DNA of 64,000 nucleotides from a virus: the IMG/VR virus record IMGVR_UViG_3300027749_000065, positions 1-64,000 of that record; one strand, given 5' to 3'. The translations under genes and the position numbers were made by a program. The notes under the pieces were generated by a model that saw only the letters and a program-made list of their open reading frames with translations, did not search any database and was not told the origin of the DNA. Of this stretch, positions 1-64,000 are shown in pieces (the first letter of the stretch is position 1; each line of letters begins with the position of its first letter).

Positions 1-72
1 GTTAATAATAAGTACTTCGGTGTTATTACCGTAAGAGGTATTCAAGTATTTAACAACGATACATTGAGATAA
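1..72 (+). CDS. C-terminal end of an unidentified gene (possibly a capsid protein)
   Basis: Frame 1 is open from the left edge to a TAA at 70-72 and encodes about 23 residues ending in VFNNDTLR. A strong terminator follows at once. The sequence NKYFGVITVRGI loosely resembles the C-terminal strand of T4-type major capsid proteins, and an adjoining endonuclease gene would fit the pattern seen at the sheath and tube genes. That identification is a guess; only the presence of a gene end is well supported. Confidence 0.55.
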   Translation, partial: VNNKYFGVITVRGIQVFNNDTLR

Positions 73-89
73 TCTCATAAAAAAAACAA

Positions 90-130
90 AACCAAAAAAC
101 CTTCGAGAAATCGAGGGTTTTTTTTTGGTT
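90..130 (+). terminator. Rho-independent terminator
   Basis: An inverted repeat (AACCTTCGA / TCGAGGGTT, one G-U pair, GAAA loop) is flanked by A-run and T-run arms that extend the stem. It ends the gene that runs in from the left edge. Confidence 0.85.
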
Positions 131-150
131 TAAAATTAAATGGATTGTAA

Positions 151-182
151 GTTGTTTTATATCATATTTATTATTATATTTG
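151..182 (+). promoter_or_regulatory. Bacteroidota-type promoter
   Basis: TATATTTG at 175-182 matches the TAnnTTTG -7 element of Bacteroidota. GTTG lies 20 bases upstream at 151-154 and approximates the -33 TTTG. It sits directly before the endonuclease start at 187. Confidence 0.5.
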
Positions 183-186
183 ATTT

Positions 187-1902
187 ATGAAAAGAATTTT
201 AGATAATAAAGATATTGAAAATATAATAAGATTATATAAAACTGATGTTAAAAGTACGCATAAGTTAAGTGAAATGTTTGGTGTTGGTCATAAAAAGATT
301 TCACAGGTATTAAAAGAGAATAATGTTGAAATAAATAAAAAGGGTGGTCAGGAAAAAATTGGAAATAGTGATATTATTGAAAAATCTAAAATAAATCGTT
401 ATGTGACAGATACAATTGGTCATAAATTAATTGTGGTATGTAAAAAAACAAATAAAATCTTTGATGATGTAAATAATGTATCTGGTTGTTTGACAAGACA
501 TATTGTTGAAACATATGGTGATGTTGACATTCCGGTCACAAATTACCAAAGAAAAAAATATGAACATATCAATAATAAGAAATGGTTTGAAGAATATTTT
601 GATATAAGAGAAATACTAAAAAAAGATTATAGGAAATGTTGTTTATGTGACTGGGAGACTACTGATATTGAAAATAAAACTGGATGTTTTGAGACTCATA
701 TCAATAGTGTTCATAAAATAACATTAAATGAATATTTAGAAAAATTTCCACAAGATATTAAATACCATAAAACTTATTTAAAGGAAAAAGAAAGAATTAC
801 TGAATTTTTAGATGAAAAAAATTATGTGAGATGTAAGTTATGTGATCAAAAAATGAAAACAATCACCAATAAACACCTTATGGAAAAACATAACATTTCT
901 TGTTATGATTATAAGATAAAATTTCCAAATGAAATATTATCATCAAAATTGACTAGAAGTAAAATGAGTCATAATACTAAGATGAGTAATATTAATATGT
1001 CTCCAACATGGTCATCAAGTGGTGAAATTGAGTTAAGGGAATTTATTGAATCTTTAGGTTTTAAAACTGAAAAGGGTAAAAATAGAAAAATTTTAAATGG
1101 TAAAGAGATAGATATTATAATACCAGAGTTTAAAATTGGGATAGAGTACAATGGTTTATATTTTCATACCGAAAAAATGGGTAAAAATAGTTCATATCAT
1201 TTGAATAAAACAATTGAATGTAATAAAATTGGTTATAAATTAATTCAAATATTTGAAGATGAGTGGGTTGTAAAAAAAGATTTAGTTAAAAGTAAAATTA
1301 GACATATTTTAAAAATAAATAATGGTATTAAAATTGGTGGAAGAAACGTTATCATAAAAAGAATCGACTCATTATTAAAGTCTAATTTTTTAAACATAAA
1401 TCACATACAAGGAAACGATAATTCAAAAATACATTATGGTGGATTTTATAAAAATGAATTAATTGGTGTGATGACATTTAACGATAAAAGAAATATGACA
1501 AAAAACAAAGATGAACAATATGAATTATCAAGGTATTCAATTAAAGAAGGATATGTTGTTAATGGGTTGGCATCTAAATTTATAAAAACATTTAAAAATG
1601 AATATTCCCCAAAAAATATTATCAGTTTTGCTGATAGAAGATGGACATTAGATCCTGAAAATAATTTATATATTAAAATGGGGTTTAAATTAGTTGGTAT
1701 AAACAAACCTACCTACACTTATTACAATTCAAAAAAAAATAAATATAAACGTTTTCATAAATTTGGTTTTGGAAAAAACTCTTTAAAATTAAAACATCCA
1801 GATTTAGATTTTACAAAATCAGAAAAAACATTAATGAATGAACTTGGTTATGAGAGAATTTGGGATTGTGGGATGTTTAAATATGAATTATTTTTTGATT
1901 AA
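187..1902 (+). CDS. Free-standing homing endonuclease (zinc fingers plus PD-(D/E)XK-like nuclease)
   Basis: A 571-residue mobile endonuclease. After an N-terminal helix-turn-helix-like stretch there are two C2H2-type fingers (CCLCDW...H...H near residue 155-175; CKLCDQ...H...H near 217-235), each followed by a LxEYLEKFP/YKIKFP-like segment. The nuclease core near residues 300-330 holds NGKEIDI and IGIEYNGLYFH, a PD-(D/E)XK-like active site. The last 180 residues form a domain with NHIQGN, LSRYS and SFADRRW. The core and tail are clearly paralogous to the gene at 44143. The gene stands alone behind its own promoter, between a gene end and the SAP-like protein, so it is probably a homing gene that targets a neighbouring conserved gene. 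The start at 187 is the first ATG after the promoter. Confidence 0.85.
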   Translation: MKRILDNKDIENIIRLYKTDVKSTHKLSEMFGVGHKKISQVLKENNVEINKKGGQEKIGNSDIIEKSKINRYVTDTIGHKLIVVCKKTNKIFDDVNNVSGCLTRHIVETYGDVDIPVTNYQRKKYEHINNKKWFEEYFDIREILKKDYRKCCLCDWETTDIENKTGCFETHINSVHKITLNEYLEKFPQDIKYHKTYLKEKERITEFLDEKNYVRCKLCDQKMKTITNKHLMEKHNISCYDYKIKFPNEILSSKLTRSKMSHNTKMSNINMSPTWSSSGEIELREFIESLGFKTEKGKNRKILNGKEIDIIIPEFKIGIEYNGLYFHTEKMGKNSSYHLNKTIECNKIGYKLIQIFEDEWVVKKDLVKSKIRHILKINNGIKIGGRNVIIKRIDSLLKSNFLNINHIQGNDNSKIHYGGFYKNELIGVMTFNDKRNMTKNKDEQYELSRYSIKEGYVVNGLASKFIKTFKNEYSPKNIISFADRRWTLDPENNLYIKMGFKLVGINKPTYTYYNSKKNKYKRFHKFGFGKNSLKLKHPDLDFTKSEKTLMNELGYERIWDCGMFKYELFFD

Positions 1903-1924
1903 TAATTTTTTTTAACTATATTTG
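1894..1924 (+). promoter_or_regulatory. Bacteroidota-type promoter
   Basis: TTTG at 1894-1897, exactly 19 bases, then TATATTTG at 1917-1924. This is the best match in the window to the Bacteroidota -33/-7 consensus. The ATG follows four bases later, so the leader is very short or absent. Confidence 0.65.
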
Positions 1925-1928
1925 TGTA

Positions 1929-2237
1929 ATGGGAGAAATTGAATATGAAAAGTTACGTTTGGATGTTTTACAAAAATTAATTGAGGAACGTGGTATTGAA
2001 TGTAAATCAAATAAAACAGAAATAATAAAACATCTTATAATGGATGATGAAGGAAAGTATATTAGAGAAACAACATATGAAAAATACGATAAAGATATGT
2101 TCTTATGTGGTATTGACATAAAAAATCAAAAACACATTATGGACATGAGTAAACTAATAGAAAAAAAAGAAGCAAAAAGATTTAATATGTATTCAAATAA
2201 TAGAATACATTATATAACAAAACAAAAATTAATGTAA
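1929..2237 (+). CDS. SAP-like small protein of unknown function
   Basis: A 102-residue protein. Residues 8-42 (LRLDVLQKLIEERGIECKSN..EIIKHLI) have the two-helix spacing of a SAP-type nucleic-acid-binding motif. The rest is lysine-rich with no recognised domain. The stop overlaps the start of dCMP deaminase (TAATG), so the two are probably translationally coupled and transcribed from the host-type promoter at 1894-1924. The SAP assignment is by eye and the role is unknown. Confidence 0.7.
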   Translation: MGEIEYEKLRLDVLQKLIEERGIECKSNKTEIIKHLIMDDEGKYIRETTYEKYDKDMFLCGIDIKNQKHIMDMSKLIEKKEAKRFNMYSNNRIHYITKQKLM

Positions 2238-2677
2238 TGGAGTGGAATGAGTATTTTTTAGGTATTGCAGAACAAGTAAAATTAAAATCAAAAGATATTA
2301 ACACACAGATAGGTGCAGTTATCGTTGGTAGTGATAAGGAGATACTTTCTACGGGTTATAATTCATTTCCAAGGGGTTTGGATGATACGAAAGAAGAACG
2401 TCAGGAAAGACCTGAAAAATACTTTTGGATGGTTCATGCCGAAGCAAATGCAATATATAATGCTGCGAGAGTTGGAACACCAATAAAAGACTCTTCAATG
2501 TATATTACATCAGGTGTACCATGTATGGATTGTGCAAGAGGGATTATAAACTCTGGTATTAAGAAAGTATATTGTAAACGAGTTTGTACTACTACAAATA
2601 AAGATATGTGGGAAGAACACCAAAAACGTAGTATTGATATGTTACATGAATGTGGTGTGGATGTTATATTTTATTAG
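2237..2677 (+). CDS. cd: Deoxycytidylate (dCMP) deaminase
   Basis: Converts dCMP to dUMP for dTTP synthesis. The 146-residue length fits phage dCMP deaminases. The zinc site is visible: HAEANAI near residue 74 supplies the His and catalytic Glu, and PCMDCA near residue 95 supplies the two Cys ligands. The N-terminal KSKDINTQIGAVIV is typical of the family. The ATG overlaps the upstream stop. With the dUTPase at 17-19 kb it supplies dUMP, consistent with a phage that makes its own nucleotides. The 3' end overlaps the convergent gene on the other strand by 14 bases. Confidence 0.95.
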   Translation: MEWNEYFLGIAEQVKLKSKDINTQIGAVIVGSDKEILSTGYNSFPRGLDDTKEERQERPEKYFWMVHAEANAIYNAARVGTPIKDSSMYITSGVPCMDCARGIINSGIKKVYCKRVCTTTNKDMWEEHQKRSIDMLHECGVDVIFY

Positions 2678-3164
2678 GTAATTGATCGTAATAATTTTTT
2701 AATTGATGTTCATATTCAAAATATTTTATATTATCCGGTGGGTTATAATTAACCATTTCTCTACCTTTAATAACCAAACCATCATAACCTAAATCTAACA
2801 TTTCAGTTCTTATATCAGTTTGATTAAAAAATTCATTAGGTTTATATGAGATATTACGTTCTTTACACCAATTATTAATTACATTTTGAAGAAAGATTTC
2901 TGCCAAATTTGTATCATGAACAACTTTTGGTGTTTTTGGAATTGCGTTTAATACGAAATAAACTTTACCGTATTTGTTTGCCATGTCTTTATTACCTAAA
3001 AACGCAGTATATAAACCAGAACCAAATCTACCTCCACCATTGTTTTCTTTTCCAAGTTCTGTAACACCACGTAATGTCACGTTTTTACGTTTCCATTTGA
3101 GATAATCTTTATGAGATTGTTCGTATAATATTTTAAATTGATTTTCTGTTATAATTATTTTCAT
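2664..3164 (-). CDS. ADP-ribosyltransferase-like protein with candidate capsid-targeting leader
   Basis: A 166-residue protein. The leader MKIIITENQFKILYE ends in LxE at residue 15, the type of site cut by T4 prohead protease gp21. The body has an ADP-ribosyltransferase look: LRGV near residue 32 (candidate NAD-binding Arg), GRFGSGLYTAF near 45-56, A.KYGKVYFV near 62-70, and LGYDGLVI.GREMVNYNP near 127-147. T4 packages an ADP-ribosyltransferase (Alt) with such a leader, so a packaged, injected modifier of host proteins is a reasonable inference. It overlaps the upstream kinase-like gene by ATGA and is last in its operon. The ART assignment is by motif only, and the catalytic Glu cannot be fixed by eye. 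Confidence 0.65.
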   Translation of the reverse strand: MKIIITENQFKILYEQSHKDYLKWKRKNVTLRGVTELGKENNGGGRFGSGLYTAFLGNKDMANKYGKVYFVLNAIPKTPKVVHDTNLAEIFLQNVINNWCKERNISYKPNEFFNQTDIRTEMLDLGYDGLVIKGREMVNYNPPDNIKYFEYEHQLKNYYDQLPNKI

Positions 3165-4087
3165 AATAACGATTTAATAATTCTATTAATGTAGTTTGGT
3201 GGAGTTCTTTTTATGTTATTTTGATTGGTTACCGAACCTTTAATCCATTCGCTTAAATCACTAATTTCATTATAGTCAACATCAGTATCATCATCAATTA
3301 AATCAACGTATTTACTCCAAGTCTTATCATAACCTTCCTTTGTCATCATTTCTAAAAAATCAGCTGCCATTGGGTGTTTTTTTCTTATAAAATCAATAAC
3401 TTTTGGTGAAATGTGTTTATTTAAATTTTTTAATAATATTTCATTAATTTGTATATAATATTTATTGATTAATTTTGTTATTTTTAATTTTTCTAGTATG
3501 ATTATAAAATATTCTTTTTCATCTTTTCCGATGTATCTTTTCACATCATAAACTTCAGCAAGATGTTGTGGTGTTTTTCCAATTAATTTATTTGAATTAA
3601 CCGCTTCGGTTTTATCGGTAGTTATTTTTAATACTTTATCGTTTCCGATGTCGTATGCCATTCCAAACTCACCACCCTTACCTAATTTTCTATGTTTTAA
3701 TTCTGTGAATTTTTTAATTATTTTAGATAAACTTCTATTATCAATATTAAGTTTTGTTTCATCTAACTCTAAATTTTGTACATCAGTTTCAAAGTTTTCA
3801 AAAAAATTTCCAAAACCAATATCGAAATAACCTATATTACCATTCTTTTTAAAACCGATATTATTTAAATTAACAAAATCTTCAGAATTAATATGATAAT
3901 ATTTTAATTCATCGATTATCCCAATAAATTGATTAAAAACCCATAAAAGTTTTTTATCATCAATTTTAACATTAGGTTTATCATTATAAACATAATAATT
4001 AATCAAGATTTCGGATACATAATCAATATCATTACTTTCAGTTAAAATTAATTTTTTTAATTGTGATTCGTTTAATAAGATTTTCAT
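3161..4087 (-). CDS. Protein-kinase-like (N-lobe) protein with candidate capsid-targeting leader
   Basis: A 308-residue protein starting MKILLNESQLKKLILTE, a leader of the same class ending in LxE. Near residues 135-160 it has GKGGEFGMAYDIG followed by VLKITTD, which looks like a kinase glycine loop and the beta-3 lysine, then a hydrophobic hinge (FIIILEKLKI). No HRD-like or DFG-like motif is visible after the hinge, so the C-lobe is divergent, truncated or pseudokinase-like. It is coupled by ATGA overlap to the ART-like gene. The pairing of kinase-like and ART-like proteins with the same leader suggests a packaged host-takeover set (inference). Confidence 0.6.
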   Translation of the reverse strand: MKILLNESQLKKLILTESNDIDYVSEILINYYVYNDKPNVKIDDKKLLWVFNQFIGIIDELKYYHINSEDFVNLNNIGFKKNGNIGYFDIGFGNFFENFETDVQNLELDETKLNIDNRSLSKIIKKFTELKHRKLGKGGEFGMAYDIGNDKVLKITTDKTEAVNSNKLIGKTPQHLAEVYDVKRYIGKDEKEYFIIILEKLKITKLINKYYIQINEILLKNLNKHISPKVIDFIRKKHPMAADFLEMMTKEGYDKTWSKYVDLIDDDTDVDYNEISDLSEWIKGSVTNQNNIKRTPPNYINRIIKSLL

Positions 4088-4116
4088 ATTAATTAAAGTT
4101 ATTATATTAAAAAACC

Positions 4117-4890
4117 TTATTTATCATTTGATAATTTAGTATCTTTTATGAATTTAGTATGAGAATTTTTATAAGATTTTTGTGATTCATCTTCCACATC
4201 TTTTGTGTATTGCCAGTTCCAATATAAATTATCGTTTGGTTTGAAACCATAAAATCTATGTACTTCTTTTTGTAGATTATTTACATTTTCACCATTCCAA
4301 TTTTGACCAACACATATATAACCAGTTTCAATATCTTTTATTATATTAGTTTCTCCAAGTGTTGTATGTCTATTCTCCAACCAATTTAATCTTTCAATTA
4401 GATTTTGATAATACATATTAGTTTGTCCCCATCTTATTGAACTAAAAAAAATAACAGTATCAGATTCAAACAATTCTTTAGATATTTTCCATAACTCGTC
4501 AGATTTGTTATTGATATTCACCCAACATCTATGATGTCCTGTTGGGTTCTTATTTTTATCTTTAAGTTCCGCATCTTTTAATCCACAACTATTACCGTCT
4601 TTTCTTGATACATTACCTTCACAAGGTAATATTTTTAGGTCGGTAACATCAATTAAAACACAATCATCACCTAATTCTTCTTTAATATACATCGCTAATA
4701 ATTTTGACTTAGGTATATCAATATTAACTTCATCAAAATTATATCTATTTGAACAACTTAATAATAGAATTTTTTTCTTTGTTTTAAGAATATCTATTGT
4801 CTTTTTTATTGACTTCCAAGCATCTGATTGAACCATTTCCTCGGAAATCATTATTTGTCTTATTCTTTCTATATTTTCGTTTAAATTCAT
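4117..4890 (-). CDS. Flavodoxin-like NAD(P)H-dependent oxidoreductase with leader
   Basis: A 257-residue protein. The N-terminal MNLNENIERIRQIMISE ends in IxE at residue 17. The rest resembles the NADPH-dependent FMN reductase/flavodoxin fold: strand KKILLLSCSNR with a following Ser/Asn-rich loop near residue 40, LLAMYIKEEL helix, VLIDVTDLKILPCEG, and SDTVIFFSSIRWGQTNMYYQNLIERLNWL near 145-175, the usual flavin-contact and dimer region. Several Cys and His residues (near 92-118) could form a metal site. It is first in a minus-strand group behind a late-type element. Its substrate and role in infection are unknown. Confidence 0.65.
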   Translation of the reverse strand: MNLNENIERIRQIMISEEMVQSDAWKSIKKTIDILKTKKKILLLSCSNRYNFDEVNIDIPKSKLLAMYIKEELGDDCVLIDVTDLKILPCEGNVSRKDGNSCGLKDAELKDKNKNPTGHHRCWVNINNKSDELWKISKELFESDTVIFFSSIRWGQTNMYYQNLIERLNWLENRHTTLGETNIIKDIETGYICVGQNWNGENVNNLQKEVHRFYGFKPNDNLYWNWQYTKDVEDESQKSYKNSHTKFIKDTKLSNDK

Positions 4891-4893
4891 ATT

Positions 4894-4911
4894 AATATAA
4901 ATATAATAAAA
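4894..4911 (-). promoter_or_regulatory. Candidate phage late promoter element
   Basis: On the minus strand this reads TTTTATTATATTTATATT, ending three bases before the start of the flavodoxin-like gene. It shares the ATATTTAT core seen before many virion genes. Confidence 0.35.
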
Positions 4912-4959
4912 AAATAAATAAATTTTACCATATTTTACATGTCCAATATGAAATTTTGT

Positions 4960-4977
4960 TATATTTATAATAAAAGG
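4960..4977 (+). promoter_or_regulatory. Candidate phage late promoter element
   Basis: TATATTTATAATAAAAGG lies just upstream of the GIY-YIG gene and is one of the best matches to the recurrent GATATTTATAATAAAA-like element. Confidence 0.45.
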
Positions 4978-4983
4978 TAAGTT

Positions 4984-5877
4984 ATGATAATTTATAAATC
5001 AACAAATAAAGTTAATGGTAAGATATATATTGGACAAACAATTAATAGTTTGGAATCAAGAATTAAAAATCATATCAAAGAAAGTAAAAAAGAAAATGTA
5101 ATAAGACCATTTTTAAAAGCAATAAAAAAATATGGTATTGAAAATTTTTCATTTGAAATAATTGATCATGCAAATAATTTAGACGAATTAAATGAAAAAG
5201 AAATAATTTGGATTAGTGAATTTAATTCAATTTTACCTAATGGTTATAACATAACTGGAGGTGGACAAGGTAAAAAATTAAAGACAACAGATGAATTTAA
5301 AAAAACAATATCAGAAGGATTAAAAAAATCAGAAAAATGGCAAAAAATATTACAAAGTGAAGAATATCAAAATAAAATAAAAAATAATTTTATTGCATTT
5401 AATAAGGGTAAAAAATTCACAAAAGAACATAAAGATAAAATTTGGGAAGGAAATAAAGAACGAATTTTAAAATATAATAAAAGTACCTCTAAAGAATGGA
5501 TTATTGTTGATGTAAATAACAATATAAAAAGAATAACAGGAAAAGAAGAGTATTTTAAAAATTTAGGGATGGATTCTGGTAATATGAGTAGAATGGCAAA
5601 TAAACTAAATAAAAATAAAGTAATTAAAAGATATAACGGATATTATTGTTTCATTAATAATGGGGAATCTGATGAGATAATATTAAATAATGTTATAGAA
5701 TTAGACAATATTTATAAAACAGAGTTTAATATTTATAATAAAATAACACAAGAGACTAAAATAATAAAAAAAGATGAAATATATTCTTTCTGTGTGAGAG
5801 AAAGTCATGATTATTCATCTTTTTTAAGAATGATTAAAGGTAAATTTAAAACATATAAAAATTGGAGTCTTAAATAA
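4984..5877 (+). CDS. GIY-YIG homing endonuclease
   Basis: A 297-residue free-standing endonuclease. The GIY-YIG module is at residues 1-90: IIYKSTNKVNGKIYIGQT holds the variant GIY and the YIG, with a catalytic-type Arg in SRIKNH and Glu near ELNEKEIIWI. GYNITGGGQGK closes the domain. Two NUMOD3-like segments follow (TDEFKKTISEGLKKS and TKEHKDKIWEGN), then a DNA-binding tail with a WIIVDVNNN motif. It faces against the surrounding minus-strand genes and has its own late-type element upstream and a bidirectional terminator behind it, as expected for an inserted mobile gene. Confidence 0.92.
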   Translation: MIIYKSTNKVNGKIYIGQTINSLESRIKNHIKESKKENVIRPFLKAIKKYGIENFSFEIIDHANNLDELNEKEIIWISEFNSILPNGYNITGGGQGKKLKTTDEFKKTISEGLKKSEKWQKILQSEEYQNKIKNNFIAFNKGKKFTKEHKDKIWEGNKERILKYNKSTSKEWIIVDVNNNIKRITGKEEYFKNLGMDSGNMSRMANKLNKNKVIKRYNGYYCFINNGESDEIILNNVIELDNIYKTEFNIYNKITQETKIIKKDEIYSFCVRESHDYSSFLRMIKGKFKTYKNWSLK

Positions 5878-5881
5878 AAAA

Positions 5882-5918
5882 AAATATCTTATAAAATTAT
5901 AATTTTATAAGATATTTT
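5882..5918. terminator. Bidirectional terminator between convergent genes
   Basis: A perfect 16-base stem (AAATATCTTATAAAAT / ATTTTATAAGATATTT) is flanked by A-run and T-run, so it can act on both strands. It separates the GIY-YIG gene from the convergent minus-strand operon. Confidence 0.85.
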
Positions 5919-5922
5919 TTAA

Positions 5923-6666
5923 CTACCAGGCTCTGCAACTCCAGTAGCGCGGGCGATCTCTTGGACCTGGATTATCACATTTCATTCTTGCTCTAAATGA
6001 TTTTCTTCTTTCTGGATTATTTTTCTTAATAACCATTCTTTTACCATGAGCTGATTTACCACCAAAACCAAAGTTTACTTTAACGACTTTACCTTTATCA
6101 TTTTTAACAAAAACTCTAAATTTTTTGATGTCTCCCTGCATGATTTTACCCAACTGAACTTTTCTACCTTGGTATTCGGCTTCATTCAATAATTCATCAG
6201 GAATAAAATTAGTGTTTTGAACTGACCCAAATTCATCTTCAAAGATGATATCATTATTTTCATCAAATTCATTTAAAGAATGTATTTCTTTTAAAATTAA
6301 ATTTGTAATGTCACTTATAATTTCTTCATTATAATGAGTTAATTTAGGGGTATTACCAGTACCACTTTTTGGGTGTGTTTTTTCTGCGTTTCTTTTTTGA
6401 TTTGTCATTCCTTTCTTTTCTTTTTTTGTATATGAACTAGCGGTTTTTGGGGTTTCTTTTGAAACTTTTTTGGATGGTCTACATTTTGGGTAACTTCCAT
6501 CTGCTGCTTTCTTTCTTCCACATGGTGGATGTTTTCCATTAACCTTTTTGCTAACATCTACCCACTTTTCTTTAAACCATCTATTAAGATCTTCTTTTAA
6601 AACCTCACCAGATTCTAAAGATTCTTGAATATATTTTAAATCTTCTTTATTTACTAATATTTTCAT
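5923..6666 (-). CDS. Processed basic head-associated protein (DUF5872-like N-part, Cys/Arg-rich tail)
   Basis: A 247-residue protein of a kind common in marine and T4-like phages. The leader MKILVNKEDLKYIQE ends in IxE. Residues 28-75 hold RWFKEKWVDVSKKVNGKHPPCGR and YPKCRPSKKVS, a DUF5872-like segment. A second candidate cut site, LLNE followed by AEYQGRKVQLGK, lies near residue 160. The C-terminal 85 residues are strongly basic: KKNNPERRKSFRARMKCD, then CRAW at the end with paired Cys. Cutting at both sites would release a small DNA-binding-like peptide, as for T4 internal proteins (inference). It is last in its operon, eight bases after the previous gene and just before the terminator. Confidence 0.7.
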   Translation of the reverse strand: MKILVNKEDLKYIQESLESGEVLKEDLNRWFKEKWVDVSKKVNGKHPPCGRKKAADGSYPKCRPSKKVSKETPKTASSYTKKEKKGMTNQKRNAEKTHPKSGTGNTPKLTHYNEEIISDITNLILKEIHSLNEFDENNDIIFEDEFGSVQNTNFIPDELLNEAEYQGRKVQLGKIMQGDIKKFRVFVKNDKGKVVKVNFGFGGKSAHGKRMVIKKNNPERRKSFRARMKCDNPGPRDRPRYWSCRAW

Positions 6667-6674
6667 TTTATATA

Positions 6675-6890
6675 TTATTTAACTGTTCTCCATCCACCAC
6701 CTTTGGATTTATATCTTTTAGATGCGGCACCATTACAATATGCACTTGGACAGACTTTGTATTTAGATCTTGCCCACGCTAAACAACTAGCCCATAATTT
6801 TGAATTTGTTGGTTTATGTTTTGCTTCATCAATTTCCATTTCTTCATTAAGGATTAATTTTAATTGTTCTTCTGTTATTATTATTTTCAT
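6675..6890 (-). CDS. Small basic protein with capsid-targeting-type leader
   Basis: Only 71 residues. The leader MKIIITEEQLKLILNE ends in LxE at residue 16. The mature part would be about 55 residues, with LWASCLAWARSKYKVCPSAY near residue 32 and YKSKGGGWRTVK at the end. That pattern (W...A...K...PSAY.N.A..K.YK.KGG.WR) is seen in small phage proteins related to DUF5872. Its size, charge and leader recall T4 internal proteins IPI-IPIII. It sits between two genes with the same leader, with gaps of six and eight bases. Confidence 0.7.
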   Translation of the reverse strand: MKIIITEEQLKLILNEEMEIDEAKHKPTNSKLWASCLAWARSKYKVCPSAYCNGAASKRYKSKGGGWRTVK

Positions 6891-6896
6891 AATTTA

Positions 6897-7442
6897 TTAA
6901 TTAATATATGCGTTTAGTTCGTATTTTTTACCCAAGTGAGTTACTTGTATTTGTAATGCTTTTCTTTGTTCTTTTCCGTTTTTGTAAAGGGTTATGGTAA
7001 ATCTATTTGTTTTACCATCTCTTGGTCTAGCAGGACCCAGTCCTATTTTGGTTGATGTTTCATCTTTATCATATTCATAACCTCTTGATTCTGCGTATTC
7101 TAATGCTGAATTTATTGCGGAGGTATAAGAATCATGGTATGTTTCATAATCAGATTTTGATTCATTTAAATTTTGTTGTTCAAAATAACCTTCCATAAAA
7201 TTTGCAACTTCTTCGATGTCATCTTTTGATGTTGTGATATGATCTGCTGCCCAAGCATGTTCACCAGTTATTAATTTATCAAAACCTGGATGATGTTTAA
7301 AATTTAATATTTTTTCAATATCATTTTTCATATTTATTAAATTAGAAAGAACCATATAAGTTCCATCATTTTTTTCTTCTTCCATTTGTTCAGAAAGAAT
7401 TCTTTTTAATTGTTCTTCTGTTATTTTAATTTTTGTTTTCAT
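6897..7442 (-). CDS. Head-associated protein with leader and internal LxE site
   Basis: I place the start at the ATG at 7440-7442, giving MKTKIKITEEQLKRILSE. The longer reading frame to 7478 would overlap the upstream gene and add a non-matching extension, while this ATG is directly preceded by a late-type element. The leader ends in LxE at residue 18. Near residue 100 NLNE occurs at the boundary to a second domain: YHDSYTSAINSALEYAESRGYE, then GLGPARPRDGKTNRF and LYKNGKEQRKALQIQV. This C-terminal domain recurs in phage hypothetical proteins, and its function is unknown. The product is about 181 residues. Confidence 0.7.
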   Translation of the reverse strand: MKTKIKITEEQLKRILSEQMEEEKNDGTYMVLSNLINMKNDIEKILNFKHHPGFDKLITGEHAWAADHITTSKDDIEEVANFMEGYFEQQNLNESKSDYETYHDSYTSAINSALEYAESRGYEYDKDETSTKIGLGPARPRDGKTNRFTITLYKNGKEQRKALQIQVTHLGKKYELNAYIN

Positions 7443-7444
7443 AA

Positions 7445-7459
7445 TATATAAATACTTAT
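7445..7459 (-). promoter_or_regulatory. Candidate phage late promoter element
   Basis: The minus strand reads ATAAGTATTTATATA, three bases before the ATG at 7442. It overlaps the end of the upstream gene and supports the shorter start of the leader-bearing protein. Confidence 0.4.
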
Positions 7460-8826
7460 TTTTCTGATACAATTTCAAATTTTATTTGATCTTTATAATA
7501 AATTTCTTCTGTATGTGTATGACCTTTAAATTCCATATAATATTCTCTTGGAATTAAGTAATTGGTATCTAAATAGAAGGAATTTTCATTGGTAACATCT
7601 AATTGTGTCCAATTGTAAACAATGATATCGGTATGTCCTTCTTTTACAAAAAGTCTATAATAAACTTCTTTAAATAATTGTGTTTTTGGTGTGTCTATTG
7701 ATCTAAATGAAACAACAACTTTTCTTATATCACCTTGTTTTATTTTATCGGATTGTTTTATTCCAAAATATTGTATTGAGTATCTTTGTAGTTCTGTTTG
7801 ATTACCTCCAACTGTAAAATTTGCGGTATATGGATTTGGTACAAATTTTTGTGTTACATCATTAATTAATATACCATCTATGCTTATTGATTTCCACTTA
7901 TCATAGAAGAATCTTCTACCATCACAAATTTGTCCTGAGAGACCCAAGGTGACTTTATAAATACCTTTCCTAACCTTTGTTGTGGTTAATCCTGTAAGTG
8001 TTGAAATTGGGGTCTTTGATGTATCTAATATGTCAACAGTAGGAAGGTAATCTAAATCATAGAAATTAGTTCCTTTTGTAACATATAAATATAAATTTTG
8101 TGGTGTTCTTTCTATGAATAATTCTCTATCATCATCTATTTTATCATCAAAAATTGTTTCCACAAAAGGTTCAAAAAATGTTTGTGTGTATTTAGTAAAA
8201 AAGGCAACTGATTGTTCAAGGGAATTTGTTATACTTTGATATGGGATATCGAAAGCTAAACCCAATCCATAATTGGTAGAACCTCCGGTTAAAATACTAT
8301 TAATGTAGGATGTGATATCTGACTTAATATTTTCATTACCATTATCAAAATGTATTTTGGTTATTGTATTTGCAGTTAATTCATAAATACCTGATTTTGT
8401 CCAACCACTTAATGTTGTTTTATTATACCAGTTAGATGGTTTTGCGTCATATGTATGATTGTCTATCGATATATCTGAAGTGTATTCATAATCATACCCT
8501 GTTCCTTCATCCCAATATTCATCTATTCTAAAAACAATTAAATCAAAAGAACTAGTTCTTTGTTTTCCAGTACCCTTAATTTCATTTCGCATTGTTTCAT
8601 CACCAAATATCGTATTGGTCATGTTAAGATAATGTTTCGTATTATTATCTAATATAAAATCACCATTATTTATTTTGGTTTTTAATTCATTTAAATCTAC
8701 TTTAAAAATAAATTTTGAAAATCCATATCCGTAATATAATTCAGTTGCCGGAAATTTAGCGGTATTTACATACGAATTTTTAATTATTGTATTGTTTTTT
8801 TCAAAATATGAACGATAATATGACAT
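7456..8826 (-). CDS. Putative virion/baseplate structural protein
   Basis: A 456-residue beta-rich protein without recognised catalytic motifs. It follows the gp5-like gene in the same direction and its start is preceded by one of the best late-type elements, so a baseplate or tail role is likely. Visible segments include FFEPFVETIFDDKIDDDR near residue 218 and aromatic-rich C-terminal strands. No leader or signal peptide is seen. It could be a baseplate wedge or a short tail-fibre attachment protein; I cannot choose. Confidence 0.6.
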   Translation of the reverse strand: MSYYRSYFEKNNTIIKNSYVNTAKFPATELYYGYGFSKFIFKVDLNELKTKINNGDFILDNNTKHYLNMTNTIFGDETMRNEIKGTGKQRTSSFDLIVFRIDEYWDEGTGYDYEYTSDISIDNHTYDAKPSNWYNKTTLSGWTKSGIYELTANTITKIHFDNGNENIKSDITSYINSILTGGSTNYGLGLAFDIPYQSITNSLEQSVAFFTKYTQTFFEPFVETIFDDKIDDDRELFIERTPQNLYLYVTKGTNFYDLDYLPTVDILDTSKTPISTLTGLTTTKVRKGIYKVTLGLSGQICDGRRFFYDKWKSISIDGILINDVTQKFVPNPYTANFTVGGNQTELQRYSIQYFGIKQSDKIKQGDIRKVVVSFRSIDTPKTQLFKEVYYRLFVKEGHTDIIVYNWTQLDVTNENSFYLDTNYLIPREYYMEFKGHTHTEEIYYKDQIKFEIVSEK

Positions 8827-8832
8827 CTTTTT

Positions 8833-8848
8833 TTATTATAAATATCTC
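8833..8848 (-). promoter_or_regulatory. Candidate phage late promoter element
   Basis: On the minus strand GAGATATTTATAATAA, six bases before the next ATG. It is a near-perfect copy of the recurrent element, and matches the one before 61304. Confidence 0.5.
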
Positions 8849-8850
8849 AA

Positions 8851-10374
8851 TTAGTTGATTCTAATTGATTTATTTAAAAGATCATTTTCAATACTATTTA
8901 ATAATTCGTTTAACTTTGTGTAATTGGGGTCGCCCTGTACTAACGGTCCGACCAAATTATGTTGATGACTTAATAATAAGTCAATTATATGGTATAAGAT
9001 TTTTAATAAATTTTCACCTCTTACAAAAGAATAAGTTTTAGGTTGAATTTTTGTTATGTAGTCTTCTTGTGTAAAATCATATTTATTTAAATCATTAAAA
9101 TCAATTACCTTATCCGTTTCATTTGTATCGGTGGATAAGAAATAAATTTTATCAGACACTATTGATCCAAATGTTTGTTCTGGTGAATTATCATTTATTT
9201 TACCATATTCAAACATGGTTTCTTTTATTTTGGGTTTTGGTATTGCTCTTTCTTGTGACCATACCATACCAGAACCGGGTCCAACTTTACAAACTTCAAT
9301 ATTTGATATGAATATGGTTCTATTTTTGTTTTCAACATCTGTTGTTAATCTTTTAATAAATTCAGAAGATGGTCTAAAATAGAAAGGATGTATATCCTCG
9401 TTAGGATAAATAGAGTACGATGGGTTATTTAGTTTTAAATCATTTATTGTATATTTTAAACCTAAGTCATGTAAACTATTGATAGTGTGTCTAGTTTCAA
9501 TATAAGCGTTATTTAAAGAATTGACAGGTATTGAAAAAGTTGTTGAACCAGTTGTATGAATAAATTTGGTGAATCCTGTATTAATTGCGGTAAATTGATT
9601 AAAAACAGATGAGTTATATGAATCCCCATTTACTTTGCCTCCATCAACTTTATAAATATAAAAATTAACATTTGATGGGCTTGTTAAATTATCCAAATCA
9701 TATTCAATAATATATTTTATTGTTGCAGAATCATATGTTACTTCAGTTTTAATATCTGCGATTAAATCCATTTTTTTTGGGAACTTTTTTAATGTGATCT
9801 TCGCCAACTTGTTACTCATTAAAGGTTGTTGTAACATAGTTTTTCTATCTTTTACACTAGCAGCATCTTTTGATAATAACTTACCCCCTCTTAATATAAT
9901 ACCACCATCTGTAAAAATTAAATCAGAACCAGATTTACCGTATATTGCATAATCTTTTTCATCTGCAAATGAGTTTTTTGATCTATCATTTGTATATGTA
10001 TTATTTTTTGAATTTATAATATCTGCAGAATGTTTTACGTGAATACCATATGTGGTATTTTCAACTTGTTGTGAATATGTTTGAGTATTATAATCGTATC
10101 TAGTTGTAAAAGGTCCGGCAATATATTCTTGGTTAACAGTTTCTTTATCTGGATTATAATTGATAATTTTAACCGCTTGTTTTTCTAATGGAATGAAATT
10201 AATATTTGTTGGTAGAAATGGGCAACATACAAATGGATCTTTATCTCCCCATTCTTCATATTCAACCGATTTTTCTTTTTCACCAATGTAGTCATTATAA
10301 CGAACCGCACGTATTCTTCCAATACCTTTTGGGTCTTTATTATTTATACATATTCCAATATCTATTATTTTCAT
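8851..10374 (-). CDS. gp5/VgrG-like baseplate spike protein (OB-fold N-terminus)
   Basis: A 507-residue protein. Residues 1-95 look like the OB-fold that opens gp5/VgrG spike proteins: DIGICINNKDPKGIGRIRA, CCPFLP, and YNPDKETVNQEYIAGPFTT, the last being typical of T4-like baseplate spikes. No lysozyme domain is visible, unlike T4 gp5. The C-terminus has HQHNLVGPLVQGDPNYTKL near residue 465, a His-containing segment found at the ends of such proteins. It shares one base with the small gene upstream (ATG/TAA junction at 10374), so the genes are likely coupled. It probably sits at the centre of the baseplate and leads membrane penetration. Confidence 0.7.
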   Translation of the reverse strand: MKIIDIGICINNKDPKGIGRIRAVRYNDYIGEKEKSVEYEEWGDKDPFVCCPFLPTNINFIPLEKQAVKIINYNPDKETVNQEYIAGPFTTRYDYNTQTYSQQVENTTYGIHVKHSADIINSKNNTYTNDRSKNSFADEKDYAIYGKSGSDLIFTDGGIILRGGKLLSKDAASVKDRKTMLQQPLMSNKLAKITLKKFPKKMDLIADIKTEVTYDSATIKYIIEYDLDNLTSPSNVNFYIYKVDGGKVNGDSYNSSVFNQFTAINTGFTKFIHTTGSTTFSIPVNSLNNAYIETRHTINSLHDLGLKYTINDLKLNNPSYSIYPNEDIHPFYFRPSSEFIKRLTTDVENKNRTIFISNIEVCKVGPGSGMVWSQERAIPKPKIKETMFEYGKINDNSPEQTFGSIVSDKIYFLSTDTNETDKVIDFNDLNKYDFTQEDYITKIQPKTYSFVRGENLLKILYHIIDLLLSHQHNLVGPLVQGDPNYTKLNELLNSIENDLLNKSIRIN

Positions 10375-10574
10375 TATTTTATAATTCTTTTCCCTATTTC
10401 ATCATTAACTTTATCATATAACTCTTCAACACCATCAAGATGTCTTGTTAAGTCAATAATCAATTCTTTTGTTTTATTGAACTCTTCATATAGTTCTTTT
10501 TGTGCAATAAATAAATCATTATTTGATTTATCTTCTATATTTTCAACTATTTCAATTAATTTTTTCTTATCCAT
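10374..10574 (-). CDS. Small coiled-coil protein, unknown
   Basis: 66 residues, almost all helical and charged, with heptad-like spacing (LIEIVENIEDK, ELYEEFNKTKELIIDL). It is tightly packed between the 631-residue tail protein (one-base gap) and the spike gene (one-base overlap). It is perhaps a small baseplate component or assembly factor; no family is recognised. Confidence 0.6.
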   Translation of the reverse strand: MDKKKLIEIVENIEDKSNNDLFIAQKELYEEFNKTKELIIDLTRHLDGVEELYDKVNDEIGKRIIK

Positions 10575-10575
10575 A

Positions 10576-12471
10576 TTATAAAGATTTTCCTGCCAATGTC
10601 ATCATACCCGGTAATATTGTTCCAGGTCCTAATGGTGTTGCAACAATAATTGGTAATGAATTTGTTGAACTAACAAAACCGTTTGCATCTTTTTCTTCTG
10701 CATGTCCATCCATAATTGATTTAATCATTGTCTGAAGATTATTACTTTCACCAAATATTGGGCCCATATTAATACCAGCAGAAGACATTTTTTCGGATAT
10801 ATTCATACTAGCTCTTTCGGGACTATAACCGGATTGTTTGTCAGCGAACATTAATAACAAGTTAGGTATTTTTATTGGTCCATTTGCGGTCAATGCTCCA
10901 TTTATACCTGCAATTACAGCATTAAATAAATCGTAACAATTATCTAACCCATCTTGAAGTACTTTAGTAAGAAACGCAATTAATGCTGTTATTATTATGT
11001 AATACTTTTTTAATTTACCTTTAAGTATTTTTTTTGCCGTCTTTTGTAAAAATTTTAAAAGTTCTACTTTAATTAACTTCCAAAATTCCCTCATAAATAA
11101 CCAAAAAATGTCTTTAATAATTCCATAAAATAATTTCCATAATTTTTTCATTAGTATTTTTAAATCAATTGATGCTAAATTATTTTTTATTATTTTATAT
11201 ACTAAAACAATTGGGAAAAATATTTTGGGTGATAAAATTGCAGTTATCATTGCTTTAGGTACATTTAAAATATAAAGATTTTGTAAATTAATGTTGAAAT
11301 TGATTGTTGGTAAAGATGATTCTGATTGTGAAGATGCATCATTAGCCACTTTACTAAAAGTACTATCAATAACAGAACCAATTGGTTTTTTATCAATGAA
11401 ATATACGAAATCCTCAATCATCTTACCATTTACAGGAACTTCAAAATTATTACAATCTTTGAATTTTAAAACTCTTCTTTTTTTTGTATCTTCATCATCT
11501 ATATCAATACCCTCAACATCATCAAAATTAAAATATGATTGGATGTCTTCATCATTTTCATTAAACAATTTTGTTGGGTTATGATTTGTAAAATGTTTTG
11601 GATTTAATGGTGGTCCACAGACAGATAATAATTTCTTAATAATTCTTTGAACTTCATTCATCGCATCTAAAAAAAAGGATGGTTCAGTTCCGTCTCCTTG
11701 TATTGTCATTAACATTGCAGTTTTAACAATATCTCGTAATTCTGGTAATTCAATAGTTGAAAAATAATCTGAAAAAAATTCGCCAACTTTTGGTTGTGTA
11801 TTTTCTTGTGTTAAACCTGAAATCACAAAATGTTGATTAGGTGCACTCCAAGTTGATGTAAATAATGTTTTATTATTATTTGTATTAAACTGATATGGTG
11901 AACCATTAAAAGAGTTATAAAAATTTCTATTTACTTTCTGTTTGCCTTTATCAGGTGATGATGCTTCATACATTATTTTACCAGACGCAGATGAAGGTTC
12001 TACTGTAAACATTTTTAATAGATCAAACTCATTTGGGGTTAACGTTAGTTGATCTATATTAATTGATGTTAGTGTACCACAAATCCCATCTCCAGCAAAA
12101 AAAACTTTATTTACATTATCTGAAACAATTTGTCTAGTTGAACTTAAAGTTTTTTTTGCTGCAGTATGTGCACTATCTTTTAAAACCCCTAACGCTGATT
12201 TATCTTTTCCTGCATTTTTATTTTGACCTAAAAACCCGTTAGAAATATCAAGTAAATCACCAAAAATATCTTTATTGGAATTTGATGTTTTTCTTTTTTG
12301 TTTATCTAAATAAGCAGATAATTTTTTACCTAAAATAGCATCAGTTGATGGTAAATCTTTGAGGTATTTTTCATCAATACTATCTGTAAATGCTTTTGGG
12401 TCATCATTTATTTTTTTGATGGCCTCAAGTTTTGATTGTATTTTGTTTTTAGTACTTTTAACGTCGCTCAT
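10576..12471 (-). CDS. Putative tail/baseplate structural protein with hydrophobic helices
   Basis: A 631-residue protein. The N-terminal 120 residues are Lys/Ser-rich and probably extended. A central globular part follows (VCGPPLNPKHFTNHNP near residue 292). Between about 410 and 520 there is a run of hydrophobic helices (ILSPKIFFPIVLVYKII, FYGIIKDIFWLFMREFWKLI, YYIIITALIAFLTKVL) that could be membrane-active or buried in the baseplate. The C-terminus is Gly/Pro-rich (VATPLGPGTILPGMMTLAG). It lies directly upstream of the spike operon genes with one-base spacing. No homologue is recognised with confidence; a hub or injection role is possible. Confidence 0.55.
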   Translation of the reverse strand: MSDVKSTKNKIQSKLEAIKKINDDPKAFTDSIDEKYLKDLPSTDAILGKKLSAYLDKQKRKTSNSNKDIFGDLLDISNGFLGQNKNAGKDKSALGVLKDSAHTAAKKTLSSTRQIVSDNVNKVFFAGDGICGTLTSINIDQLTLTPNEFDLLKMFTVEPSSASGKIMYEASSPDKGKQKVNRNFYNSFNGSPYQFNTNNNKTLFTSTWSAPNQHFVISGLTQENTQPKVGEFFSDYFSTIELPELRDIVKTAMLMTIQGDGTEPSFFLDAMNEVQRIIKKLLSVCGPPLNPKHFTNHNPTKLFNENDEDIQSYFNFDDVEGIDIDDEDTKKRRVLKFKDCNNFEVPVNGKMIEDFVYFIDKKPIGSVIDSTFSKVANDASSQSESSLPTINFNINLQNLYILNVPKAMITAILSPKIFFPIVLVYKIIKNNLASIDLKILMKKLWKLFYGIIKDIFWLFMREFWKLIKVELLKFLQKTAKKILKGKLKKYYIIITALIAFLTKVLQDGLDNCYDLFNAVIAGINGALTANGPIKIPNLLLMFADKQSGYSPERASMNISEKMSSAGINMGPIFGESNNLQTMIKSIMDGHAEEKDANGFVSSTNSLPIIVATPLGPGTILPGMMTLAGKSL

Positions 12472-12851
12472 TATAGTGAATATGAAGTTTTTGATATATT
12501 TTTATCATCATCATTAACTAATTTATCTAATATTGCTCTATCTTCATCAGATAATGTAAGTTTACCAATTGGCCCACCTCCATTACCTTGACCTTGTGTT
12601 TGTTTTAATAAAACACTCTGTAATTTAACTAATGATATTTTCTTTTCTGCACATTCATTAAGAATTTTTTGTTGTTCTTTAATTACAGGTCCAATCATAC
12701 TCATATCCTCAGCATCTTTCATAAACGCAAGCATTTTTTTCATAATTAATGATGCGGTATTTTTTTGTTCGATAATGTCATTATAAATTTCTTGCATTAA
12801 AGATAATGCAGAATCGACATCTAATGATATAATATTTCTTTTATTTGCCAT
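12471..12851 (-). CDS. Small helical protein, unknown
   Basis: 126 residues, mostly helical (IYNDIIEQKNTASLIMKKMLAFM), with a Gly-rich hinge QGQGNGGGPIGKL near residue 92. It overlaps the next gene by one base (TAATG-type junction at 12471) and heads the baseplate group behind a late-type element. It is perhaps an assembly chaperone or minor structural protein; no family is recognised. Confidence 0.6.
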   Translation of the reverse strand: MANKRNIISLDVDSALSLMQEIYNDIIEQKNTASLIMKKMLAFMKDAEDMSMIGPVIKEQQKILNECAEKKISLVKLQSVLLKQTQGQGNGGGPIGKLTLSDEDRAILDKLVNDDDKNISKTSYSL

Positions 12852-12853
12852 AT

Positions 12854-12865
12854 CAATAAATAGAT
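12854..12865 (-). promoter_or_regulatory. Candidate phage late promoter element
   Basis: The minus strand reads ATCTATTTATTG two bases before the start codon. It resembles the elements before the tape-measure gene (48415-48430) and the 50374 gene. Confidence 0.35.
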
Positions 12866-12871
12866 GTTTTT

Positions 12872-13570
12872 TTATTTTATAACATCTTCTAATATACCAT
12901 TATACATTTTTTTATAACGTTTTAATGCTAATCTTATTTCTTTTGTGGATAAAGATGTCATTTCTCTTAATGATAAAAGTATTAAGTTTTTATTAAATTT
13001 ATTACCTCCACCAATTTGAAATATTTTATTAAAATTAGTGAAAATTTCAAGTAATGCATAACCTAATTTTCTTTCATTTTCGTTCATTTCTTCGTTTTCC
13101 ATGAATTCTTCTAATTCTACCACTAATTTAATAATGACATCAGAATAATCAATTACTTCGTAATCTATTGTATATGACAAATGAGGACTTTCTTCTATTT
13201 CGGAAGAAATATCCTCATATGATATACTTCTATTACTTTCTTTGGTGTCTTTTTGAATTGCACCCATCAAGTAATTTTTACAAATTGTACCAAAATACGA
13301 ATACGCCTTCGTATTTTGGGTATGGTCAAATTTGTTTAATTTTGTCATTAGAAAAGACCAAGTATCTGTATGATTTTCATCAAACGATATACCTTTTCTA
13401 TATAATTTATAGCGTCGAATAATTGATTCGATCATTATAATCAGGGGTTCTTTTAAATATTCATTGAATATCTTATTCCTTTCGTTTTCGTCTTCAGATT
13501 CTAGATATCTTACTACCGCTTCTTCTTGTTGAACCCCAAAATATTCTTTTTGGGTTCTTTTTTTTGGCAT
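12872..13570 (-). CDS. gp55-like late transcription sigma factor
   Basis: A 232-residue protein resembling T4 gp55-type sigma factors. Region-2-like sequence is visible: an N-terminal helix pair, then FDHTQNTKAYSYFGTICKNYLMGAIQK near residues 85-112, the typical core-binding/-10 recognition helix, followed by a Ser/acidic linker (SNRSISYEDISSE). The C-terminal SLREMTSLSTKEIRLALKR looks like a helix-turn-helix of region-4 type. It would direct host RNA polymerase to late promoters, probably the recurrent ATATTTAT elements (inference). The start ATG is shared by one base with the stop of the upstream glycosyltransferase. Confidence 0.8.
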   Translation of the reverse strand: MPKKRTQKEYFGVQQEEAVVRYLESEDENERNKIFNEYLKEPLIIMIESIIRRYKLYRKGISFDENHTDTWSFLMTKLNKFDHTQNTKAYSYFGTICKNYLMGAIQKDTKESNRSISYEDISSEIEESPHLSYTIDYEVIDYSDVIIKLVVELEEFMENEEMNENERKLGYALLEIFTNFNKIFQIGGGNKFNKNLILLSLREMTSLSTKEIRLALKRYKKMYNGILEDVIK

Positions 13571-14352
13571 TAAGATGGAACATATGTTAATTCTCGTTTA
13601 TTTTTAAAGAAAAATTCTTTTTTTGCTGAATCTATCCAAAACTTAACTTCTTGTTCAGTTAATTTTTCGTTTTCAAATGACCAAAATAATGAGTCTTCTC
13701 TTAAATTAACATGTTGATATCCAACACGTGGAACTGTCATTATTTTAACTTGATTATTAGTTAACCTTAATAAAAATTCATAACCAAATGTTAACTTAAT
13801 ATTTTCTTTAAACAACCCATTTTCTTTAATTACTTTAGTTTTATAAAGACCTCCACTTGTTTGATAATTTTGGAATTCCAATAATGTACCATTATCGATA
13901 AAACCTTGTTGGTCGGTAAAACCATATGCCCAAGATGATTCATTTGTAAAACTTAAAAAATTACCATCTTTATTAACATCTCTAATGATTGGAAGAAATA
14001 CATCAACATCAGTATATGATTTGATATGTTCATTCATTGATTTTAACCAAATTGGTTTGAATACGTCATCAACTTCTAATATTGTAAACCATTCGGTGTC
14101 GCATGTTTCAATACCTTTATTAATTTGTGAACAAAAATCTGTTTGACCTAAATTAACAACAAAATTTATTTCTAATTTTTGACCAAAATCAATTTTACTA
14201 ATTTCATTTTTAATGTTAGCTGGACAAATAATCAAAACTTTAACATCATTATAAAATGTGTTCATAGAATCAATTGCAATTGATAACATTTCCTTATATT
14301 CTTCATTTAATTTGTGTACAGGAATTAACACACTTATTTTTTTATTTTCCAT
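13570..14352 (-). CDS. Family 2 glycosyltransferase (GT-A fold)
   Basis: A 260-residue enzyme. The start ISVLIPVHKLNEEY is the GT2 nucleotide-binding strand, and residues near 90-97 (TILEVDDVF) give the acidic DxD-like metal site. A later TSGGLYKTKVIKENGLF and GYEFLLRL match the acceptor-side helices of GT2 enzymes. It is coupled to the following sigma gene and preceded by a GT-B enzyme with single-base overlaps. The target may be phage DNA, virion protein or host surface sugar; nothing here decides. Confidence 0.8.
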   Translation of the reverse strand: MENKKISVLIPVHKLNEEYKEMLSIAIDSMNTFYNDVKVLIICPANIKNEISKIDFGQKLEINFVVNLGQTDFCSQINKGIETCDTEWFTILEVDDVFKPIWLKSMNEHIKSYTDVDVFLPIIRDVNKDGNFLSFTNESSWAYGFTDQQGFIDNGTLLEFQNYQTSGGLYKTKVIKENGLFKENIKLTFGYEFLLRLTNNQVKIMTVPRVGYQHVNLREDSLFWSFENEKLTEQEVKFWIDSAKKEFFFKNKRELTYVPS

Positions 14353-15413
14353 TATATAGTTTCTTTGTTTATATTTTCAATCCCTTTTTCGATTGATTCT
14401 TTTCTTTTATTTTTTATCGATCCGAAAATAGATAAAACATTATTTTTAGTTACATTTGTATCATATGGTAATAAAGTGTCTTTCATTTTACTTTTAACCT
14501 CATCAGTTAAATCAATACCATCTAACCAAGATAATAAGAAAGTTCCCAAAATATCAACAAGATTATTAACATCATCTGTCCACATACCATTTTCACCTAA
14601 CCAATTTGGTTCTGTATCAGGAATTTTACCAATTACAGGTACTTCACATTTCATTGATTCAAGTGGAAATGTACCAAATGTAGAATCATCATCAACCCAT
14701 AATGAGACAACACATTCTTTTAATGCCCCACTAAAGTCTTTGTAACTCATTTGTACCATATCTCTGAATGTGATAAATCTAAGTTGCGGATATCTAAGAT
14801 AGAATTCAGATATTAATCTTCTATGAATAACTCTATCTCTACAATTAATTGCAACCAATGGTTTAATTGGGGTTTCTGAAGGTGTAAAATTATCACCAAT
14901 TATTGGTGGTATAATAAACACTAATGATTCTGGAAAATTTTGTAAAATATACTTTTTACTTTCTTCTGTTGTAGTTATCACTCTATCAAAACCAAAGTCA
15001 ATCCATCTACTACCAACTGGTAAAGTTTCAAAAATATAATTTTTTTGTTGGACTAACATTACTTTACTACATTTAACATTAGTTAATTGTTGTAAAACAT
15101 TTGAATAGTATTCAGGTACAACAATAGTATCATCAATTTTAATTTCAGGTCTGTCTTCTTTAATAGACACAACTTCTAATTTACTATAATCGTCACCTAA
15201 CCAAGGTACGCCTCCATATGTTTTATCCTCAACAAGTATTTTTGAAGTAAATCCATTATTATTCAATGTTAATGCCATATCATAGATATGTTTAACTGAC
15301 GCTCTTGGGTTATTTTTTGTATCATACGTTAAGAAATATATGACACTCTCATTTGAATCTAACCTTCCTATGGCTTCGATTAATTTTTGTATTTGTTCTT
15401 CTTTATTCATCAT
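14352..15413 (-). CDS. GT-B-fold glycosyltransferase
   Basis: A 353-residue protein. SVKHIYDMALTLNNNGF near residue 38 is the N-domain helix of GT-B enzymes, and FGTFPLESMKCEVPVIG near residue 242 is the conserved GT4/GT1 donor-binding E-x-M region, followed by GENGMW. Two adjacent Met codons (15413, 15410) could start. It overlaps the 99-residue gene upstream by 11 bases and the GT2 gene downstream by one. Two glycosyltransferases beside the late sigma suggest late modification of virion or DNA. Confidence 0.75.
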   Translation of the reverse strand: MMNKEEQIQKLIEAIGRLDSNESVIYFLTYDTKNNPRASVKHIYDMALTLNNNGFTSKILVEDKTYGGVPWLGDDYSKLEVVSIKEDRPEIKIDDTIVVPEYYSNVLQQLTNVKCSKVMLVQQKNYIFETLPVGSRWIDFGFDRVITTTEESKKYILQNFPESLVFIIPPIIGDNFTPSETPIKPLVAINCRDRVIHRRLISEFYLRYPQLRFITFRDMVQMSYKDFSGALKECVVSLWVDDDSTFGTFPLESMKCEVPVIGKIPDTEPNWLGENGMWTDDVNNLVDILGTFLLSWLDGIDLTDEVKSKMKDTLLPYDTNVTKNNVLSIFGSIKNKRKESIEKGIENINKETI

Positions 15414-15702
15414 CTTCTATATATTCAATTAAAATTTCACTTTTTATTAGACTATTCATTGCAAGTTGAAAGGAAATATCTTCATTTTTAAATCCTTTTA
15501 ATAATGTATCGTCTTCTCCTTCTTGAAAGTCGTTAATAACCCTATCCAAACACATTTTTATCATTTCATATTTAAAAACATTGATTTCCAAAGGTATTGT
15601 TTCAATATCTTCATCATTGTCTTCAACTATTCCATTTATTTTGCATTTGTCAACGATTCTGTCAAAATCAATGTAGTACTGTTTTCTGAAAAATTGAGCC
15701 AT
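15403..15702 (-). CDS. Small acidic protein, unknown
   Basis: 99 residues, with FRKQYYIDFDRIVDKC at the start and FQLAMNSLIKSEILIEYIEDDE at the end. It overlaps the HAD-like gene by 67 bases and the GT-B gene by 11. Its size and acidic tail near the sigma gene raise the thought of a gp33-like late co-activator, but I see no convincing match. Confidence 0.6.
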   Translation of the reverse strand: MAQFFRKQYYIDFDRIVDKCKINGIVEDNDEDIETIPLEINVFKYEMIKMCLDRVINDFQEGEDDTLLKGFKNEDISFQLAMNSLIKSEILIEYIEDDE

Positions 15703-16316
15703 GTTTCTTTTATTTCTGTTAATTTAGTTATTTCTTTTTCAATTGTAAAGAATTCATTGTATTTGGTGTTAAATTTATAAACAGATTTATCAATAGGACA
15801 TTTTTCTATTATTTTTTTATTGTCCGTGATCCAATAATCACAATTTTTCCATGATTCATCAATTTCACTTGATTTAATAAATTTAATATTATTGGACATA
15901 ACACCATTTTTAGATAAAAAGAAAAGTGTTGCTGGTTTTGCTTTACCAAATTCATCTAAACCAATTAAAGTGATATTGTGTTCTAAATTTGAGGATATTA
16001 ATTTGTTAAGGTCTGTTATTGCGGTCGAATAACTAAGTCCAGCATGACCAAAAATTTCTATTGGGAATTCTAAGAATAAAAAGTATTCAAACTCTTCTTT
16101 TGATTTAAATTTATAACTATTTAATATGTTGTCATTTTGAATAGGTTCATTTATTTTATATTCAAAATCACTATTATCAGAATCAATTACTTTTCCTGTT
16201 TCAACATCAAGTTTGTTACCAATTTCTTCTGAGTTTAAATAATAATCTACGTAATGGTAGTCGAATTTTTGTATGAGGTTTCTAATTACCCCATCAATAC
16301 TAATATATATTTCCAT
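15636..16316 (-). CDS. HAD-superfamily-like protein, nucleophile apparently lost
   Basis: I start at the ATG at 16314-16316 (MEIYISIDGVIRN), since the longer frame to 16364 adds a hydrophobic stretch overlapping a hairpin. The protein then has 226 residues. ISIDGVIRN resembles HAD motif I (DxDGVIRD), but the first Asp is Ser. Motif II/III-like parts follow: LIGLDEFGKAKPATLFFLSK near residue 138 and CDYWITDNKKIIEKCP near 176. It may be an inactive or binding-only relative of phage deoxyribonucleotidases. Confidence 0.6.
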   Translation of the reverse strand: MEIYISIDGVIRNLIQKFDYHYVDYYLNSEEIGNKLDVETGKVIDSDNSDFEYKINEPIQNDNILNSYKFKSKEEFEYFLFLEFPIEIFGHAGLSYSTAITDLNKLISSNLEHNITLIGLDEFGKAKPATLFFLSKNGVMSNNIKFIKSSEIDESWKNCDYWITDNKKIIEKCPIDKSVYKFNTKYNEFFTIEKEITKLTEIKETWLNFSENSTTLILTESLTNAK

Positions 16317-16356
16317 GTTCGTAAATATAATATTAATGTAAACATAAGTAAATAAT

Positions 16357-16390
16357 AAACCCATATCATTTATTATAGTGATATGGGTTT
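16357..16390 (-). terminator. Hairpin, likely terminator of the phoH gene
   Basis: A perfect 12-base stem (AAACCCATATCA / TGATATGGGTTT, nine-base loop) lies 26 bases beyond the phoH stop on the minus strand. The following T-run is short. Confidence 0.6.
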
Positions 16391-16415
16391 ATTGTGCAAA
16401 AATTACTTTATTAAT

Positions 16416-17108
16416 TTATTTGTTAAATAAATGTACTTTATATTTTTTATAAATTCTTTGTATTAATTCATCTCTTTTTTGGAATGATTCGTCTAATTCT
16501 TTAATACCAATACCTTCTTCATTTTTTAAAATTTCAATTAAATCAAAAATACCTGTGTTTTTTATGTCTGATTGAAAAGGGTCAGCCATTAAAATTAATT
16601 TTGAAGATGTACTTTTTCTTGTTATGAAAGAAACTTGTTCATGTAATGTCGCACCTTGTATTTCATCTGCAATAATACAACAATTTTCAAAAGTAACACC
16701 TCTACAATATTGTATTGGTTCAAAAATTACTTTTTTTTCCATAAAAAGTTTATGTGTTTCAGATTTACCAACAAGTTTTTCCATGTTGTCGACAAATGAA
16801 CGTAAATACTGTTCTACCTTATCATCTGATGTACCGGGTAAAAACCCCATACTTCTACCAATTTCAATAATTGGTTTAGTTAGAATTACTTTTTCAATGT
16901 TTTTTTTCCTTAATTCAGTTAAAGCATAATGAAGTGCTATTGTTGTTTTACCACAACCTGGATCAGCTAACAATAATGTTATCTTATTATTTCTGATAAA
17001 TTCAACAACTTCTTTTTGATTTTCATCTAAAGTAATCTCTAATTGTCTTGGATTTTTTGGAATTTTTTTCTCTTTGTAAACATCATCGGTGTGGTGTTTT
17101 GAAGTCAT
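16416..17108 (-). CDS. phoH: PhoH-like ATPase
   Basis: A P-loop ATPase of the PhoH family (230 residues from the start chosen). Walker A is ADPGCGKTT at about residues 49-57, Walker B is CCIIADEIQ, and the PhoH-specific TKPIIEIGRSMGFLPG and LILMADPFQSD are clear. I start at the ATG at 17106-17108 (MTSKHHTDDV) because a late-type element lies just upstream, while the longer frame to 17186 runs into the terminator. PhoH is frequent in marine T4-like phages, and its role in infection is not settled. Confidence 0.92.
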   Translation of the reverse strand: MTSKHHTDDVYKEKKIPKNPRQLEITLDENQKEVVEFIRNNKITLLLADPGCGKTTIALHYALTELRKKNIEKVILTKPIIEIGRSMGFLPGTSDDKVEQYLRSFVDNMEKLVGKSETHKLFMEKKVIFEPIQYCRGVTFENCCIIADEIQGATLHEQVSFITRKSTSSKLILMADPFQSDIKNTGIFDLIEILKNEEGIGIKELDESFQKRDELIQRIYKKYKVHLFNK

Positions 17109-17116
17109 ATTATATC

Positions 17117-17138
17117 TTTTATTAATAAATATATCTTC
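17117..17138 (-). promoter_or_regulatory. Candidate phage late promoter element
   Basis: The minus strand reads GAAGATATATTTATTAATAA, nine bases before the chosen phoH start. Confidence 0.4.
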
Positions 17139-17176
17139 AAAACCCAATACTTTATATATGTATTTTTTTATAATAA

Positions 17177-17210
17177 AAAAAACCAATCAATTTTAATGAT
17201 TGGGTTTTTT
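17177..17210 (-). terminator. Rho-independent terminator after the dUTPase C-part
   Basis: The stem AAAAAACCAATCA / TGATTGGGTTTTTT with loop ATTTTAA is followed by a T-run on the minus strand. It ends the broken dUTPase transcription unit 16 bases after its last stop. Confidence 0.8.
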
Positions 17211-17226
17211 AAAAAGTGTGAGATAT

Positions 17227-17526
17227 TTATGATCCAGTACTACCAAATCCACCACTACCTCTATCACTATCAGATAATGTATCTGTTTCAATAAATTTAA
17301 TTTGTGGATAAGGTAAAATAATGATTTGAGCACCTCTATCACCAACTTTGTAATCAGCATCAAATGCATCATGTACCTTTTTAAAGGTAGCTTGGATTTC
17401 ACCTCTATACCCACAATTATGTAAACATAAATTATTTCCAAAGAAATTATGATTTTTTTCTACTGTTAAATGATAAATTGGTTTACTATTAGTTTTTTCA
17501 ATTTTTTTTATTTTGGTATATTTCAT
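17227..17526 (-). CDS. dut: Split intein C-part fused to dUTPase C-part
   Basis: 99 residues in two pieces. Residues 1-37 form a typical Int-C: MKYTKIKKIEK, then PIYHLTVEKNHNFFGNN (block F) and CLHN (block G) ending in Asn. The +1 Cys begins the dUTPase C-part: CGYRGEI (motif III), VGDRGAQIIILP (motif IV) and RGSGGFGSTG (motif V). It lacks motifs I and II, which are in the separate gene at 18403-19110. Protein trans-splicing would rejoin NSVGVVD to CGYRGEI exactly inside motif III. The ATG overlaps the end of the endonuclease gene by 29 bases. Confidence 0.92.
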   Translation of the reverse strand: MKYTKIKKIEKTNSKPIYHLTVEKNHNFFGNNLCLHNCGYRGEIQATFKKVHDAFDADYKVGDRGAQIIILPYPQIKFIETDTLSDSDRGSGGFGSTGS

Positions 17527-18346
17527 TTACTTTATTTTTAATCTTATTTAATGTTATTTTTTTTGTTTTATAATCATTTTCCCATATTATAATGACTTCA
17601 TACCCATTATCGGTTAATAATTTAACCCGTTGATTATCATTTTCCCATATTTCTTTAGCGGTTTTTCTAATTTGTTTATGGTAATAATCGGGATTAAAAA
17701 ATAATGGATTACAGTGCCAATAATCACCATAACATTCAATTAATATTTTATTATTTATTAAAATATCAGGAAATGTTTTTCTTATTTTTAAATCTATAAA
17801 TCCATTTGAATCAACTGTTAAATTTTTAATATTTAATTTTAAAAATTCAAATATTTCTTTTTCAAATTTAGATGTTCTTTTACCAACAAATTTAGACTTA
17901 CACTCATTTGAACAATAACCTTCATCCTCCCAATTTGAACTAATATATACTTTATCACAAGAATTACATTTTCTTTTTATTCTACCTGATAAGTGTTTAC
18001 ATTCATTTGAACAAAATTTAGAAACTTTTCGATAATTCCAAGTTTCATATTCTTTACCACAATGATCACATGAAAATTTATTTTTTTTTAATTTTATAGT
18101 ATTATTATTTTTCTGTTGATTCTTACTTGCACATGATATTGAGCAAAATCTTCTTTTAGTGTAATTTTGAACCTCAACTTCTTTATCACATTCTTCACAT
18201 TTAATAATTTTTCTTTTTCTTAATGGATTTAATATTGTTGACATTGAATTGATTCTACATTCATTTGAACAATATTTTGAATGATCTCTATTTGTTAAAA
18301 ATTCTTTACTACATTGTAAGCATATTTTTTCTTGTTTTTCACACAT
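17498..18346 (-). CDS. Vsr-like homing endonuclease inside the fractured dUTPase
   Basis: 282 residues. The first half holds five Cys-rich fingers of the C..C...YCSN.C type (for example CLQCSKEF..SKYCSNEC, CDHCGKEY..FCSNEC). The second half is a Vsr-type nuclease: FPDILINNKILIECYGDYWHC, then EIWENDNQRVKLL and VIIIWENDY. This is the architecture of the endonucleases found between split-intein halves in fractured phage-type genes. It lies between Int-N and Int-C of dUTPase in the same direction. It has a late-type element of its own and overlaps the Int-C gene. Confidence 0.92.
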   Translation of the reverse strand: MCEKQEKICLQCSKEFLTNRDHSKYCSNECRINSMSTILNPLRKRKIIKCEECDKEVEVQNYTKRRFCSISCASKNQQKNNNTIKLKKNKFSCDHCGKEYETWNYRKVSKFCSNECKHLSGRIKRKCNSCDKVYISSNWEDEGYCSNECKSKFVGKRTSKFEKEIFEFLKLNIKNLTVDSNGFIDLKIRKTFPDILINNKILIECYGDYWHCNPLFFNPDYYHKQIRKTAKEIWENDNQRVKLLTDNGYEVIIIWENDYKTKKITLNKIKNKVNEIYQNKKN

Positions 18347-18363
18347 ATAACCACATTCTATTA

Positions 18364-18375
18364 CAATAAATATCC
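18364..18375 (-). promoter_or_regulatory. Candidate late promoter of the endonuclease gene
   Basis: The minus strand reads GGATATTTATTG, 17 bases before the endonuclease ATG, in the short gap after Int-N. The endonuclease may be expressed separately from dUTPase. Confidence 0.4.
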
Positions 18376-18402
18376 AATAGAATGTAAAAGAATATGATAT
18401 AT

Positions 18403-19110
18403 TTACATAAATCTTAAGATTTCGTCATTTTCTGTTAAATCAAAAACTTTTTTCCATCCTGATTTAGTAAAAACTTCTTTTTCATGTGGTAATTCTACAA
18501 TATCTCCATCTTCTGTGGTGATTCTCAATAAATCTTTATTTTCTACTATCCACATATCTGTAACCATATCAGTTTCTATTGAATTTAATTCTTCGTTATA
18601 TGATAAAATTGGTATTGATATATTTTCAAATAAATCTTCAACATTAATATCCCCATTAATAGTTTTTATTTTTGTTCCAGATGGAACACAATCTACAACC
18701 CCGACTGAATTTGTTAATAGTAAATCATACTTTCTAACAGATGATCTTGGGAACACTAATCCAACATAACCTATAGGTATTTCTAATGCAATTCCAAAAC
18801 CGTATGTTATATCTACATTAGTTTTGTTTATTATTTCAGTTATTGTTAAATCCATTCCCGCATCCCCATCTTTTGAATATGATGGTATAACTGCATTTTC
18901 TTTTAGTTTTTTAATTTTAATCTGTAATGATTTGAGATTAGATGTCATACTTTCTTGTACATCGGTATTTAATTTTGTTAATAGATCATTTAAATCTGTA
19001 ATAAAATTTAAATCAATCTCTTCCTCATCTTCAGATTTTATTTGATTCTCAAAACCTTTTAGTTGTTCAATGTAATCTTTAATCTCTTCTTTTTCCATGT
19101 TCTTTTTCAT
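18403..19110 (-). CDS. dut: dUTPase N-part fused to split intein N-part
   Basis: 235 residues in three parts. Residues 1-70 are a charged coiled-coil extension not found in ordinary dUTPases. Residues 70-140 hold dUTPase motif I (DGDAGMDL) and motif II (FPRSSVRKYD) up to NSVGVVD. The Int-N follows: CVPSGTKIKT (block A, Cys1), ITTEDGDIVELPHEKEVFT (block B with its His) and GWKKVFDLTENDEIL, ending in a stop after 95 intein residues. It lacks motifs III-V. Two Met codons (19110, 19098) could start. The product should trans-splice with the 17227-17526 product to give dUTPase, which removes dUTP and supplies dUMP. Confidence 0.92.
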   Translation of the reverse strand: MKKNMEKEEIKDYIEQLKGFENQIKSEDEEEIDLNFITDLNDLLTKLNTDVQESMTSNLKSLQIKIKKLKENAVIPSYSKDGDAGMDLTITEIINKTNVDITYGFGIALEIPIGYVGLVFPRSSVRKYDLLLTNSVGVVDCVPSGTKIKTINGDINVEDLFENISIPILSYNEELNSIETDMVTDMWIVENKDLLRITTEDGDIVELPHEKEVFTKSGWKKVFDLTENDEILRFM

Positions 19111-19654
19111 CTATTATTGCCAATTCGATTCCTTGTTTAACAATGTTAGTTAATGCCTCGGAATAATATTTAGCTTGTTTATCAGTTTCGTCTTTATCCA
19201 AATTTACAATTGCTTGGAACTCAACTGGTATCAATTTAACCCCATTATTAATTGCATAATAAGCGGATCTTTCACCTGTTCTTAATGAAACAATTTCTTC
19301 ATTAAATTCATACATTTTACCCAAGTTTTTTCTGTGCCATTCACTTGGGTTTGGTTTAAATAAAAAAACCTTACCTATTTGTGAAAGAAATACACACTTA
19401 ATAATGGATTCCTTATTTTGTCTAATTGTTTCAGGTAATAAATCATTAATTTGGATAGCGTATTTACATGCTTTAATCAAATGATTTAATAAACCACCCG
19501 GAAAACAACCATACATCTCCAATGTAGGAGATGCGGGTGAAAGATAAAATCCATCACCTAAAAAATCTAATAATTCAGGGGTAAAGATATTATACTTATT
19601 ATTTGTTTCAATAAACTTCTGTTTATTTGACTCTAATTGTTGTGTTGTTAACAT
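19079..19654 (-). CDS. HD-domain-like protein with altered HD motif
   Basis: 191 residues. GGLLNHLIKACKYAIQIND near residue 53 is the first-His helix of HD phosphohydrolases. The expected HDIGK is replaced by SQIGKVF near residue 91, so the metal-binding HD pair is missing. WHRKNLGKMYEF supplies a later His. The stop overlaps the dUTPase N-part start by 20-32 bases. It is likely a non-catalytic or divergent HD relative, perhaps nucleotide-binding given its position before dut. Confidence 0.6.
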   Translation of the reverse strand: MLTTQQLESNKQKFIETNNKYNIFTPELLDFLGDGFYLSPASPTLEMYGCFPGGLLNHLIKACKYAIQINDLLPETIRQNKESIIKCVFLSQIGKVFLFKPNPSEWHRKNLGKMYEFNEEIVSLRTGERSAYYAINNGVKLIPVEFQAIVNLDKDETDKQAKYYSEALTNIVKQGIELAIIDEKEHGKRRD

Positions 19655-19666
19655 AATTTTTTTATT

Positions 19667-19729
19667 TTATATCGCGTTCTTTTTTTTTTGAGAAATATAT
19701 TTCTCATAAAGTTCAGTTTCTGTTACCAT
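19667..19729 (-). CDS. Possible 20-residue ORF
   Basis: ATG to TAA encoding MVTETELYEKYISQKKKNAI, three bases after the preceding gene's stop on the same strand. It could be a real micro-gene or chance. A 16-base perfect palindrome (19690-19705) lies within it. Confidence 0.25.
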   Translation of the reverse strand: MVTETELYEKYISQKKKNAI

Positions 19730-19732
19730 AAA

Positions 19733-19966
19733 TTAGTCTTTATAAAATTCGGGGGTGTTATTTTTATCAATAACACATTCAATTGGTAATTTAACAATTG
19801 ATAAGGTTTCACTAGATCTGATATCGCCTTCTCTGTATTTTGCTGCGACTAACATTGCTTCCTCGGCAGAATCTGCTTCTAAAGCATACTTTAATTTTTG
19901 AAGACGGTTATTACCGTTTCTGTCTACTTGTTCGGTTTCATAACCGATGGTAACTAAATAATGCAT
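19733..19966 (-). CDS. Small conserved-looking protein, unknown
   Basis: 77 residues: MHYLVTIGYETEQVD, then LKYALEADSAEEAMLVAAKY, a strand-strand-helix layout seen in small phage proteins such as the DUF4494 group. It is the first gene after a host-type promoter. The function is unknown. Confidence 0.6.
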   Translation of the reverse strand: MHYLVTIGYETEQVDRNGNNRLQKLKYALEADSAEEAMLVAAKYREGDIRSSETLSIVKLPIECVIDKNNTPEFYKD

Positions 19967-19986
19967 ATTTTATAATTTTAATAAAT

Positions 19987-20018
19987 CAAATATAAACAAT
20001 ATTTTTTGATTTACCAAA
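19987..20018 (-). promoter_or_regulatory. Bacteroidota-type promoter
   Basis: On the minus strand TTTG (20018-20015), 20 bases, then TATATTTG (19994-19987), upstream of the 77-residue gene and the HD/dUTPase group. It suggests early or middle expression by host sigma. Confidence 0.6.
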
Positions 20019-21245
20019 TTACTTGGTGATATTTTTAAAAAATTCGACCCTATCTTTACACACATTTCTTAATGCGAATTTATCTTTAACAGTTTCATAA
20101 AGTCGATTACCAAGATCTTCAATCATGTTTGGGTTATCAACCAAACGTTTCATATGTTTAGCCCAATCTTTATGGTTTCTATTTGTTTCAACTAACAACG
20201 CATTACCTTTATTATTAAATTGTCCACTATCTACTGCAGATATTAAATCTAAATTATATGGTTTAACATTACTAGCAATCAACGCCTTTTTATGGAAACC
20301 TGCTTCAATGACCTTTAATTGTGATTTATTTGCATTAAAATAAGACTCAACTAATGGTGCTAAAGAAATGTCAAAATAATTATAATTTATTGCATATTTT
20401 GCAACATCTAATGTCCATCTTCTTCTATATGTTTCATTTTCATCTTTATACTCTGGAATCGGTGTAAATGATTTAAGATATGTTTCGTAAGATGAATTAG
20501 TTACTCGATAATTATCGGTAAATATTTGTTCATACTTATACCAAACAGTCTCTTCTGGTTTTATTGGTCTTTGGGTTACTTGTTTTGTTTCTTGGTTGAA
20601 TTCACTAACAGAACCTCTTGTATCGAATCCACATAAAACAAATTGTGTATTTTCAGGTTTTTCATACTGAACACTTGAAATTCCATTTCTAAGTAATTCT
20701 AAGTCATGTAAATGACTACTTCCTCCTAACCATCCAAATCTTATCTTATCAGATTTAGTTGGGTTTGGTTGAAATTGTGATTCTTCATCATTAACCGCAT
20801 TTGGAAATATTATGGTATTTTTTAAACCTAATTTTTCTTTAATTGTATTTGCAAATAGAGATGTTGTTGTGGTGATATAGTCAACCAATCTTAACATCTC
20901 TATTTTTTTCTCGGCAATTTTATGTTCTTTAATTTGGTGGTACATTGGGTGTCTCATATCAACAACCCAAAGGTCATCAATATCCATTACTGTTTTAATT
21001 CCCTTTTCTTTTAACCATTTAATACGGTTAATATTCGCCTCATGAGTAGTAGGTACAACAAAACTATGGAAAACAACTACATTATAATCTTTGAAGAAAT
21101 CATCATTATCTTCAGGATTAAAAGAAATGTCTACGTGTATTTCATCTGAGTAGTTATCACCAATATATCTAAATGGATCTAAAATTCTAAATTTACCCAC
21201 ACCAAATTTATCTGATGGAATTGCTAATATCTTAATTTTTGACAT
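20019..21245 (-). CDS. GT-B-fold glycosyltransferase
   Basis: 408 residues. An N-terminal Rossmann half (KILAIPSDKFGVGKFRILDP; VVVFHSFVV) leads to TVMDIDDLW near residue 88 and TTTTSLFANTI, which are typical of phage GT4-like enzymes. The C-half has RFGWLGGSSHLHDLELL near residue 170 and the donor-site region NKSQLKVIEAGFHKKALIAS near residue 330. It is the third glycosyltransferase in this 8 kb region, with unknown substrate. Confidence 0.78.
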   Translation of the reverse strand: MSKIKILAIPSDKFGVGKFRILDPFRYIGDNYSDEIHVDISFNPEDNDDFFKDYNVVVFHSFVVPTTHEANINRIKWLKEKGIKTVMDIDDLWVVDMRHPMYHQIKEHKIAEKKIEMLRLVDYITTTTSLFANTIKEKLGLKNTIIFPNAVNDEESQFQPNPTKSDKIRFGWLGGSSHLHDLELLRNGISSVQYEKPENTQFVLCGFDTRGSVSEFNQETKQVTQRPIKPEETVWYKYEQIFTDNYRVTNSSYETYLKSFTPIPEYKDENETYRRRWTLDVAKYAINYNYFDISLAPLVESYFNANKSQLKVIEAGFHKKALIASNVKPYNLDLISAVDSGQFNNKGNALLVETNRNHKDWAKHMKRLVDNPNMIEDLGNRLYETVKDKFALRNVCKDRVEFFKNITK

Positions 21246-21295
21246 AAAATTTGTTTATACGTCAATGATAATATATATAATCCAAAAAGAAAAGG

Positions 21296-21985
21296 TTATT
21301 TAGCCTTGTTAACTTTAGTAATTTTTCCTGAAAATACTGAATCACCAACTTTAACAACTAAATTTTCATTTATTGATGTTGTTTTTTGTGCAGTTAATAA
21401 TTGATTTAATTTCTCATCCATTATTTTACGAATGGTATTTTCAATAATAGGCGTTAACGCACTTACAATCTCATTAACATCTTGTTTCGTATGAATTACT
21501 TGTGTTTGTTGTGGTCTTTGTGGTGTTTTCGATTTATTTGGTCCAACACCTTCTTGTTCCATTAATTTTCTTGCTTTATTAACAAAATTAATATCAAGTG
21601 AATCTGCCAATGATATTTGTTGTGGTTGTTGTATAGGGTGTTCTATCATTAGTTTTTTTATGTTTTCAGGTAATTTAGTATTTTGTATTCTATTAACATC
21701 TAAAACATTTGAACTAACAGGTTTTGTTGGTGTTGATCTTGATTCTTCCATCATACCCATCATGTCGTACCCTCCAATTTGTTGTGGCATCATTCTTTGT
21801 TGTGGTATCATTGGTTGATGCATCATTTGATTTGCACCTAATTCTTCTGGTGAAGATTTTAAAATGTTTTCATTAACATTACCTGTTTCATAGTCACCAT
21901 TATCCACTTTATTCATTATTTTTTTCGCCTGTACTAATCTCATCATTAAATCATTTTCTGAGATTACTCCATTTCCTTGTTGCAT
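21296..21985 (-). CDS. Met/Gln-rich protein, probably virion-associated
   Basis: 229 residues. The middle is low-complexity Met/Gln/Pro (HQPMIPQQRMMPQQIGGYD). The C-terminus is ordered: ALTPIIENTIRKIMDEKLNQLL, then NENLVVKVGDSVFSGKITKV. It is in line with the WYL-like and repeat proteins on the same strand. A scaffold or head role is possible from neighbours only. Confidence 0.55.
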   Translation of the reverse strand: MQQGNGVISENDLMMRLVQAKKIMNKVDNGDYETGNVNENILKSSPEELGANQMMHQPMIPQQRMMPQQIGGYDMMGMMEESRSTPTKPVSSNVLDVNRIQNTKLPENIKKLMIEHPIQQPQQISLADSLDINFVNKARKLMEQEGVGPNKSKTPQRPQQTQVIHTKQDVNEIVSALTPIIENTIRKIMDEKLNQLLTAQKTTSINENLVVKVGDSVFSGKITKVNKAK

Positions 21986-22022
21986 ATTTAATATATTTTA
22001 TTAATTATAATTATAATTATTA

Positions 22023-22835
22023 TTATAATAACATTAAAGTTTTAATTCTTTTAATGTTTTCATTTAATTGAGATGTTTGTTTATTTTTTATCTCATCTTC
22101 TGTCTCTTTTTTTAATCTATTTCTAGTTCCTTCACCTGGATTTGTGTTTTTATTTAAAGATGATTGTGATTTTTTCCAATCACTTAATTTTTTGTTATAT
22201 AAATCATTAAATATTTTTTCTTCTTCTGGGTTTTCTTTAGGTTTTTCTTCTGGTTTTGGTTGAGGTAATTCATTAGATGGTTTTATTTCTTTATTTGGTT
22301 CAACAGGAGTTGGTTCAGGTTTTTCGTCTGACTTTGGTTGAGGTAATAGTGGTTCAATTTTTTTAATTGGTTCTTCTGTGGGTTTTGGCTCTTTTTTAAC
22401 TGGTGTCGTTGTTTCCCAATTTGATTTAACGTATGTAACTCTCATCCCACCATATCTTGGGGATTCGTCTCCTTCTTTATAGTTTGGTTTTTTTTGATTG
22501 AATTGTGTGTTTTTATTTACTTCAATCCTACTCATTCTACTAACCATAAATGTTCTCCAACCATGTTCATTAAAACCTTTTTTTGAAACAGATGGTGGTT
22601 GTACATATGCTCTAATAACTAAGTTACCTTTACTATTAATACCCATAGCAACTGCTTCTGCATTAATTCTTCTTCCTTGTTTTACACTTTTTTCTTTTGG
22701 TTTTCTTGGACCCGTATAAAAGAAGGTAATAGGATTCCTATTAACAATTGCATCAACAATTGGTTTATTTTGAGTTGTTTTAAGAATGTTTTGTTCTTCA
22801 AGTATTTTGAAGAATAATTTTTTAGTTATTTCCAT
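22023..22835 (-). CDS. WYL-like domain protein with leader and Pro-rich linker
   Basis: 270 residues. MEITKKLFFKILEE is a leader ending in LxE at residue 14. Residues 26-110 resemble a WYL domain: IVNRNPITFFYTGPRK, GRRINAEAVAMGINSKGNLVIRAYV, and GWRTFMVSRMSRIEV. A long Pro/Glu/Lys linker follows (about 140-220). The last residues, QLNENIKRIKTLML, copy the N-terminal segment of the flavodoxin-like protein. WYL domains usually sense ligands in transcription regulators, so a packaged WYL protein is unusual. Confidence 0.6.
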   Translation of the reverse strand: MEITKKLFFKILEEQNILKTTQNKPIVDAIVNRNPITFFYTGPRKPKEKSVKQGRRINAEAVAMGINSKGNLVIRAYVQPPSVSKKGFNEHGWRTFMVSRMSRIEVNKNTQFNQKKPNYKEGDESPRYGGMRVTYVKSNWETTTPVKKEPKPTEEPIKKIEPLLPQPKSDEKPEPTPVEPNKEIKPSNELPQPKPEEKPKENPEEEKIFNDLYNKKLSDWKKSQSSLNKNTNPGEGTRNRLKKETEDEIKNKQTSQLNENIKRIKTLMLL

Positions 22836-22836
22836 A

Positions 22837-23502
22837 TTAAAAATCTGGATATGTATGTTTAGTTCCGTATTTATTTATTGCCAATTCTGTATTTCTTGTT
22901 AATATATCAGTTATTGAACCTACACTACCATTATTATCTCCTTTACCAAATTCATCACCATCAGAAATAGCGTCTTTATTTTGTGCAGAATATTGATTAT
23001 TTAAACCATATCTATTAAATGAAATAGTTGCGTTTCTATTTAAAATATCAGTTTGAGAACCAATCGATCCATTTTTTTCACCTTTACCAAATTCATCACC
23101 ATCAGAAATGGCATCTTTATTTTGTGCAGAATATTGATTATTTAAACCATATCTATTAAATGAAATAGTTGAATTTCTATTTAAAATATCAGTTTGAGAT
23201 CCGATAGAACCGTTATTTTCACCTTTACCAAATTCATCACCATCGGAAATAGCGTCTCTATTTTGTACAGAATATTCATTATTTAAACCATATCTATTAA
23301 ATGAAATAGTCGCATTTCTATTTAAAATATCAGTTTGAGAACCAATACTACCATTATTATCTCCTTTACCAAATTCATCACCATCAGAAATGGCGTCTTT
23401 ATTTTGTGCGGAATATTCATTAGTTGCACTATATCTGTTAATTACTAATTCTTGTGGTCTTAATTGATTTGCAATAATTTCTAATTGTGTTAATTTTGCC
23501 AT
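22837..23502 (-). CDS. Four-repeat protein, probable virion component
   Basis: 221 residues dominated by four tandem 47-residue repeats. Each contains YSAQNKDAISDGDEFGKG, then NGSIGSQTDILNRN and ISFNRYGLN. The repeats are over 85% alike by eye, with the first and last more divergent. There is no known domain. The Asp/Gly-rich DGDEFGKG turn could bind calcium (speculative). Spacing is one base to each neighbour, within the same operon as leader-bearing proteins. Confidence 0.65.
   Translation of the reverse strand: MAKLTQLEIIANQLRPQELVINRYSATNEYSAQNKDAISDGDEFGKGDNNGSIGSQTDILNRNATISFNRYGLNNEYSVQNRDAISDGDEFGKGENNGSIGSQTDILNRNSTISFNRYGLNNQYSAQNKDAISDGDEFGKGEKNGSIGSQTDILNRNATISFNRYGLNNQYSAQNKDAISDGDEFGKGDNNGSVGSITDILTRNTELAINKYGTKHTYPDF
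22870..23440 (-). repeat. Tandem 141-bp coding repeats (about four copies)
   Basis: The DNA encoding the 47-residue repeats is itself repeated with a 141-base period. Neighbouring copies differ at scattered third positions. Confidence 0.85.
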
Positions 23503-23503
23503 A

Positions 23504-24001
23504 TTAATATGTTATTAATTTTTTTATTTTTTCTATTTCTTCAAAAAGTCCCAATGACGTTATTGGTGTAATAGAAGATTTATGTGAATTACTTTTAATT
23601 AAATTAGTTGGTACGGTAAATCCAAATTTTTTTGTGTGTTTTTTTAGATATGAATTTTTTCTTTCTCCAGTTATTGCAGCCATTTCATCCGCATCTTTTC
23701 TTCCTTCTTTTCTATTGCTAATTAAATCACGTTCACCTTGTAAATGTTTTTTTGACCAATTATCCATTAATTGACCACCGTAAAGATTATATCTAGATAT
23801 ATCTTTAATTTTATCAATTCCTTGTAAATCATGAATAATTCTTTTTAATTGTCCATAAGTTACTTTTTTATCATTTAATATATTTTGTGCACGTTGTACT
23901 CCATGAGTATTCTTATCTTGTAAACCAGTTATTGTGTGGTTAATTAGATTAAGAATATCCTGTGGGACATCAAAAACTCTATCTTTTAATTCTTTATTCA
24001 T
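23504..24001 (-). CDS. Conserved-type phage protein with C-terminal NENI-like helix
   Basis: 165 residues. The body is VTYGQLKRIIHDLQGID, GGQLMDNWSKKHLQGERDLI and GRKDADEMAAITGERKNSYL, a helical protein met in other large phages. It ends GLFEEIEKIKKLITY, matching the NENI(E/K)RI(R/K)xxM module on the WYL-like and flavodoxin-like proteins. It starts in the overlap with the next gene (ATG/TAA at 24001). The role is probably in the head (inference). Confidence 0.6.
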   Translation of the reverse strand: MNKELKDRVFDVPQDILNLINHTITGLQDKNTHGVQRAQNILNDKKVTYGQLKRIIHDLQGIDKIKDISRYNLYGGQLMDNWSKKHLQGERDLISNRKEGRKDADEMAAITGERKNSYLKKHTKKFGFTVPTNLIKSNSHKSSITPITSLGLFEEIEKIKKLITY

Positions 24002-24747
24002 TATTTTAAATGTTTCAAAATATCCTTTAATGATAAATTGTGACTATCCAAACTATTTTTTAATGATTTTATTTGTTTTAACACAATTGGATTAATTTTT
24101 TTTTCTTCATCGATTTCATTGTTAAGAATGTCATTTGATATATTTTTTTTAGATAAAATACTTTCAAGATATTCTTCCATAAATTTTTTAGGGTTTTCAA
24201 CTAATCTAACCTTATCATCTGGTAATTTTTGATCATATCCCATTTGACCTAATCTTTCGATTGCTTCTTCGTGTGTTAACCCTAATTCTTTTGTAAAATG
24301 TCTATATGCTTCTTTAAATCCTTCATCATCACCTAAAGTATCTTCATATCCTAATGATTTACTCATATCTGCTTCTGACATTCCATAATATTTCATGGAT
24401 ACCGCACCGTATGCACTTGATGAACCCATTTGTCCGGTTGACATTTTAACAACTTCATCACTTGTTTTATTATCAGTAACACCTTTTGTATTAAAATTTG
24501 TTGGTTTTTTACCTCTTGCAATGTTTAATTCATCATCAACAATTTCATCCATTTCTTTTTTTGTTTTTTTAACTTTTTTTGGTAAATGTTTAAAATCTGT
24601 TTTATCTGAAAATTCATGAGCCATTTTGTCCCATTTTTTTCTTTCTTTCGGTGAAGATGATTTATCTCCCGCTTTTGCATAAAAAAATTTTTGCTGTGCT
24701 TTTGATTCGAATTTTTCTTCTATTATTTGTTTTATAAAATTATTCAT
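24001..24747 (-). CDS. DUF3008-like, probably head-associated protein
   Basis: 248 residues. MNNFIKQIIEEKF gives a short IxE leader. Residues 15-58 (KAQQKFFYAKAGDKSSSPKE, AHEFSDKTDFKHLPKKV) resemble the small DUF3008 family. The C-half has EAYRHFTKELGLTHEEAIERLGQMGYD. It is the first gene of the minus-strand group 24747 to 21296 and is preceded by a late-type element. No catalytic residues are seen. Confidence 0.6.
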   Translation of the reverse strand: MNNFIKQIIEEKFESKAQQKFFYAKAGDKSSSPKERKKWDKMAHEFSDKTDFKHLPKKVKKTKKEMDEIVDDELNIARGKKPTNFNTKGVTDNKTSDEVVKMSTGQMGSSSAYGAVSMKYYGMSEADMSKSLGYEDTLGDDEGFKEAYRHFTKELGLTHEEAIERLGQMGYDQKLPDDKVRLVENPKKFMEEYLESILSKKNISNDILNNEIDEEKKINPIVLKQIKSLKNSLDSHNLSLKDILKHLK

Positions 24748-24760
24748 TAAATATTGCTTT

Positions 24761-24773
24761 TATATAAATATCA
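24761..24773 (-). promoter_or_regulatory. Candidate late promoter element (leftward)
   Basis: The minus strand reads TGATATTTATATA, 13 bases before the 24747 start. It is back to back with the rightward copy at 24786-24798. Confidence 0.45.
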
Positions 24774-24785
24774 AAACTTATTAAA

Positions 24786-24798
24786 GATATTTATATAA
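24786..24798 (+). promoter_or_regulatory. Candidate late promoter element (rightward)
   Basis: GATATTTATATAA lies two bases before the ATG at 24801. Confidence 0.4.
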
Positions 24799-24800
24799 TT

Positions 24801-26192
24801 ATGGCAAGTCAAAATATTTTTAATTATTATGGTATTAAATTAGATGGTAGAATAGATTTTTCTGAGGTGTATGACTATGAAATCACAAAAAATGATTTAG
24901 ATTATAATTCAGATGTTATCCAATTTAATTATGATATTACATATACGTCTCTTACAATAAATAGTAGTTTAAGTGGATTTACTTGTGTTAGGGATTCTAT
25001 TACCATTACTGATGGTACAAGTGATTATACGATTGATTATAACGATTTTGTTAATTTTTTTGGATATCCTTATGATTATACGATATTAAATAATGATGTT
25101 TATAGAAGTAAAGACGGGATAAGTCATTACACTATTTCGGGTTATAATAATCCTATTGATACACCATCTATTTGGTTAACGAATAATTTATCAGGTTCAA
25201 CAATAGAGTGTTTGAGAAAATTATCTAACCCATCTAATTGTTGTCCACCTTATCCACAATTAGAAAATAAACCTTGGTCATATAAATTTAATACTGGTGG
25301 TGGAAATGATTATTGTTCACCATATATTAAAAGAAGAACAGAGAAAGGTTGGACTTTAGATTTTGTTTTTAATAGAGAACATAGTGGTTGGACTGATGGT
25401 TCTGTATTTTATTATATCGGGGTAAGAGGTGAAGACGATATTAAAAATTATGCAGATAATAACTTATCTTTTCAATTTACACCTGATGGTAGAATAAAAT
25501 TCATTGCTGTTAGATATTCTGGTGTTTGTAACCCAATATCAGGTTATAGTGATGGTTATTATATTGAAAGTGGTCAAACACCAACTTTATGTACAACTGC
25601 AGATAATAAAGATTTTAATGTGACAATTGTGTTCGATAGAGATTATAAATTGACAGATTGTAATATTGAAAATGATGGAGGTTGGAACGATTTAATTCAA
25701 GAATATAATATCGCACCATTAGAAGTTACTGATTCCCAAATAACGTCAACTCAAATTGTTACATACAACACAAATGAAATTTTAAATAAAAAATGGGAAA
25801 GTGAAAGAAAACAAAGATTGGGGACATTGAAAATATACTTAAATGGTAACCCAATTTATAAAATAAAAGAATGGGAAGAGATTATACCATCAAATAGAGG
25901 AATACAACCATTTATCCAATCTTGGGGTGGTGGAACAGGTTTAATGGGAGATATTCATGAAGGAACTTGTTGTTTTAATATAAAAAAAATAAAATATTAT
26001 GAAGAACCTCTAGATTATTTCCATATTAGACACAATTTTTTAATGTCATTAAAATCAGGACTTTATGATTACTTTATATGTGGTGTTAATTGTGTAGATA
26101 ATATTTATACGTTTGAACAAGGTAATATAACAGATATAGATGGTAATGTATTAGTTGATCAAAATAATAATAATATATTATATAGAATATAA
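24801..26192 (+). CDS. Tail appendage/receptor-binding candidate (LamG-like)
   Basis: 463 residues, beta-rich, with Cys pairs (NCCPPYPQ near residue 147; TCCFN near residue 395). WTLDFVFNREHSGWTDG followed by FYYIGVRGEDD and SFQFTPDGRIKFIAVRYSG resembles a concanavalin/LamG-type jelly roll of tail adhesins. It is directly upstream of the long fibre gene and behind a late-type element. Probably exposed on the virion. Confidence 0.6.
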   Translation: MASQNIFNYYGIKLDGRIDFSEVYDYEITKNDLDYNSDVIQFNYDITYTSLTINSSLSGFTCVRDSITITDGTSDYTIDYNDFVNFFGYPYDYTILNNDVYRSKDGISHYTISGYNNPIDTPSIWLTNNLSGSTIECLRKLSNPSNCCPPYPQLENKPWSYKFNTGGGNDYCSPYIKRRTEKGWTLDFVFNREHSGWTDGSVFYYIGVRGEDDIKNYADNNLSFQFTPDGRIKFIAVRYSGVCNPISGYSDGYYIESGQTPTLCTTADNKDFNVTIVFDRDYKLTDCNIENDGGWNDLIQEYNIAPLEVTDSQITSTQIVTYNTNEILNKKWESERKQRLGTLKIYLNGNPIYKIKEWEEIIPSNRGIQPFIQSWGGGTGLMGDIHEGTCCFNIKKIKYYEEPLDYFHIRHNFLMSLKSGLYDYFICGVNCVDNIYTFEQGNITDIDGNVLVDQNNNNILYRI

Positions 26193-26200
26193 AAAAAAAC

Positions 26201-26214
26201 AAATATTTATAGAT
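26201..26214 (+). promoter_or_regulatory. Candidate late promoter element
   Basis: AAATATTTATAGAT ends directly at the ATG at 26215 and supports that start for the fibre gene. Confidence 0.35.
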
Positions 26215-29130
26215 ATGTCAAATAAATATATAACACAATTACCTCGAATCACATCACCTCAATTTTCTGGTGAAACAATATATGATAATGGTACAACCAC
26301 ATATAAAATGTCATTACAGACTTTAACTGATTTTTTAATAGATAAGATTAATAATGAAAATCTAATTGATGTAACATATTCAGAATTGACGAGTAACATA
26401 ACCGGATCAACTTTAAAACCTGGTTATTATTATAATATAACCAATTTTAAAACTTGTTATGACCAACCTGATTTTAATAGTTACGGAAATGAAATTATAG
26501 GTAATAACTATAAACAATCCGAAGTCGAACCTATTATTGTTTTTGCCATAAGTGCGAATACGATTAGTTCAACTGCATATCAACCAAAATACCCAAAAGA
26601 TAGAATTCAATATGATTGGACATTTAATATAACCGAAAGAACTAACGGAGTCGCTTATGGTAGAATATCTGAAAGGATTGACGAATTCAATAACAGAACA
26701 GATTATGACCATAGAACAATTTTATTTAAAAGATATGAATATATTGAAATAGATTTTAATAACCCATATACAGGGACAGTATCAATATCACCCACTTCAG
26801 GTACTGAAATGATTGTAAATGGAACTGATACAATTTTTACAAATTCATCTATTGGAGAGTACGTTGGGTTTGAATTCAATAATAATTTCAACGCTTATGA
26901 AATAACATCTATTAGTAGTGACACTTTAATGACGATAACAGGTTTAACCAATACCAATTCTGGTGGTGGAGTTCAGATGTTTTTAGCCTATGGTCAAACG
27001 AACACAAGTTATAAACAAAATAACATCACGACAGGATATACTGAATATTATACATTTGATTATGGTAATTTTAATGTAAATAACTATATTGGTAATTTTG
27101 CAAATTCATATGTCTATGACGAGAATTCTTTCATATTAGCAAATAATGTATTTCATGGGTCAGGATATAGAAATAACAAATTTGGGGATATGTGTTATAA
27201 CAATTCATTTGATAATGATTGTGAAAATAATACAATAGGTAATTACTTTTACAATAACATTACAGATAATGATTTTGATGGTAACATTATTGGGAATTGG
27301 TTTAATAATAACAGAATTACGTCAAAATTCCAATACAATAGAATTGGTGAAAATTTTCAATTTAACTACCTTGTTCAAAATAGGTTTTATAGAAATAATA
27401 TTATGAATGGTTTTGAATATAATATTGTAAGTGGTGGAAATTTTCAAAACAACGAAATTGGTAGTGGATTTAATAATAATATACTTCGTAATGGTCAGTT
27501 TTATAAAAATGACATAGGTAATGGATATAATTTTAATAAAGTATATTCTAATTCCTTCAGTAATTTAATTGGAAATGGGTTCGCAGGTAATAACATTTAT
27601 TGTGAGTTTTACGAAAATACAATTGGTGAATATTACAACAATAATACATTAGGTAACATATCAAATCCATCAAGTAAAGAATTTTATAAAAACAGAATAG
27701 GGAATAGTTTTAATGGTAATGTAATTACCAATAATTTTTTTAAAAATGATATGGGTAATGATTTCTATAATAATAATATAAGCGGAGAAACATATACCAA
27801 TAAAATCGGTGAACGATTTGAAAATAATACAATATATAACGATTTTTACGATAATCAAATATTTAACGAGTTTAAAGGTAATATGATATATCAGAGTTTT
27901 TACCAGAATAGATTAGATTTCGGATTCGGTGGATTTGGTGGAAATCATTTTAGTGGGACTTGTGTTGGTAATACATTTGGTCCTGGTATTAATAGTAATG
28001 ACTTTTTGGGTTCTGTTTACACAAATACATTTAAAGGTGTGGTTTACGGAAACACTATTGGTGATAATTTTAACGGTAATAACATCGGTTTTGGTTTTTT
28101 TGATAATATAATAGGTGAAAATTTTGGATTTGGATCTAGTGAACCACAAGGTAATATTATTGGAAATAATTTTCATAACAACACAATAGGTGAATATTTT
28201 TATAATAATACAATTCCTGATAATTTTTATTATAACAAAGTTGGTAATTATTTTCAATGGAATGTAATTAACACAAATATAGGTAATACTGATTTTACAT
28301 TGAACTACGGAAATATTACAGGGTTTTCTTATGTTTCAAATGGTAATACCGCTGGTAATGCGTTGACCACTAATATTACTGGTGTTACAAATGGAAATGG
28401 TGTTGGTACTCAATTCACAATTACAAGTGATAGTGGTACTATTGTTGGTGTTGACTTGACGAATTGTGGTAAATTTTATTTAGTTAATGATACTATAACA
28501 ATATTAGGAACTCAAATAGGTGGAACAACTCCTACTGATGATGTTGTTATTACAGTTACTGGAACGAGTGAAACTCCTGTGTTTTATGAACACCATACTA
28601 AACAAATGTTTGAAATAAGAGGTGGTAACAAAAGAGTATCGTATTATGATAAAGATGATGTATTAAATTTAGATCCTATTGGTATATCATTTACAATAAA
28701 CTCATCTGATTTTTCGAATGGTTACCATATATATCAAGACACCACTCCTTTAGGTCTTAATGGGACTGGAGGTTTTCAAAATACCGCGTCACAAAATAAT
28801 TTATATCAAGGTTTTTATGGTAATGGATTGAACGGAAATTCATTATCTGAAATAACTGCAGTATATAGTGTGTTAGGTTTTAGTCAATACGATTCAGTTG
28901 GTCGTCTTTGGTATGTAACTTGGGGTGTAGGTAGTTCAGTATCTTCTGGAATTGTGAAATTTGGGTGCGATGTTAATGGTAATTACTTTGATATCCAAAC
29001 AATTGATACTTCTGATACTAATTATTTAACAACAGATAATTCCAATGGTACGAGTTTAGTTGGTACGTTTAAATTCCCTGCAACATTTACAATTTATAAA
29101 CCAATAATAAATAAAATTGGATGGTGTTAA
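26215..29130 (+). CDS. Tail fibre with Asn/Gly-rich beta-solenoid
   Basis: 971 residues from the ATG at 26215 (MSNKYITQLPRI), chosen over an upstream frame that overlaps the previous gene. The N-terminus (FSGETIYDNGTTTYKMSLQTL) is of the kind that attaches fibres. From about residue 300 to 690 there are some thirty short repeats of the form NxIGxxFxxN, read as a right-handed beta-solenoid shaft. The C-terminal 260 residues are non-repetitive and include a likely tip. It is the main host-recognition candidate of this window. Confidence 0.82.
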   Translation: MSNKYITQLPRITSPQFSGETIYDNGTTTYKMSLQTLTDFLIDKINNENLIDVTYSELTSNITGSTLKPGYYYNITNFKTCYDQPDFNSYGNEIIGNNYKQSEVEPIIVFAISANTISSTAYQPKYPKDRIQYDWTFNITERTNGVAYGRISERIDEFNNRTDYDHRTILFKRYEYIEIDFNNPYTGTVSISPTSGTEMIVNGTDTIFTNSSIGEYVGFEFNNNFNAYEITSISSDTLMTITGLTNTNSGGGVQMFLAYGQTNTSYKQNNITTGYTEYYTFDYGNFNVNNYIGNFANSYVYDENSFILANNVFHGSGYRNNKFGDMCYNNSFDNDCENNTIGNYFYNNITDNDFDGNIIGNWFNNNRITSKFQYNRIGENFQFNYLVQNRFYRNNIMNGFEYNIVSGGNFQNNEIGSGFNNNILRNGQFYKNDIGNGYNFNKVYSNSFSNLIGNGFAGNNIYCEFYENTIGEYYNNNTLGNISNPSSKEFYKNRIGNSFNGNVITNNFFKNDMGNDFYNNNISGETYTNKIGERFENNTIYNDFYDNQIFNEFKGNMIYQSFYQNRLDFGFGGFGGNHFSGTCVGNTFGPGINSNDFLGSVYTNTFKGVVYGNTIGDNFNGNNIGFGFFDNIIGENFGFGSSEPQGNIIGNNFHNNTIGEYFYNNTIPDNFYYNKVGNYFQWNVINTNIGNTDFTLNYGNITGFSYVSNGNTAGNALTTNITGVTNGNGVGTQFTITSDSGTIVGVDLTNCGKFYLVNDTITILGTQIGGTTPTDDVVITVTGTSETPVFYEHHTKQMFEIRGGNKRVSYYDKDDVLNLDPIGISFTINSSDFSNGYHIYQDTTPLGLNGTGGFQNTASQNNLYQGFYGNGLNGNSLSEITAVYSVLGFSQYDSVGRLWYVTWGVGSSVSSGIVKFGCDVNGNYFDIQTIDTSDTNYLTTDNSNGTSLVGTFKFPATFTIYKPIINKIGWC

Positions 29131-29131
29131 T

Positions 29132-29803
29132 ATGATAACAAAAAGACCATATAACACAAGGGGTAATCCTAATACAAGTTGGATTAATTCATATAGGACA
29201 TTTACTTTTCCAGGGTATTTTGATCCAGAATATATGAACTTTGGTGACTTACAAACTATTAACGATGATAGGGTTCAACCGGGTGGACATGTACCAATAC
29301 ACGAACATAAGAATATGGAAATTTTTGGTTATGTCGTGGAAGGTGATTGTAGACACACAGATAGTCATGGTAATGTTTTAGACATACCAGCAGGTTCGGT
29401 TCAAAGAATGAGTAGTGGAAGTGGAATAAAACATACAGAAGGTAACTCATCGGATAAACCAAATCGTTATCTCCAATTATGGATTAGACCAAATGTATTT
29501 GATACTGAACCAATACATGAATGGTATCAATTTACAAGAGAGGATAAACTAAATAAATTTTGTGATATAACTGAAAAATTACCAATAAAACAAGATGCAA
29601 AATTTTTATCTGGTATATTTACTGAAAATTTTAACTATAGACTTAATAGTAGTCGTAAGTACTATTTATATGTTGTGTCAGGTGATTTAAAAGTAAATAA
29701 CTATTCGTTAGTAGAAGGGGACGGATTAAGTTTTATAGAAGAAAATAAAATAGAAATTAATACAGAAAACGAATCTGAAATTATCCTATTTGATTTGGTG
29801 TAA
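29132..29803 (+). CDS. Pirin-like bicupin protein
   Basis: 223 residues from the ATG at 29132. A TTG 15 bases upstream would overlap the fibre gene. The metal site of pirins is visible: HVPIHEHKNMEIFGYVVEG gives His-x-His and Glu, and HTDSHGNVLDIPAGSVQRM with GSGIKHTEGN gives the last His. The second cupin half (GIFTENFNYRL onward) is degenerate. Bacterial pirins can be dioxygenases. The role in a phage is unknown; it lies between fibre and 2OG-type genes, perhaps as an accessory cargo gene. Confidence 0.85.
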   Translation: MITKRPYNTRGNPNTSWINSYRTFTFPGYFDPEYMNFGDLQTINDDRVQPGGHVPIHEHKNMEIFGYVVEGDCRHTDSHGNVLDIPAGSVQRMSSGSGIKHTEGNSSDKPNRYLQLWIRPNVFDTEPIHEWYQFTREDKLNKFCDITEKLPIKQDAKFLSGIFTENFNYRLNSSRKYYLYVVSGDLKVNNYSLVEGDGLSFIEENKIEINTENESEIILFDLV

Positions 29804-29822
29804 AAAATTAAAAATTTAAATT

Positions 29823-30089
29823 ATGAGAATTTGCATATTATGTGAAGAATCTAAAGTTCTTCAAGCAAGAGAAAAAATGAAAAATGATAATATCTTAAAG
29901 ATTGATTTATCACCAACAGGAGAATTACCATCAACACATAAATTATGTGTTATGGCAGTTACCGAAGAAAAAGCAAACCAACTTATGAGTTCAGCTGAAT
30001 TAACTATAATTGAAGCGATGAACCCAAGAGAATTTTTGGAAAAACATAATCTTAAAAAAATTGGAAAGTACGGAATTGGAAACCTATAA
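29823..30089 (+). CDS. Small conserved phage-type protein, unknown
   Basis: 88 residues: MRICILCEESKVLQAREKM, then LKIDLSPTGELPSTHKLCVM and MNPREFLEKHNLKKIG. This arrangement is familiar from hypothetical proteins of T4-like phages, but no function is known to me. It overlaps the next gene by 29 bases. Confidence 0.65.
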   Translation: MRICILCEESKVLQAREKMKNDNILKIDLSPTGELPSTHKLCVMAVTEEKANQLMSSAELTIIEAMNPREFLEKHNLKKIGKYGIGNL

Positions 30090-30696
30090 AATAAAAAAAA
30101 AGTTTATTACAGAAGATGAAAAAATCCAAATAGTGAATTGGATTGAATCTGTTAATCATATTGGTAATGATAGTAATTATCATTTAACAGAACTATCTAA
30201 AGAACTAAATGGTAAATCTTATATGTTTAACATTTCAAACAATCAATTAACCAATTATATAACAAAATTTCAATCAATATCAGATGTCTCAAAAGAACCA
30301 TTACCTGATTTTATTCATGAAATAAATGATAGAATTTCTAAAGAATTTGGTTTTTCAAAAGAAAATATTTTTTTACAGGCAGTAGATATGAATAAAGGTG
30401 GTAAAATAAACCCACATTATGATGCTTCTATTGATGGGTATATAAATTATAAATGTAACATTAGTGTTTTATCAGAAGATTATGGTTTATATATTGATAG
30501 GGATGTAATTAATATTCAACAAACAGATTTGTATGGATTTGAGGCTTCGTTGTATAAACATTGGACGAATGAGTTTAATTCAAGAAGAATATTTTTAAGT
30601 TTTGGGTTTTTATTAAAATATGAAGATCTTAATAGGAATATAAATGACCCAAGGGTAAGGTTAAGTAAAAGAATAGAAAAATACTTTCAAAAGTAA
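30061..30696 (+). CDS. 2OG-Fe(II) oxygenase-like protein (non-ATG start)
   Basis: Up to 211 residues. The iron site is visible: INPHYDAS near residue 118 gives His-x-Asp, YKHW near residue 160 the distal His, and SRRIFLSFGFLL the 2-oxoglutarate Arg. The frame opens with TTG codons (30061, 30076) and its first ATG is about 53 residues in, so translation starts at TTG or by coupling with the gene it overlaps. Possible targets are nucleic acid or protein; no evidence decides. Confidence 0.7.
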   Translation: MESTELETYKIKKKFITEDEKIQIVNWIESVNHIGNDSNYHLTELSKELNGKSYMFNISNNQLTNYITKFQSISDVSKEPLPDFIHEINDRISKEFGFSKENIFLQAVDMNKGGKINPHYDASIDGYINYKCNISVLSEDYGLYIDRDVINIQQTDLYGFEASLYKHWTNEFNSRRIFLSFGFLLKYEDLNRNINDPRVRLSKRIEKYFQK

Positions 30697-30709
30697 AATA
30701 TTTATAAAT
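30697..30709 (+). promoter_or_regulatory. Candidate late promoter element
   Basis: AAATATTTATAAA lies directly before the ATG at 30710. It also contains TATAAATA, the T4 late consensus, on the plus strand. Confidence 0.4.
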
Positions 30710-31078
30710 ATGGAATTTTATATAAGACAAGGTGCTAGTGACCCAATTTTAAAGTTAAAGTTAATTGATGATGGTATAAATGACAAATCATCAATTAATG
30801 ATTTATTAGAAAATTCAGACATTACATTTGAAATGTCGGAATATAAAACCAATGTACCTGTTATATTGAATGGTCTTTGTTGGACAACATCAAGAACTAA
30901 AAAATATAACATGACTACTGACGAATATTATATTACATTTAGATTTACCGAAGATCAAACATCTCAAATTGGTAAATTTGAAGGTAAATTTATTGTTCAA
31001 TTTGTTGATACAAATAGAAACCCAACCACTAAGTTAATTCTACCTGTAAAAGAAAAACTATACATCAATATTTTTTAA
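30710..31078 (+). CDS. BppU-like small virion protein
   Basis: 122 residues. FYIRQGASDPILKLKLIDDG, SDITFEMSEYKTN and YYITFRFTEDQTSQIGKFEGKF resemble the N-terminal immunoglobulin-like domain of baseplate/fibre BppU-type proteins. LILPVKEKLYINIF ends the fold. It lies at the end of the fibre cluster behind a late-type element. Probably structural. Confidence 0.5.
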   Translation: MEFYIRQGASDPILKLKLIDDGINDKSSINDLLENSDITFEMSEYKTNVPVILNGLCWTTSRTKKYNMTTDEYYITFRFTEDQTSQIGKFEGKFIVQFVDTNRNPTTKLILPVKEKLYINIF

Positions 31079-31119
31079 TTTGATTTTTTTTGACTATATT
31101 TATTTTTGTTAAGACTAAC

Positions 31120-31134
31120 TACGATTTACTCGTA
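31120..31134 (+). promoter_or_regulatory. Small hairpin in the leader of the DNA polymerase gene
   Basis: TACGA / TCGTA stem with a TTTAC loop, 30 bases before the start codon. T4 gene 43 is regulated by its protein binding a hairpin in its leader. This one is further upstream than in T4, so the analogy is weak. Confidence 0.25.
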
Positions 31135-31164
31135 AGCTAATGTGTCAATTTAAAAATAAAATAT

Positions 31165-34065
31165 ATGTCAGAAGTAATCTCACAGGAACTTATCGAAAGT
31201 TTCCTTAATGGTGGTGACCCCGAACAATTTATAGTCGGAGTAGAATTCAGTTATGCCACGAACAAAATTCACAAAATTATTCAAGATCCTGAAAAAGGTA
31301 AAATTGTAAAAATGGATTCATTTACACCATTCCTATGGGTTGGTGATTTAAATAATCAGAACTTTTACAGTAACAACAAGTCTCTACAAAAACAAAAAAT
31401 GGGTGAACATGGTATTTTAATTGAAAAATTAAATACCGGTGGTAATGAAAGATTGGAAAAGGGTCACAAATTTTTAGTAAAAAGTATTAAAGGTTATAGT
31501 AACTTAACTAACTTCTTTAAACAAGGTGGGATTGACCCTTGGGGTGAAAAACATAGACACCTATTTACCATATTATCTCCTGTTGAACAATATCTAGTTC
31601 AAACAAAGAAACGTTTATTTAAAGGTATTGATGAATATTCAGATGTTTATCGTTTTGTATTCGATATTGAAACCACTGGATTAGAACCTGAGACTTGTAA
31701 TATCATATTGATTGGAGTTAAGGATAATCGTGGTTTAAATAGGACAATTTCCGCGTTTGGTGAAGATGGTGAAAAGAAATGTATTGAAGAATTCTTTAAA
31801 ATAATTAGAGAAAAGAAACCAACAATTATTGGTGGTTATAATTCTGCTTCCTTTGACTTTCCATTTATATTAAAAAGAGCGGAAATATTAGGTGTTAATG
31901 TAAAAGATTTAACAAAAATATTTACTGATGATGGAATTAAACAAAAAGAAGGTATTCTAAAACTTGCAAATGAAGTTGAACCATATACACAACATATTAT
32001 ATGGGGATTTAACATTATTGATATAGCTCACGCTGTTAGAAGAGCACAAGCAATCAATTCAGAAATTAAGAAATGGGGTTTAAAATATATTACCAAATAT
32101 TTGGAAAAAGAAAAACCAAATCGGGTATATGTGGAAGGTAGTTCTATCTCTAAGATATACTTGGATAATGAACAATATTATATGAATCCAAAAACAGGTG
32201 GTTATAGAAAAATGGGTTCTCCGGGTACTGAGAATTTATTAAGTAAATATCCGGGTAAATTTGAGATATGGTCAGGTTCAAGAATTGTTGAACAATACCT
32301 TGATGATGACTTATATGAAACAATGTTAGTGGATGATTCATTTAGTCAGTCTACATTTCTAATATCAAAACTTGTACCTACAACATATGAAAGAATTGCA
32401 ACAATGGGTACAGCTACATTATGGAAAATAATAATGTTAGCGTGGTCATATGAGAATGGTCTTGCTGTTCCATATAAAGCAGAACGTAGACCAATTACTG
32501 GTGGTCTTTCAAGATTATTGAAAGCGGGATTTGCAAAAGACATTGTTAAATTTGACTATGCTTCCCTATATCCTTCAATTCAACTTGTTTATGATATATT
32601 TCCTGAATGTGATATTATGGGTGTGCAGAAATCCATGTTGAAATATTTTCGTAACATTCGTATTAAGTATAAAAGACTTAAAGAAGATAATGAAAAAAGT
32701 AACCCTGAATTAGCGGAATCGTATGATAGAAAACAATTACCAATTAAGATATTCATCAATGCTTACTTTGGTTCATTGTCGGCACCGCATGTATTTCCTT
32801 GGGGTGACATGGATAAAGGTGAAACAATTACTTGTGTTGGTCGTCAATGTTTACGTATGATGATTATGTTCTATATGAAAAAAGGATATAAACCACTCGT
32901 AATGGACACCGATGGGGTTAATTTTGAAACACCTGAAGATATTGAAGAACATGTTTACATTGGTAAAGGTTTAAATGAATTGGTTAAAGAAGGAGAAGAA
33001 TATCGTGGTATTAAAGCAGATACCGCTGAGTTCAATGATATTTTTATGAGAAATGAGATGGGTTTAGATATTGACTATGTTGCAATATCTTGTATTAACG
33101 TATCAAGAAAGAATTATATCATTAAATTAGAGAAGAAAGGAAAGGAAAAGATTAAATTAACAGGTAATACAATAAAATCTAAGAAACTTCAACAGTATAT
33201 TGTGGAATTCTTAGATGAAGGATTAAAATATTTATTAAATGGTGATGGATTATCTTTTGTTGAGTTGTATTATTCTTATGTGGAGAAGATATGTAATAAG
33301 GAAATACCACTTTCCAAGATAGCAAATAAATCTCGTGTTAAACAAAGTGTAGAAGACTATAAGAAACATTGTGAAAAACGAACTAAATCAGGTTCTTTAA
33401 TGTCAAGACAAGCACATATGGAATTAGTTATACAAAACAACTATCCCGCAGGTCTTGGTGAAACAATTTATTATGTAAATAACGGACCTAAGAAATCTTC
33501 TGGTGATGTTGAGAGAAAGAATAAATGGACAAAGAAAGAAACCGAACAATATTTCATTGACAATGGTAAACAAATGCCAGATAACCATTATGTTTTAAAT
33601 GTGAATTGTTATATGATTCCTGAAAAGGAAATAATAGAAAATCCTGATATGGTGGGTGATTATAATGTTGCACGTTATCTAAATAACTTTAACAAACGTG
33701 TTGAACCATTATTGGTAGTATTCAAACCTGAAATAAGAGAAGATATTTTAGTTGAAAACTTAGATGATAGACAATTTTTCACCAAACTTCAATGTGAATT
33801 GGTCAATGGTTTTCCATTAAAAGAAAGTGGTCAAGATAAGTTTGATGAAGTTATGACACTATCTGAAAGTGAAGTTGCTTTTTGGAATAGAGTTCGTAGA
33901 GACCCATATTTTATGTACGTTGAAGATAGTTTAAAACTTGCTGACCCATATTGGGTTGATCATAATAGACGAGTTGTTAATTATGAAGAAGTTTGTACGG
34001 TCAGCAATGAAGATGAATTATTAGGTGATGATTCTGACCTAATGTTACACGCAAATCACGTTTAA
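31165..34065 (+). CDS. 43: Family B DNA polymerase (T4 gp43-like)
   Basis: 966-residue replicative polymerase with 3'-5' exonuclease. Exo I is VFDIETTG near residue 166 and Exo II is GGYNSASFDFPFI near residue 225. Polymerase motif A is FDYASLYPSIQ near 462, motif B is IKIFINAYFGS near 525, and motif C is VMDTDGVNFE near 580. DTDG in place of DTDS occurs in T4-like enzymes. Length and motif order fit gp43, with no intein and no split. It ends four bases inside the convergent neck-protein gene. Confidence 0.96.
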   Translation: MSEVISQELIESFLNGGDPEQFIVGVEFSYATNKIHKIIQDPEKGKIVKMDSFTPFLWVGDLNNQNFYSNNKSLQKQKMGEHGILIEKLNTGGNERLEKGHKFLVKSIKGYSNLTNFFKQGGIDPWGEKHRHLFTILSPVEQYLVQTKKRLFKGIDEYSDVYRFVFDIETTGLEPETCNIILIGVKDNRGLNRTISAFGEDGEKKCIEEFFKIIREKKPTIIGGYNSASFDFPFILKRAEILGVNVKDLTKIFTDDGIKQKEGILKLANEVEPYTQHIIWGFNIIDIAHAVRRAQAINSEIKKWGLKYITKYLEKEKPNRVYVEGSSISKIYLDNEQYYMNPKTGGYRKMGSPGTENLLSKYPGKFEIWSGSRIVEQYLDDDLYETMLVDDSFSQSTFLISKLVPTTYERIATMGTATLWKIIMLAWSYENGLAVPYKAERRPITGGLSRLLKAGFAKDIVKFDYASLYPSIQLVYDIFPECDIMGVQKSMLKYFRNIRIKYKRLKEDNEKSNPELAESYDRKQLPIKIFINAYFGSLSAPHVFPWGDMDKGETITCVGRQCLRMMIMFYMKKGYKPLVMDTDGVNFETPEDIEEHVYIGKGLNELVKEGEEYRGIKADTAEFNDIFMRNEMGLDIDYVAISCINVSRKNYIIKLEKKGKEKIKLTGNTIKSKKLQQYIVEFLDEGLKYLLNGDGLSFVELYYSYVEKICNKEIPLSKIANKSRVKQSVEDYKKHCEKRTKSGSLMSRQAHMELVIQNNYPAGLGETIYYVNNGPKKSSGDVERKNKWTKKETEQYFIDNGKQMPDNHYVLNVNCYMIPEKEIIENPDMVGDYNVARYLNNFNKRVEPLLVVFKPEIREDILVENLDDRQFFTKLQCELVNGFPLKESGQDKFDEVMTLSESEVAFWNRVRRDPYFMYVEDSLKLADPYWVDHNRRVVNYEEVCTVSNEDELLGDDSDLMLHANHV

Positions 34066-35180
34066 ATTATATTAATAGGTGAAGGCATTGCTCTGAACTT
34101 CAAAGATTTATTAAGATTCTCCGCCTCGTTAGCTTTACGTTCCATCATTTTATCGGGGCGGAGTCTTTCTAATCTAGCCATTAATTCTTCAATTAATTTT
34201 AATTTCTCATCTTTACCCTCTGTTAATAATGAAGTGTAATCAAGTTTAATTTCACTATCAGGAACTTTTAAATCTCCTGAATATTTTCCCCAAATTCTAC
34301 CTAAACCTTCTTTAGAAAATGCAATTAGGTATTTTCTAACCCAATTTTGTGAAGGATTGTTTAATTTATCCCAAGTTAATTGTTCAGTCATAACGTCAGA
34401 TGGTAATTTAATCACATCTCTATTTTTATCCAAACAAGTATCCCTATCCATAGTATCATAATACCAATACCAAACTTGGTAATTATTTTGTTGTTTATTT
34501 GCAAAATCAAATCTACCACCTGGTACGTTATATAAATGAACATGTTTTGTTCCATTTGGTCCTGCAGTTATTCTATATGTTACATCACCACCAATTAAAC
34601 GATTTTTAAGATTTCTATCACCCATTCTTAATAATAAATCAAATGCAGGCATCATAAAATAAGAACCAGATGACCCTTGTTGTGCGAAACCACCAATACC
34701 ACCAAAACCTACGCCACCAAGACCACCAAATCCACCTAAAAATGGATCAATAATCGAATCTGATAAAGTGGCACGAGTAAACCATAATAATTCATTAATT
34801 TCACGACCCGCTGGTATTTCATATACTTGTTGATTATTAACAAGATTAAAGAAATCTTTCTTTAATTCCCAAGGACCATTTGCTTGTAATCCAACAATTT
34901 TTGAATATGAATATGTGTATTGTGTTTCATAATCCAAACTTCTTGTAGTAAATGCACGAGTTAATGATTGTGTATCGACATTAAGACCCATTAATGATGA
35001 CCATTGTGATTCAATCAACCAATCACTAACATATTGTTCGTATTCTGAGATAGATAATTCTAAAAAAGTATCCATTTGTTCTTCAGTCAATTCAATACCA
35101 CGAACTGGCATCCCTAAAAGGTGGAAAACTTGTGTATATAATTTTTCTTTATCTATTGGACTAATGATGGTTGATGACAT
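34062..35180 (-). CDS. 13: Neck protein (T4 gp13-like)
   Basis: 372 residues. FHLLGMPVRGIELTEEQMD at the N-terminus and NWVRKYLIAFSKEGLGRIWG followed by KVPDSEIKLDYTSLLTEGK near residue 283 match the head-completion/neck protein layout. A Gly/Phe-rich insertion (FLGGFGGLGGVGFGGIGG) near residue 150 is probably a flexible loop. T4 gp13 closes the filled head and joins it to the tail. The stop overlaps the polymerase stop by four bases. The other neck-type genes lie beyond 39 kb. Confidence 0.7.
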   Translation of the reverse strand: MSSTIISPIDKEKLYTQVFHLLGMPVRGIELTEEQMDTFLELSISEYEQYVSDWLIESQWSSLMGLNVDTQSLTRAFTTRSLDYETQYTYSYSKIVGLQANGPWELKKDFFNLVNNQQVYEIPAGREINELLWFTRATLSDSIIDPFLGGFGGLGGVGFGGIGGFAQQGSSGSYFMMPAFDLLLRMGDRNLKNRLIGGDVTYRITAGPNGTKHVHLYNVPGGRFDFANKQQNNYQVWYWYYDTMDRDTCLDKNRDVIKLPSDVMTEQLTWDKLNNPSQNWVRKYLIAFSKEGLGRIWGKYSGDLKVPDSEIKLDYTSLLTEGKDEKLKLIEELMARLERLRPDKMMERKANEAENLNKSLKFRAMPSPINII

Positions 35181-35183
35181 ATA

Positions 35184-35215
35184 TTTGTTTTATTAAATAA
35201 ATATTACTATATTTG
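35184..35215 (+). promoter_or_regulatory. Bacteroidota-type promoter
   Basis: TTTG (35184-35187), 20 bases, TATATTTG (35208-35215), then the ATG at 35221. A good host-sigma match for the nuclease-like gene. Confidence 0.6.
35191..35205 (-). promoter_or_regulatory. Candidate late promoter element
   Basis: The minus strand reads AATATTTATTTAATA, 10 bases before the neck-protein start. It is interleaved with the host-type promoter on the other strand. Confidence 0.4.
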
Positions 35216-35220
35216 GTTTT

Positions 35221-36195
35221 ATGACATTTAACGATTTCAAAACATTTTTTTCAAGTAACCTAAAATGGGTATATCGAGATAAATGTGATGCAGTATTTAA
35301 AAGACAATTTACTAAAATTGGTAAATATCATTTTTGTGAGAAAAATAATAAATATGGTATTCTCGATGAAGATGGTAGATGGGGGTTTGAAAATACCATA
35401 AATACTAATTCAAGATGTGCATTGGAATTATATAATATTTATCTTGAGTTTGGTAATCAAAAATTAGATTTTTTTGAAAATACAGAATATTCCGTTAATA
35501 AATTATGGAATTTTATTGAAGATAATTTTGAATTACTATTCACATATAATATAGAAACAAAATATTACCATAAGTTTAGACTTATTTGTAATCTTTCTTG
35601 GTCAAGAGGTCAAATAACATCAGTCTTTTTTTATTTAATACATAAAAATATATTTCCTGACACAATTAAAACAATACTTGAGTTAGAAAGAGGATTATTT
35701 TTAGATTTAAAAGGAATAGATGGGTTATTAAATCAAAAAGATGGAACAGAGTTATCTTTACAAATAAAGAGTGGAACTTTTGAAAAGAAGAAATGTTTTT
35801 ATATTATTGATGGTGCTCAGAATGATTTTAATAGTCCAGCCAATTATTATTGTTACATTTATATTGGTGAAGAGAATAATCAAATTATTGTTTTTGAAAA
35901 TAAAAAAGAAGGTATAATGTCAAATAATAGTCAATGTATTATTGACGAAGAAATTGTAAAATATATAGATATGGAAAATAAAGAAAATATATCACAAAAA
36001 CTAATGGAAATACTATTATTTTGTTCAAAAAATGAATTTGTTTTTGAATTAAAAAATAATGAACCAGAAAACGGTTTTAAAATCGAACTTAATCCTGAAA
36101 AAGTGGTAACAATATCAATTAATGATTTTGAAGATAAAGGATTATATAATTTATTGGAAGAGAACTTTAATAAATTAAAGAATCTCCCCCAATAA
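35221..36195 (+). CDS. Putative PD-(D/E)XK nuclease-fold accessory protein
   Basis: 324 residues. LELERGLFLDLKGIDGLLNQ followed by LSLQIKSGTF near residues 158-190 has the spacing of a restriction-type nuclease core: Glu, Asp, then Q-x-K. No zinc finger or LAGLIDADG motif is seen. It lies alone between two minus-strand genes behind a host-type promoter, and its end overlaps the helicase gene by 21 bases. It may be an early accessory nuclease, perhaps anti-host or anti-phage (inference). Confidence 0.5.
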   Translation: MTFNDFKTFFSSNLKWVYRDKCDAVFKRQFTKIGKYHFCEKNNKYGILDEDGRWGFENTINTNSRCALELYNIYLEFGNQKLDFFENTEYSVNKLWNFIEDNFELLFTYNIETKYYHKFRLICNLSWSRGQITSVFFYLIHKNIFPDTIKTILELERGLFLDLKGIDGLLNQKDGTELSLQIKSGTFEKKKCFYIIDGAQNDFNSPANYYCYIYIGEENNQIIVFENKKEGIMSNNSQCIIDEEIVKYIDMENKENISQKLMEILLFCSKNEFVFELKNNEPENGFKIELNPEKVVTISINDFEDKGLYNLLEENFNKLKNLPQ

Positions 36196-39021
36196 TTCTT
36201 TTGTAAAGGATTCTGAATATTCACCGTCACCCATCACCTGATCTATAATGTTTTTCTTTTTATTCAACATATTATAGATTATTCTTTCTATTGTATTATC
36301 AAATATTGGGTAATAAACCATAACACCCTTTTTTTGACCATATCTGTATGCCCTATCTTCTGCTTGTGAATGTAGTGCCGGCACAAATGCCAAGTCATTC
36401 ATAATTACAACTTCTGCAGCAGTTAAAGTAATACCAACACCACCAGCAACAATATTAGAAATGAATATTTTTATCTTATCTTCATTTTGAAATTTATCAA
36501 CACTATCCTGTCTTTTTTCTTTTGACATTCTACCATCTAATATTACTGAATTTTTTTTATACTTTTCATGTAACATATCCAATGTCATGGTAAAATTGGT
36601 AAAAACGATTATTTTTTTATCTTGTTCTAACGCCTTGTCAATTAATTCACATGTATAGTCTATTTTTTCAAATGAAATTACTTGTCTAATTTTCATCAAA
36701 CGATTAATTGTTACACTAATACTTTCATTATCCTTTTTTTCGTTAGATATTCTCATGAAGTTTTCTAATTCTTCCTCATAATAGGTACTTTTTAACTCCA
36801 AAAAAACTGGAGATATAATCTTCTCAGGTAAATCCAATATATCTGTCTTCATTCTTCTTAAAACAAGGTTTTTTGTACGTTCTCTTAGTTCATCTAAGTG
36901 ACTAGCACCACTAGTGTTCCATATTTTTTTACCATTTACAGTAAACTGAAATCCTTTACAATATCTTTTGACATAACTTTGCCAATTAAGGGTTAAAGGT
37001 GAATCAACGATGCTCAAAAGATTAAAATAATTAATTGGTCTTGATGTCATTGGTGTACCTGTTAATAACCACACTTTTGGAATTTTATCTAAAATGTCAT
37101 TTAATAGTTTAGTTCTATTTGCGGTGGTATTTGAAATCATATGTGCTTCATCCACAATAGCCAAATCAAATTTTTCATTTTCAATTAAATTTAATTCAGG
37201 ATTTTCATTATCTATTGCGTGGTAGTTTTTGATTATATCATAATTAATAATATAAAATTTAAATGTTGAACCCCATTTTCCACCTTCAACAATTAAAACA
37301 CGTTCATCTGAATAAATCGAAATCTCTCTTTGCCAGTTAATCTTTAAAGATGCCGGACAAACAATCAATATTTTTTTAGCACCACTTTCTAAAGATGCGA
37401 TCGTAGCAGAAGTTGTATTATGTGTAACAATCGCATGTTCTGCAACATATAATTTATCTGGAGAATCTACTGAAATACATGTACACTCACTTTCACCATA
37501 TTTTTCAATATTAGTGATATATCTACCCGTTGGATATTTTTTAGGTTCGTTATATAAATCTGATTTTCGTTTTAAACGAAATGGGTTCATACCTGGAGGT
37601 AATTTTATATTTAATCTATATGATATTTTACATTCAACTCTAATTCCATTTTTTTTATAAAAACTTCTTCTTGACCTTTTTCTACAAATACCACCTAAAG
37701 TATGAACAATTTCAGCAACATCATCACATAGTTGTTCAGACACAGTAGAAAATTCAGTTCCATTAAAATTACCATTTTTTGATTTCATACAATGTCCATC
37801 AGTATCCATCAATCCTTGTAATATTGATAGTCTATTTTCAATTGTTGTATATTTGTATATATCAGGTATAAATTTATTATGTGATCGAGTATGTTCCAAA
37901 TGTAGATCGAATAATGAATTTCCAACATTTATATAACCATTTCTTTTGTTATCTTGTGGTTTGTTTTCTTTTAATTTAAATAAACTAAATAAAGAATCAT
38001 AATCATCTTTATGAACAGAAAATTTTATATTTTTATTTTTAAATGACCCATCACCCAATCCAAGTCCTAATAAATAAGGATCAATCGGTAAAATATTTTT
38101 ATTATTAAATTCTATCGGTTTAACAATTGGTATTTGCCACTTATTATTTCCATTTGGGGATTTATAATATGTATTAATTTTGTAATCTCTATCTTCATTA
38201 TAACCACTACCTTTTATTAATATTTCCCCACCTTCAAACATTTGTTTAGTTGATAACACTAAAGATTTTTTCAATCTATCATTTTTTCTATTTTTACCAT
38301 AATTTGGTGATGAAACTGACCATAAATGTTCATCCCCACTTAAAATTGTGTATCCATCATTAAAAGTTATTTTATATGTTTCTTTTTTACCTTGAGGAAA
38401 TACACCAATTACATTACACGGTTTACCATTTGAACCAATTACCTTATCGCCAATAACAATTTCACCCATTTTTTTTACACCTAACTCATTGTAAATCAAT
38501 GTATTATTGTCTAAAAATTTCCCCAAACCCATATCATCCGCCAATATGAATTTATCGTTTGCTAGTAATTTCTCAATTGCAACTTTTTGATGTTCTAATG
38601 GTGGTCTTTTATTAAATCTTGAATAATCAATAATTCTATTTAATTTTTTTTCAGGTTGTACGATTGCTGCTTTAGGTAACCAAAATGCGTGGTTAACTTC
38701 ATGTTCAAGATATTTTCCCCATATATGATATGCCTTATCGCTTTCACATAATAATTTTTCACACCAAATATGTTCCAATTTATCTAATAATAAACGTTCA
38801 TCCATTATTTTTTCAGCAAAAGAATCAACAATTTTTATGTGTTTTTTTGCCACTTTTGGTTCAACATTATGGTAGTTTAAAACATAATCAGATTGTGGGC
38901 GTGACAATTTAAAGTTCTTAACGGACGTGAACTTGTTCTTCAATTCTAATAGATGGTTATTTGCTCCACTATATTCTAATAATATTTCTCTTGCCCTAAT
39001 TTCAGGAATTTTATTATTCAT
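36175..39021 (-). CDS. SNF2/UvsW-type helicase with in-frame intein
   Basis: 948 residues as translated, about 581 after removal of the intein. The Walker A motif DDMGLGK / TTSA is interrupted after residue 168. Helicase motifs follow the intein: ILIVCPASLKINW (Ia), AIVDEAHMI (II, DEAH), LLTGTPMTS (III), IIVFTNFTM (IV), SNIVAGGVGITLTAA (V) and QAEDRAYRYGQ (VI). This is the SNF2-like order, with probable roles in fork remodelling or recombination as for UvsW. The N-terminal 140 residues are specific to the phage. The 3' end overlaps the convergent gene. Confidence 0.93.
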   Translation of the reverse strand: MNNKIPEIRAREILLEYSGANNHLLELKNKFTSVKNFKLSRPQSDYVLNYHNVEPKVAKKHIKIVDSFAEKIMDERLLLDKLEHIWCEKLLCESDKAYHIWGKYLEHEVNHAFWLPKAAIVQPEKKLNRIIDYSRFNKRPPLEHQKVAIEKLLANDKFILADDMGLGKFLDNNTLIYNELGVKKMGEIVIGDKVIGSNGKPCNVIGVFPQGKKETYKITFNDGYTILSGDEHLWSVSSPNYGKNRKNDRLKKSLVLSTKQMFEGGEILIKGSGYNEDRDYKINTYYKSPNGNNKWQIPIVKPIEFNNKNILPIDPYLLGLGLGDGSFKNKNIKFSVHKDDYDSLFSLFKLKENKPQDNKRNGYINVGNSLFDLHLEHTRSHNKFIPDIYKYTTIENRLSILQGLMDTDGHCMKSKNGNFNGTEFSTVSEQLCDDVAEIVHTLGGICRKRSRRSFYKKNGIRVECKISYRLNIKLPPGMNPFRLKRKSDLYNEPKKYPTGRYITNIEKYGESECTCISVDSPDKLYVAEHAIVTHNTTSATIASLESGAKKILIVCPASLKINWQREISIYSDERVLIVEGGKWGSTFKFYIINYDIIKNYHAIDNENPELNLIENEKFDLAIVDEAHMISNTTANRTKLLNDILDKIPKVWLLTGTPMTSRPINYFNLLSIVDSPLTLNWQSYVKRYCKGFQFTVNGKKIWNTSGASHLDELRERTKNLVLRRMKTDILDLPEKIISPVFLELKSTYYEEELENFMRISNEKKDNESISVTINRLMKIRQVISFEKIDYTCELIDKALEQDKKIIVFTNFTMTLDMLHEKYKKNSVILDGRMSKEKRQDSVDKFQNEDKIKIFISNIVAGGVGITLTAAEVVIMNDLAFVPALHSQAEDRAYRYGQKKGVMVYYPIFDNTIERIIYNMLNKKKNIIDQVMGDGEYSESFTKELLGEIL
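37417..38517 (-). mobile_element. Intein with LAGLIDADG endonuclease, class 3-like
   Basis: A 367-residue intein (host residues 169-535) inserted in the Walker A loop, between GLGK and TTSATIA. It begins FLDNNTLIY, where a Cys would be expected. Block B has GDEHLWSV, with Trp two residues after His. Two LAGLIDADG motifs are present (LLGLGLGDGSF; ILQGLMDTDGHC). Block F is TCISVDSPDKLYV with a Cys at the usual Asp position. It ends IVTHN, with Thr at +1. Phe1 with the Trp/Cys/Thr set is the pattern of class 3 inteins, which splice through the block F Cys. Confidence 0.9.
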
Positions 39022-39053
39022 AATAAAATATAATAAAATGGAATGACATTTTA

Positions 39054-39066
39054 AAGTATTTATAAG
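39054..39066 (+). promoter_or_regulatory. Candidate late promoter element
   Basis: AAGTATTTATAAG lies three bases before the ATG at 39070, in the divergent gap. Confidence 0.4.
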
Positions 39067-39069
39067 TAT

Positions 39070-39582
39070 ATGGATAATAAATTACCGATAACTCGTTTGG
39101 GGAAATTCATTTCTGAAGATGATTTTCAACTAAATATTTCAATGGGAGAAGAATATCTTCATGGTGATTTGAATATGAAACTTGTTTTATATAGGGTTGA
39201 TAGACAAAAAACAGATATTGATAATGTTTATGGTGAAGTGGGTATGGATGAAATAAAATATCAACCTCCAGTAGAATTTAATGGATTGGTTAAAATTATT
39301 GAACCAAAGAATAGTTCATATAAAGATGGTTTGGTAAGATATAACGAACCTGGAAATATGACCATATCTATTTATATTAAACATTTAAATGAATTAAAAA
39401 TTGATATAAAATATGGTGATTATATAGGTTATTCTGAATCTGAAACTAAAACAAGATTTTATAGTGTTATAGACGATGGTAAAGTTACATCAGATAATAA
39501 ACATACGATGTTCGGTTATAAACCTTTTTATAGGACTATAACTTGTTCACCTGTACAAGACGGAGAATTTAGAGGAGTATAA
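39070..39582 (+). CDS. Probable neck protein (gp14-like position)
   Basis: 170 residues, beta-rich. NVYGEVGMDEIKYQPPVEF near residue 57 and IKYGDYIGYSESETKTRFYSV near residue 120 recall the second neck protein of T4-like phages. Its place between gp13-like and gp15-like genes on the way to the sheath supports a head-tail connector role. Sequence support alone is modest. One base separates it from the next gene. Confidence 0.5.
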   Translation: MDNKLPITRLGKFISEDDFQLNISMGEEYLHGDLNMKLVLYRVDRQKTDIDNVYGEVGMDEIKYQPPVEFNGLVKIIEPKNSSYKDGLVRYNEPGNMTISIYIKHLNELKIDIKYGDYIGYSESETKTRFYSVIDDGKVTSDNKHTMFGYKPFYRTITCSPVQDGEFRGV

Positions 39583-39583
39583 T

Positions 39584-40819
39584 ATGGGAACACCAAAAAG
39601 AAAAACGAATATTAAAATATATTCTGAAAAAATTTTAACGGACAGAAGACAAGAATTATTAGATAATATCACAAAAAATGATCCATATCTACCTGATAGT
39701 ATATTGCACGATGATTTAGATAGAGGTTTATTAGATTATGTTATTAAAAACTTTAAAGTGACATCTGATGGTAAACAAATACCTATTATAGAAAAAATAT
39801 TAACAATACAAAGATGGGCAGAGTTTACAAATAATTGGGAATTTTCAGATGAGGATGGTATTGTTCAATTACCATTTGTGTCAATTATTAGAAAACCAGA
39901 TGTACAATTTGGTACAAATCCATCTGTTCAAAGAACAATACCTGATAGGCATCAATTTTATTATTCTATTGTACAAACTTGGAATGGTAACGAGAAGGGT
40001 GCGGATGTTTATAAAATACCACAACCTATACCTGTTGACATTACATATGATGTTACAATTATTTGTAATAAATTTAGAGATGTTAATAAATTTAATAAAA
40101 TAGTTTTACAACATTTTGCATCAAGACAAGACTATACAATTGTAAAAGGACATTACATTCCAATTGTTCTTGATAAAATTGAAGATAATACACCAATGCA
40201 GACTTTAGATGGTCGTAGATTTTATGTCCAAACATATCAATTTACAATGTTAGGGTTTTTAATTGATAGTGAAGAATTTGAAGTTAAACCGGCAATTAGT
40301 AGAGCAATACTAATGGATGAAATAGTTACTGAAAATAGACCAAGTAAAATTATAAAACAATCGGTTATAGATATTACAATCGTTTCTTTTAAAGGAAATG
40401 GTACTCAAATAATATTCACTGTTGGTGAACCTATTGGTGTTTTGTTTAATGTTACAATAAATGGGTTAACTCAAAGGGATGGTGTGGATTATTTTCACAT
40501 ATCTAATTCTTCAAGAATATCATTCTCAGAACCACCACCATCAAATAGTACTATTGTAATAACATATTATAAAGGTAGAAATCCATCAATGACAAATACT
40601 AATGGAGTGATCTTAAATTATAATTTAGAGTATTTTACTTATAATGGTTCTACATTAACATTTAATACAACTAACCCAATTGTTAGTGTTATTTTTTTAG
40701 AAATTAATGGTTTAATTGAAGTGAAATCAATTGATTATAATATTTCTGTTTTAGGTGTTATAGAATTATCACAACCACCTATTATTGGATCAGTTATTGG
40801 GGTGGGTTATTTATATTAA
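39584..40819 (+). CDS. Probable tail completion/sheath stabiliser (gp15-like) with extra C-terminal domains
   Basis: 411 residues. Residues 1-245 fit a tail-terminator layout: PVDITYDVTIICNKFRDVNKF, then KIVLQHFASRQDYTIVKG and RFYVQTYQFTMLGFLIDSEEF. Residues 260-411 add two similar beta domains (GTQIIFTVGEPIGVLFNVTINGL and GSTLTFNTTNPIVSVIFLEINGL), each with a D-Y-x(2-3)-S segment, so a domain duplication. Such add-ons could decorate the neck. It is immediately upstream of the sheath region. Confidence 0.55.
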   Translation: MGTPKRKTNIKIYSEKILTDRRQELLDNITKNDPYLPDSILHDDLDRGLLDYVIKNFKVTSDGKQIPIIEKILTIQRWAEFTNNWEFSDEDGIVQLPFVSIIRKPDVQFGTNPSVQRTIPDRHQFYYSIVQTWNGNEKGADVYKIPQPIPVDITYDVTIICNKFRDVNKFNKIVLQHFASRQDYTIVKGHYIPIVLDKIEDNTPMQTLDGRRFYVQTYQFTMLGFLIDSEEFEVKPAISRAILMDEIVTENRPSKIIKQSVIDITIVSFKGNGTQIIFTVGEPIGVLFNVTINGLTQRDGVDYFHISNSSRISFSEPPPSNSTIVITYYKGRNPSMTNTNGVILNYNLEYFTYNGSTLTFNTTNPIVSVIFLEINGLIEVKSIDYNISVLGVIELSQPPIIGSVIGVGYLY

Positions 40820-40974
40820 TCATCACCATATAAATCTTTTTTTATTGGTTTACAATGTTGTTCTATCCATTTTTCAATGATTTTATGGATTTTTAAACCA
40901 TTTTTTTCACAATGACTTTTTAACATTGTATGATGTTTTTCACTTATCTTAACGTTTTTTTGTTTGTTTTCCAT
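40816..40974 (-). CDS. 52-residue ribbon-helix-helix-like protein
   Basis: A short minus-strand gene between neck and sheath genes. It starts MENKQKNVKISEKHHTMLKS, then HCEKNGLKIHKIIEKWIEQ. The strand-helix-helix plan (KVKISEKHHTML / LKIHKIIEKWI) resembles small RHH repressors. Its stop overlaps the end of the plus-strand gene by four bases. A perfect inverted repeat lies 20 bases upstream of its start, between it and the sheath gene, and could be its operator. The function is inferred. Confidence 0.6.
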   Translation of the reverse strand: MENKQKNVKISEKHHTMLKSHCEKNGLKIHKIIEKWIEQHCKPIKKDLYGDD

Positions 40975-40993
40975 ATAAAATATATTAAAAGAT

Positions 40994-41021
40994 AAAATAA
41001 GATAGTTTATTATCTTATTTT
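40994..41021. promoter_or_regulatory. Perfect 11-bp inverted repeat (candidate operator or terminator)
   Basis: AAAATAAGATA, GTTTAT, TATCTTATTTT. It lies between the RHH-like gene and the late-type element of the sheath gene. It could be an operator, or a terminator acting on either strand, since T-rich arms are present. Confidence 0.5.
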
Positions 41022-41053
41022 TGGAATATAGTAAAATCTTTGATAAAAATAAA

Positions 41054-41070
41054 GATATTTATTAAATAAG
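41054..41070 (+). promoter_or_regulatory. Candidate late promoter of the sheath gene
   Basis: GATATTTATTAAATAAG, 31 bases upstream of the sheath ATG. It leaves an A-rich leader, as at the tube gene. Confidence 0.5.
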
Positions 41071-41101
41071 AAATAAAAATTTTAAACAAACAAAAAAATC
41101 A

Positions 41102-44023
41102 ATGGCAAATTCAAACAGAGTATTCGTTTCTCCGGGTGTGTACACATCAGAGCTCGATTTAACATTTGTGGCACAAAGTGTTGGTGTCACAACACTAGGT
41201 TTAGTGGGTGAAACTTTAAAAGGTCCTGCATTTGAACCTATCTTAATTTCATCTTGGGATGAATTTAGAACATATTTTGGAAGTTCTTCACCAGAAAAAG
41301 ATGGTGTTGGAAATCCAAAATATGAATTACCTTACTTCGCCAAATCTTATCTAACAGAAGCGAATCAATTATTCGTTACAAGGATTCTTGGGTATACAGG
41401 GTATAAACCAGGTCTTTCTTATGGTATTAAATCACTAGGTGGTATTAATCTTGGTACATATAGTGGTTATACTAATGGACTTACAATGTCAGGTACTAGT
41501 ACTACGATTACCGCATCAACAATTTATAATGAATTATCAGGTAAAACAAATATAGGAAATGGTTTATCAGTTACAAATTATATTGTTAGTAAATATAGTG
41601 GAAATACATCAACAAATCATAATGACTGGTTCACAATAGGACTTATTCCGTCAGCGAATATTCCTAATAATGGAACTGAGGTTAAATCACCATTTACTGA
41701 TGATTATAATTTGAATAACAAAAACAATAAAGAATGGTATAATGTATTCTTCCATAAAACAGGTTCGACTGACTCAACAATAGATGGGGTATATTCATAT
41801 TTATTTCAATATAATTCAGGTACATCAAGATTTGATGTGACAAGATTTATATATTCAGCATCGCTTAATACTGATTATGACAACATAATTATTGCTTGTT
41901 TAAGATCAAGAGGTCATTATGTGACAAATAAATTAAAATTAGAAGTTACTGGATTAACAAGTGTTAGTTTATCATCAGTTAATGATATAACAGTTAACCC
42001 ATATCAAGATTTCACTATTAGTGTTACGGGTTCAACTGGTGGAAATAAATCATTTACATGTAACATAGATAATACTTCGTCTAAATCTTTAACAAAAGTA
42101 TTAGGTACAGAAGTATTTGATAGGGATTATTATGATCATCCATTATATGTTCATGAATATTATCCAAATTTATTGAAGAATGCTTATCAACAAGGTTATA
42201 TTAGAGGTTTAAGTTTAACAATCGTAACAAACGATGAGCAAGATGGTTTTTTACCAAGTAATGGTGGTTATAAGGCGTTTGATACCCCAGCATCACCAAT
42301 GGTTGTTTCTGAGGTAAGAGGTGGTAAAGTATTAGATTTATTCAATGTAATAACAATATCAGATGGTAATGATGCAAATGAACAAGTTAAAATTACGATC
42401 CAAAATATCAATACAGATAATGGTGAATTTGATTTAATTGTTAGAGATTTTTATGATACTGATTCAAATCAAGTTGTACTTGAAAAATTCTCAAGATGTT
42501 CAATGAATCCTGACGCTCCGGGGTATATAGGTATAAAAGTTGGTACATCAGATGGTCAATATCCATTATTGTCAAAATATATAATGTTAAATTTAGAACC
42601 TAACGCACCTGTTGATTCAATTCCAGCTGGTTTCAGAGGATTTGTTAAAAATACAATATTTGGTACATCATATCTTGGTGAAACCATATATAAAACAAAA
42701 TATTTTAATCCGGGTGATACAATTTATTATACCGCAGACGGTACTCCAAATATATCATCTGGAGATAAAATTAGAAATGTAACATTAGGTTTATCTTCAT
42801 CTGATGGTTTTTCATATGATGCTGATTTATTTAAATATAAAGGGTCACATGCTGCAGGACAAACATTTGGTTTTCATTTATCTGTAAATGCGTCAGGTTT
42901 AACTGCAATATATGGTGCAACAGGAACAACAGGAACAACATATAAAACAACCCCTTATGATTTAGAAGGTCAAACATCAGGATCAACAGGTGTTAATATG
43001 TTAACAAAATTAGCAAATCGTAAATTCACATTTGCAGTGTGTGGTGGTTTTGATGGTTGGGATATATATAGAAGTACAAGAACATATGATGATGGTTATA
43101 TTTTTGGTAAATCAACATATACTAATAGTAATATAAACAATGGTGGTGTGTTTAACGTAACAAAAGGTAATTCTGATTATTATGCATATTATGATGGTAT
43201 AAAAACTTTTGCAAATCCAGAATCAATTGATATTAACGTATTTGCAACACCTGGTATTAACTTCTATAATCATAGTTCTTTAACAAATCAAGCGATTGAA
43301 ATGATTGAAGTAGATAGAGCTGATTCATTATATGTTATATCATCACCTAATGAAAGTACTGCGGACGGTGTAATTGGTGATATCATGGATCAAGAATATG
43401 ATAGTAATTACTCAGCAACATACTGGCCTTGGATTCAAATTAAAGATGTTGATAATGCAACTCAAATATATATCCCACCAACAGGTGAGGTATTAAGAAA
43501 CATCGCATTAACTGATAACATTGCTTATCCTTGGTACGCATCCGCTGGTTACTCAAGAGGACTTGTTAAATCAATTAAAGCAGTTAAGAAATTAACATCT
43601 GATGAAAGAGATAATTTGTATAAAAATAGAATTAACCCAATTGCAACATTCTCCGATACTGGTACAATTATTTGGGGTAATAAAACACTTCAAGTTAGAG
43701 AATCAGCACTTGATAGAATTAACGTAAGAAGATTATTATTAAGAGCAAGAAAGTTAATCTCAGCTGTTTGTGTAAGATTATTATTTGAACAAAATGATGA
43801 CCAAATTAGACAAGAATTCTTGAGATTAGTTAATCCAATTCTTGAAGCAATTAAAAAAGAAAGAGGTTTAACTGATTTCCGTGTAACTGTTTCTAATGAC
43901 CCTGCTGATATTGATGCAAATACATTGAGAGGTAAAATATACATCAAACCAACACGTAGTTTGGAATTTATTGATGTAGAATTTATCATAACTCCAACAG
44001 GTGCTTCATTTGAAAACGTGTAA
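41102..44023 (+). CDS. 18: Tail sheath protein (T4 gp18-like)
   Basis: 973 residues, longer than T4 gp18 (659). The N-terminus is characteristic: NSNRVFVSPGVYTSELDLTF, VGETLKGPAFEPILISSWDEF and YFAKSYLTEANQLFVTRIL. The C-terminal domain has INPIATFSDTGTIIWGNKTL, VRRLLLRARKLISAVCVRLL and LRGKIYIKPTRSLEFIDVEF, the most conserved sheath regions. The middle about 500 residues are insertion domains, probably exposed on the sheath surface. It is followed by a strong terminator and then by an endonuclease gene whose end carries a copy of the sheath 3' end. Confidence 0.95.
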   Translation: MANSNRVFVSPGVYTSELDLTFVAQSVGVTTLGLVGETLKGPAFEPILISSWDEFRTYFGSSSPEKDGVGNPKYELPYFAKSYLTEANQLFVTRILGYTGYKPGLSYGIKSLGGINLGTYSGYTNGLTMSGTSTTITASTIYNELSGKTNIGNGLSVTNYIVSKYSGNTSTNHNDWFTIGLIPSANIPNNGTEVKSPFTDDYNLNNKNNKEWYNVFFHKTGSTDSTIDGVYSYLFQYNSGTSRFDVTRFIYSASLNTDYDNIIIACLRSRGHYVTNKLKLEVTGLTSVSLSSVNDITVNPYQDFTISVTGSTGGNKSFTCNIDNTSSKSLTKVLGTEVFDRDYYDHPLYVHEYYPNLLKNAYQQGYIRGLSLTIVTNDEQDGFLPSNGGYKAFDTPASPMVVSEVRGGKVLDLFNVITISDGNDANEQVKITIQNINTDNGEFDLIVRDFYDTDSNQVVLEKFSRCSMNPDAPGYIGIKVGTSDGQYPLLSKYIMLNLEPNAPVDSIPAGFRGFVKNTIFGTSYLGETIYKTKYFNPGDTIYYTADGTPNISSGDKIRNVTLGLSSSDGFSYDADLFKYKGSHAAGQTFGFHLSVNASGLTAIYGATGTTGTTYKTTPYDLEGQTSGSTGVNMLTKLANRKFTFAVCGGFDGWDIYRSTRTYDDGYIFGKSTYTNSNINNGGVFNVTKGNSDYYAYYDGIKTFANPESIDINVFATPGINFYNHSSLTNQAIEMIEVDRADSLYVISSPNESTADGVIGDIMDQEYDSNYSATYWPWIQIKDVDNATQIYIPPTGEVLRNIALTDNIAYPWYASAGYSRGLVKSIKAVKKLTSDERDNLYKNRINPIATFSDTGTIIWGNKTLQVRESALDRINVRRLLLRARKLISAVCVRLLFEQNDDQIRQEFLRLVNPILEAIKKERGLTDFRVTVSNDPADIDANTLRGKIYIKPTRSLEFIDVEFIITPTGASFENV

Positions 44024-44043
44024 AATTTAAACATAATAATTTT

Positions 44044-44077
44044 AAAAAACCTTTTAAGAAATTCTTAAAAGGTTTTT
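44044..44077 (+). terminator. Terminator after the sheath gene
   Basis: AAAAAACCTTTTAAGAA faces TTCTTAAAAGGTTTTTT with a T-run. It is 20 bases after the sheath stop. Confidence 0.85.
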
Positions 44078-44142
44078 TTATTTTAATACTTTTTACTATA
44101 TTTATGTATATAGGTTAACGTTACCATTAAATATATTTTACC

Positions 44143-45666
44143 ATGAAAATAGAATTAAAATGTAAAAATTGTAATGAGTCATTTATGACTGATTTTAAAT
44201 TTAGAGATAAAAGTTTTTGTAATAGAAAATGTTATTTTGAGTATGCAAATGAAAATAAGTTACTGGGTAATAAGAAAAATGAATCAGTAAGGGAGAAGAG
44301 AATTTGTGTTCAATGTGGAGATGAATTTTTGGAGAGAAAAAAATATGAAAGAAAATTATGTTCTGAAAAATGTAGAAAAGAATGGAATATTACTGAGGAT
44401 AATAAAAATGACAGAATAAAAAAATCAAAAGAATCGATGATTAATAAATATGGTGTTGATTGTCATTTTAAAACTAATGATTTCAAACTTAATGTTAAAA
44501 ATTTAATGTTTGAAAAACATGGTGTTTATCACCCAATGGAAAAAAAAGAATTTGTTGATAAATTAAAAAATACCTTTCGTGAAAATCATTTACCAAAATT
44601 AATACAGGAATTAAAAACAAATAATATAGAATTAATTGATGATTACATAAATAATAAAGATAAAAATACAAGTAGAACATATAATTTTAAATGTTTAAAA
44701 TGTGATAATATATTTTCAAGTACATTATTAGGTTCTGGTAAAATACCTATTTGTAGAAAATGTTATCCAATAATTAAAAACTCATCTATAGAAGTCTTTA
44801 TTAAAGATTTATTAAATGAAAACCAAATAACACATGTAGATGGTAATAGAAAAATTTTAAATGGTAAAGAAATTGATATTTTAATTAAAGAAAAAAATAT
44901 TGGGTTCGAAATAAATGGTAATTATTATCATTCAGAAATAAGTGGAGAAAAAGACAAAAATTATCATATTAATAAAAGTAAAATATGTTATGATAATAAT
45001 ATCAAATTAATACATATATATGAAGATGAAATAATGTTAAAATTTCCGATAGTTAAATCTAGAATTAAAAATATATTGGGAATTTCTGAAAATAAAATAT
45101 ATGGTAGGAAATGTATTGTTAAAGAAATCGATAAAAAAACAGCATCTAATTTTTTAGATAAAAATCACATACAAGGTAATTGTGTCGATAAAATTAGATT
45201 AGGTTTATTTTATGAAAACACATTGGTTTCTATTATGACATTTTCAAATAAAAGAAAAGTATTAGGTAATAAATCCGCAATAAATGAATTTGAATTAATA
45301 CGATTTTGTAATATAATTGATTCAAATGTAATTGGATCATTTTCAAAATTATTGAATTATTTTATTAACAATTTTTCACCAAATAAAATTATTACATACG
45401 CAGATATTAGATGGTCAGGTTTAAATCCTGAAAGTACAATATACAAAAAATATGGTTTTAAATTTATAGGTACAACACCACCAAATTATTGGTATTTAAA
45501 TAGAGAAAATTATTTAAATAGATACCATCGTTTTAATTTTAGAAAAGATATTTTATTAAAAGAAGGATTTAATAAAATTCAAACAGAATGGGAAATTATG
45601 AAATTAAAAAATTATGATAGAATTTGGGATTGTGGATCAATGAAATTTGAACTAAATTTATTATAA
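44143..45666 (+). CDS. Free-standing homing endonuclease, paralogue of the 187-1902 gene
   Basis: 507 residues. N-terminal Cys-rich fingers (CKNCNESF..FCNRKC; CVQCGDEF..LCSEKC; CLKCDNIF..CRKC) precede the nuclease core KILNGKEIDILI / IGFEINGNYYHSE near residue 245. The C-terminal module has DKNHIQGNCVDKIRLGLFY, LIRFCN, ITYADIRW and RYHRFNFRK. Core and C-terminal modules align closely with the gene at 187, while the finger regions differ, suggesting swapped targeting parts. It is inserted directly after the sheath gene and its last codons coincide with a copy of the sheath gene end, so it probably homes into the sheath locus. Confidence 0.88.
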   Translation: MKIELKCKNCNESFMTDFKFRDKSFCNRKCYFEYANENKLLGNKKNESVREKRICVQCGDEFLERKKYERKLCSEKCRKEWNITEDNKNDRIKKSKESMINKYGVDCHFKTNDFKLNVKNLMFEKHGVYHPMEKKEFVDKLKNTFRENHLPKLIQELKTNNIELIDDYINNKDKNTSRTYNFKCLKCDNIFSSTLLGSGKIPICRKCYPIIKNSSIEVFIKDLLNENQITHVDGNRKILNGKEIDILIKEKNIGFEINGNYYHSEISGEKDKNYHINKSKICYDNNIKLIHIYEDEIMLKFPIVKSRIKNILGISENKIYGRKCIVKEIDKKTASNFLDKNHIQGNCVDKIRLGLFYENTLVSIMTFSNKRKVLGNKSAINEFELIRFCNIIDSNVIGSFSKLLNYFINNFSPNKIITYADIRWSGLNPESTIYKKYGFKFIGTTPPNYWYLNRENYLNRYHRFNFRKDILLKEGFNKIQTEWEIMKLKNYDRIWDCGSMKFELNLL

Positions 45667-45689
45667 CACCAATAGGTGACTCATTTAAA
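45655..45689 (+). pseudogene. Duplicated 3' end of the sheath gene
   Basis: These 35 bases match the sheath gene end at 43980-44014 with 29 identities by eye (for example the run ATTTAT, the AGGTG core, TCATTT). In the sheath frame they would read an IITPIGDSF-like tail. The endonuclease stop lies inside the copy, and a second terminator follows, as after the true sheath gene. Confidence 0.7.
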
Positions 45690-45722
45690 AAAGACCTTGA
45701 TTTATTTCAAGGTCTTTTTTTT
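45687..45722 (+). terminator. Terminator after the endonuclease gene
   Basis: AAAAAAGACCTTGA / TCAAGGTCTTTTTT with loop TTTATT and a T-run. Confidence 0.85.
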
Positions 45723-45765
45723 TACTTTTTTTTATAAAATTAATTTATACTGGACCATTATAAAA

Positions 45766-45825
45766 TACTAGAACTAGATATACTAGAACTAGATATACTA
45801 GAACTAGATATACTAGAACTAGATA
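45766..45825. repeat. Four perfect 15-bp tandem repeats
   Basis: TACTAGAACTAGATA occurs four times without change, in the 291-base gap between the endonuclease and tube genes. Each unit holds two CTAG tetramers, and CTAG-ATATA-CTAG pairs form across unit borders. ATACTGG occurs on both sides. The rest of the gap is AT-rich with only the tube promoter element recognisable. Confidence 0.95.
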
Positions 45826-45906
45826 TACTGGGTACCTAACAAATATAAATAAAAAAATTCAAATAAAAAAGTATTAAATAAAATAAATAAAATATTTTCA
45901 AAAATC

Positions 45907-45924
45907 ACATATTTATAATAAAAG
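45907..45924 (+). promoter_or_regulatory. Candidate late promoter of the tube gene
   Basis: ACATATTTATAATAAAAG, 33 bases before the ATG, followed by an A-rich leader like that of the sheath gene. Confidence 0.5.
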
Positions 45925-45957
45925 AATAAAATAAACTAAAACAAAAAAATAAAAAAA

Positions 45958-46446
45958 ATGGCAGATTTATTAATGAAAATGCCGGTTCCATATGAACCGT
46001 TAAGAGTAAACAGATTTATATTGAGATTCCCAACTTCATTAGGGATTAATGAATGGTTTGTTACTTCAACATCAAGACCTAAAGCAAAAATAAATTCAGT
46101 AGCAATTCCATTTTTAAATACTTCAACATATGTTGCTGGTAGATTTGAATGGGAAGAAATGCAAGTTACATTTAAAGACCCAATTGGACCATCTGCATCT
46201 CAAGCATTAATGGAATGGTTTCGTTTACATGCGGAATCAGTAACAGGACGTATGGGATATGCTGCTGGTTATAAAAAAGACATTGAACTTGAAATGTTAG
46301 ATCCAACAGGTGTTGTTGTTCAAAAATGGATACTTCAAGGTACATTCATGACAGGATTTGATGGTCAAGCTTTAGATTACTCAAGAGATGAAATTGCAAC
46401 TATTCAAGTAGGTTTACGCCCGGATAGATGTATACTTGTCTACTAG
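45958..46446 (+). CDS. 19: Tail tube protein (T4 gp19-like)
   Basis: 162 residues, the same size as T4 gp19 (163). RVNRFILRFPTSLGINEWFV, KINSVAIPFLNTSTYVAGRF and EWEEMQVTFKDPIGPSASQA, then LQGTFMTGFDGQALDYSRDE are typical of gp19. Hexamers of it form the tube inside the sheath. It is followed by a weak inverted repeat spanning the stop and then by another endonuclease gene. Confidence 0.95.
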   Translation: MADLLMKMPVPYEPLRVNRFILRFPTSLGINEWFVTSTSRPKAKINSVAIPFLNTSTYVAGRFEWEEMQVTFKDPIGPSASQALMEWFRLHAESVTGRMGYAAGYKKDIELEMLDPTGVVVQKWILQGTFMTGFDGQALDYSRDEIATIQVGLRPDRCILVY

Positions 46447-46492
46447 TTTTTTACAAAAATATATCTATCGGGTTTACATTTTACTATTATTT

Positions 46493-46512
46493 CCATATAT
46501 TTATCTAAAAAG
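46493..46512 (+). promoter_or_regulatory. Candidate late promoter of the endonuclease gene
   Basis: CCATATATTTATCTAAAAAG lies nine bases before the ATG at 46521. Confidence 0.35.
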
Positions 46513-46520
46513 GTAGATAT

Positions 46521-47426
46521 ATGGAAATTTTTATTTGTAAGATATGTAAAAAAGAGTTTAATAGTTTATTAGGTGTTTCAAATCATTCTAATAGATTTCA
46601 TAACATAAGTCCTAAAATGACATATATTGATTTTGTTTTGAATAATGTAGAACCTAAATGTGAATGTGGTTGTGGTGAAAAAACAAAATTTTTAACTATA
46701 AATAAAGGTTTTAGTAAGTTTATTTCTGGACATAATAGTTCCACATCAAATAATAACTTTCATAAAAACCCTGAAAGTAAAATTAAATCGGCAAAGACAC
46801 AATCTGAAAATTGGAGTAAAGGTATGTATCGTAGATGGTGGGAAGAGGATACTGAAGATACTAAACAAAAAATTGAAGGGATAAAAGAAAAATTAAGAAA
46901 CGACAAAGTAAGAGGTAAGAAAATATCTGATAAATTATCAGGTGTACCTAAAACAGAAGAAAGTAAAATTAAAAATTCGTTATCTCAAATCGAAAGATAT
47001 AAAAATAACCCCCAATTAAAAATTGATGCATCTAAAAGAAAACTAATTTGGATGAGAAATAATTCAAAAGTTAAAACATCTAAATTAGAAATTATTTTCT
47101 CTAAAATTTTAGATGATCTTGGTTTAATAAAAGATGTTGATTATATACATAATTATTTAATATCTGAAATTAAAACTTTTTTTGATTTTTATTTTATTAA
47201 TAAAAAAATATTAATTGAAGTTGATGGTGATTTTTATCATTGTAATCCAAATAGTAAATTTTCAATTCCAAAATACGAAATACAAAATAAAAACATATCA
47301 AATGATAAAAGGAAAAATACATGGTGTAAAAATCATAATATCATATTAATTCGTTATTGGGAAAAAGATATAAATGAAAACCCTGAATATGTAATAAAAG
47401 ATTTAAAAGAAAAATTAGGTATTTGA
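46521..47426 (+). CDS. Free-standing Vsr-like homing endonuclease
   Basis: 301 residues. A C2H2-type finger at the start (CKICKKEFNSLLGVSNHSNR) and a Cys pair (CECGCGEKTKFL) precede NUMOD-like basic repeats (KISDKLSGVPKTEESKIKNS). The nuclease part is FFDFYFINKKILIEVDGDFY, then HCNP and NIILIRYWEKDI, the same type as the dUTPase-associated endonuclease. It sits between tube and tail chaperone genes, flanked by direct repeats derived from the tube 3' flank. Confidence 0.88.
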   Translation: MEIFICKICKKEFNSLLGVSNHSNRFHNISPKMTYIDFVLNNVEPKCECGCGEKTKFLTINKGFSKFISGHNSSTSNNNFHKNPESKIKSAKTQSENWSKGMYRRWWEEDTEDTKQKIEGIKEKLRNDKVRGKKISDKLSGVPKTEESKIKNSLSQIERYKNNPQLKIDASKRKLIWMRNNSKVKTSKLEIIFSKILDDLGLIKDVDYIHNYLISEIKTFFDFYFINKKILIEVDGDFYHCNPNSKFSIPKYEIQNKNISNDKRKNTWCKNHNIILIRYWEKDINENPEYVIKDLKEKLGI

Positions 47427-47458
47427 TTTTTTTACAAAAATATATTTCAAATTATACG

Positions 47459-47488
47459 AATTCCCATATTTTATATGGGAATTTTTTA
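47459..47488 (+). terminator. Terminator after the endonuclease gene
   Basis: AATTCCCATA / TATGGGAATT with loop TTTTA, then a T-run. Probably the original terminator of the tube gene. Confidence 0.8.
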
Positions 47489-47541
47489 TTTATAAAAAAA
47501 ATTCTTTACTTTCAACTATATATTAATTAAATTAATGTATT

Positions 47542-48291
47542 ATGGAAGAATTAAAGATTGACCCAAGAGTTGCTTATGATGTAGTAGAACTACCGAGCAA
47601 AGGTATTCATTACCCAAACAAAAAGAAATCAGTTAGAGTTGCGTATTTAACTGCTGCAGATGAAAATATCTTATCTGCACCGAATTTTATAAATTCAGAT
47701 TCAATGATTGGTGAATTGTTGAAAAGAAAAGTATTAGATAGAGATATTGATACTGATGATTTAGTTGAAGAAGATATTCAAACTATTCTTATCTTTTTAA
47801 GAAATACTGCTTTTGGTAGTGAATATGAAATTACCACTACTGATCCTAAAACAAATAAACCTTTCAATACTAAAATTGATTTGGGTTCATTGAAAGTAAA
47901 AGACTTTAATTTAGTTGGAAATAGTGACGATGAGTTTTCATATTATTTTGAAAAATCTAAAGTTGATATTACTTTTAAATTTTTAAATAAAAAACAAGAA
48001 AGAGAAATTGAAAAAATTAAAACAGGTTGGAATGGTTTAGGTGCACCACCTATTGTTACAAAAAGATTGGAATTTATGATTAAATCCATAGGAGGAAATA
48101 AAGACCAATTAAATATTAGAAATTTAGTTGAAAATTTACCAATTAAGGATTCACAAGATTTTAGAAAATTTGTTGAAGAAAATAAACCAGGTTTAGACCT
48201 AACACAAACTGTAACAACCCCATCAGGAGAGAATATCCAAGTAAATATTGGATTTGGGGTAGAATTCTTTCTCCCTTTCTTCGGACTATAA
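47542..48291 (+). CDS. Tail assembly chaperone / gp26-like baseplate hub protein (zero-frame product)
   Basis: 249 residues. VVELPSKGIHYPNKKKSVRV, YLTAADENILSAPN and LVEEDIQTILIFLRNTAFGS resemble the T4-like gp26 group and other tail chaperones encoded just before the tape-measure gene. The C-terminus GFGVEFFLPFFGL ends at 48291. The +1 frame continues for another 41 codons beyond this point without its own start, so a longer product is likely (see next entry). Confidence 0.75.
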   Translation: MEELKIDPRVAYDVVELPSKGIHYPNKKKSVRVAYLTAADENILSAPNFINSDSMIGELLKRKVLDRDIDTDDLVEEDIQTILIFLRNTAFGSEYEITTTDPKTNKPFNTKIDLGSLKVKDFNLVGNSDDEFSYYFEKSKVDITFKFLNKKQEREIEKIKTGWNGLGAPPIVTKRLEFMIKSIGGNKDQLNIRNLVENLPIKDSQDFRKFVEENKPGLDLTQTVTTPSGENIQVNIGFGVEFFLPFFGL

Positions 48292-48415
48292 GGTATCACA
48301 ATTAAATGAAATTTTATTATTAGTTACTAGAGGTTTTAGTTATTCTGATTTATTAATAATGCCAATCTATGTAAGAAGGTTTTATATTAATCAATTAATA
48401 GTAAATAAAAATTAA
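48272..48415 (+). CDS. Probable +1 frameshift extension of the tail chaperone
   Basis: The +1 frame is open from just after a TAG at 48260-48262 to a TAA at 48413-48415. It encodes YKVSQLNEILLLVTRGFSYS and DLLIMPIYVRRFYINQLIV, a plausible folded tail with the mP-x-Y-x-R-R-F-Y-I pattern of chaperone extensions. A slip of Phe-tRNA from TTT to TTC at 48268-48271 would yield a 290-residue fusion. There is no suitable start codon for separate translation. Confidence 0.65.
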   Translation, partial: SLSSDYKVSQLNEILLLVTRGFSYSDLLIMPIYVRRFYINQLIVNKN

Positions 48416-48430
48416 TCTATTTATTAATAA
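48415..48430 (+). promoter_or_regulatory. Candidate late promoter of the tape-measure gene
   Basis: ATCTATTTATTAATAA lies 11 bases before the ATG at 48442 and overlaps the end of the frameshift extension. Confidence 0.35.
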
Positions 48431-48441
48431 ATTACTTAACT

Positions 48442-50331
48442 ATGACTATAGATGAAATAATTGATTTGGTTAATAAATCTAAAAATGAAAATGATTTTAT
48501 TGCAAATTTAAGAGATAAAAAAGATCTTGTTTCAGATGAAAAAGCTAGACGTTTTTACAATCAACATAAAATTAAAACAGAACCAAATAAAAGTACGGGA
48601 GGTTCTAATAATTCTAGTAATAGTGATACGGTTGGTGATTTTGCAGGTGGGTTAAATGATATATTAGATAAATTCCAAACAAAATCTAGATATAGTAATC
48701 CAGATTCAAATACGGGAAATATTAGTGATATTTTAAAAACTATAGAAAAAGGTGGTGTATCTTGGAGTACTGTACTTGGCACTATAAAACTATCAATGGG
48801 TGCTATTGTTGATCAGATTGCAAAAGAAAGTGACTTACATACTAATATAAATGAATCTTTAGGTGTCACTGGAAAATTATCAGAAGACACAAGGGATGCA
48901 ATTATTCAATCTTCAGTACATGCGAAAGAATTTGGTTATGGTTTAGAAGACGTTGCAAGTTTATCCAAAAGTATTGGAGAATCAACGGGCAAATTTAATA
49001 TGTTATCTGATCAACAAATGAATAAGGCGGAAGAAACTGCAAGGGCATTTGTTGGTACTTTAAATCAAATGGGTGAAACATTTAATCAATTTGAACAAGT
49101 TGGTATTGGGGCAACAAAGGCGATGGAAGATATCAATAATGCCGGTCTAACATCATTACATTTAGGATTAAATGCGAAAAAAACAGTTAAAGATATAAGT
49201 GAAAACTTAGGTAAATTAAATGAATATGGTTTCAAGAATGGTGTTCAAGGTTTAGCTGAAATGTCAAGAAAGTCAACTGAGTTCAGAATGAGTATGTCCG
49301 AAGTTTTTAAAGTTGCGGATAAAGTAATGAGCCCAGAAGGTGCGATTGATTTGGCAGCGAATTTACAAGTTTTAGGTGGTGCAATTGGTGATTTTAATGA
49401 CCCATTAAAAATGATGTACGACGCAACAAATAATGTTGAAGGTTTACAAGATGCTTTAATAAAGAGTGCAAGTTCATTGGCAACATATAACAAAGAACAA
49501 GGTAGATTTGAAATAACAGGTATTAATTTAAGAAGAGCTAAAGAAATGGCTTCTCAACTTGGTGTTAGTATGGGTGAACTAACTAAAAGCGCAATCGCAT
49601 CACAAGAAAGGATGGAAGGGATGGCTGAGATGACATCTAAAGCGTTTAGTGGTTTTAAAGATACTGATAAAGAATTTTTACTTAATATGTCTAGAATGGA
49701 TAAAGGTGAAATGAAGATATCTATTCCACCAAACCTAAGAGAAAATTTAGAATTAAAATTTGGTGACCAATCACAGGTTGCATTAAAAGATTTAAGTGAT
49801 AAACAAGCAAATGCATTATTGGAATATAAAAAACAAATTGAAACTATGGGTAGTGCGGAGGACGTTGCTAGAGGACAATTTAGTGCTATTGTTAATATTA
49901 AAAATTCATTGGACACCATAATACAATCACAGATAACTAAAGGTTCTAAAATGGTTATGGGTAGTGGTGATAATAGATTAGGTCTCAATAAAAAATTAGG
50001 AAATATTTCAAAAAGTTTGGTTGAAAGTTCAAAATACGTACAAAATAATGTAAATTTACCTGAAACTGCTGTTGGTGAAGTTAATAAAATAATTAACGAA
50101 TTTAAAAATAGTGAAATATTTAAAACACTTAGTAATATTGAAAATTCGGCAGAAGAAAATGCTAAAAAAATGATTAGTGCAGTAAGTGAGGGTGTTTCTA
50201 AAGGTGGTGAAATAGTTAAAGAGGCGTTTAAAAGTATGTCTAATATTACAAACAATATCACTAATAATTACAATGGTGATTCGTCAAGTGGGAATAAAGG
50301 TAATTTTTTATCCCCAACTAAATCTAAATAA
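48442..50331 (+). CDS. 29: Tape-measure protein (gp29-like)
   Basis: 629 residues, near T4 gp29 (590). It is helical throughout, with DILKTIEKGGVSWSTVLGTI, GVTGKLSEDTRDAIIQSSVH, FAAN/LAANLQVLGGAIGDFND and AKEMASQLGVSMGELTKSAI, the kind of sequence found in phage tape measures. The C-terminus is Asn/Ser-rich. It lies after the frameshifting chaperone, as in most contractile tails. It would set tail length and be ejected with DNA. Confidence 0.82.
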   Translation: MTIDEIIDLVNKSKNENDFIANLRDKKDLVSDEKARRFYNQHKIKTEPNKSTGGSNNSSNSDTVGDFAGGLNDILDKFQTKSRYSNPDSNTGNISDILKTIEKGGVSWSTVLGTIKLSMGAIVDQIAKESDLHTNINESLGVTGKLSEDTRDAIIQSSVHAKEFGYGLEDVASLSKSIGESTGKFNMLSDQQMNKAEETARAFVGTLNQMGETFNQFEQVGIGATKAMEDINNAGLTSLHLGLNAKKTVKDISENLGKLNEYGFKNGVQGLAEMSRKSTEFRMSMSEVFKVADKVMSPEGAIDLAANLQVLGGAIGDFNDPLKMMYDATNNVEGLQDALIKSASSLATYNKEQGRFEITGINLRRAKEMASQLGVSMGELTKSAIASQERMEGMAEMTSKAFSGFKDTDKEFLLNMSRMDKGEMKISIPPNLRENLELKFGDQSQVALKDLSDKQANALLEYKKQIETMGSAEDVARGQFSAIVNIKNSLDTIIQSQITKGSKMVMGSGDNRLGLNKKLGNISKSLVESSKYVQNNVNLPETAVGEVNKIINEFKNSEIFKTLSNIENSAEENAKKMISAVSEGVSKGGEIVKEAFKSMSNITNNITNNYNGDSSSGNKGNFLSPTKSK

Positions 50332-50350
50332 ATAATATTTTTTAATATTG

Positions 50351-50366
50351 TCTATTTATTATAAAA
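50351..50366 (+). promoter_or_regulatory. Candidate late promoter element
   Basis: TCTATTTATTATAAAA lies seven bases before the ATG at 50374. Confidence 0.4.
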
Positions 50367-50373
50367 CACAATA

Positions 50374-53300
50374 ATGCCAAGTTATTTAGATTTTAATACA
50401 ACAAAAGTTTTTAGGGACGCAGTAATAAATAGAACTTTAAAACAACCTAATGGACCTCAAACATTTACAAGTGCAAACTATGTAGTTCAAGGTACTAATG
50501 ATTTTCCTGATATCTATCAAGGTACGGTTGAAGATATTAGACCATCTAAATTATTATTAACACAAAATAGTAATATTTATAAACCAACAAATTATTTTAT
50601 TAACGACACAATAGGTGTATTACCAAGGAAATCTAATTTAACATTATATCCTTATTTTGTCTCAAGTAAACATAATTTAATTGGTATAATGACAAGTGGT
50701 GATGATACTACTGAATCTGAATTATATCGTTTTGCAGCACATTACATTAAAACTAATTCAAATGGACCTGTTCTTTCTAGAGTTACACAGAACTTGGAAT
50801 CCGCAACTATTGGTAGATTTAGATTAGCAGACGCATTAAATGGTAATACTGCAACAGCATTAAACATATTAACTGGTAGAGAACCTTTAATTGAACCAAA
50901 TTATAAAGTTACTGTTTCAAATTCGTTGGTAGGTAAAGCAATTGATTTTGTTCAAACAGTTGCAGGAACATCATTACCATTTTCAACAATACCGGGTGAT
51001 TATTTAACTGACCCAAGAAACCCTATTCATTATAGACCAACACCAAGTTCGGAATTAGGAAAAGTTGTTCAAGATGTTACTGGTGCAATTGGTTCATTAA
51101 TTGGTATTCAAAGAAGACCAAAAACAACAAGAAAACCATCTGATTTATTAATTGAACATACAAGTAATGGTCAATTAAATAGATTATATGATTTATTATC
51201 TTATTCAAAATATGCACCTAATTATACAACAGTAGCAAGATCACAAAATTCATCTAAATTATTTGGTTTTATTGATAAAGTTGCTCAAGGTATAAAAAAT
51301 GTTTTAGGTACAGAAGCACCAGCTGGTAAAGCGTATATCGGTGATGATAGATCTGATAATGTGATAAATGCAATGACAGACCAATTCGGAAGACCTGTTC
51401 ATAGTACATATTATTTAGGTTTAAAATTTGACCCAATTCAAACAAATTATTTTGAAGGGATGAAGGGATTAAGCGAAGGTGGTGATATTGCCAGTAAATT
51501 AACATGGTATGGTATTAATTCAAGAAAGAATAATAAATTAGGTGTAAATAATGCAAATTATAAAACATCACAAGAAAGTAAAATTTTACCTACTCTTTCA
51601 ACAAATACAAATTTTAGAGAAGGTTCAATATTATCAGTAACTCAAGAGATACTTAACACAATGCCACCAGGAGGACAATCACGTACTCATGTTGGTAATG
51701 TTATTGACCAAACTTCTAGAGTATTCAAAGAAGGTAATAAAATGTTATCAAGAGGTTCTGCAATTAAATATACTGAAAAATTTACTGGTATTGAAAGTGG
51801 TGTTGAGTATTGTAGGGTTTGGACAAAAGATAGACCATATTATACATATGCAGATACAATGAAACGTAATGCTAACATTAGAAAAATGGATGGTAGCGTT
51901 ATGGGTGGGGCTAGTAGAGTTTGGAATTTAAATTATGGTCCAATAAGTGTAAATAATAAAGATTTTGTAGGTTCAACAAATTTATTTCCACGTACAAAAA
52001 GTTCTAATGAACCTGAAAATTTTTATGCTAAAAAATATATGTTTTCAATTGAAAACTTAGCATGGAGATCATCAAATAAACCTGGGTTTACTGTACAAGA
52101 TTTACCTGTTTGTGAAAGAGGTAATAATGGTGGTAGAGTTATGTGGTTTCCACCATATGATTTAAAAGTTCAAGAAAGTAATGCTGCAAGATGGGAAAGT
52201 AATTCATTTTTAGGAAGACCTGAACCAATTTATACATATCAAAATACTGAAAGAAGTGGTACGATTAGTTTTAAAGTAGTTGTAGATCACCCAAGTATTT
52301 TAAATTTATTAGTTAATCAAGAACTTAAAAATAAAAGTGATGAAGAAGCCGATAATTATATTAATGCATTTTTTGCTGGTTGTAAAGATCTTGATTTGTA
52401 TGAATTAGTACAAAAATACAAAACAGTAAGTGCTAGTGATTTAGAATTGATAATTGAATATATTAATAATGATAAACCAAATCAAGATATTGTTACAGAA
52501 AATAAAATAATTTTAGAACCAATTGTACAACCAGAACCAGATGTAAAGGTAGATCCAAGTCCAATCAAAGTACCACCATTATTGGTTCATTTAAGATTCC
52601 AAAATGATTATCCAAAAATACAAGTTAGCGATACTGCAAGTAAAGATAATTATGAAACTTATTATAAAGATATTTCTAGTGATTCATTTAAGACTAATAC
52701 AAAAAATCAATTAATAGATGGTATAACAAAAATATATAATAATAGTAATGATTTAAAATCTATAAATGATAGGGATATTTTACAATTAACACCAGGAGAT
52801 ACTTTATCAAATTGGACGGCAAGTACAGTTTCATTACTTGAAAAAGTTTTTACTAGTTCAGAAACTGGATATAACGACTTTAAACAAAGAATGAGTGATT
52901 TAAAGAATGATTTAACAAGTGGTTTAACGGGTAATATTAGAATTGGTATTACTTCATCATGTTCTGCTGTTGCTGATAATACATACAATATGGCATTATC
53001 TGTAAGAAGAACCGATTCAATCATTCAAGAAGTTTTGGCATTAATATCAACAGGTACACAAGACAGTAAATTAAACATAAGTAAAGCAGATTTACCTGTA
53101 AAAGGTGACACCGATAAAATAAAAGAGGTGGTATATACATTTAAAGAGTTAGGTTTTTCTTTAAACCCTGATAAAACATTAACTTTCACAACACATAGTA
53201 AAGGTGAAACTGCTGAAAGTGATTTTAGTGGTGATTGTGGTAAAAAGAATTTTTATAACACTAATTTAAAAATTGCATCACATCTTGCATTTGGTTGTAG

Positions 53301-55149
53301 ACAATCTATTGTTAATATTGAAACATATGAACGTAAGGATCCCAGTACAAACAAACCTAATGGTAATGATCCTACACCAAATGATATTAAATTTAGAGAG
53401 ATAATTATACCAGGAGGTAAAAAAACAGTAAAAGAAAAACGAAAAATACCTATTGATATAATGAAAAGAATTATATCAAAAACATTAAACGAATCTTTTT
53501 ATTTTAAAAAATTGGAAGAAACAGACCCACTTGTTTTTTCATCATTAAGAGAAAAATTAAAATATTTTCACCCAGGGTTTCATTCAATGACACCAGAAGG
53601 TTTAAACAGTAGATTAACTTTTTTACACCAATGTATAAGACCTGGAGATACTTTACCAATTAAAGGAGTGAGTGATGATAGGGATTTAAATGCACGAAAT
53701 ACAACATTTGGACCTCCACCTATTTGTGTTATCAGAATTGGTGATTTTTATCATTCAAAAATCGTAATAGAATCTGTTGGTATAACATATGATGATAACG
53801 TATGGGATTTAAATCCAGAAGGTATTGGTATTCAACCAATGATTGCAAATGTAAATTTACAAGTTAAATTTATTGGTGGTCAAGGTTTAGAAAAACCTGT
53901 TGAAAGATTACAAAATGCATTATCTTCTAATTTCTATGCAAATACTGAAATGTACGATGAAAGATCTCAGATAACAAATACAATGATGAATAATGGTGAG
54001 AAAACCACTAAAGAATTTACAAGAGAGTTTTTAGAAAAAATAAGAGGTAATAAAAATACAGAAGTAACGCCAAATACAACATCATCAAAAAATGAAATTA
54101 ATACACAGCAGTATATTGGAATTACCGATAATAAAACAGATGATTTAACTGGTTTACTTGATGGTGATGGTGGATTATTTAATGCCACAGAAAAATATTA
54201 TACAAATTATAAGGTGATATATAATTCTTTATTAAAGAATTTTGGTCCTAAAGTAATAAGTGTTTTATTATCACCAAAATATAGAACAGTAAATACATAT
54301 GAGGTATCGACACCGACATCAACAACTAATATTAACTTATTTGGTAATTATAGTGATGGTGTTGATTCTAACACTTTAATTAATGATTTTGGGGATAGTT
54401 GTTTAAAAACAATAAATAATATGACTGACTTATCTTCAATATTTGATTTCTCAAGTAGTGCGTTTAAAAACAAAGTAGGTTTAATTGCTGCATCGAATGA
54501 CATTTTAAAGAAATATCTACCAACAATAACTAGTTCGAGAATAAAGAATGACTTAATTGCTGATACTGGTTGTAATGATTTTTTATCATTCAGAAACACA
54601 TTGATTAAATCGTTGGATAAAGTTAATTTTTTAGTTAAATATCACTACGATGGAAAGGTAGATAAAGAAGGTACAACCGGAAAAAAGAATACATTAGATG
54701 GATTTATGATCGATGATTTTTATAATCAATATAGTAATGTTATTAATTACATAACAAATACTAATAGTTTATTATATGATAATTTAGATGATGGTATTGA
54801 TTTTAATACACCAGTAGTTAGTGAAAGTGATTTAAAATCAATTTTACAAGTATTATTAGTTAATGAAAAAAATAATATTTTAAATCTATATAAAGCACAA
54901 CCTACGACATTCCCAACAAAGGTAATTGATGATATTGAAGGTAATTTAAATGATTTTTTTAAACATCAACCAAAGTTGATAAACTTTAAATTTAAAAAAT
55001 ATCCAAAAAGAACAAATAGTAAAAAATTATCATATAATATTACGACTGAAGATTTAATTGTCGATCAGAATATGTTATCTGATCTAATTAAATTAAATTC
55101 ATCAAGTAATGTTGAAAAAAATAAATTAAATTTTTATAGAAAAAAATAA
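50374..55149 (+). CDS. Giant baseplate/tail protein with OmpA-like domain
   Basis: 1591 residues. The N-terminal part (SYLDFNTTKVFRDAVINRTL) is of T4-like structural type. After a Pro-rich hinge near residue 730 (QPEPDVKVDPSPIKVPP) a domain starts LVHLRFQNDYPKI and continues to NIRIGITSSCSAVADNTY and NMALSVRRTDSIIQEVL near 850-885. This resembles OmpA-type peptidoglycan-binding folds, but the usual Asp of the binding loop is not evident. Near 1120-1150 GDFYHSKIVIESVGITYDD and LNPEGIGIQPM match tube-end/baseplate (gp48/gp54-like or LysM-linked) proteins. Probably a fused baseplate component. Confidence 0.65.
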   Translation: MPSYLDFNTTKVFRDAVINRTLKQPNGPQTFTSANYVVQGTNDFPDIYQGTVEDIRPSKLLLTQNSNIYKPTNYFINDTIGVLPRKSNLTLYPYFVSSKHNLIGIMTSGDDTTESELYRFAAHYIKTNSNGPVLSRVTQNLESATIGRFRLADALNGNTATALNILTGREPLIEPNYKVTVSNSLVGKAIDFVQTVAGTSLPFSTIPGDYLTDPRNPIHYRPTPSSELGKVVQDVTGAIGSLIGIQRRPKTTRKPSDLLIEHTSNGQLNRLYDLLSYSKYAPNYTTVARSQNSSKLFGFIDKVAQGIKNVLGTEAPAGKAYIGDDRSDNVINAMTDQFGRPVHSTYYLGLKFDPIQTNYFEGMKGLSEGGDIASKLTWYGINSRKNNKLGVNNANYKTSQESKILPTLSTNTNFREGSILSVTQEILNTMPPGGQSRTHVGNVIDQTSRVFKEGNKMLSRGSAIKYTEKFTGIESGVEYCRVWTKDRPYYTYADTMKRNANIRKMDGSVMGGASRVWNLNYGPISVNNKDFVGSTNLFPRTKSSNEPENFYAKKYMFSIENLAWRSSNKPGFTVQDLPVCERGNNGGRVMWFPPYDLKVQESNAARWESNSFLGRPEPIYTYQNTERSGTISFKVVVDHPSILNLLVNQELKNKSDEEADNYINAFFAGCKDLDLYELVQKYKTVSASDLELIIEYINNDKPNQDIVTENKIILEPIVQPEPDVKVDPSPIKVPPLLVHLRFQNDYPKIQVSDTASKDNYETYYKDISSDSFKTNTKNQLIDGITKIYNNSNDLKSINDRDILQLTPGDTLSNWTASTVSLLEKVFTSSETGYNDFKQRMSDLKNDLTSGLTGNIRIGITSSCSAVADNTYNMALSVRRTDSIIQEVLALISTGTQDSKLNISKADLPVKGDTDKIKEVVYTFKELGFSLNPDKTLTFTTHSKGETAESDFSGDCGKKNFYNTNLKIASHLAFGCRQSIVNIETYERKDPSTNKPNGNDPTPNDIKFREIIIPGGKKTVKEKRKIPIDIMKRIISKTLNESFYFKKLEETDPLVFSSLREKLKYFHPGFHSMTPEGLNSRLTFLHQCIRPGDTLPIKGVSDDRDLNARNTTFGPPPICVIRIGDFYHSKIVIESVGITYDDNVWDLNPEGIGIQPMIANVNLQVKFIGGQGLEKPVERLQNALSSNFYANTEMYDERSQITNTMMNNGEKTTKEFTREFLEKIRGNKNTEVTPNTTSSKNEINTQQYIGITDNKTDDLTGLLDGDGGLFNATEKYYTNYKVIYNSLLKNFGPKVISVLLSPKYRTVNTYEVSTPTSTTNINLFGNYSDGVDSNTLINDFGDSCLKTINNMTDLSSIFDFSSSAFKNKVGLIAASNDILKKYLPTITSSRIKNDLIADTGCNDFLSFRNTLIKSLDKVNFLVKYHYDGKVDKEGTTGKKNTLDGFMIDDFYNQYSNVINYITNTNSLLYDNLDDGIDFNTPVVSESDLKSILQVLLVNEKNNILNLYKAQPTTFPTKVIDDIEGNLNDFFKHQPKLINFKFKKYPKRTNSKKLSYNITTEDLIVDQNMLSDLIKLNSSSNVEKNKLNFYRKK

Positions 55150-55151
55150 AC

Positions 55152-55478
55152 ATGAGTAGAAATTATTTTAATAGATATCAATTTTTCGAAGAACAAGGAA
55201 GTTTTAGGATTGTACCTGGTATAGAAATACCAATTAAAGGCACTGACAAATATCTACAATATAAAAAAGGTAAAGATAGGTTAGATAAAATTTCACAACA
55301 GTATTATCAAAGTCCAGTTTTTGGTTGGTTGATATTATTATCAAACCCAACCGCGGGAAGTATTGAATTTGAAATACCTGATAATTTCTTATTAAGAATA
55401 CCAAACCCATTAGTTACCACTTTACAAGATTACAAAAGTGCAGTAGATTTATACACATTATACTATGGCAATAAATAA
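55152..55478 (+). CDS. 53: Baseplate wedge protein (gp53-like, LysM-type)
   Basis: 108 residues. DRLDKISQQYYQSPVFGWLI and PDNFLLRIPNPLVTTLQDYK have the layout of gp53/LysM-like wedge proteins, in which a small alpha-beta domain is followed by an extended arm. It starts two bases after the giant protein and overlaps the next gene by 14 bases. Shorter than T4 gp53 (196). Confidence 0.65.
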   Translation: MSRNYFNRYQFFEEQGSFRIVPGIEIPIKGTDKYLQYKKGKDRLDKISQQYYQSPVFGWLILLSNPTAGSIEFEIPDNFLLRIPNPLVTTLQDYKSAVDLYTLYYGNK

Positions 55479-58400
55479 TTTAACAAATTCTGAAGAAATT
55501 TTAATAAAAGTAGATCAAAACAATTTAATTTGTATTGACCCAAATAGTGTTGTGGATAGTGATGGAAATGTACAACCAAGAGGAATACAACAAGAAAACT
55601 TAGTTATGTATGTTAATCTTGAGGCTGATTTAGTACCAAGAACAACTTTAATTAATAATGACAACAAAAATACTATGGTTAGTATTGCTGGTGGTCAATT
55701 AAATTTCATGAGAAATCAAAATGGTCAAGATTTTGATAGTACTTGGACTGACACATATACACCATATACCAACGAATCGTATGGAAGTCAAAATAAAATG
55801 TCGGAAAATGAAAATGGTATTAACCCACATTTACAACAAAAATGGTACGATACCTCAGCACAATCTTTTGGTATTGATAGTGTAAATATTACCATTAATT
55901 CTGCTGCGATTCCTAGAGTTAGTATTATGTTTATTGATGTTAGAGGTAAAACAATGTTTGAATCTCCTGAGAATTCACCATATAAAACATTTTTTCATGT
56001 ACCTTGGCCAATATTTTATTTAACAGTTAAGGGATTTTATGGAAAGGCAATTAGATATAGATTACATTTAGTTAAATTTTCTTCAAAATATAATGAAAGT
56101 AATGGTAATTTTGAAATATCAACAGATTTTGTTGGGTCAACATTTGCATATTTGAGTGATATACCTTTAAAAGGTATTCTTAATGCTCCTTATATGTTTT
56201 CAAGTGAAAGTACCACAAAACCTGTTTTTAACCCAAGTACAAAGACATATGATAAAAAGGTTTCTAAAACGGCAAGAGGATATTCAATATTAAAATCAGT
56301 ATATGCTGAATATAAACAAAAAGGTTATCTACCAGAAGATTTCCCTGTTAAAACATTAAGAGAGATTGCTGTTGTTGCCCAAACATTAGATAAACTATTT
56401 GAATCCGAAATATTATCAGAAGTTGTAAATGTTGAAATTTTTAAGGTATTAAAAGAAATGGGTGATACAATTCTTGCATTTGATAATGATGTCAAAACAT
56501 GGGCAAGAACCACCTTATCAACACAAAAAGAACTAAAAAATGGTGATGATTATTATTACCTTTTGGGTACAGTATCTGACAAAACAAGTTCGGCAAAAAT
56601 AATTGGTACAACAACAACAAATACTTTAGAATCTATTATAACAAAATATAATAAACAACTAAAAGAGACACAAACACTTGCAAATAAAATAAAACTAACA
56701 AGCAAAAATAAAATAGATTTAACTAAAGTTAATGTTAAATTAATTGGTGAAATTTCTAATTATTATATACAAGTTGGTACAAATTATTTAGTTGCGATTG
56801 ATAAATTATATAATCAAATACAAGAAATACACAGAACATTTGAGGAACAAAGGGTTAAATTTGAAAATATCATTGAAGAAAAGATGAATGATATTGTTAA
56901 AGACCCTAAAAAGGGTATTGGATTTTCACCGACTGTTAAAAATATATTCGCTGTTTTATTGGCAAATGCTGAGGTTTTCATTAGATTAATGAAACAAACG
57001 CATGCTTCTGCTTTTGATGTATCTGAAAAAAGAAAAAATTTAATAAGTAATTTTTCAACAGAAACAATTGGTGAAAATATATATCCGTGGCCAGAAATAA
57101 AAAAACAAATTAATAACGATCAAAAAGTACCAGTTTATCCGGGTAATCCTGACATGATTTCTAAACTTAAATCTGATGATAGTACTTTATGGCCTGAAGT
57201 AAATTTTGTTGAAAATTTTCATGGCACTGCAACACAAAAATACGATCCATTGGGTGAAAAAGAAGGTGGTGTAAATCAGATTAATTATATTTTTGATTCT
57301 AATTCATCTGAATACAATTCAAGTAAAATTGGTTCTATATCTTATTTAAATAAAAATATACCATATAGTGAACAAATACCGACATCAATATTGTATGAGA
57401 TTTATGAAAGAGCATATAATTATACTTTTTTTGATTCGTTTAATACTAACACCTTAACAGAGTTAGCTAAAATTGAATTTGAAAATTTATCAAAATCAAT
57501 AAAAGAAAATGATGAAATTACAGTTCTTCTACATGATAAAATAATAAATAGAAATACGTTACTAACATATTTAAATACTTATTCACCATTACAGAGGTAT
57601 CCATATTATCAAGATAATTTACCTACAACAGATTATTTGGTAAATGCAATTAGTAAACCATTTAAAATTGAACAATATATACCACATAGTGGTATAAGTA
57701 CAGATTATCAATATCCAAAGTTAAATGAAAATTTATTAAACTATACCGTTGATGACGATAGAAAATATATTTATCCGTTTAGTTCTGATTTATATCTTTC
57801 ATATCAAAACATTTCAAAAAATAATTACCAAACAAACAATATTTCAATAGATGGTAATTTACAAGTCGATACATTAAACGGTTTTATTTGTTCACCTAAA
57901 AAACCAAAAAATTGGGTTAAAATTGGTAATAATAGTGGATATACTGAAAATTTATTTAGTCAAAAATTATTAATAGGGTATAGTCAAGTTAATATTTTAA
58001 ACACACCATATTTTCATAAACAACTTTATAATGATTTTAATAATGGAGTTAATTATGGAAAGTATGCTGGTTCTGCATATTTGTTATTAAATTCATTACC
58101 ATTTTATGATTTAGAAGATAAGTTAAATTTTAATATTAATAAAAGTAGTATCAATATGGCAACATTATTCAAAGAGGTTGGTGCTACTCATATGATACCA
58201 TATCACTTAATTGTTAAATGGGGTTCAATATATCATAGATATAAAAATTATTTATTAAATGGGGTTGATATTTTAGATGGGTTTTTAACAACAGGTAATA
58301 CCACAACAGTAGTACCGGGAAAAACATTTTTTAATTATAACCAAACAGGATCAACATTTACATCGTACACTATATCAAATATCGATATAGTGTATTCAGG

Positions 58401-61266
58401 AAGTACATCAGACCTTGGAGTACATCCGTATTATGATGCCATTTATCATAATATTGTTAACAATTATGCACATTATGACATTACGACTGGTAATACATCA
58501 TTTAATTCAAATGTAACAAGTAACATAATAAATGGTAGTTATAAAATAAATGACAGTAAAAGATATTGGACAAGTTTTGTTGATAATTCTAAATTTGATA
58601 GTGAAGATAAAAGATACACTTTTTTACCATCTAGCGGAGGTAATGACATAACTAGTAAAATTTTTTCAAAAGGATATTTTACACCAAAAACAGAAATAAA
58701 TACTGAATCATTTTATGATGCGGAACAAACAAATTTAAGATTAATTTGGTCAGATGAAATTTTGGATGTGACAAATGAATTTAGTGGAAAAACTTTTCCA
58801 TCATATGGGCAATATAATAGAACATATAATAGTGGAAATACAAATGATAATTTATATAGTATTAATACAAATTTTAGAAAAGTTATTGATTTAATTGGTA
58901 CGTTTAGTCCTTTAATACTTGATGACTTTGAAAGTATTTTTTTAGAATTCGCAACAGAAAAAATTAATTCTTTAGCGCCATTTATTAGATTTAATAAAGT
59001 AAATTATTATAAATTCCAAGATTTATTAAAAGATATTGTTTCAGTTACAAAAAATGATGGAGATAGTAATTTAAGTATTGATGATTTGATAACACAATTA
59101 AAAACAAGACAAGTTACCAATTTAAAAGAAATTACTAATAAAATACTTTCTACTGAAAATTTATTATCTTTCACAATTACAAATCCAAAAGAAATAAATC
59201 CATACATGTTTGAAGGTTTTATTTTAGGAACAACTGGTAATACCTTTACTTATTTACCGTTTAATATCAGTCAAGTAACACCAATAAATTTAGAGGCAAT
59301 TAAATTATATATTGGTGAAGATATAGATAATTATTATGTTAATTTCTTTAGTGTTAATAATGTGGAATTAAATATAGAAAATATTAAAATATTTAGACCA
59401 TTAATATTATCATACGCTGGTTATGTTAATAATGGTAATGTAAATAATAGTATAAGTTTTAAAAATTATTTGGCGAATAATATATATGGTAAGAGTGCGG
59501 TAATACCAAAAAGTATGGGTTTCACTAATAGATTAAATTTTTTCTTAGATGTATTAATACCTCAATTTAAAAACTTATTAACTAGTACAACAAATAAAAG
59601 AATTGATATAACTGGTGGTTATAATATTGATGGTTTAAAATTAGAACTTTATAATTATTTTAAATCATTAAACGATAAATGGATTGCGGGTAATTCTATT
59701 GGTCAAAGAAATTTAATTGAAGAATTTTTATTTTTAGATAGGGCAAATAGAGATATTGGAGATAGGTTTTATTTAAATTTAGAAAGAATAAGTAATTTAA
59801 TGGATGATAAAAATATTAACCAAACATTGTATAGTGCGATTTCAATTTTAATTCAAGATTCAGGATTAGATATGAGAGCGTTACCAGCATATGTTAATTT
59901 TTATGGTACAAATTTTTCAAATGTAAGTAAAATCACACCATCTAAAAATGTGGCTAAAAACTTATTTGGTACATTTTTAGAAGTTGATTATCAAGAATCT
60001 TCACCAAAAATAATAATTCAATTAGTTTCAGGAGCATCAAAACATCCATCAGATATGGATAAAAAGGTTTATAAGTTTGCCGATGATAGTTTTAATATTT
60101 CGAATATTAATAATAATCCATTAATTGTAACATTACCAGAAGTGTATTCACCAGGTGTGTTAGCAAAATCAAATAAAGTTGTTGCATTTGAAGTTAGTTT
60201 TGGTGATGAAAACCAAGGTATATTTAAAGGTCTAACACTTAACCAAGATAGTTTAAAGAATACTACCGAGGCATTTATGGTTATGGAAAATTTAGGTAGA
60301 TCTGAATCAGGAGCAGGAACATATAATGTAGATGTTGGTTTATTTGAGTATTATAGACAAGCATCATATACTGTTACTGTTACATGTATGGGTAATGTAA
60401 TGATACAACCAACAATGTATTTCTATTTAAAGAATATCCCTATGTTTAAGGGGTCTTATTGGGTTATGGATGTTAGTCATTCAATTAAAAATAATTCAAT
60501 AACTACAACCTTTAAAGGGGTAAGAATGCCAGTCTCACCGTTTCCAGATCCTAAAGACTCATTTTTATCATCTTATAGAACATTATTCGATAAAATTAAA
60601 AATGTTGCAGTAAGTAAAGTTAAAGAAACAGACTTAAAAAATACAACAACAACTATTAATGTAACAACCAATCATGGTAATTTTAAAACAGATCCTGGCA
60701 CATTGTTAAAATCAGAAACAATCAATATGATTATGAATTTAGATGCTGGTGCGAACGCATTTGGTGTACATTATAATGGAGATGAAAATGTAGACACAAC
60801 AGTTCAAAGGATTAAATTTACAAATAATCCAGATGAAATATGGTTAAGAACAAGGGTAGTTAAAATGGGTGGAGCAAAATATGATGTAAAAGATAATAAT
60901 GAAATGCAATTAATCAGTTTATTGGACGCTAACCTCAGAGCGATAAATCCTAGAAAATTACCTTGGTCTGAGGTTAAAAATACTGGACAATATTTCTTTG
61001 CGTGTAAATTTGATTTACATTATACAACTCCAGATTATATTGCTGCAGCGACCACAACATTTTATAATCCAAATACAAAAGGTGATATATTTATATTACA
61101 ACCTAATTATCAATTAGATAAAAATAACGGTAAAATACAAGTTCAAGGGGCAATTGATATTATACCAAATAGTTTAAGTTATGGTATGGTCATGTCAGGT
61201 GAACTAATGAGAAAACTGAATTTACATGATAATGATGTAGTATATTTCAAAATGGAAAAAAAATAA
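55465..61266 (+). CDS. Giant baseplate hub-type protein
   Basis: 1933 residues, the largest gene here. The N-terminal domain (SFGIDSVNITINSAAIPRVS, FFHVPWPIFYLTVKGFYGKA) and a domain near 1600-1680 (YRQASYTVTVTCMGNVMIQP, FKGSYWVMDVSHSIKNNSIT, TTFKGVRMPV) look like the two halves of a gp27/gpD-type hub, split by about 1200 residues of insertion with coiled coils and beta domains. The last 200 residues are extra. It is translationally coupled to the gp53-like gene. Hub identity is inferred from the C-terminal motif. Confidence 0.6.
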   Translation: MAINNLTNSEEILIKVDQNNLICIDPNSVVDSDGNVQPRGIQQENLVMYVNLEADLVPRTTLINNDNKNTMVSIAGGQLNFMRNQNGQDFDSTWTDTYTPYTNESYGSQNKMSENENGINPHLQQKWYDTSAQSFGIDSVNITINSAAIPRVSIMFIDVRGKTMFESPENSPYKTFFHVPWPIFYLTVKGFYGKAIRYRLHLVKFSSKYNESNGNFEISTDFVGSTFAYLSDIPLKGILNAPYMFSSESTTKPVFNPSTKTYDKKVSKTARGYSILKSVYAEYKQKGYLPEDFPVKTLREIAVVAQTLDKLFESEILSEVVNVEIFKVLKEMGDTILAFDNDVKTWARTTLSTQKELKNGDDYYYLLGTVSDKTSSAKIIGTTTTNTLESIITKYNKQLKETQTLANKIKLTSKNKIDLTKVNVKLIGEISNYYIQVGTNYLVAIDKLYNQIQEIHRTFEEQRVKFENIIEEKMNDIVKDPKKGIGFSPTVKNIFAVLLANAEVFIRLMKQTHASAFDVSEKRKNLISNFSTETIGENIYPWPEIKKQINNDQKVPVYPGNPDMISKLKSDDSTLWPEVNFVENFHGTATQKYDPLGEKEGGVNQINYIFDSNSSEYNSSKIGSISYLNKNIPYSEQIPTSILYEIYERAYNYTFFDSFNTNTLTELAKIEFENLSKSIKENDEITVLLHDKIINRNTLLTYLNTYSPLQRYPYYQDNLPTTDYLVNAISKPFKIEQYIPHSGISTDYQYPKLNENLLNYTVDDDRKYIYPFSSDLYLSYQNISKNNYQTNNISIDGNLQVDTLNGFICSPKKPKNWVKIGNNSGYTENLFSQKLLIGYSQVNILNTPYFHKQLYNDFNNGVNYGKYAGSAYLLLNSLPFYDLEDKLNFNINKSSINMATLFKEVGATHMIPYHLIVKWGSIYHRYKNYLLNGVDILDGFLTTGNTTTVVPGKTFFNYNQTGSTFTSYTISNIDIVYSGSTSDLGVHPYYDAIYHNIVNNYAHYDITTGNTSFNSNVTSNIINGSYKINDSKRYWTSFVDNSKFDSEDKRYTFLPSSGGNDITSKIFSKGYFTPKTEINTESFYDAEQTNLRLIWSDEILDVTNEFSGKTFPSYGQYNRTYNSGNTNDNLYSINTNFRKVIDLIGTFSPLILDDFESIFLEFATEKINSLAPFIRFNKVNYYKFQDLLKDIVSVTKNDGDSNLSIDDLITQLKTRQVTNLKEITNKILSTENLLSFTITNPKEINPYMFEGFILGTTGNTFTYLPFNISQVTPINLEAIKLYIGEDIDNYYVNFFSVNNVELNIENIKIFRPLILSYAGYVNNGNVNNSISFKNYLANNIYGKSAVIPKSMGFTNRLNFFLDVLIPQFKNLLTSTTNKRIDITGGYNIDGLKLELYNYFKSLNDKWIAGNSIGQRNLIEEFLFLDRANRDIGDRFYLNLERISNLMDDKNINQTLYSAISILIQDSGLDMRALPAYVNFYGTNFSNVSKITPSKNVAKNLFGTFLEVDYQESSPKIIIQLVSGASKHPSDMDKKVYKFADDSFNISNINNNPLIVTLPEVYSPGVLAKSNKVVAFEVSFGDENQGIFKGLTLNQDSLKNTTEAFMVMENLGRSESGAGTYNVDVGLFEYYRQASYTVTVTCMGNVMIQPTMYFYLKNIPMFKGSYWVMDVSHSIKNNSITTTFKGVRMPVSPFPDPKDSFLSSYRTLFDKIKNVAVSKVKETDLKNTTTTINVTTNHGNFKTDPGTLLKSETINMIMNLDAGANAFGVHYNGDENVDTTVQRIKFTNNPDEIWLRTRVVKMGGAKYDVKDNNEMQLISLLDANLRAINPRKLPWSEVKNTGQYFFACKFDLHYTTPDYIAAATTTFYNPNTKGDIFILQPNYQLDKNNGKIQVQGAIDIIPNSLSYGMVMSGELMRKLNLHDNDVVYFKMEKK

Positions 61267-61281
61267 TTTTATTCAATTTTT

Positions 61282-61300
61282 GAGATATTTATAATAAAAC
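61282..61300 (+). promoter_or_regulatory. Candidate late promoter element
   Basis: GAGATATTTATAATAAAAC, three bases before the ATG at 61304. It is almost identical to the minus-strand copy at 8833-8848. Confidence 0.5.
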
Positions 61301-61303
61301 ATT

Positions 61304-61507
61304 ATGGATAATAATAAATTAAACAATTCATTAGATAAATTTTTAAACCCAAATGTGGTTAATAGTTTTTCTAATAATGGAAAAGAACAAGAAGTTTGTG
61401 ATTTACAAACTGGAGAATGTTATACAATAAAATCTAAAGACGGTATCGTTGAAAGAATAAATAAAAGATTCATTACCGAAGACGGTAGACAATTATTACA
61501 AGACTAA
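61304..61507 (+). CDS. Small protein, unknown
   Basis: 67 residues: NKLNNSLDKFLNPNVVNSFS, EVCDLQTGECYTIKSKDGIV and ITEDGRQLLQD. Two Cys flank an acidic turn (CDLQTGEC), which might form a disulphide. It stands five bases before the next gene and is probably a small virion or assembly factor. Confidence 0.6.
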   Translation: MDNNKLNNSLDKFLNPNVVNSFSNNGKEQEVCDLQTGECYTIKSKDGIVERINKRFITEDGRQLLQD

Positions 61508-61512
61508 TTACT

Positions 61513-62163
61513 ATGTTAGAGAAACAATTACACGAAGAATTATTGCGTTACAGAGAAATCAATAATTACGGAAAAAGATTTATAAATGAACAAGCAGACC
61601 CAACTGAATTACCACCAGCACCAGGTGGAGACGTACCTCCTACAGGAGATGTTCCACCACCAATAGGAGATACCACAGTACCACCAACAGGGGATGTAGG
61701 AGCACCACCGACAGATACACCTCTACCTGAAGAAGATTCAACAGAAGAGATTGATATTACTGACTTAGTTAATATGACTAAAAATATTAAAAAAGATATT
61801 GATACAAGTAAACAAGATCATGGTTCGGTTATATCTAAAATGGATGATGTATTTACTAAACTAGATGACTTAGCAGCAAAATTATCTGAAATGGATGCGG
61901 TTATTCAAAAAATTGATCAATTAGGTGATGAGGTTAAACAAATGAAACCTGAAACTCCAATTGAAAAATTAGAAATGAGATCATTAGATTCATACCCATT
62001 CAGTCAAAAACCAACTGATTTCTTTAATCAGAAACAATCTGAAATGAAAGCAAGTGGTAAAAATGAATACATATTAAGAAAAGACGATATTAGTAACTAT
62101 TCTAAAAACACAATAAAAGATACATTTAACCAAGAAAACGAAGACGATGAATATAGGTTCTAA
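61513..62163 (+). CDS. Pro-rich/coiled-coil virion-type protein with IxE near the N-terminus
   Basis: 216 residues. The start MLEKQLHEELLRYREINNYG leads to KRFINEQADP, with an IxE at residues 24-26, like the leaders described for the 2.6-7.4 kb genes. Residues 35-75 are Pro/Gly-rich repeats (GDVPPTGDVPPPIGDTTVPP). A long coiled coil follows (KMDDVFTKLDDLAAKLSEMD). The C-terminus is charged. It could be a head or baseplate component. It overlaps the next gene by 17 bases. Confidence 0.6.
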   Translation: MLEKQLHEELLRYREINNYGKRFINEQADPTELPPAPGGDVPPTGDVPPPIGDTTVPPTGDVGAPPTDTPLPEEDSTEEIDITDLVNMTKNIKKDIDTSKQDHGSVISKMDDVFTKLDDLAAKLSEMDAVIQKIDQLGDEVKQMKPETPIEKLEMRSLDSYPFSQKPTDFFNQKQSEMKASGKNEYILRKDDISNYSKNTIKDTFNQENEDDEYRF

Positions 62164-62518
62164 AGTGAAATTCTTCATGGAAATTCATGCACAATTTAAA
62201 ATTAACCATTGGCAAACTAAAGGATTTGCAAGACACGAGGCATTTGGCAATATCTATATGGAACTTATTGAATTGATTGATAGGTTTGTTGAGGAGGCCA
62301 TGGGTAAATACGGTAGATTTACATTAGAAGGTGATGATCAGACACTTGAATTAAAAAATTTAAGTGAGATTGATGTTAAATCAATGATTAAGACTATCAG
62401 AGAAGCACTAATACAATTTACCGATGAATTTGACGAGACGGATACTAACTTATTAAATATCCGTGACGAAATGTTAGGAGAAGTCAATAAGTTGAGTTAT
62501 TTGTTAACATTAGAGTAA
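62147..62518 (+). CDS. Ferritin/Dps-like helical phage protein (DUF5856-like)
   Basis: 123 residues. EIHAQFKINHWQTKGFARHE with YMELIELIDRFVEEAMGKYG has the His/Glu spacing of a ferritin-like four-helix bundle and matches the DUF5856-type proteins of large phages. The candidate metal ligands are H14, H21, H29 and E44 approximately. Whether it binds iron or protects DNA is unknown. The start overlaps the previous gene. Confidence 0.65.
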   Translation: MNIGSKVKFFMEIHAQFKINHWQTKGFARHEAFGNIYMELIELIDRFVEEAMGKYGRFTLEGDDQTLELKNLSEIDVKSMIKTIREALIQFTDEFDETDTNLLNIRDEMLGEVNKLSYLLTLE

Positions 62519-62575
62519 GAGAAACTTTATTTTTAGAAAACTATTATTACATTTTTTTTATTGATTTTATTTTAC

Positions 62576-62583
62576 TATATTTG
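62576..62583 (+). promoter_or_regulatory. Bacteroidota-type -7 element before gp32
   Basis: TATATTTG, 30 bases before the gp32 ATG. The -33 box is poor (TTTT). Probably the promoter of the gp32/uvsX replication genes. Confidence 0.45.
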
Positions 62584-62613
62584 ATTTATTAGAAACATTT
62601 TTAAACAATAATT

Positions 62614-63459
62614 ATGAGTACATTTGACGCGGTACTGGCACAGTACGAAAAAAACAAGAACGGTTCTTACAATGGAGTCCCACAGATGTCTGAAGCAGAC
62701 AGATTAAAAAAGTATTTCAACACGGTTTTACCGAAAGGACAAACCACTGGTGAAAAAAGAATCAGAATCCTACCTACTAAGGACGGTTCAACACCATTCG
62801 TTGAAGCTTATTTTCACGAAATTTTTGTAGATGGAAAGAAAGTAAAACTTTACGACCCAAAACAAGATGGTAAACGTTCTCCTTTAAACGAAGTAAAGGA
62901 AGGTCTATTAATGACCAAAAGACAAGAAGACAATTTATTGGCGAGACAATATACTTCTAAGAAGTTTTATATTGTTAAAGTTATCGACAGAGATAACGAA
63001 GCAGACGGTCCTAAGTTTTGGAGATTTAAACACGCTTCAAAAGGAGACGGAATCTTAGATAAGATTGTTCCAATTTGGAGAAACAGAGGAAATCTTACAG
63101 ATGTTAATGAAGGTCGTGATTTAACACTTTCATTATCACTTTTAAAATCAAATACTGGTGGTGAGTACACCGCAGTATCATCTATCATTCCTGAAGATAA
63201 AGCACCATTACATACTGATCAGTTAATTGCTGATAAATGGATAAATGATGAAATGACATGGGATAGTGCTTATGCAAAAAAATCTGAGGATTATTTAGAT
63301 TTAGTTGCCAATGGTGAAACACCAAAGTGGGATGCTGATTTGAAGAAATACGTTTCAATGAACGTATCTGAAGAAACAATTGGTACACCAAAAACACAAA
63401 CACCAAAAATTGTTGACCCACAAGAAGACGATGAACCCTCAGATGATCTTCCGTTCTAA
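62614..63459 (+). CDS. 32: Single-stranded DNA-binding protein (T4 gp32-like)
   Basis: 281 residues (T4 gp32 is 301). The N-terminal STFDAVLAQYEKNK is the cooperativity arm. The core includes GQTTGEKRIRILPTKDGSTP, EAYFHEIFVDGKKVKLYDP and FWRFKHASKGDGI. The acidic C-terminal tail ends DDEPSDDLPF, the usual partner-binding tip. The Cys/His zinc site of T4 gp32 is not seen. It coats single strands in replication and recombination and works with UvsX and gp43. A terminator follows. Confidence 0.93.
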   Translation: MSTFDAVLAQYEKNKNGSYNGVPQMSEADRLKKYFNTVLPKGQTTGEKRIRILPTKDGSTPFVEAYFHEIFVDGKKVKLYDPKQDGKRSPLNEVKEGLLMTKRQEDNLLARQYTSKKFYIVKVIDRDNEADGPKFWRFKHASKGDGILDKIVPIWRNRGNLTDVNEGRDLTLSLSLLKSNTGGEYTAVSSIIPEDKAPLHTDQLIADKWINDEMTWDSAYAKKSEDYLDLVANGETPKWDADLKKYVSMNVSEETIGTPKTQTPKIVDPQEDDEPSDDLPF

Positions 63460-63479
63460 TTAAAAAAATAATAAACTTT

Positions 63480-63530
63480 ATGGCATGGACTTATTTATTA
63501 TATCAATAATATGGTCTGTGCCATTTTTTT
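63480..63530 (+). terminator. Terminator after gp32
   Basis: ATGGCATGGAC pairs with GTCTGTGCCAT (two G-U pairs) across a 23-base loop, followed by seven Ts. Confidence 0.75.
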
Positions 63531-63542
63531 CAAACAAAGAAA

Positions 63543-64000
63543 ATGGCTACAATTAAGAAAAAAGAAATTGGAGATTACAAAAGTAAGTATTCAAGTAAAA
63601 CAAAATATAAAGAAGAGAATTTTTACTTTTGCGGTGATGCTTTTTTTAAAGCGTCAGGTGTACCAGGTCCTATAATGGGTGGAATTAATATGTTTTTAGG
63701 ACATTCTAATTCATCAAAAACAACTGCAATGATTTTATCTGCTGCAGATGCACAAAAGAAAGGTGACCTACCTGTTTTTATTATTACAGAGAAAAAATGG
63801 GATTGGAAACACGCAGTTGAATTGGGGTTACAAGCAACAAAAGATTCTGATGGAGTATGGGACGGTGATTTCATATATAACGATACATTTGATTATATTG
63901 AACAAGCAACAGAATTTGTCAATGAATTATTAGATGCACAAGAAAAAGGTGAAATACCTCGTAATATATTATTTTTATGGGATTCAGTAGGTTCAATTCC
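63543..64000 (+). CDS. uvsX: UvsX/RecA-like recombinase (3' end outside the window)
   Basis: The frame is open from the ATG at 63543 to the right edge (152 residues). Walker A is GHSNSSKTT at residues 53-61, close in type to T4 UvsX GPSKSFKSN. IIFLWDSVGSIP-like ILFLWDSVGSIP near the edge is the Walker B region of RecA-family proteins. It would assemble on DNA coated by gp32, encoded just upstream, for strand exchange. The start follows the gp32 terminator by 12 bases. Confidence 0.92.
   Translation, partial: MATIKKKEIGDYKSKYSSKTKYKEENFYFCGDAFFKASGVPGPIMGGINMFLGHSNSSKTTAMILSAADAQKKGDLPVFIITEKKWDWKHAVELGLQATKDSDGVWDGDFIYNDTFDYIEQATEFVNELLDAQEKGEIPRNILFLWDSVGSI

What the first reader, a model, noticed from the sequence alone, without database searches (positions are those of the whole stretch)
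17227..19110. dUTPase is a fractured gene: split intein with a Vsr-like endonuclease gene between the halves
Int-N (95 residues, Cys1, ending at 18403) follows dUTPase motifs I-II. Int-C (37 residues, ending HN) precedes motifs III-V. The break is exactly inside motif III (NSVGVVD | CGYRGEI). A zinc-finger Vsr-like endonuclease lies between, in the same direction. This is the fractured-gene arrangement reported for other phage-type genes; I do not know of it in dUTPase. Int-C overlaps the endonuclease end.
Basis: partly seen in the sequence, partly recalled or inferred. Interest (0 to 1): 0.8.

Follow-up and report, generated by a model that had tools for sequence, protein, structure and literature searches.

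The report
Phage dUTPase split by mobile intein
In this uncultured phage the gene for an enzyme that keeps uracil out of DNA is broken in two, each half carries half of a protein-splicing element that should glue the pieces together, and a DNA-cutting gene sits in the gap; the package has recently moved between phages, and its splicing element lacks a histidine that almost every intein has.

Summary
Confirmed. On the minus strand, dUTPase motifs I-II plus a 95-aa Int-N (19110-18403), a 282-aa zinc-finger/Vsr-like endonuclease (18346-17498) and a 37-aa Int-C plus dUTPase motifs III-V (17526-17227) form a fractured gene, broken just after the Asp of motif III. It is not unique: 14 other IMG/VR records carry the same cassette (family A) and 29 carry a related split intein at the same dut site with an unrelated, TnsA-like endonuclease (family B). 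Many phages with the same gene order have an uninterrupted dut; 77 of 77 intact relatives have Ser where interrupted genes have Cys+1. Between the window and its closest carrier, cassette dS is 0-0.02 against 0.6-0.7 in the exteins, and identity stops 12 and 5 nt outside the intein: recent transfer. Ten carrier records hold no second dut. Trans-splicing and DNA cleavage are inferred, not tested. No held paper reports a split intein in dUTPase. New variant of a known kind.

The parts
18691..19110 (-). N-extein: dUTPase residues 1-140 (motifs I DAGMDL, II PRSS, start of III ...NSVGVVD); Asp140 is the -1 residue
   Evidence: PF00692 pos. 2-82, TIGR00576 E=5e-11; aligned with intact dUTPases
18406..18690 (-). 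Int-N, 95 aa, Cys1; stop codon 18403-18405
   Evidence: TIGR01445 at Cys1; profile matches NrdJ-1 and DnaB inteins in the PDB
18478..18489 (-). Block B of Int-N: Pro68-His-Glu-Lys71 in place of canonical Thr-x-x-His (His B:10 absent)
   Evidence: ungapped columns against 2lwy, 1mi8, NrdJ-1 and S16/PM2 uvsW inteins TGNH; Pro68 and Lys71 invariant in family A
17498..18346 (-). Putative homing endonuclease, 282 aa, between the halves
   Evidence: vsr TIGR00632 E=8e-4; PHROGs endonuclease hits; Foldseek Vsr and I-Bth0305I
17882..18331 (-). Endonuclease N-terminal part: four CxxC...CSxxC zinc-finger-like repeats (residues about 6-155), presumed DNA-binding
   Evidence: sequence repeats; zf-FCS_1 weak hit; repeated hairpin/helix units in the model
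17501..17878 (-). Endonuclease C-terminal Vsr-like catalytic domain (residues 157-282; PDILI...IECYGDYWHCNP...EIW.D...IIWEN)
   Evidence: conserved block in A1 and in 10 family members; Foldseek hits
17498..17526 (-). 29-nt overlap of endonuclease 3' end and C-half 5' end, different frames (4-35 nt overlap in most other carriers; none in L158)
17416..17526 (-). Int-C, 37 aa, ending Leu-His-Asn; block F position 4 is His19 (17470-17472) instead of the usual Asp
   Evidence: PF14890 E=1.8e-7, TIGR01443; alignment
17230..17415 (-). C-extein: Cys+1 then GYRGEI (rest of motif III), motif IV (GDRGAQIIILPYP) and motif V (RGSGGFGSTG); stop 17227-17229
   Evidence: PF00692 pos. 72-129; aligned with intact dUTPases, all with Ser at +1

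Best explanation
This is a fractured dut gene carrying a mobile split-intein cassette. The two halves are translated separately; Int-N and Int-C associate, splice in trans through Cys1, Asn37 and Cys+1, and leave an intact dUTPase whose motif III reads GVVD-CGYRGE (Cys where relatives have Ser). The break directly follows the motif III Asp that activates the catalytic water in characterised dUTPases (established knowledge), so neither half should be active alone. The Vsr-like endonuclease between the halves cuts uninterrupted dut alleles at the conserved motif III sequence, and repair from the carrier copies Int-N, endonuclease and Int-C together as one unit. Shown here: anatomy, homology, empty sites, recent block transfer, no other dut found. 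Inferred: trans-splicing, dUTPase activity, cleavage site. Because block B His is missing, the N-S acyl shift must be helped by something else, possibly Lys B:10 or His F:4; that step is speculative.
For: Both dUTPase and both intein signatures. Joined exteins align with 77 uninterrupted dUTPases. Same gene order (glycosyltransferase - 77 aa - 191 aa - dut - PhoH-like - 242 aa; the 191-aa match missing and the PhoH-like match weak, 27-32%, in some) in most intact-dut loci. Window vs L003: 7 differences in 1275 bp of cassette, identity ending 12 nt and 5 nt outside it; dS 0.018/0.014/0 in Int-N/endonuclease/Int-C against 0.70/0.60 in exteins and 0.31/0.45 in neighbours. Family A cassettes sit in dUTPases that do not form one clade (AU p=1.7e-9 for 11 exteins). 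Cys1, HN and Cys+1 invariant in the 18 distinct carriers aligned. dN/dS of Int-N 0.15 and Int-C 0.05, window vs L005. Three contigs keep both halves open while the endonuclease is frameshifted. No other dut in ten records. Endonuclease fold Vsr/I-Bth0305I.
Against: Block B His, almost universal in active inteins, is absent; loss could mean slow or failed splicing. No biochemical evidence exists here. The carrier records are metagenomic and may be incomplete. The AU test does not reject a single origin for the five closest carriers taken alone (p=0.23), and long branches weaken the wider test. A pasted cassette could also come from general recombination rather than endonuclease-driven homing; the identity tract shows very little co-conversion of flanks.
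Confidence: 0.86

Rival explanations
1. The halves do not splice: the degenerate intein only holds the two dUTPase pieces together non-covalently, like the HEG-split phage ribonucleotide reductase that works as two peptides.
For: Block B His and Thr are missing in family A, His in family B. A HEG-split gene working as two peptides has precedent (cited in PMC10448857).
Against: Cys1, His-Asn and Cys+1 are invariant across carriers whose inteins are often only 40-60% identical; Ser to Cys at +1 in every carrier makes sense only for splicing chemistry; Int-N and Int-C are under purifying selection.
Confidence: 0.08
2. Dead gene: dut is a decaying pseudogene and the phage no longer needs dUTPase.
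For: One family B contig (L250) has a deletion in its C-extein and a shortened endonuclease.
Against: All five dUTPase motifs intact in the window; no other dut in the record; extein dN/dS below 0.4; nearly all carriers complete.
Confidence: 0.03
3. RNA-level splicing: the gap is an intron carrying a HEG rather than a split intein.
For: Phage introns do carry HEGs of distantly related nuclease type (PMC12350094).
Against: No group I or II intron match in Rfam; the halves match intein families right up to the splice junctions.
Confidence: 0.02
4. The split intein is real, but the intervening gene is a passenger and the cassette moved by ordinary recombination between co-infecting phages.
For: Identity tract ends almost exactly at the intein, shorter than usual co-conversion; endonuclease activity untested.
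Against: Two unrelated endonuclease families sit in the same gap of the same gene; a free-standing sister endonuclease lies beside intact dut in L156; endonuclease dN/dS 0.18.
Confidence: 0.1

Closest known systems
Fractured genes with split inteins and EDxHD/Vsr-like endonuclease (Dassa et al. 2009, NAR 37:2560; paper not held, known through citing papers and my own knowledge)
   Same: Gene in two ORFs, each fused to half an intein; co-oriented Vsr-like endonuclease gene between; phage-type nucleotide/replication genes.
   Different: Host gene is dUTPase, which I do not recall among the reported hosts (the paper itself was not read) and found in no held paper; block B Thr-x-x-His replaced by Pro-x-x-Lys.
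I-Bth0305I (PDB 3r3p) and Vsr (1cw0, 1vsr)
   Same: C-terminal catalytic fold of the window endonuclease.
   Different: N-terminal array of four zinc-finger-like repeats; no PDB match by sequence for the catalytic domain.
uvsW helicase of Salmonella phage S16 and Proteus phage PM2
   Same: Fractured gene with an ORF between the halves that overlaps Int-C; TnsA-like nuclease as in family B; nearest isolate-phage Int-N found (36% to family B, 31% to the window).
   Different: Canonical block B TGNH; different host gene; middle ORF not detectably related to the family A endonuclease.
Tko CDC21-1 intein
   Same: Natural intein lacking block B His, compensated by another residue (PMC4031507, PMC6333167).
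   Different: Archaeal and (own knowledge) not split; its Lys58 lies outside the conserved motifs, whereas here Lys occupies B:10 itself.
Cyanophage CL131 dCTP deaminase intein (PMC6293099)
   Same: Intein in an enzyme of the dCTP deaminase/dUTPase superfamily; self-excision shown.
   Different: Contiguous intein with internal endonuclease, not split; different enzyme.

Membership tests
Fractured gene (Dassa type) | Host gene broken into two ORFs, each fused in frame to one intein half | tested here: met
Fractured gene (Dassa type) | Endonuclease of the EDxHD/Vsr-like family between the halves, same direction | tested here: met
   vsr TIGR00632; Foldseek 1cw0, 1vsr, 3r3p probability 1.00
Fractured gene (Dassa type) | Break at a conserved site of the host gene, with intact alleles in relatives | tested here: met
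   77 uninterrupted dut relatives; shared gene order
Fractured gene (Dassa type) | Halves splice in trans | not testable with these tools
   splice-junction residues present; no biochemistry possible
Class 1 intein (canonical) | Cys/Ser1, C-terminal His-Asn, Cys/Ser/Thr+1 | tested here: met
   invariant in the carriers aligned
Class 1 intein (canonical) | Block B Thr-x-x-His | tested here: not met
   Pro-x-x-Lys in family A, Thr-x-x-Ser/Thr in family B; ungapped against three PDB inteins and S16/PM2
Class 3 intein | Cys at block F position 4, no Cys1 | tested here: not met
   Cys1 present; F:4 is His
dUTPase (PF00692) | Five conserved motifs | tested here: met
   both halves over the Pfam cut-off; motifs read
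Homing endonuclease | Cleaves the intein-less allele near the insertion site | not testable with these tools
   footprint of recent transfer only

The most novel reading that the evidence does not exclude
The dut split inteins are a widespread mobile group that splices without block B histidine, by two different solutions: family A (Pro-x-x-Lys with His at block F position 4, as if the histidine had moved) and family B (Ser/Thr at B:10 with the usual block F Asp), perhaps tuned to an extein that ends in the dUTPase catalytic Asp at -1.
Probability: 0.5. Interest if true: 0.78.

Novelty: new variant of a known kind. Interest (0 to 1): 0.64.

Why it matters
It adds dUTPase to the genes colonised by split inteins and shows the arrangement is common, with empty sites, a fresh transfer, a decaying endonuclease and a free-standing sister endonuclease all visible in one family, so the life cycle of fractured genes can be studied at one locus. 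Two unrelated nucleases exploiting the same split site suggest that the split intein, not the nuclease, is the stable partner. If these inteins splice well, they are natural examples without the most conserved intein residue, which bears on how the first splicing step is catalysed, and they may supply new orthogonal split inteins for protein engineering.

Tried and rejected
RNA intron: no Rfam match. PDB sequence search with the endonuclease profile found only weak zinc-finger matches; the fold search was needed. The AU test on the five closest carriers alone did not reject one origin, so I rely on the DNA identity step and dS. Extra scans with L086 and L162 sequences added no further carriers. 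Dassa 2009 is not held, so its host-gene list could not be checked. In one search two 'intact' rows (L071, L052) were mis-extracted fragments; short rows were dropped before the tree. The Int-N hits in L146, L129, L226 and L269 are weak or belong to other inteins and were left out.

Full report
WHAT IS THERE. The minus strand of the window carries, in order, a 235-aa ORF (19110-18403), a 282-aa ORF (18346-17498) and a 99-aa ORF (17526-17227). The first is dUTPase motifs I-II and the beginning of motif III followed by an intein N-terminal region starting at Cys1; the last is an intein C-terminal region ending His-Asn followed by Cys+1, the rest of motif III and motifs IV-V. There is a 56-nt gap between the first two ORFs and a 29-nt overlap between the last two. 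The middle ORF has four CxxC...CSxxC repeats and a C-terminal Vsr-like domain: TIGR00632 E=8e-4, and the AlphaFold model (mean pLDDT 76) gives Vsr 1cw0/1vsr and the I-Bth0305I catalytic domain 3r3p as the top Foldseek matches at probability 1.00, although E-values are modest.

IS IT THE ONLY DUT? PF00692 finds only these two halves in the 98.8-kb record, and only the two halves in nine other carrier records of 56-348 kb. The records may be incomplete, but ten of ten agree.

EMPTY SITES. 77 loci found with the N-half carry a contiguous dUTPase that aligns with the joined exteins. In all 77 the residue at the junction is Ser (D|SGYRGE), whereas every interrupted dut has Cys+1. Most of those loci share the window's gene order around dut, although the 191-aa match is missing in some and the PhoH-like match is only 27-32% identical. 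This is an occupied/empty comparison.

MOBILITY. Window and L003 (IMG/VR 3300020731_000016) differ at 7 positions in the 1275-bp cassette, but at roughly a fifth of positions in the exteins; the identity tract stops 12 nt before and 5 nt after the intein. Synonymous divergence is 0.018, 0.014 and 0 for Int-N, endonuclease and Int-C, against 0.70 and 0.60 in the exteins and 0.31 and 0.45 in two upstream genes. The cassette therefore arrived in one or both phages long after their dut genes diverged. L005 shares 88% of the intein with the window but only 54% of the dUTPase core, while intact L024 shares 76% of the core. One clade for all 11 family A exteins is rejected (AU p=1.7e-9; long branches present); for the five closest alone it is not (p=0.23).

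HOW WIDESPREAD. Family A (Vsr-like nuclease) was found in 14 records besides the window. Variants: L151 is inserted one codon further on (GVIDN|CYRGDL); L159/L160 have an extra 87-aa ORF; L166-L168 have a frameshifted endonuclease but open intein halves, identical in three assemblies. L156 has an intact dut followed by a free-standing sister endonuclease. Family B, 29 records, has a related split intein at the same dut site but a 294-297 aa nuclease whose C-terminal domain matches TnsA (1f1z, 1t0f, probability 1.00). Nine distinct family B sequence types were read: eight with both halves, one (L250) with a truncated C-extein. Every carrier of either cassette that I read has dut as its host gene.

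THE MISSING HISTIDINE. In ungapped alignments to PDB inteins (2lwy TFDH, 1mi8 TANH, NrdJ-1 TPDH) and to the nearest isolate-phage inteins (S16 and PM2 uvsW, TGNH), the block B Thr and His positions are Pro and Lys in all nine family A inteins aligned; family B has Ser or Thr at the His position. Block F position 4, usually Asp, is His in eight of nine family A members (Tyr in L151) and Asp in family B. [quoted passage not shown] a 2018 paper calls the latter's orthologues a small group (PMC6333167). Cys1, His-Asn and Cys+1 are invariant, and the halves are under purifying selection (dN/dS 0.15 and 0.05). I read this as a working intein with an altered active site, but splicing is untested.

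MECHANISM. Shown: anatomy, homology, empty sites, recent block transfer, no second dut found. Inferred: trans-splicing restores dUTPase; the endonuclease cuts intact dut in motif III and repair copies the cassette. The break follows the Asp of motif III which, from knowledge of characterised dUTPases, activates the attacking water, so splicing should be needed for activity. Speculative: Lys B:10 or His F:4 replaces the block B His; the -1 Asp may matter.

COMPARISON. The kind is known: fractured genes with split inteins and EDxHD/Vsr-like nucleases (Dassa et al. 2009, cited in PMC12350094 and PMC10448857; not held). New here as far as the held library shows: dUTPase as host (no paper holds both 'split intein' and 'dUTPase'; other searches), a second nuclease type at the same site, and the absent block B His. 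A contiguous intein in a phage dCTP deaminase, a related enzyme, has been shown to excise itself (PMC6293099). S16 and PM2 uvsW are fractured genes with TnsA-like ORFs between the halves, annotated only as helicase and hypothetical protein.

THE PHAGE. The window is a low-GC (27%) contractile-tailed phage of T4-like kind: its tail sheath protein is distantly similar to those of Microcystis phage Mel-JY01, cyanophages and other T4-like phages. Host unknown.

Noticed in passing
L143 (record G000:64001-80000), 2038-4907: gp41/DnaB helicase carries a contiguous intein at the Walker A site and, further on, a split intein whose halves (...GDKLLIKQ* / MLKHELNL...YTHN) are separate ORFs 14 bp apart with no endonuclease: a second fractured gene in the same phage.
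   Followed up: partly
L143 4922-6874: NrdB gene with an in-frame intein (AECHVEGTEIL...FIGGN).
   Followed up: no
window 36175-39021 (-): SNF2/UvsW-type helicase interrupted by a contiguous intein with a LAGLIDADG domain.
   Followed up: no
L003 1608-3971 and 6941-8716: In the closest relative, the neighbouring glycosyltransferase and PhoH-like genes each carry a contiguous intein that the window's copies (20019-21245, 16416-17186) lack; the PhoH intein seems to begin with Ala.
   Followed up: no
L151 309-1856: Same intein family inserted one codon downstream (GVIDN|CYRGDL), as if the insertion had slid by three bases.
   Followed up: partly
L156 3504-4828: Intact dut followed directly by a free-standing family A endonuclease: possible precursor or escaped form.
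   Followed up: partly
L166/L167/L168 about 4600: Endonuclease frameshifted in three identical assemblies while both intein halves stay open.
   Followed up: yes
L239-L267: 29 contigs with dut split by a related intein and a TnsA-like endonuclease (family B).
   Followed up: yes
NC_020416 104626-107352; NC_055727 101056-103788: uvsW in phages S16 and PM2 is a fractured gene with a TnsA-like ORF between the halves, not annotated as such.
   Followed up: yes
window 187-1902, 4984-5877, 44143-45666, 46521-47426 (+): Further probable mobile or nuclease genes: restriction-type/MucR-like and zinc-finger proteins, a GIY-YIG protein, and a Mom-like protein among structural genes.
   Followed up: no
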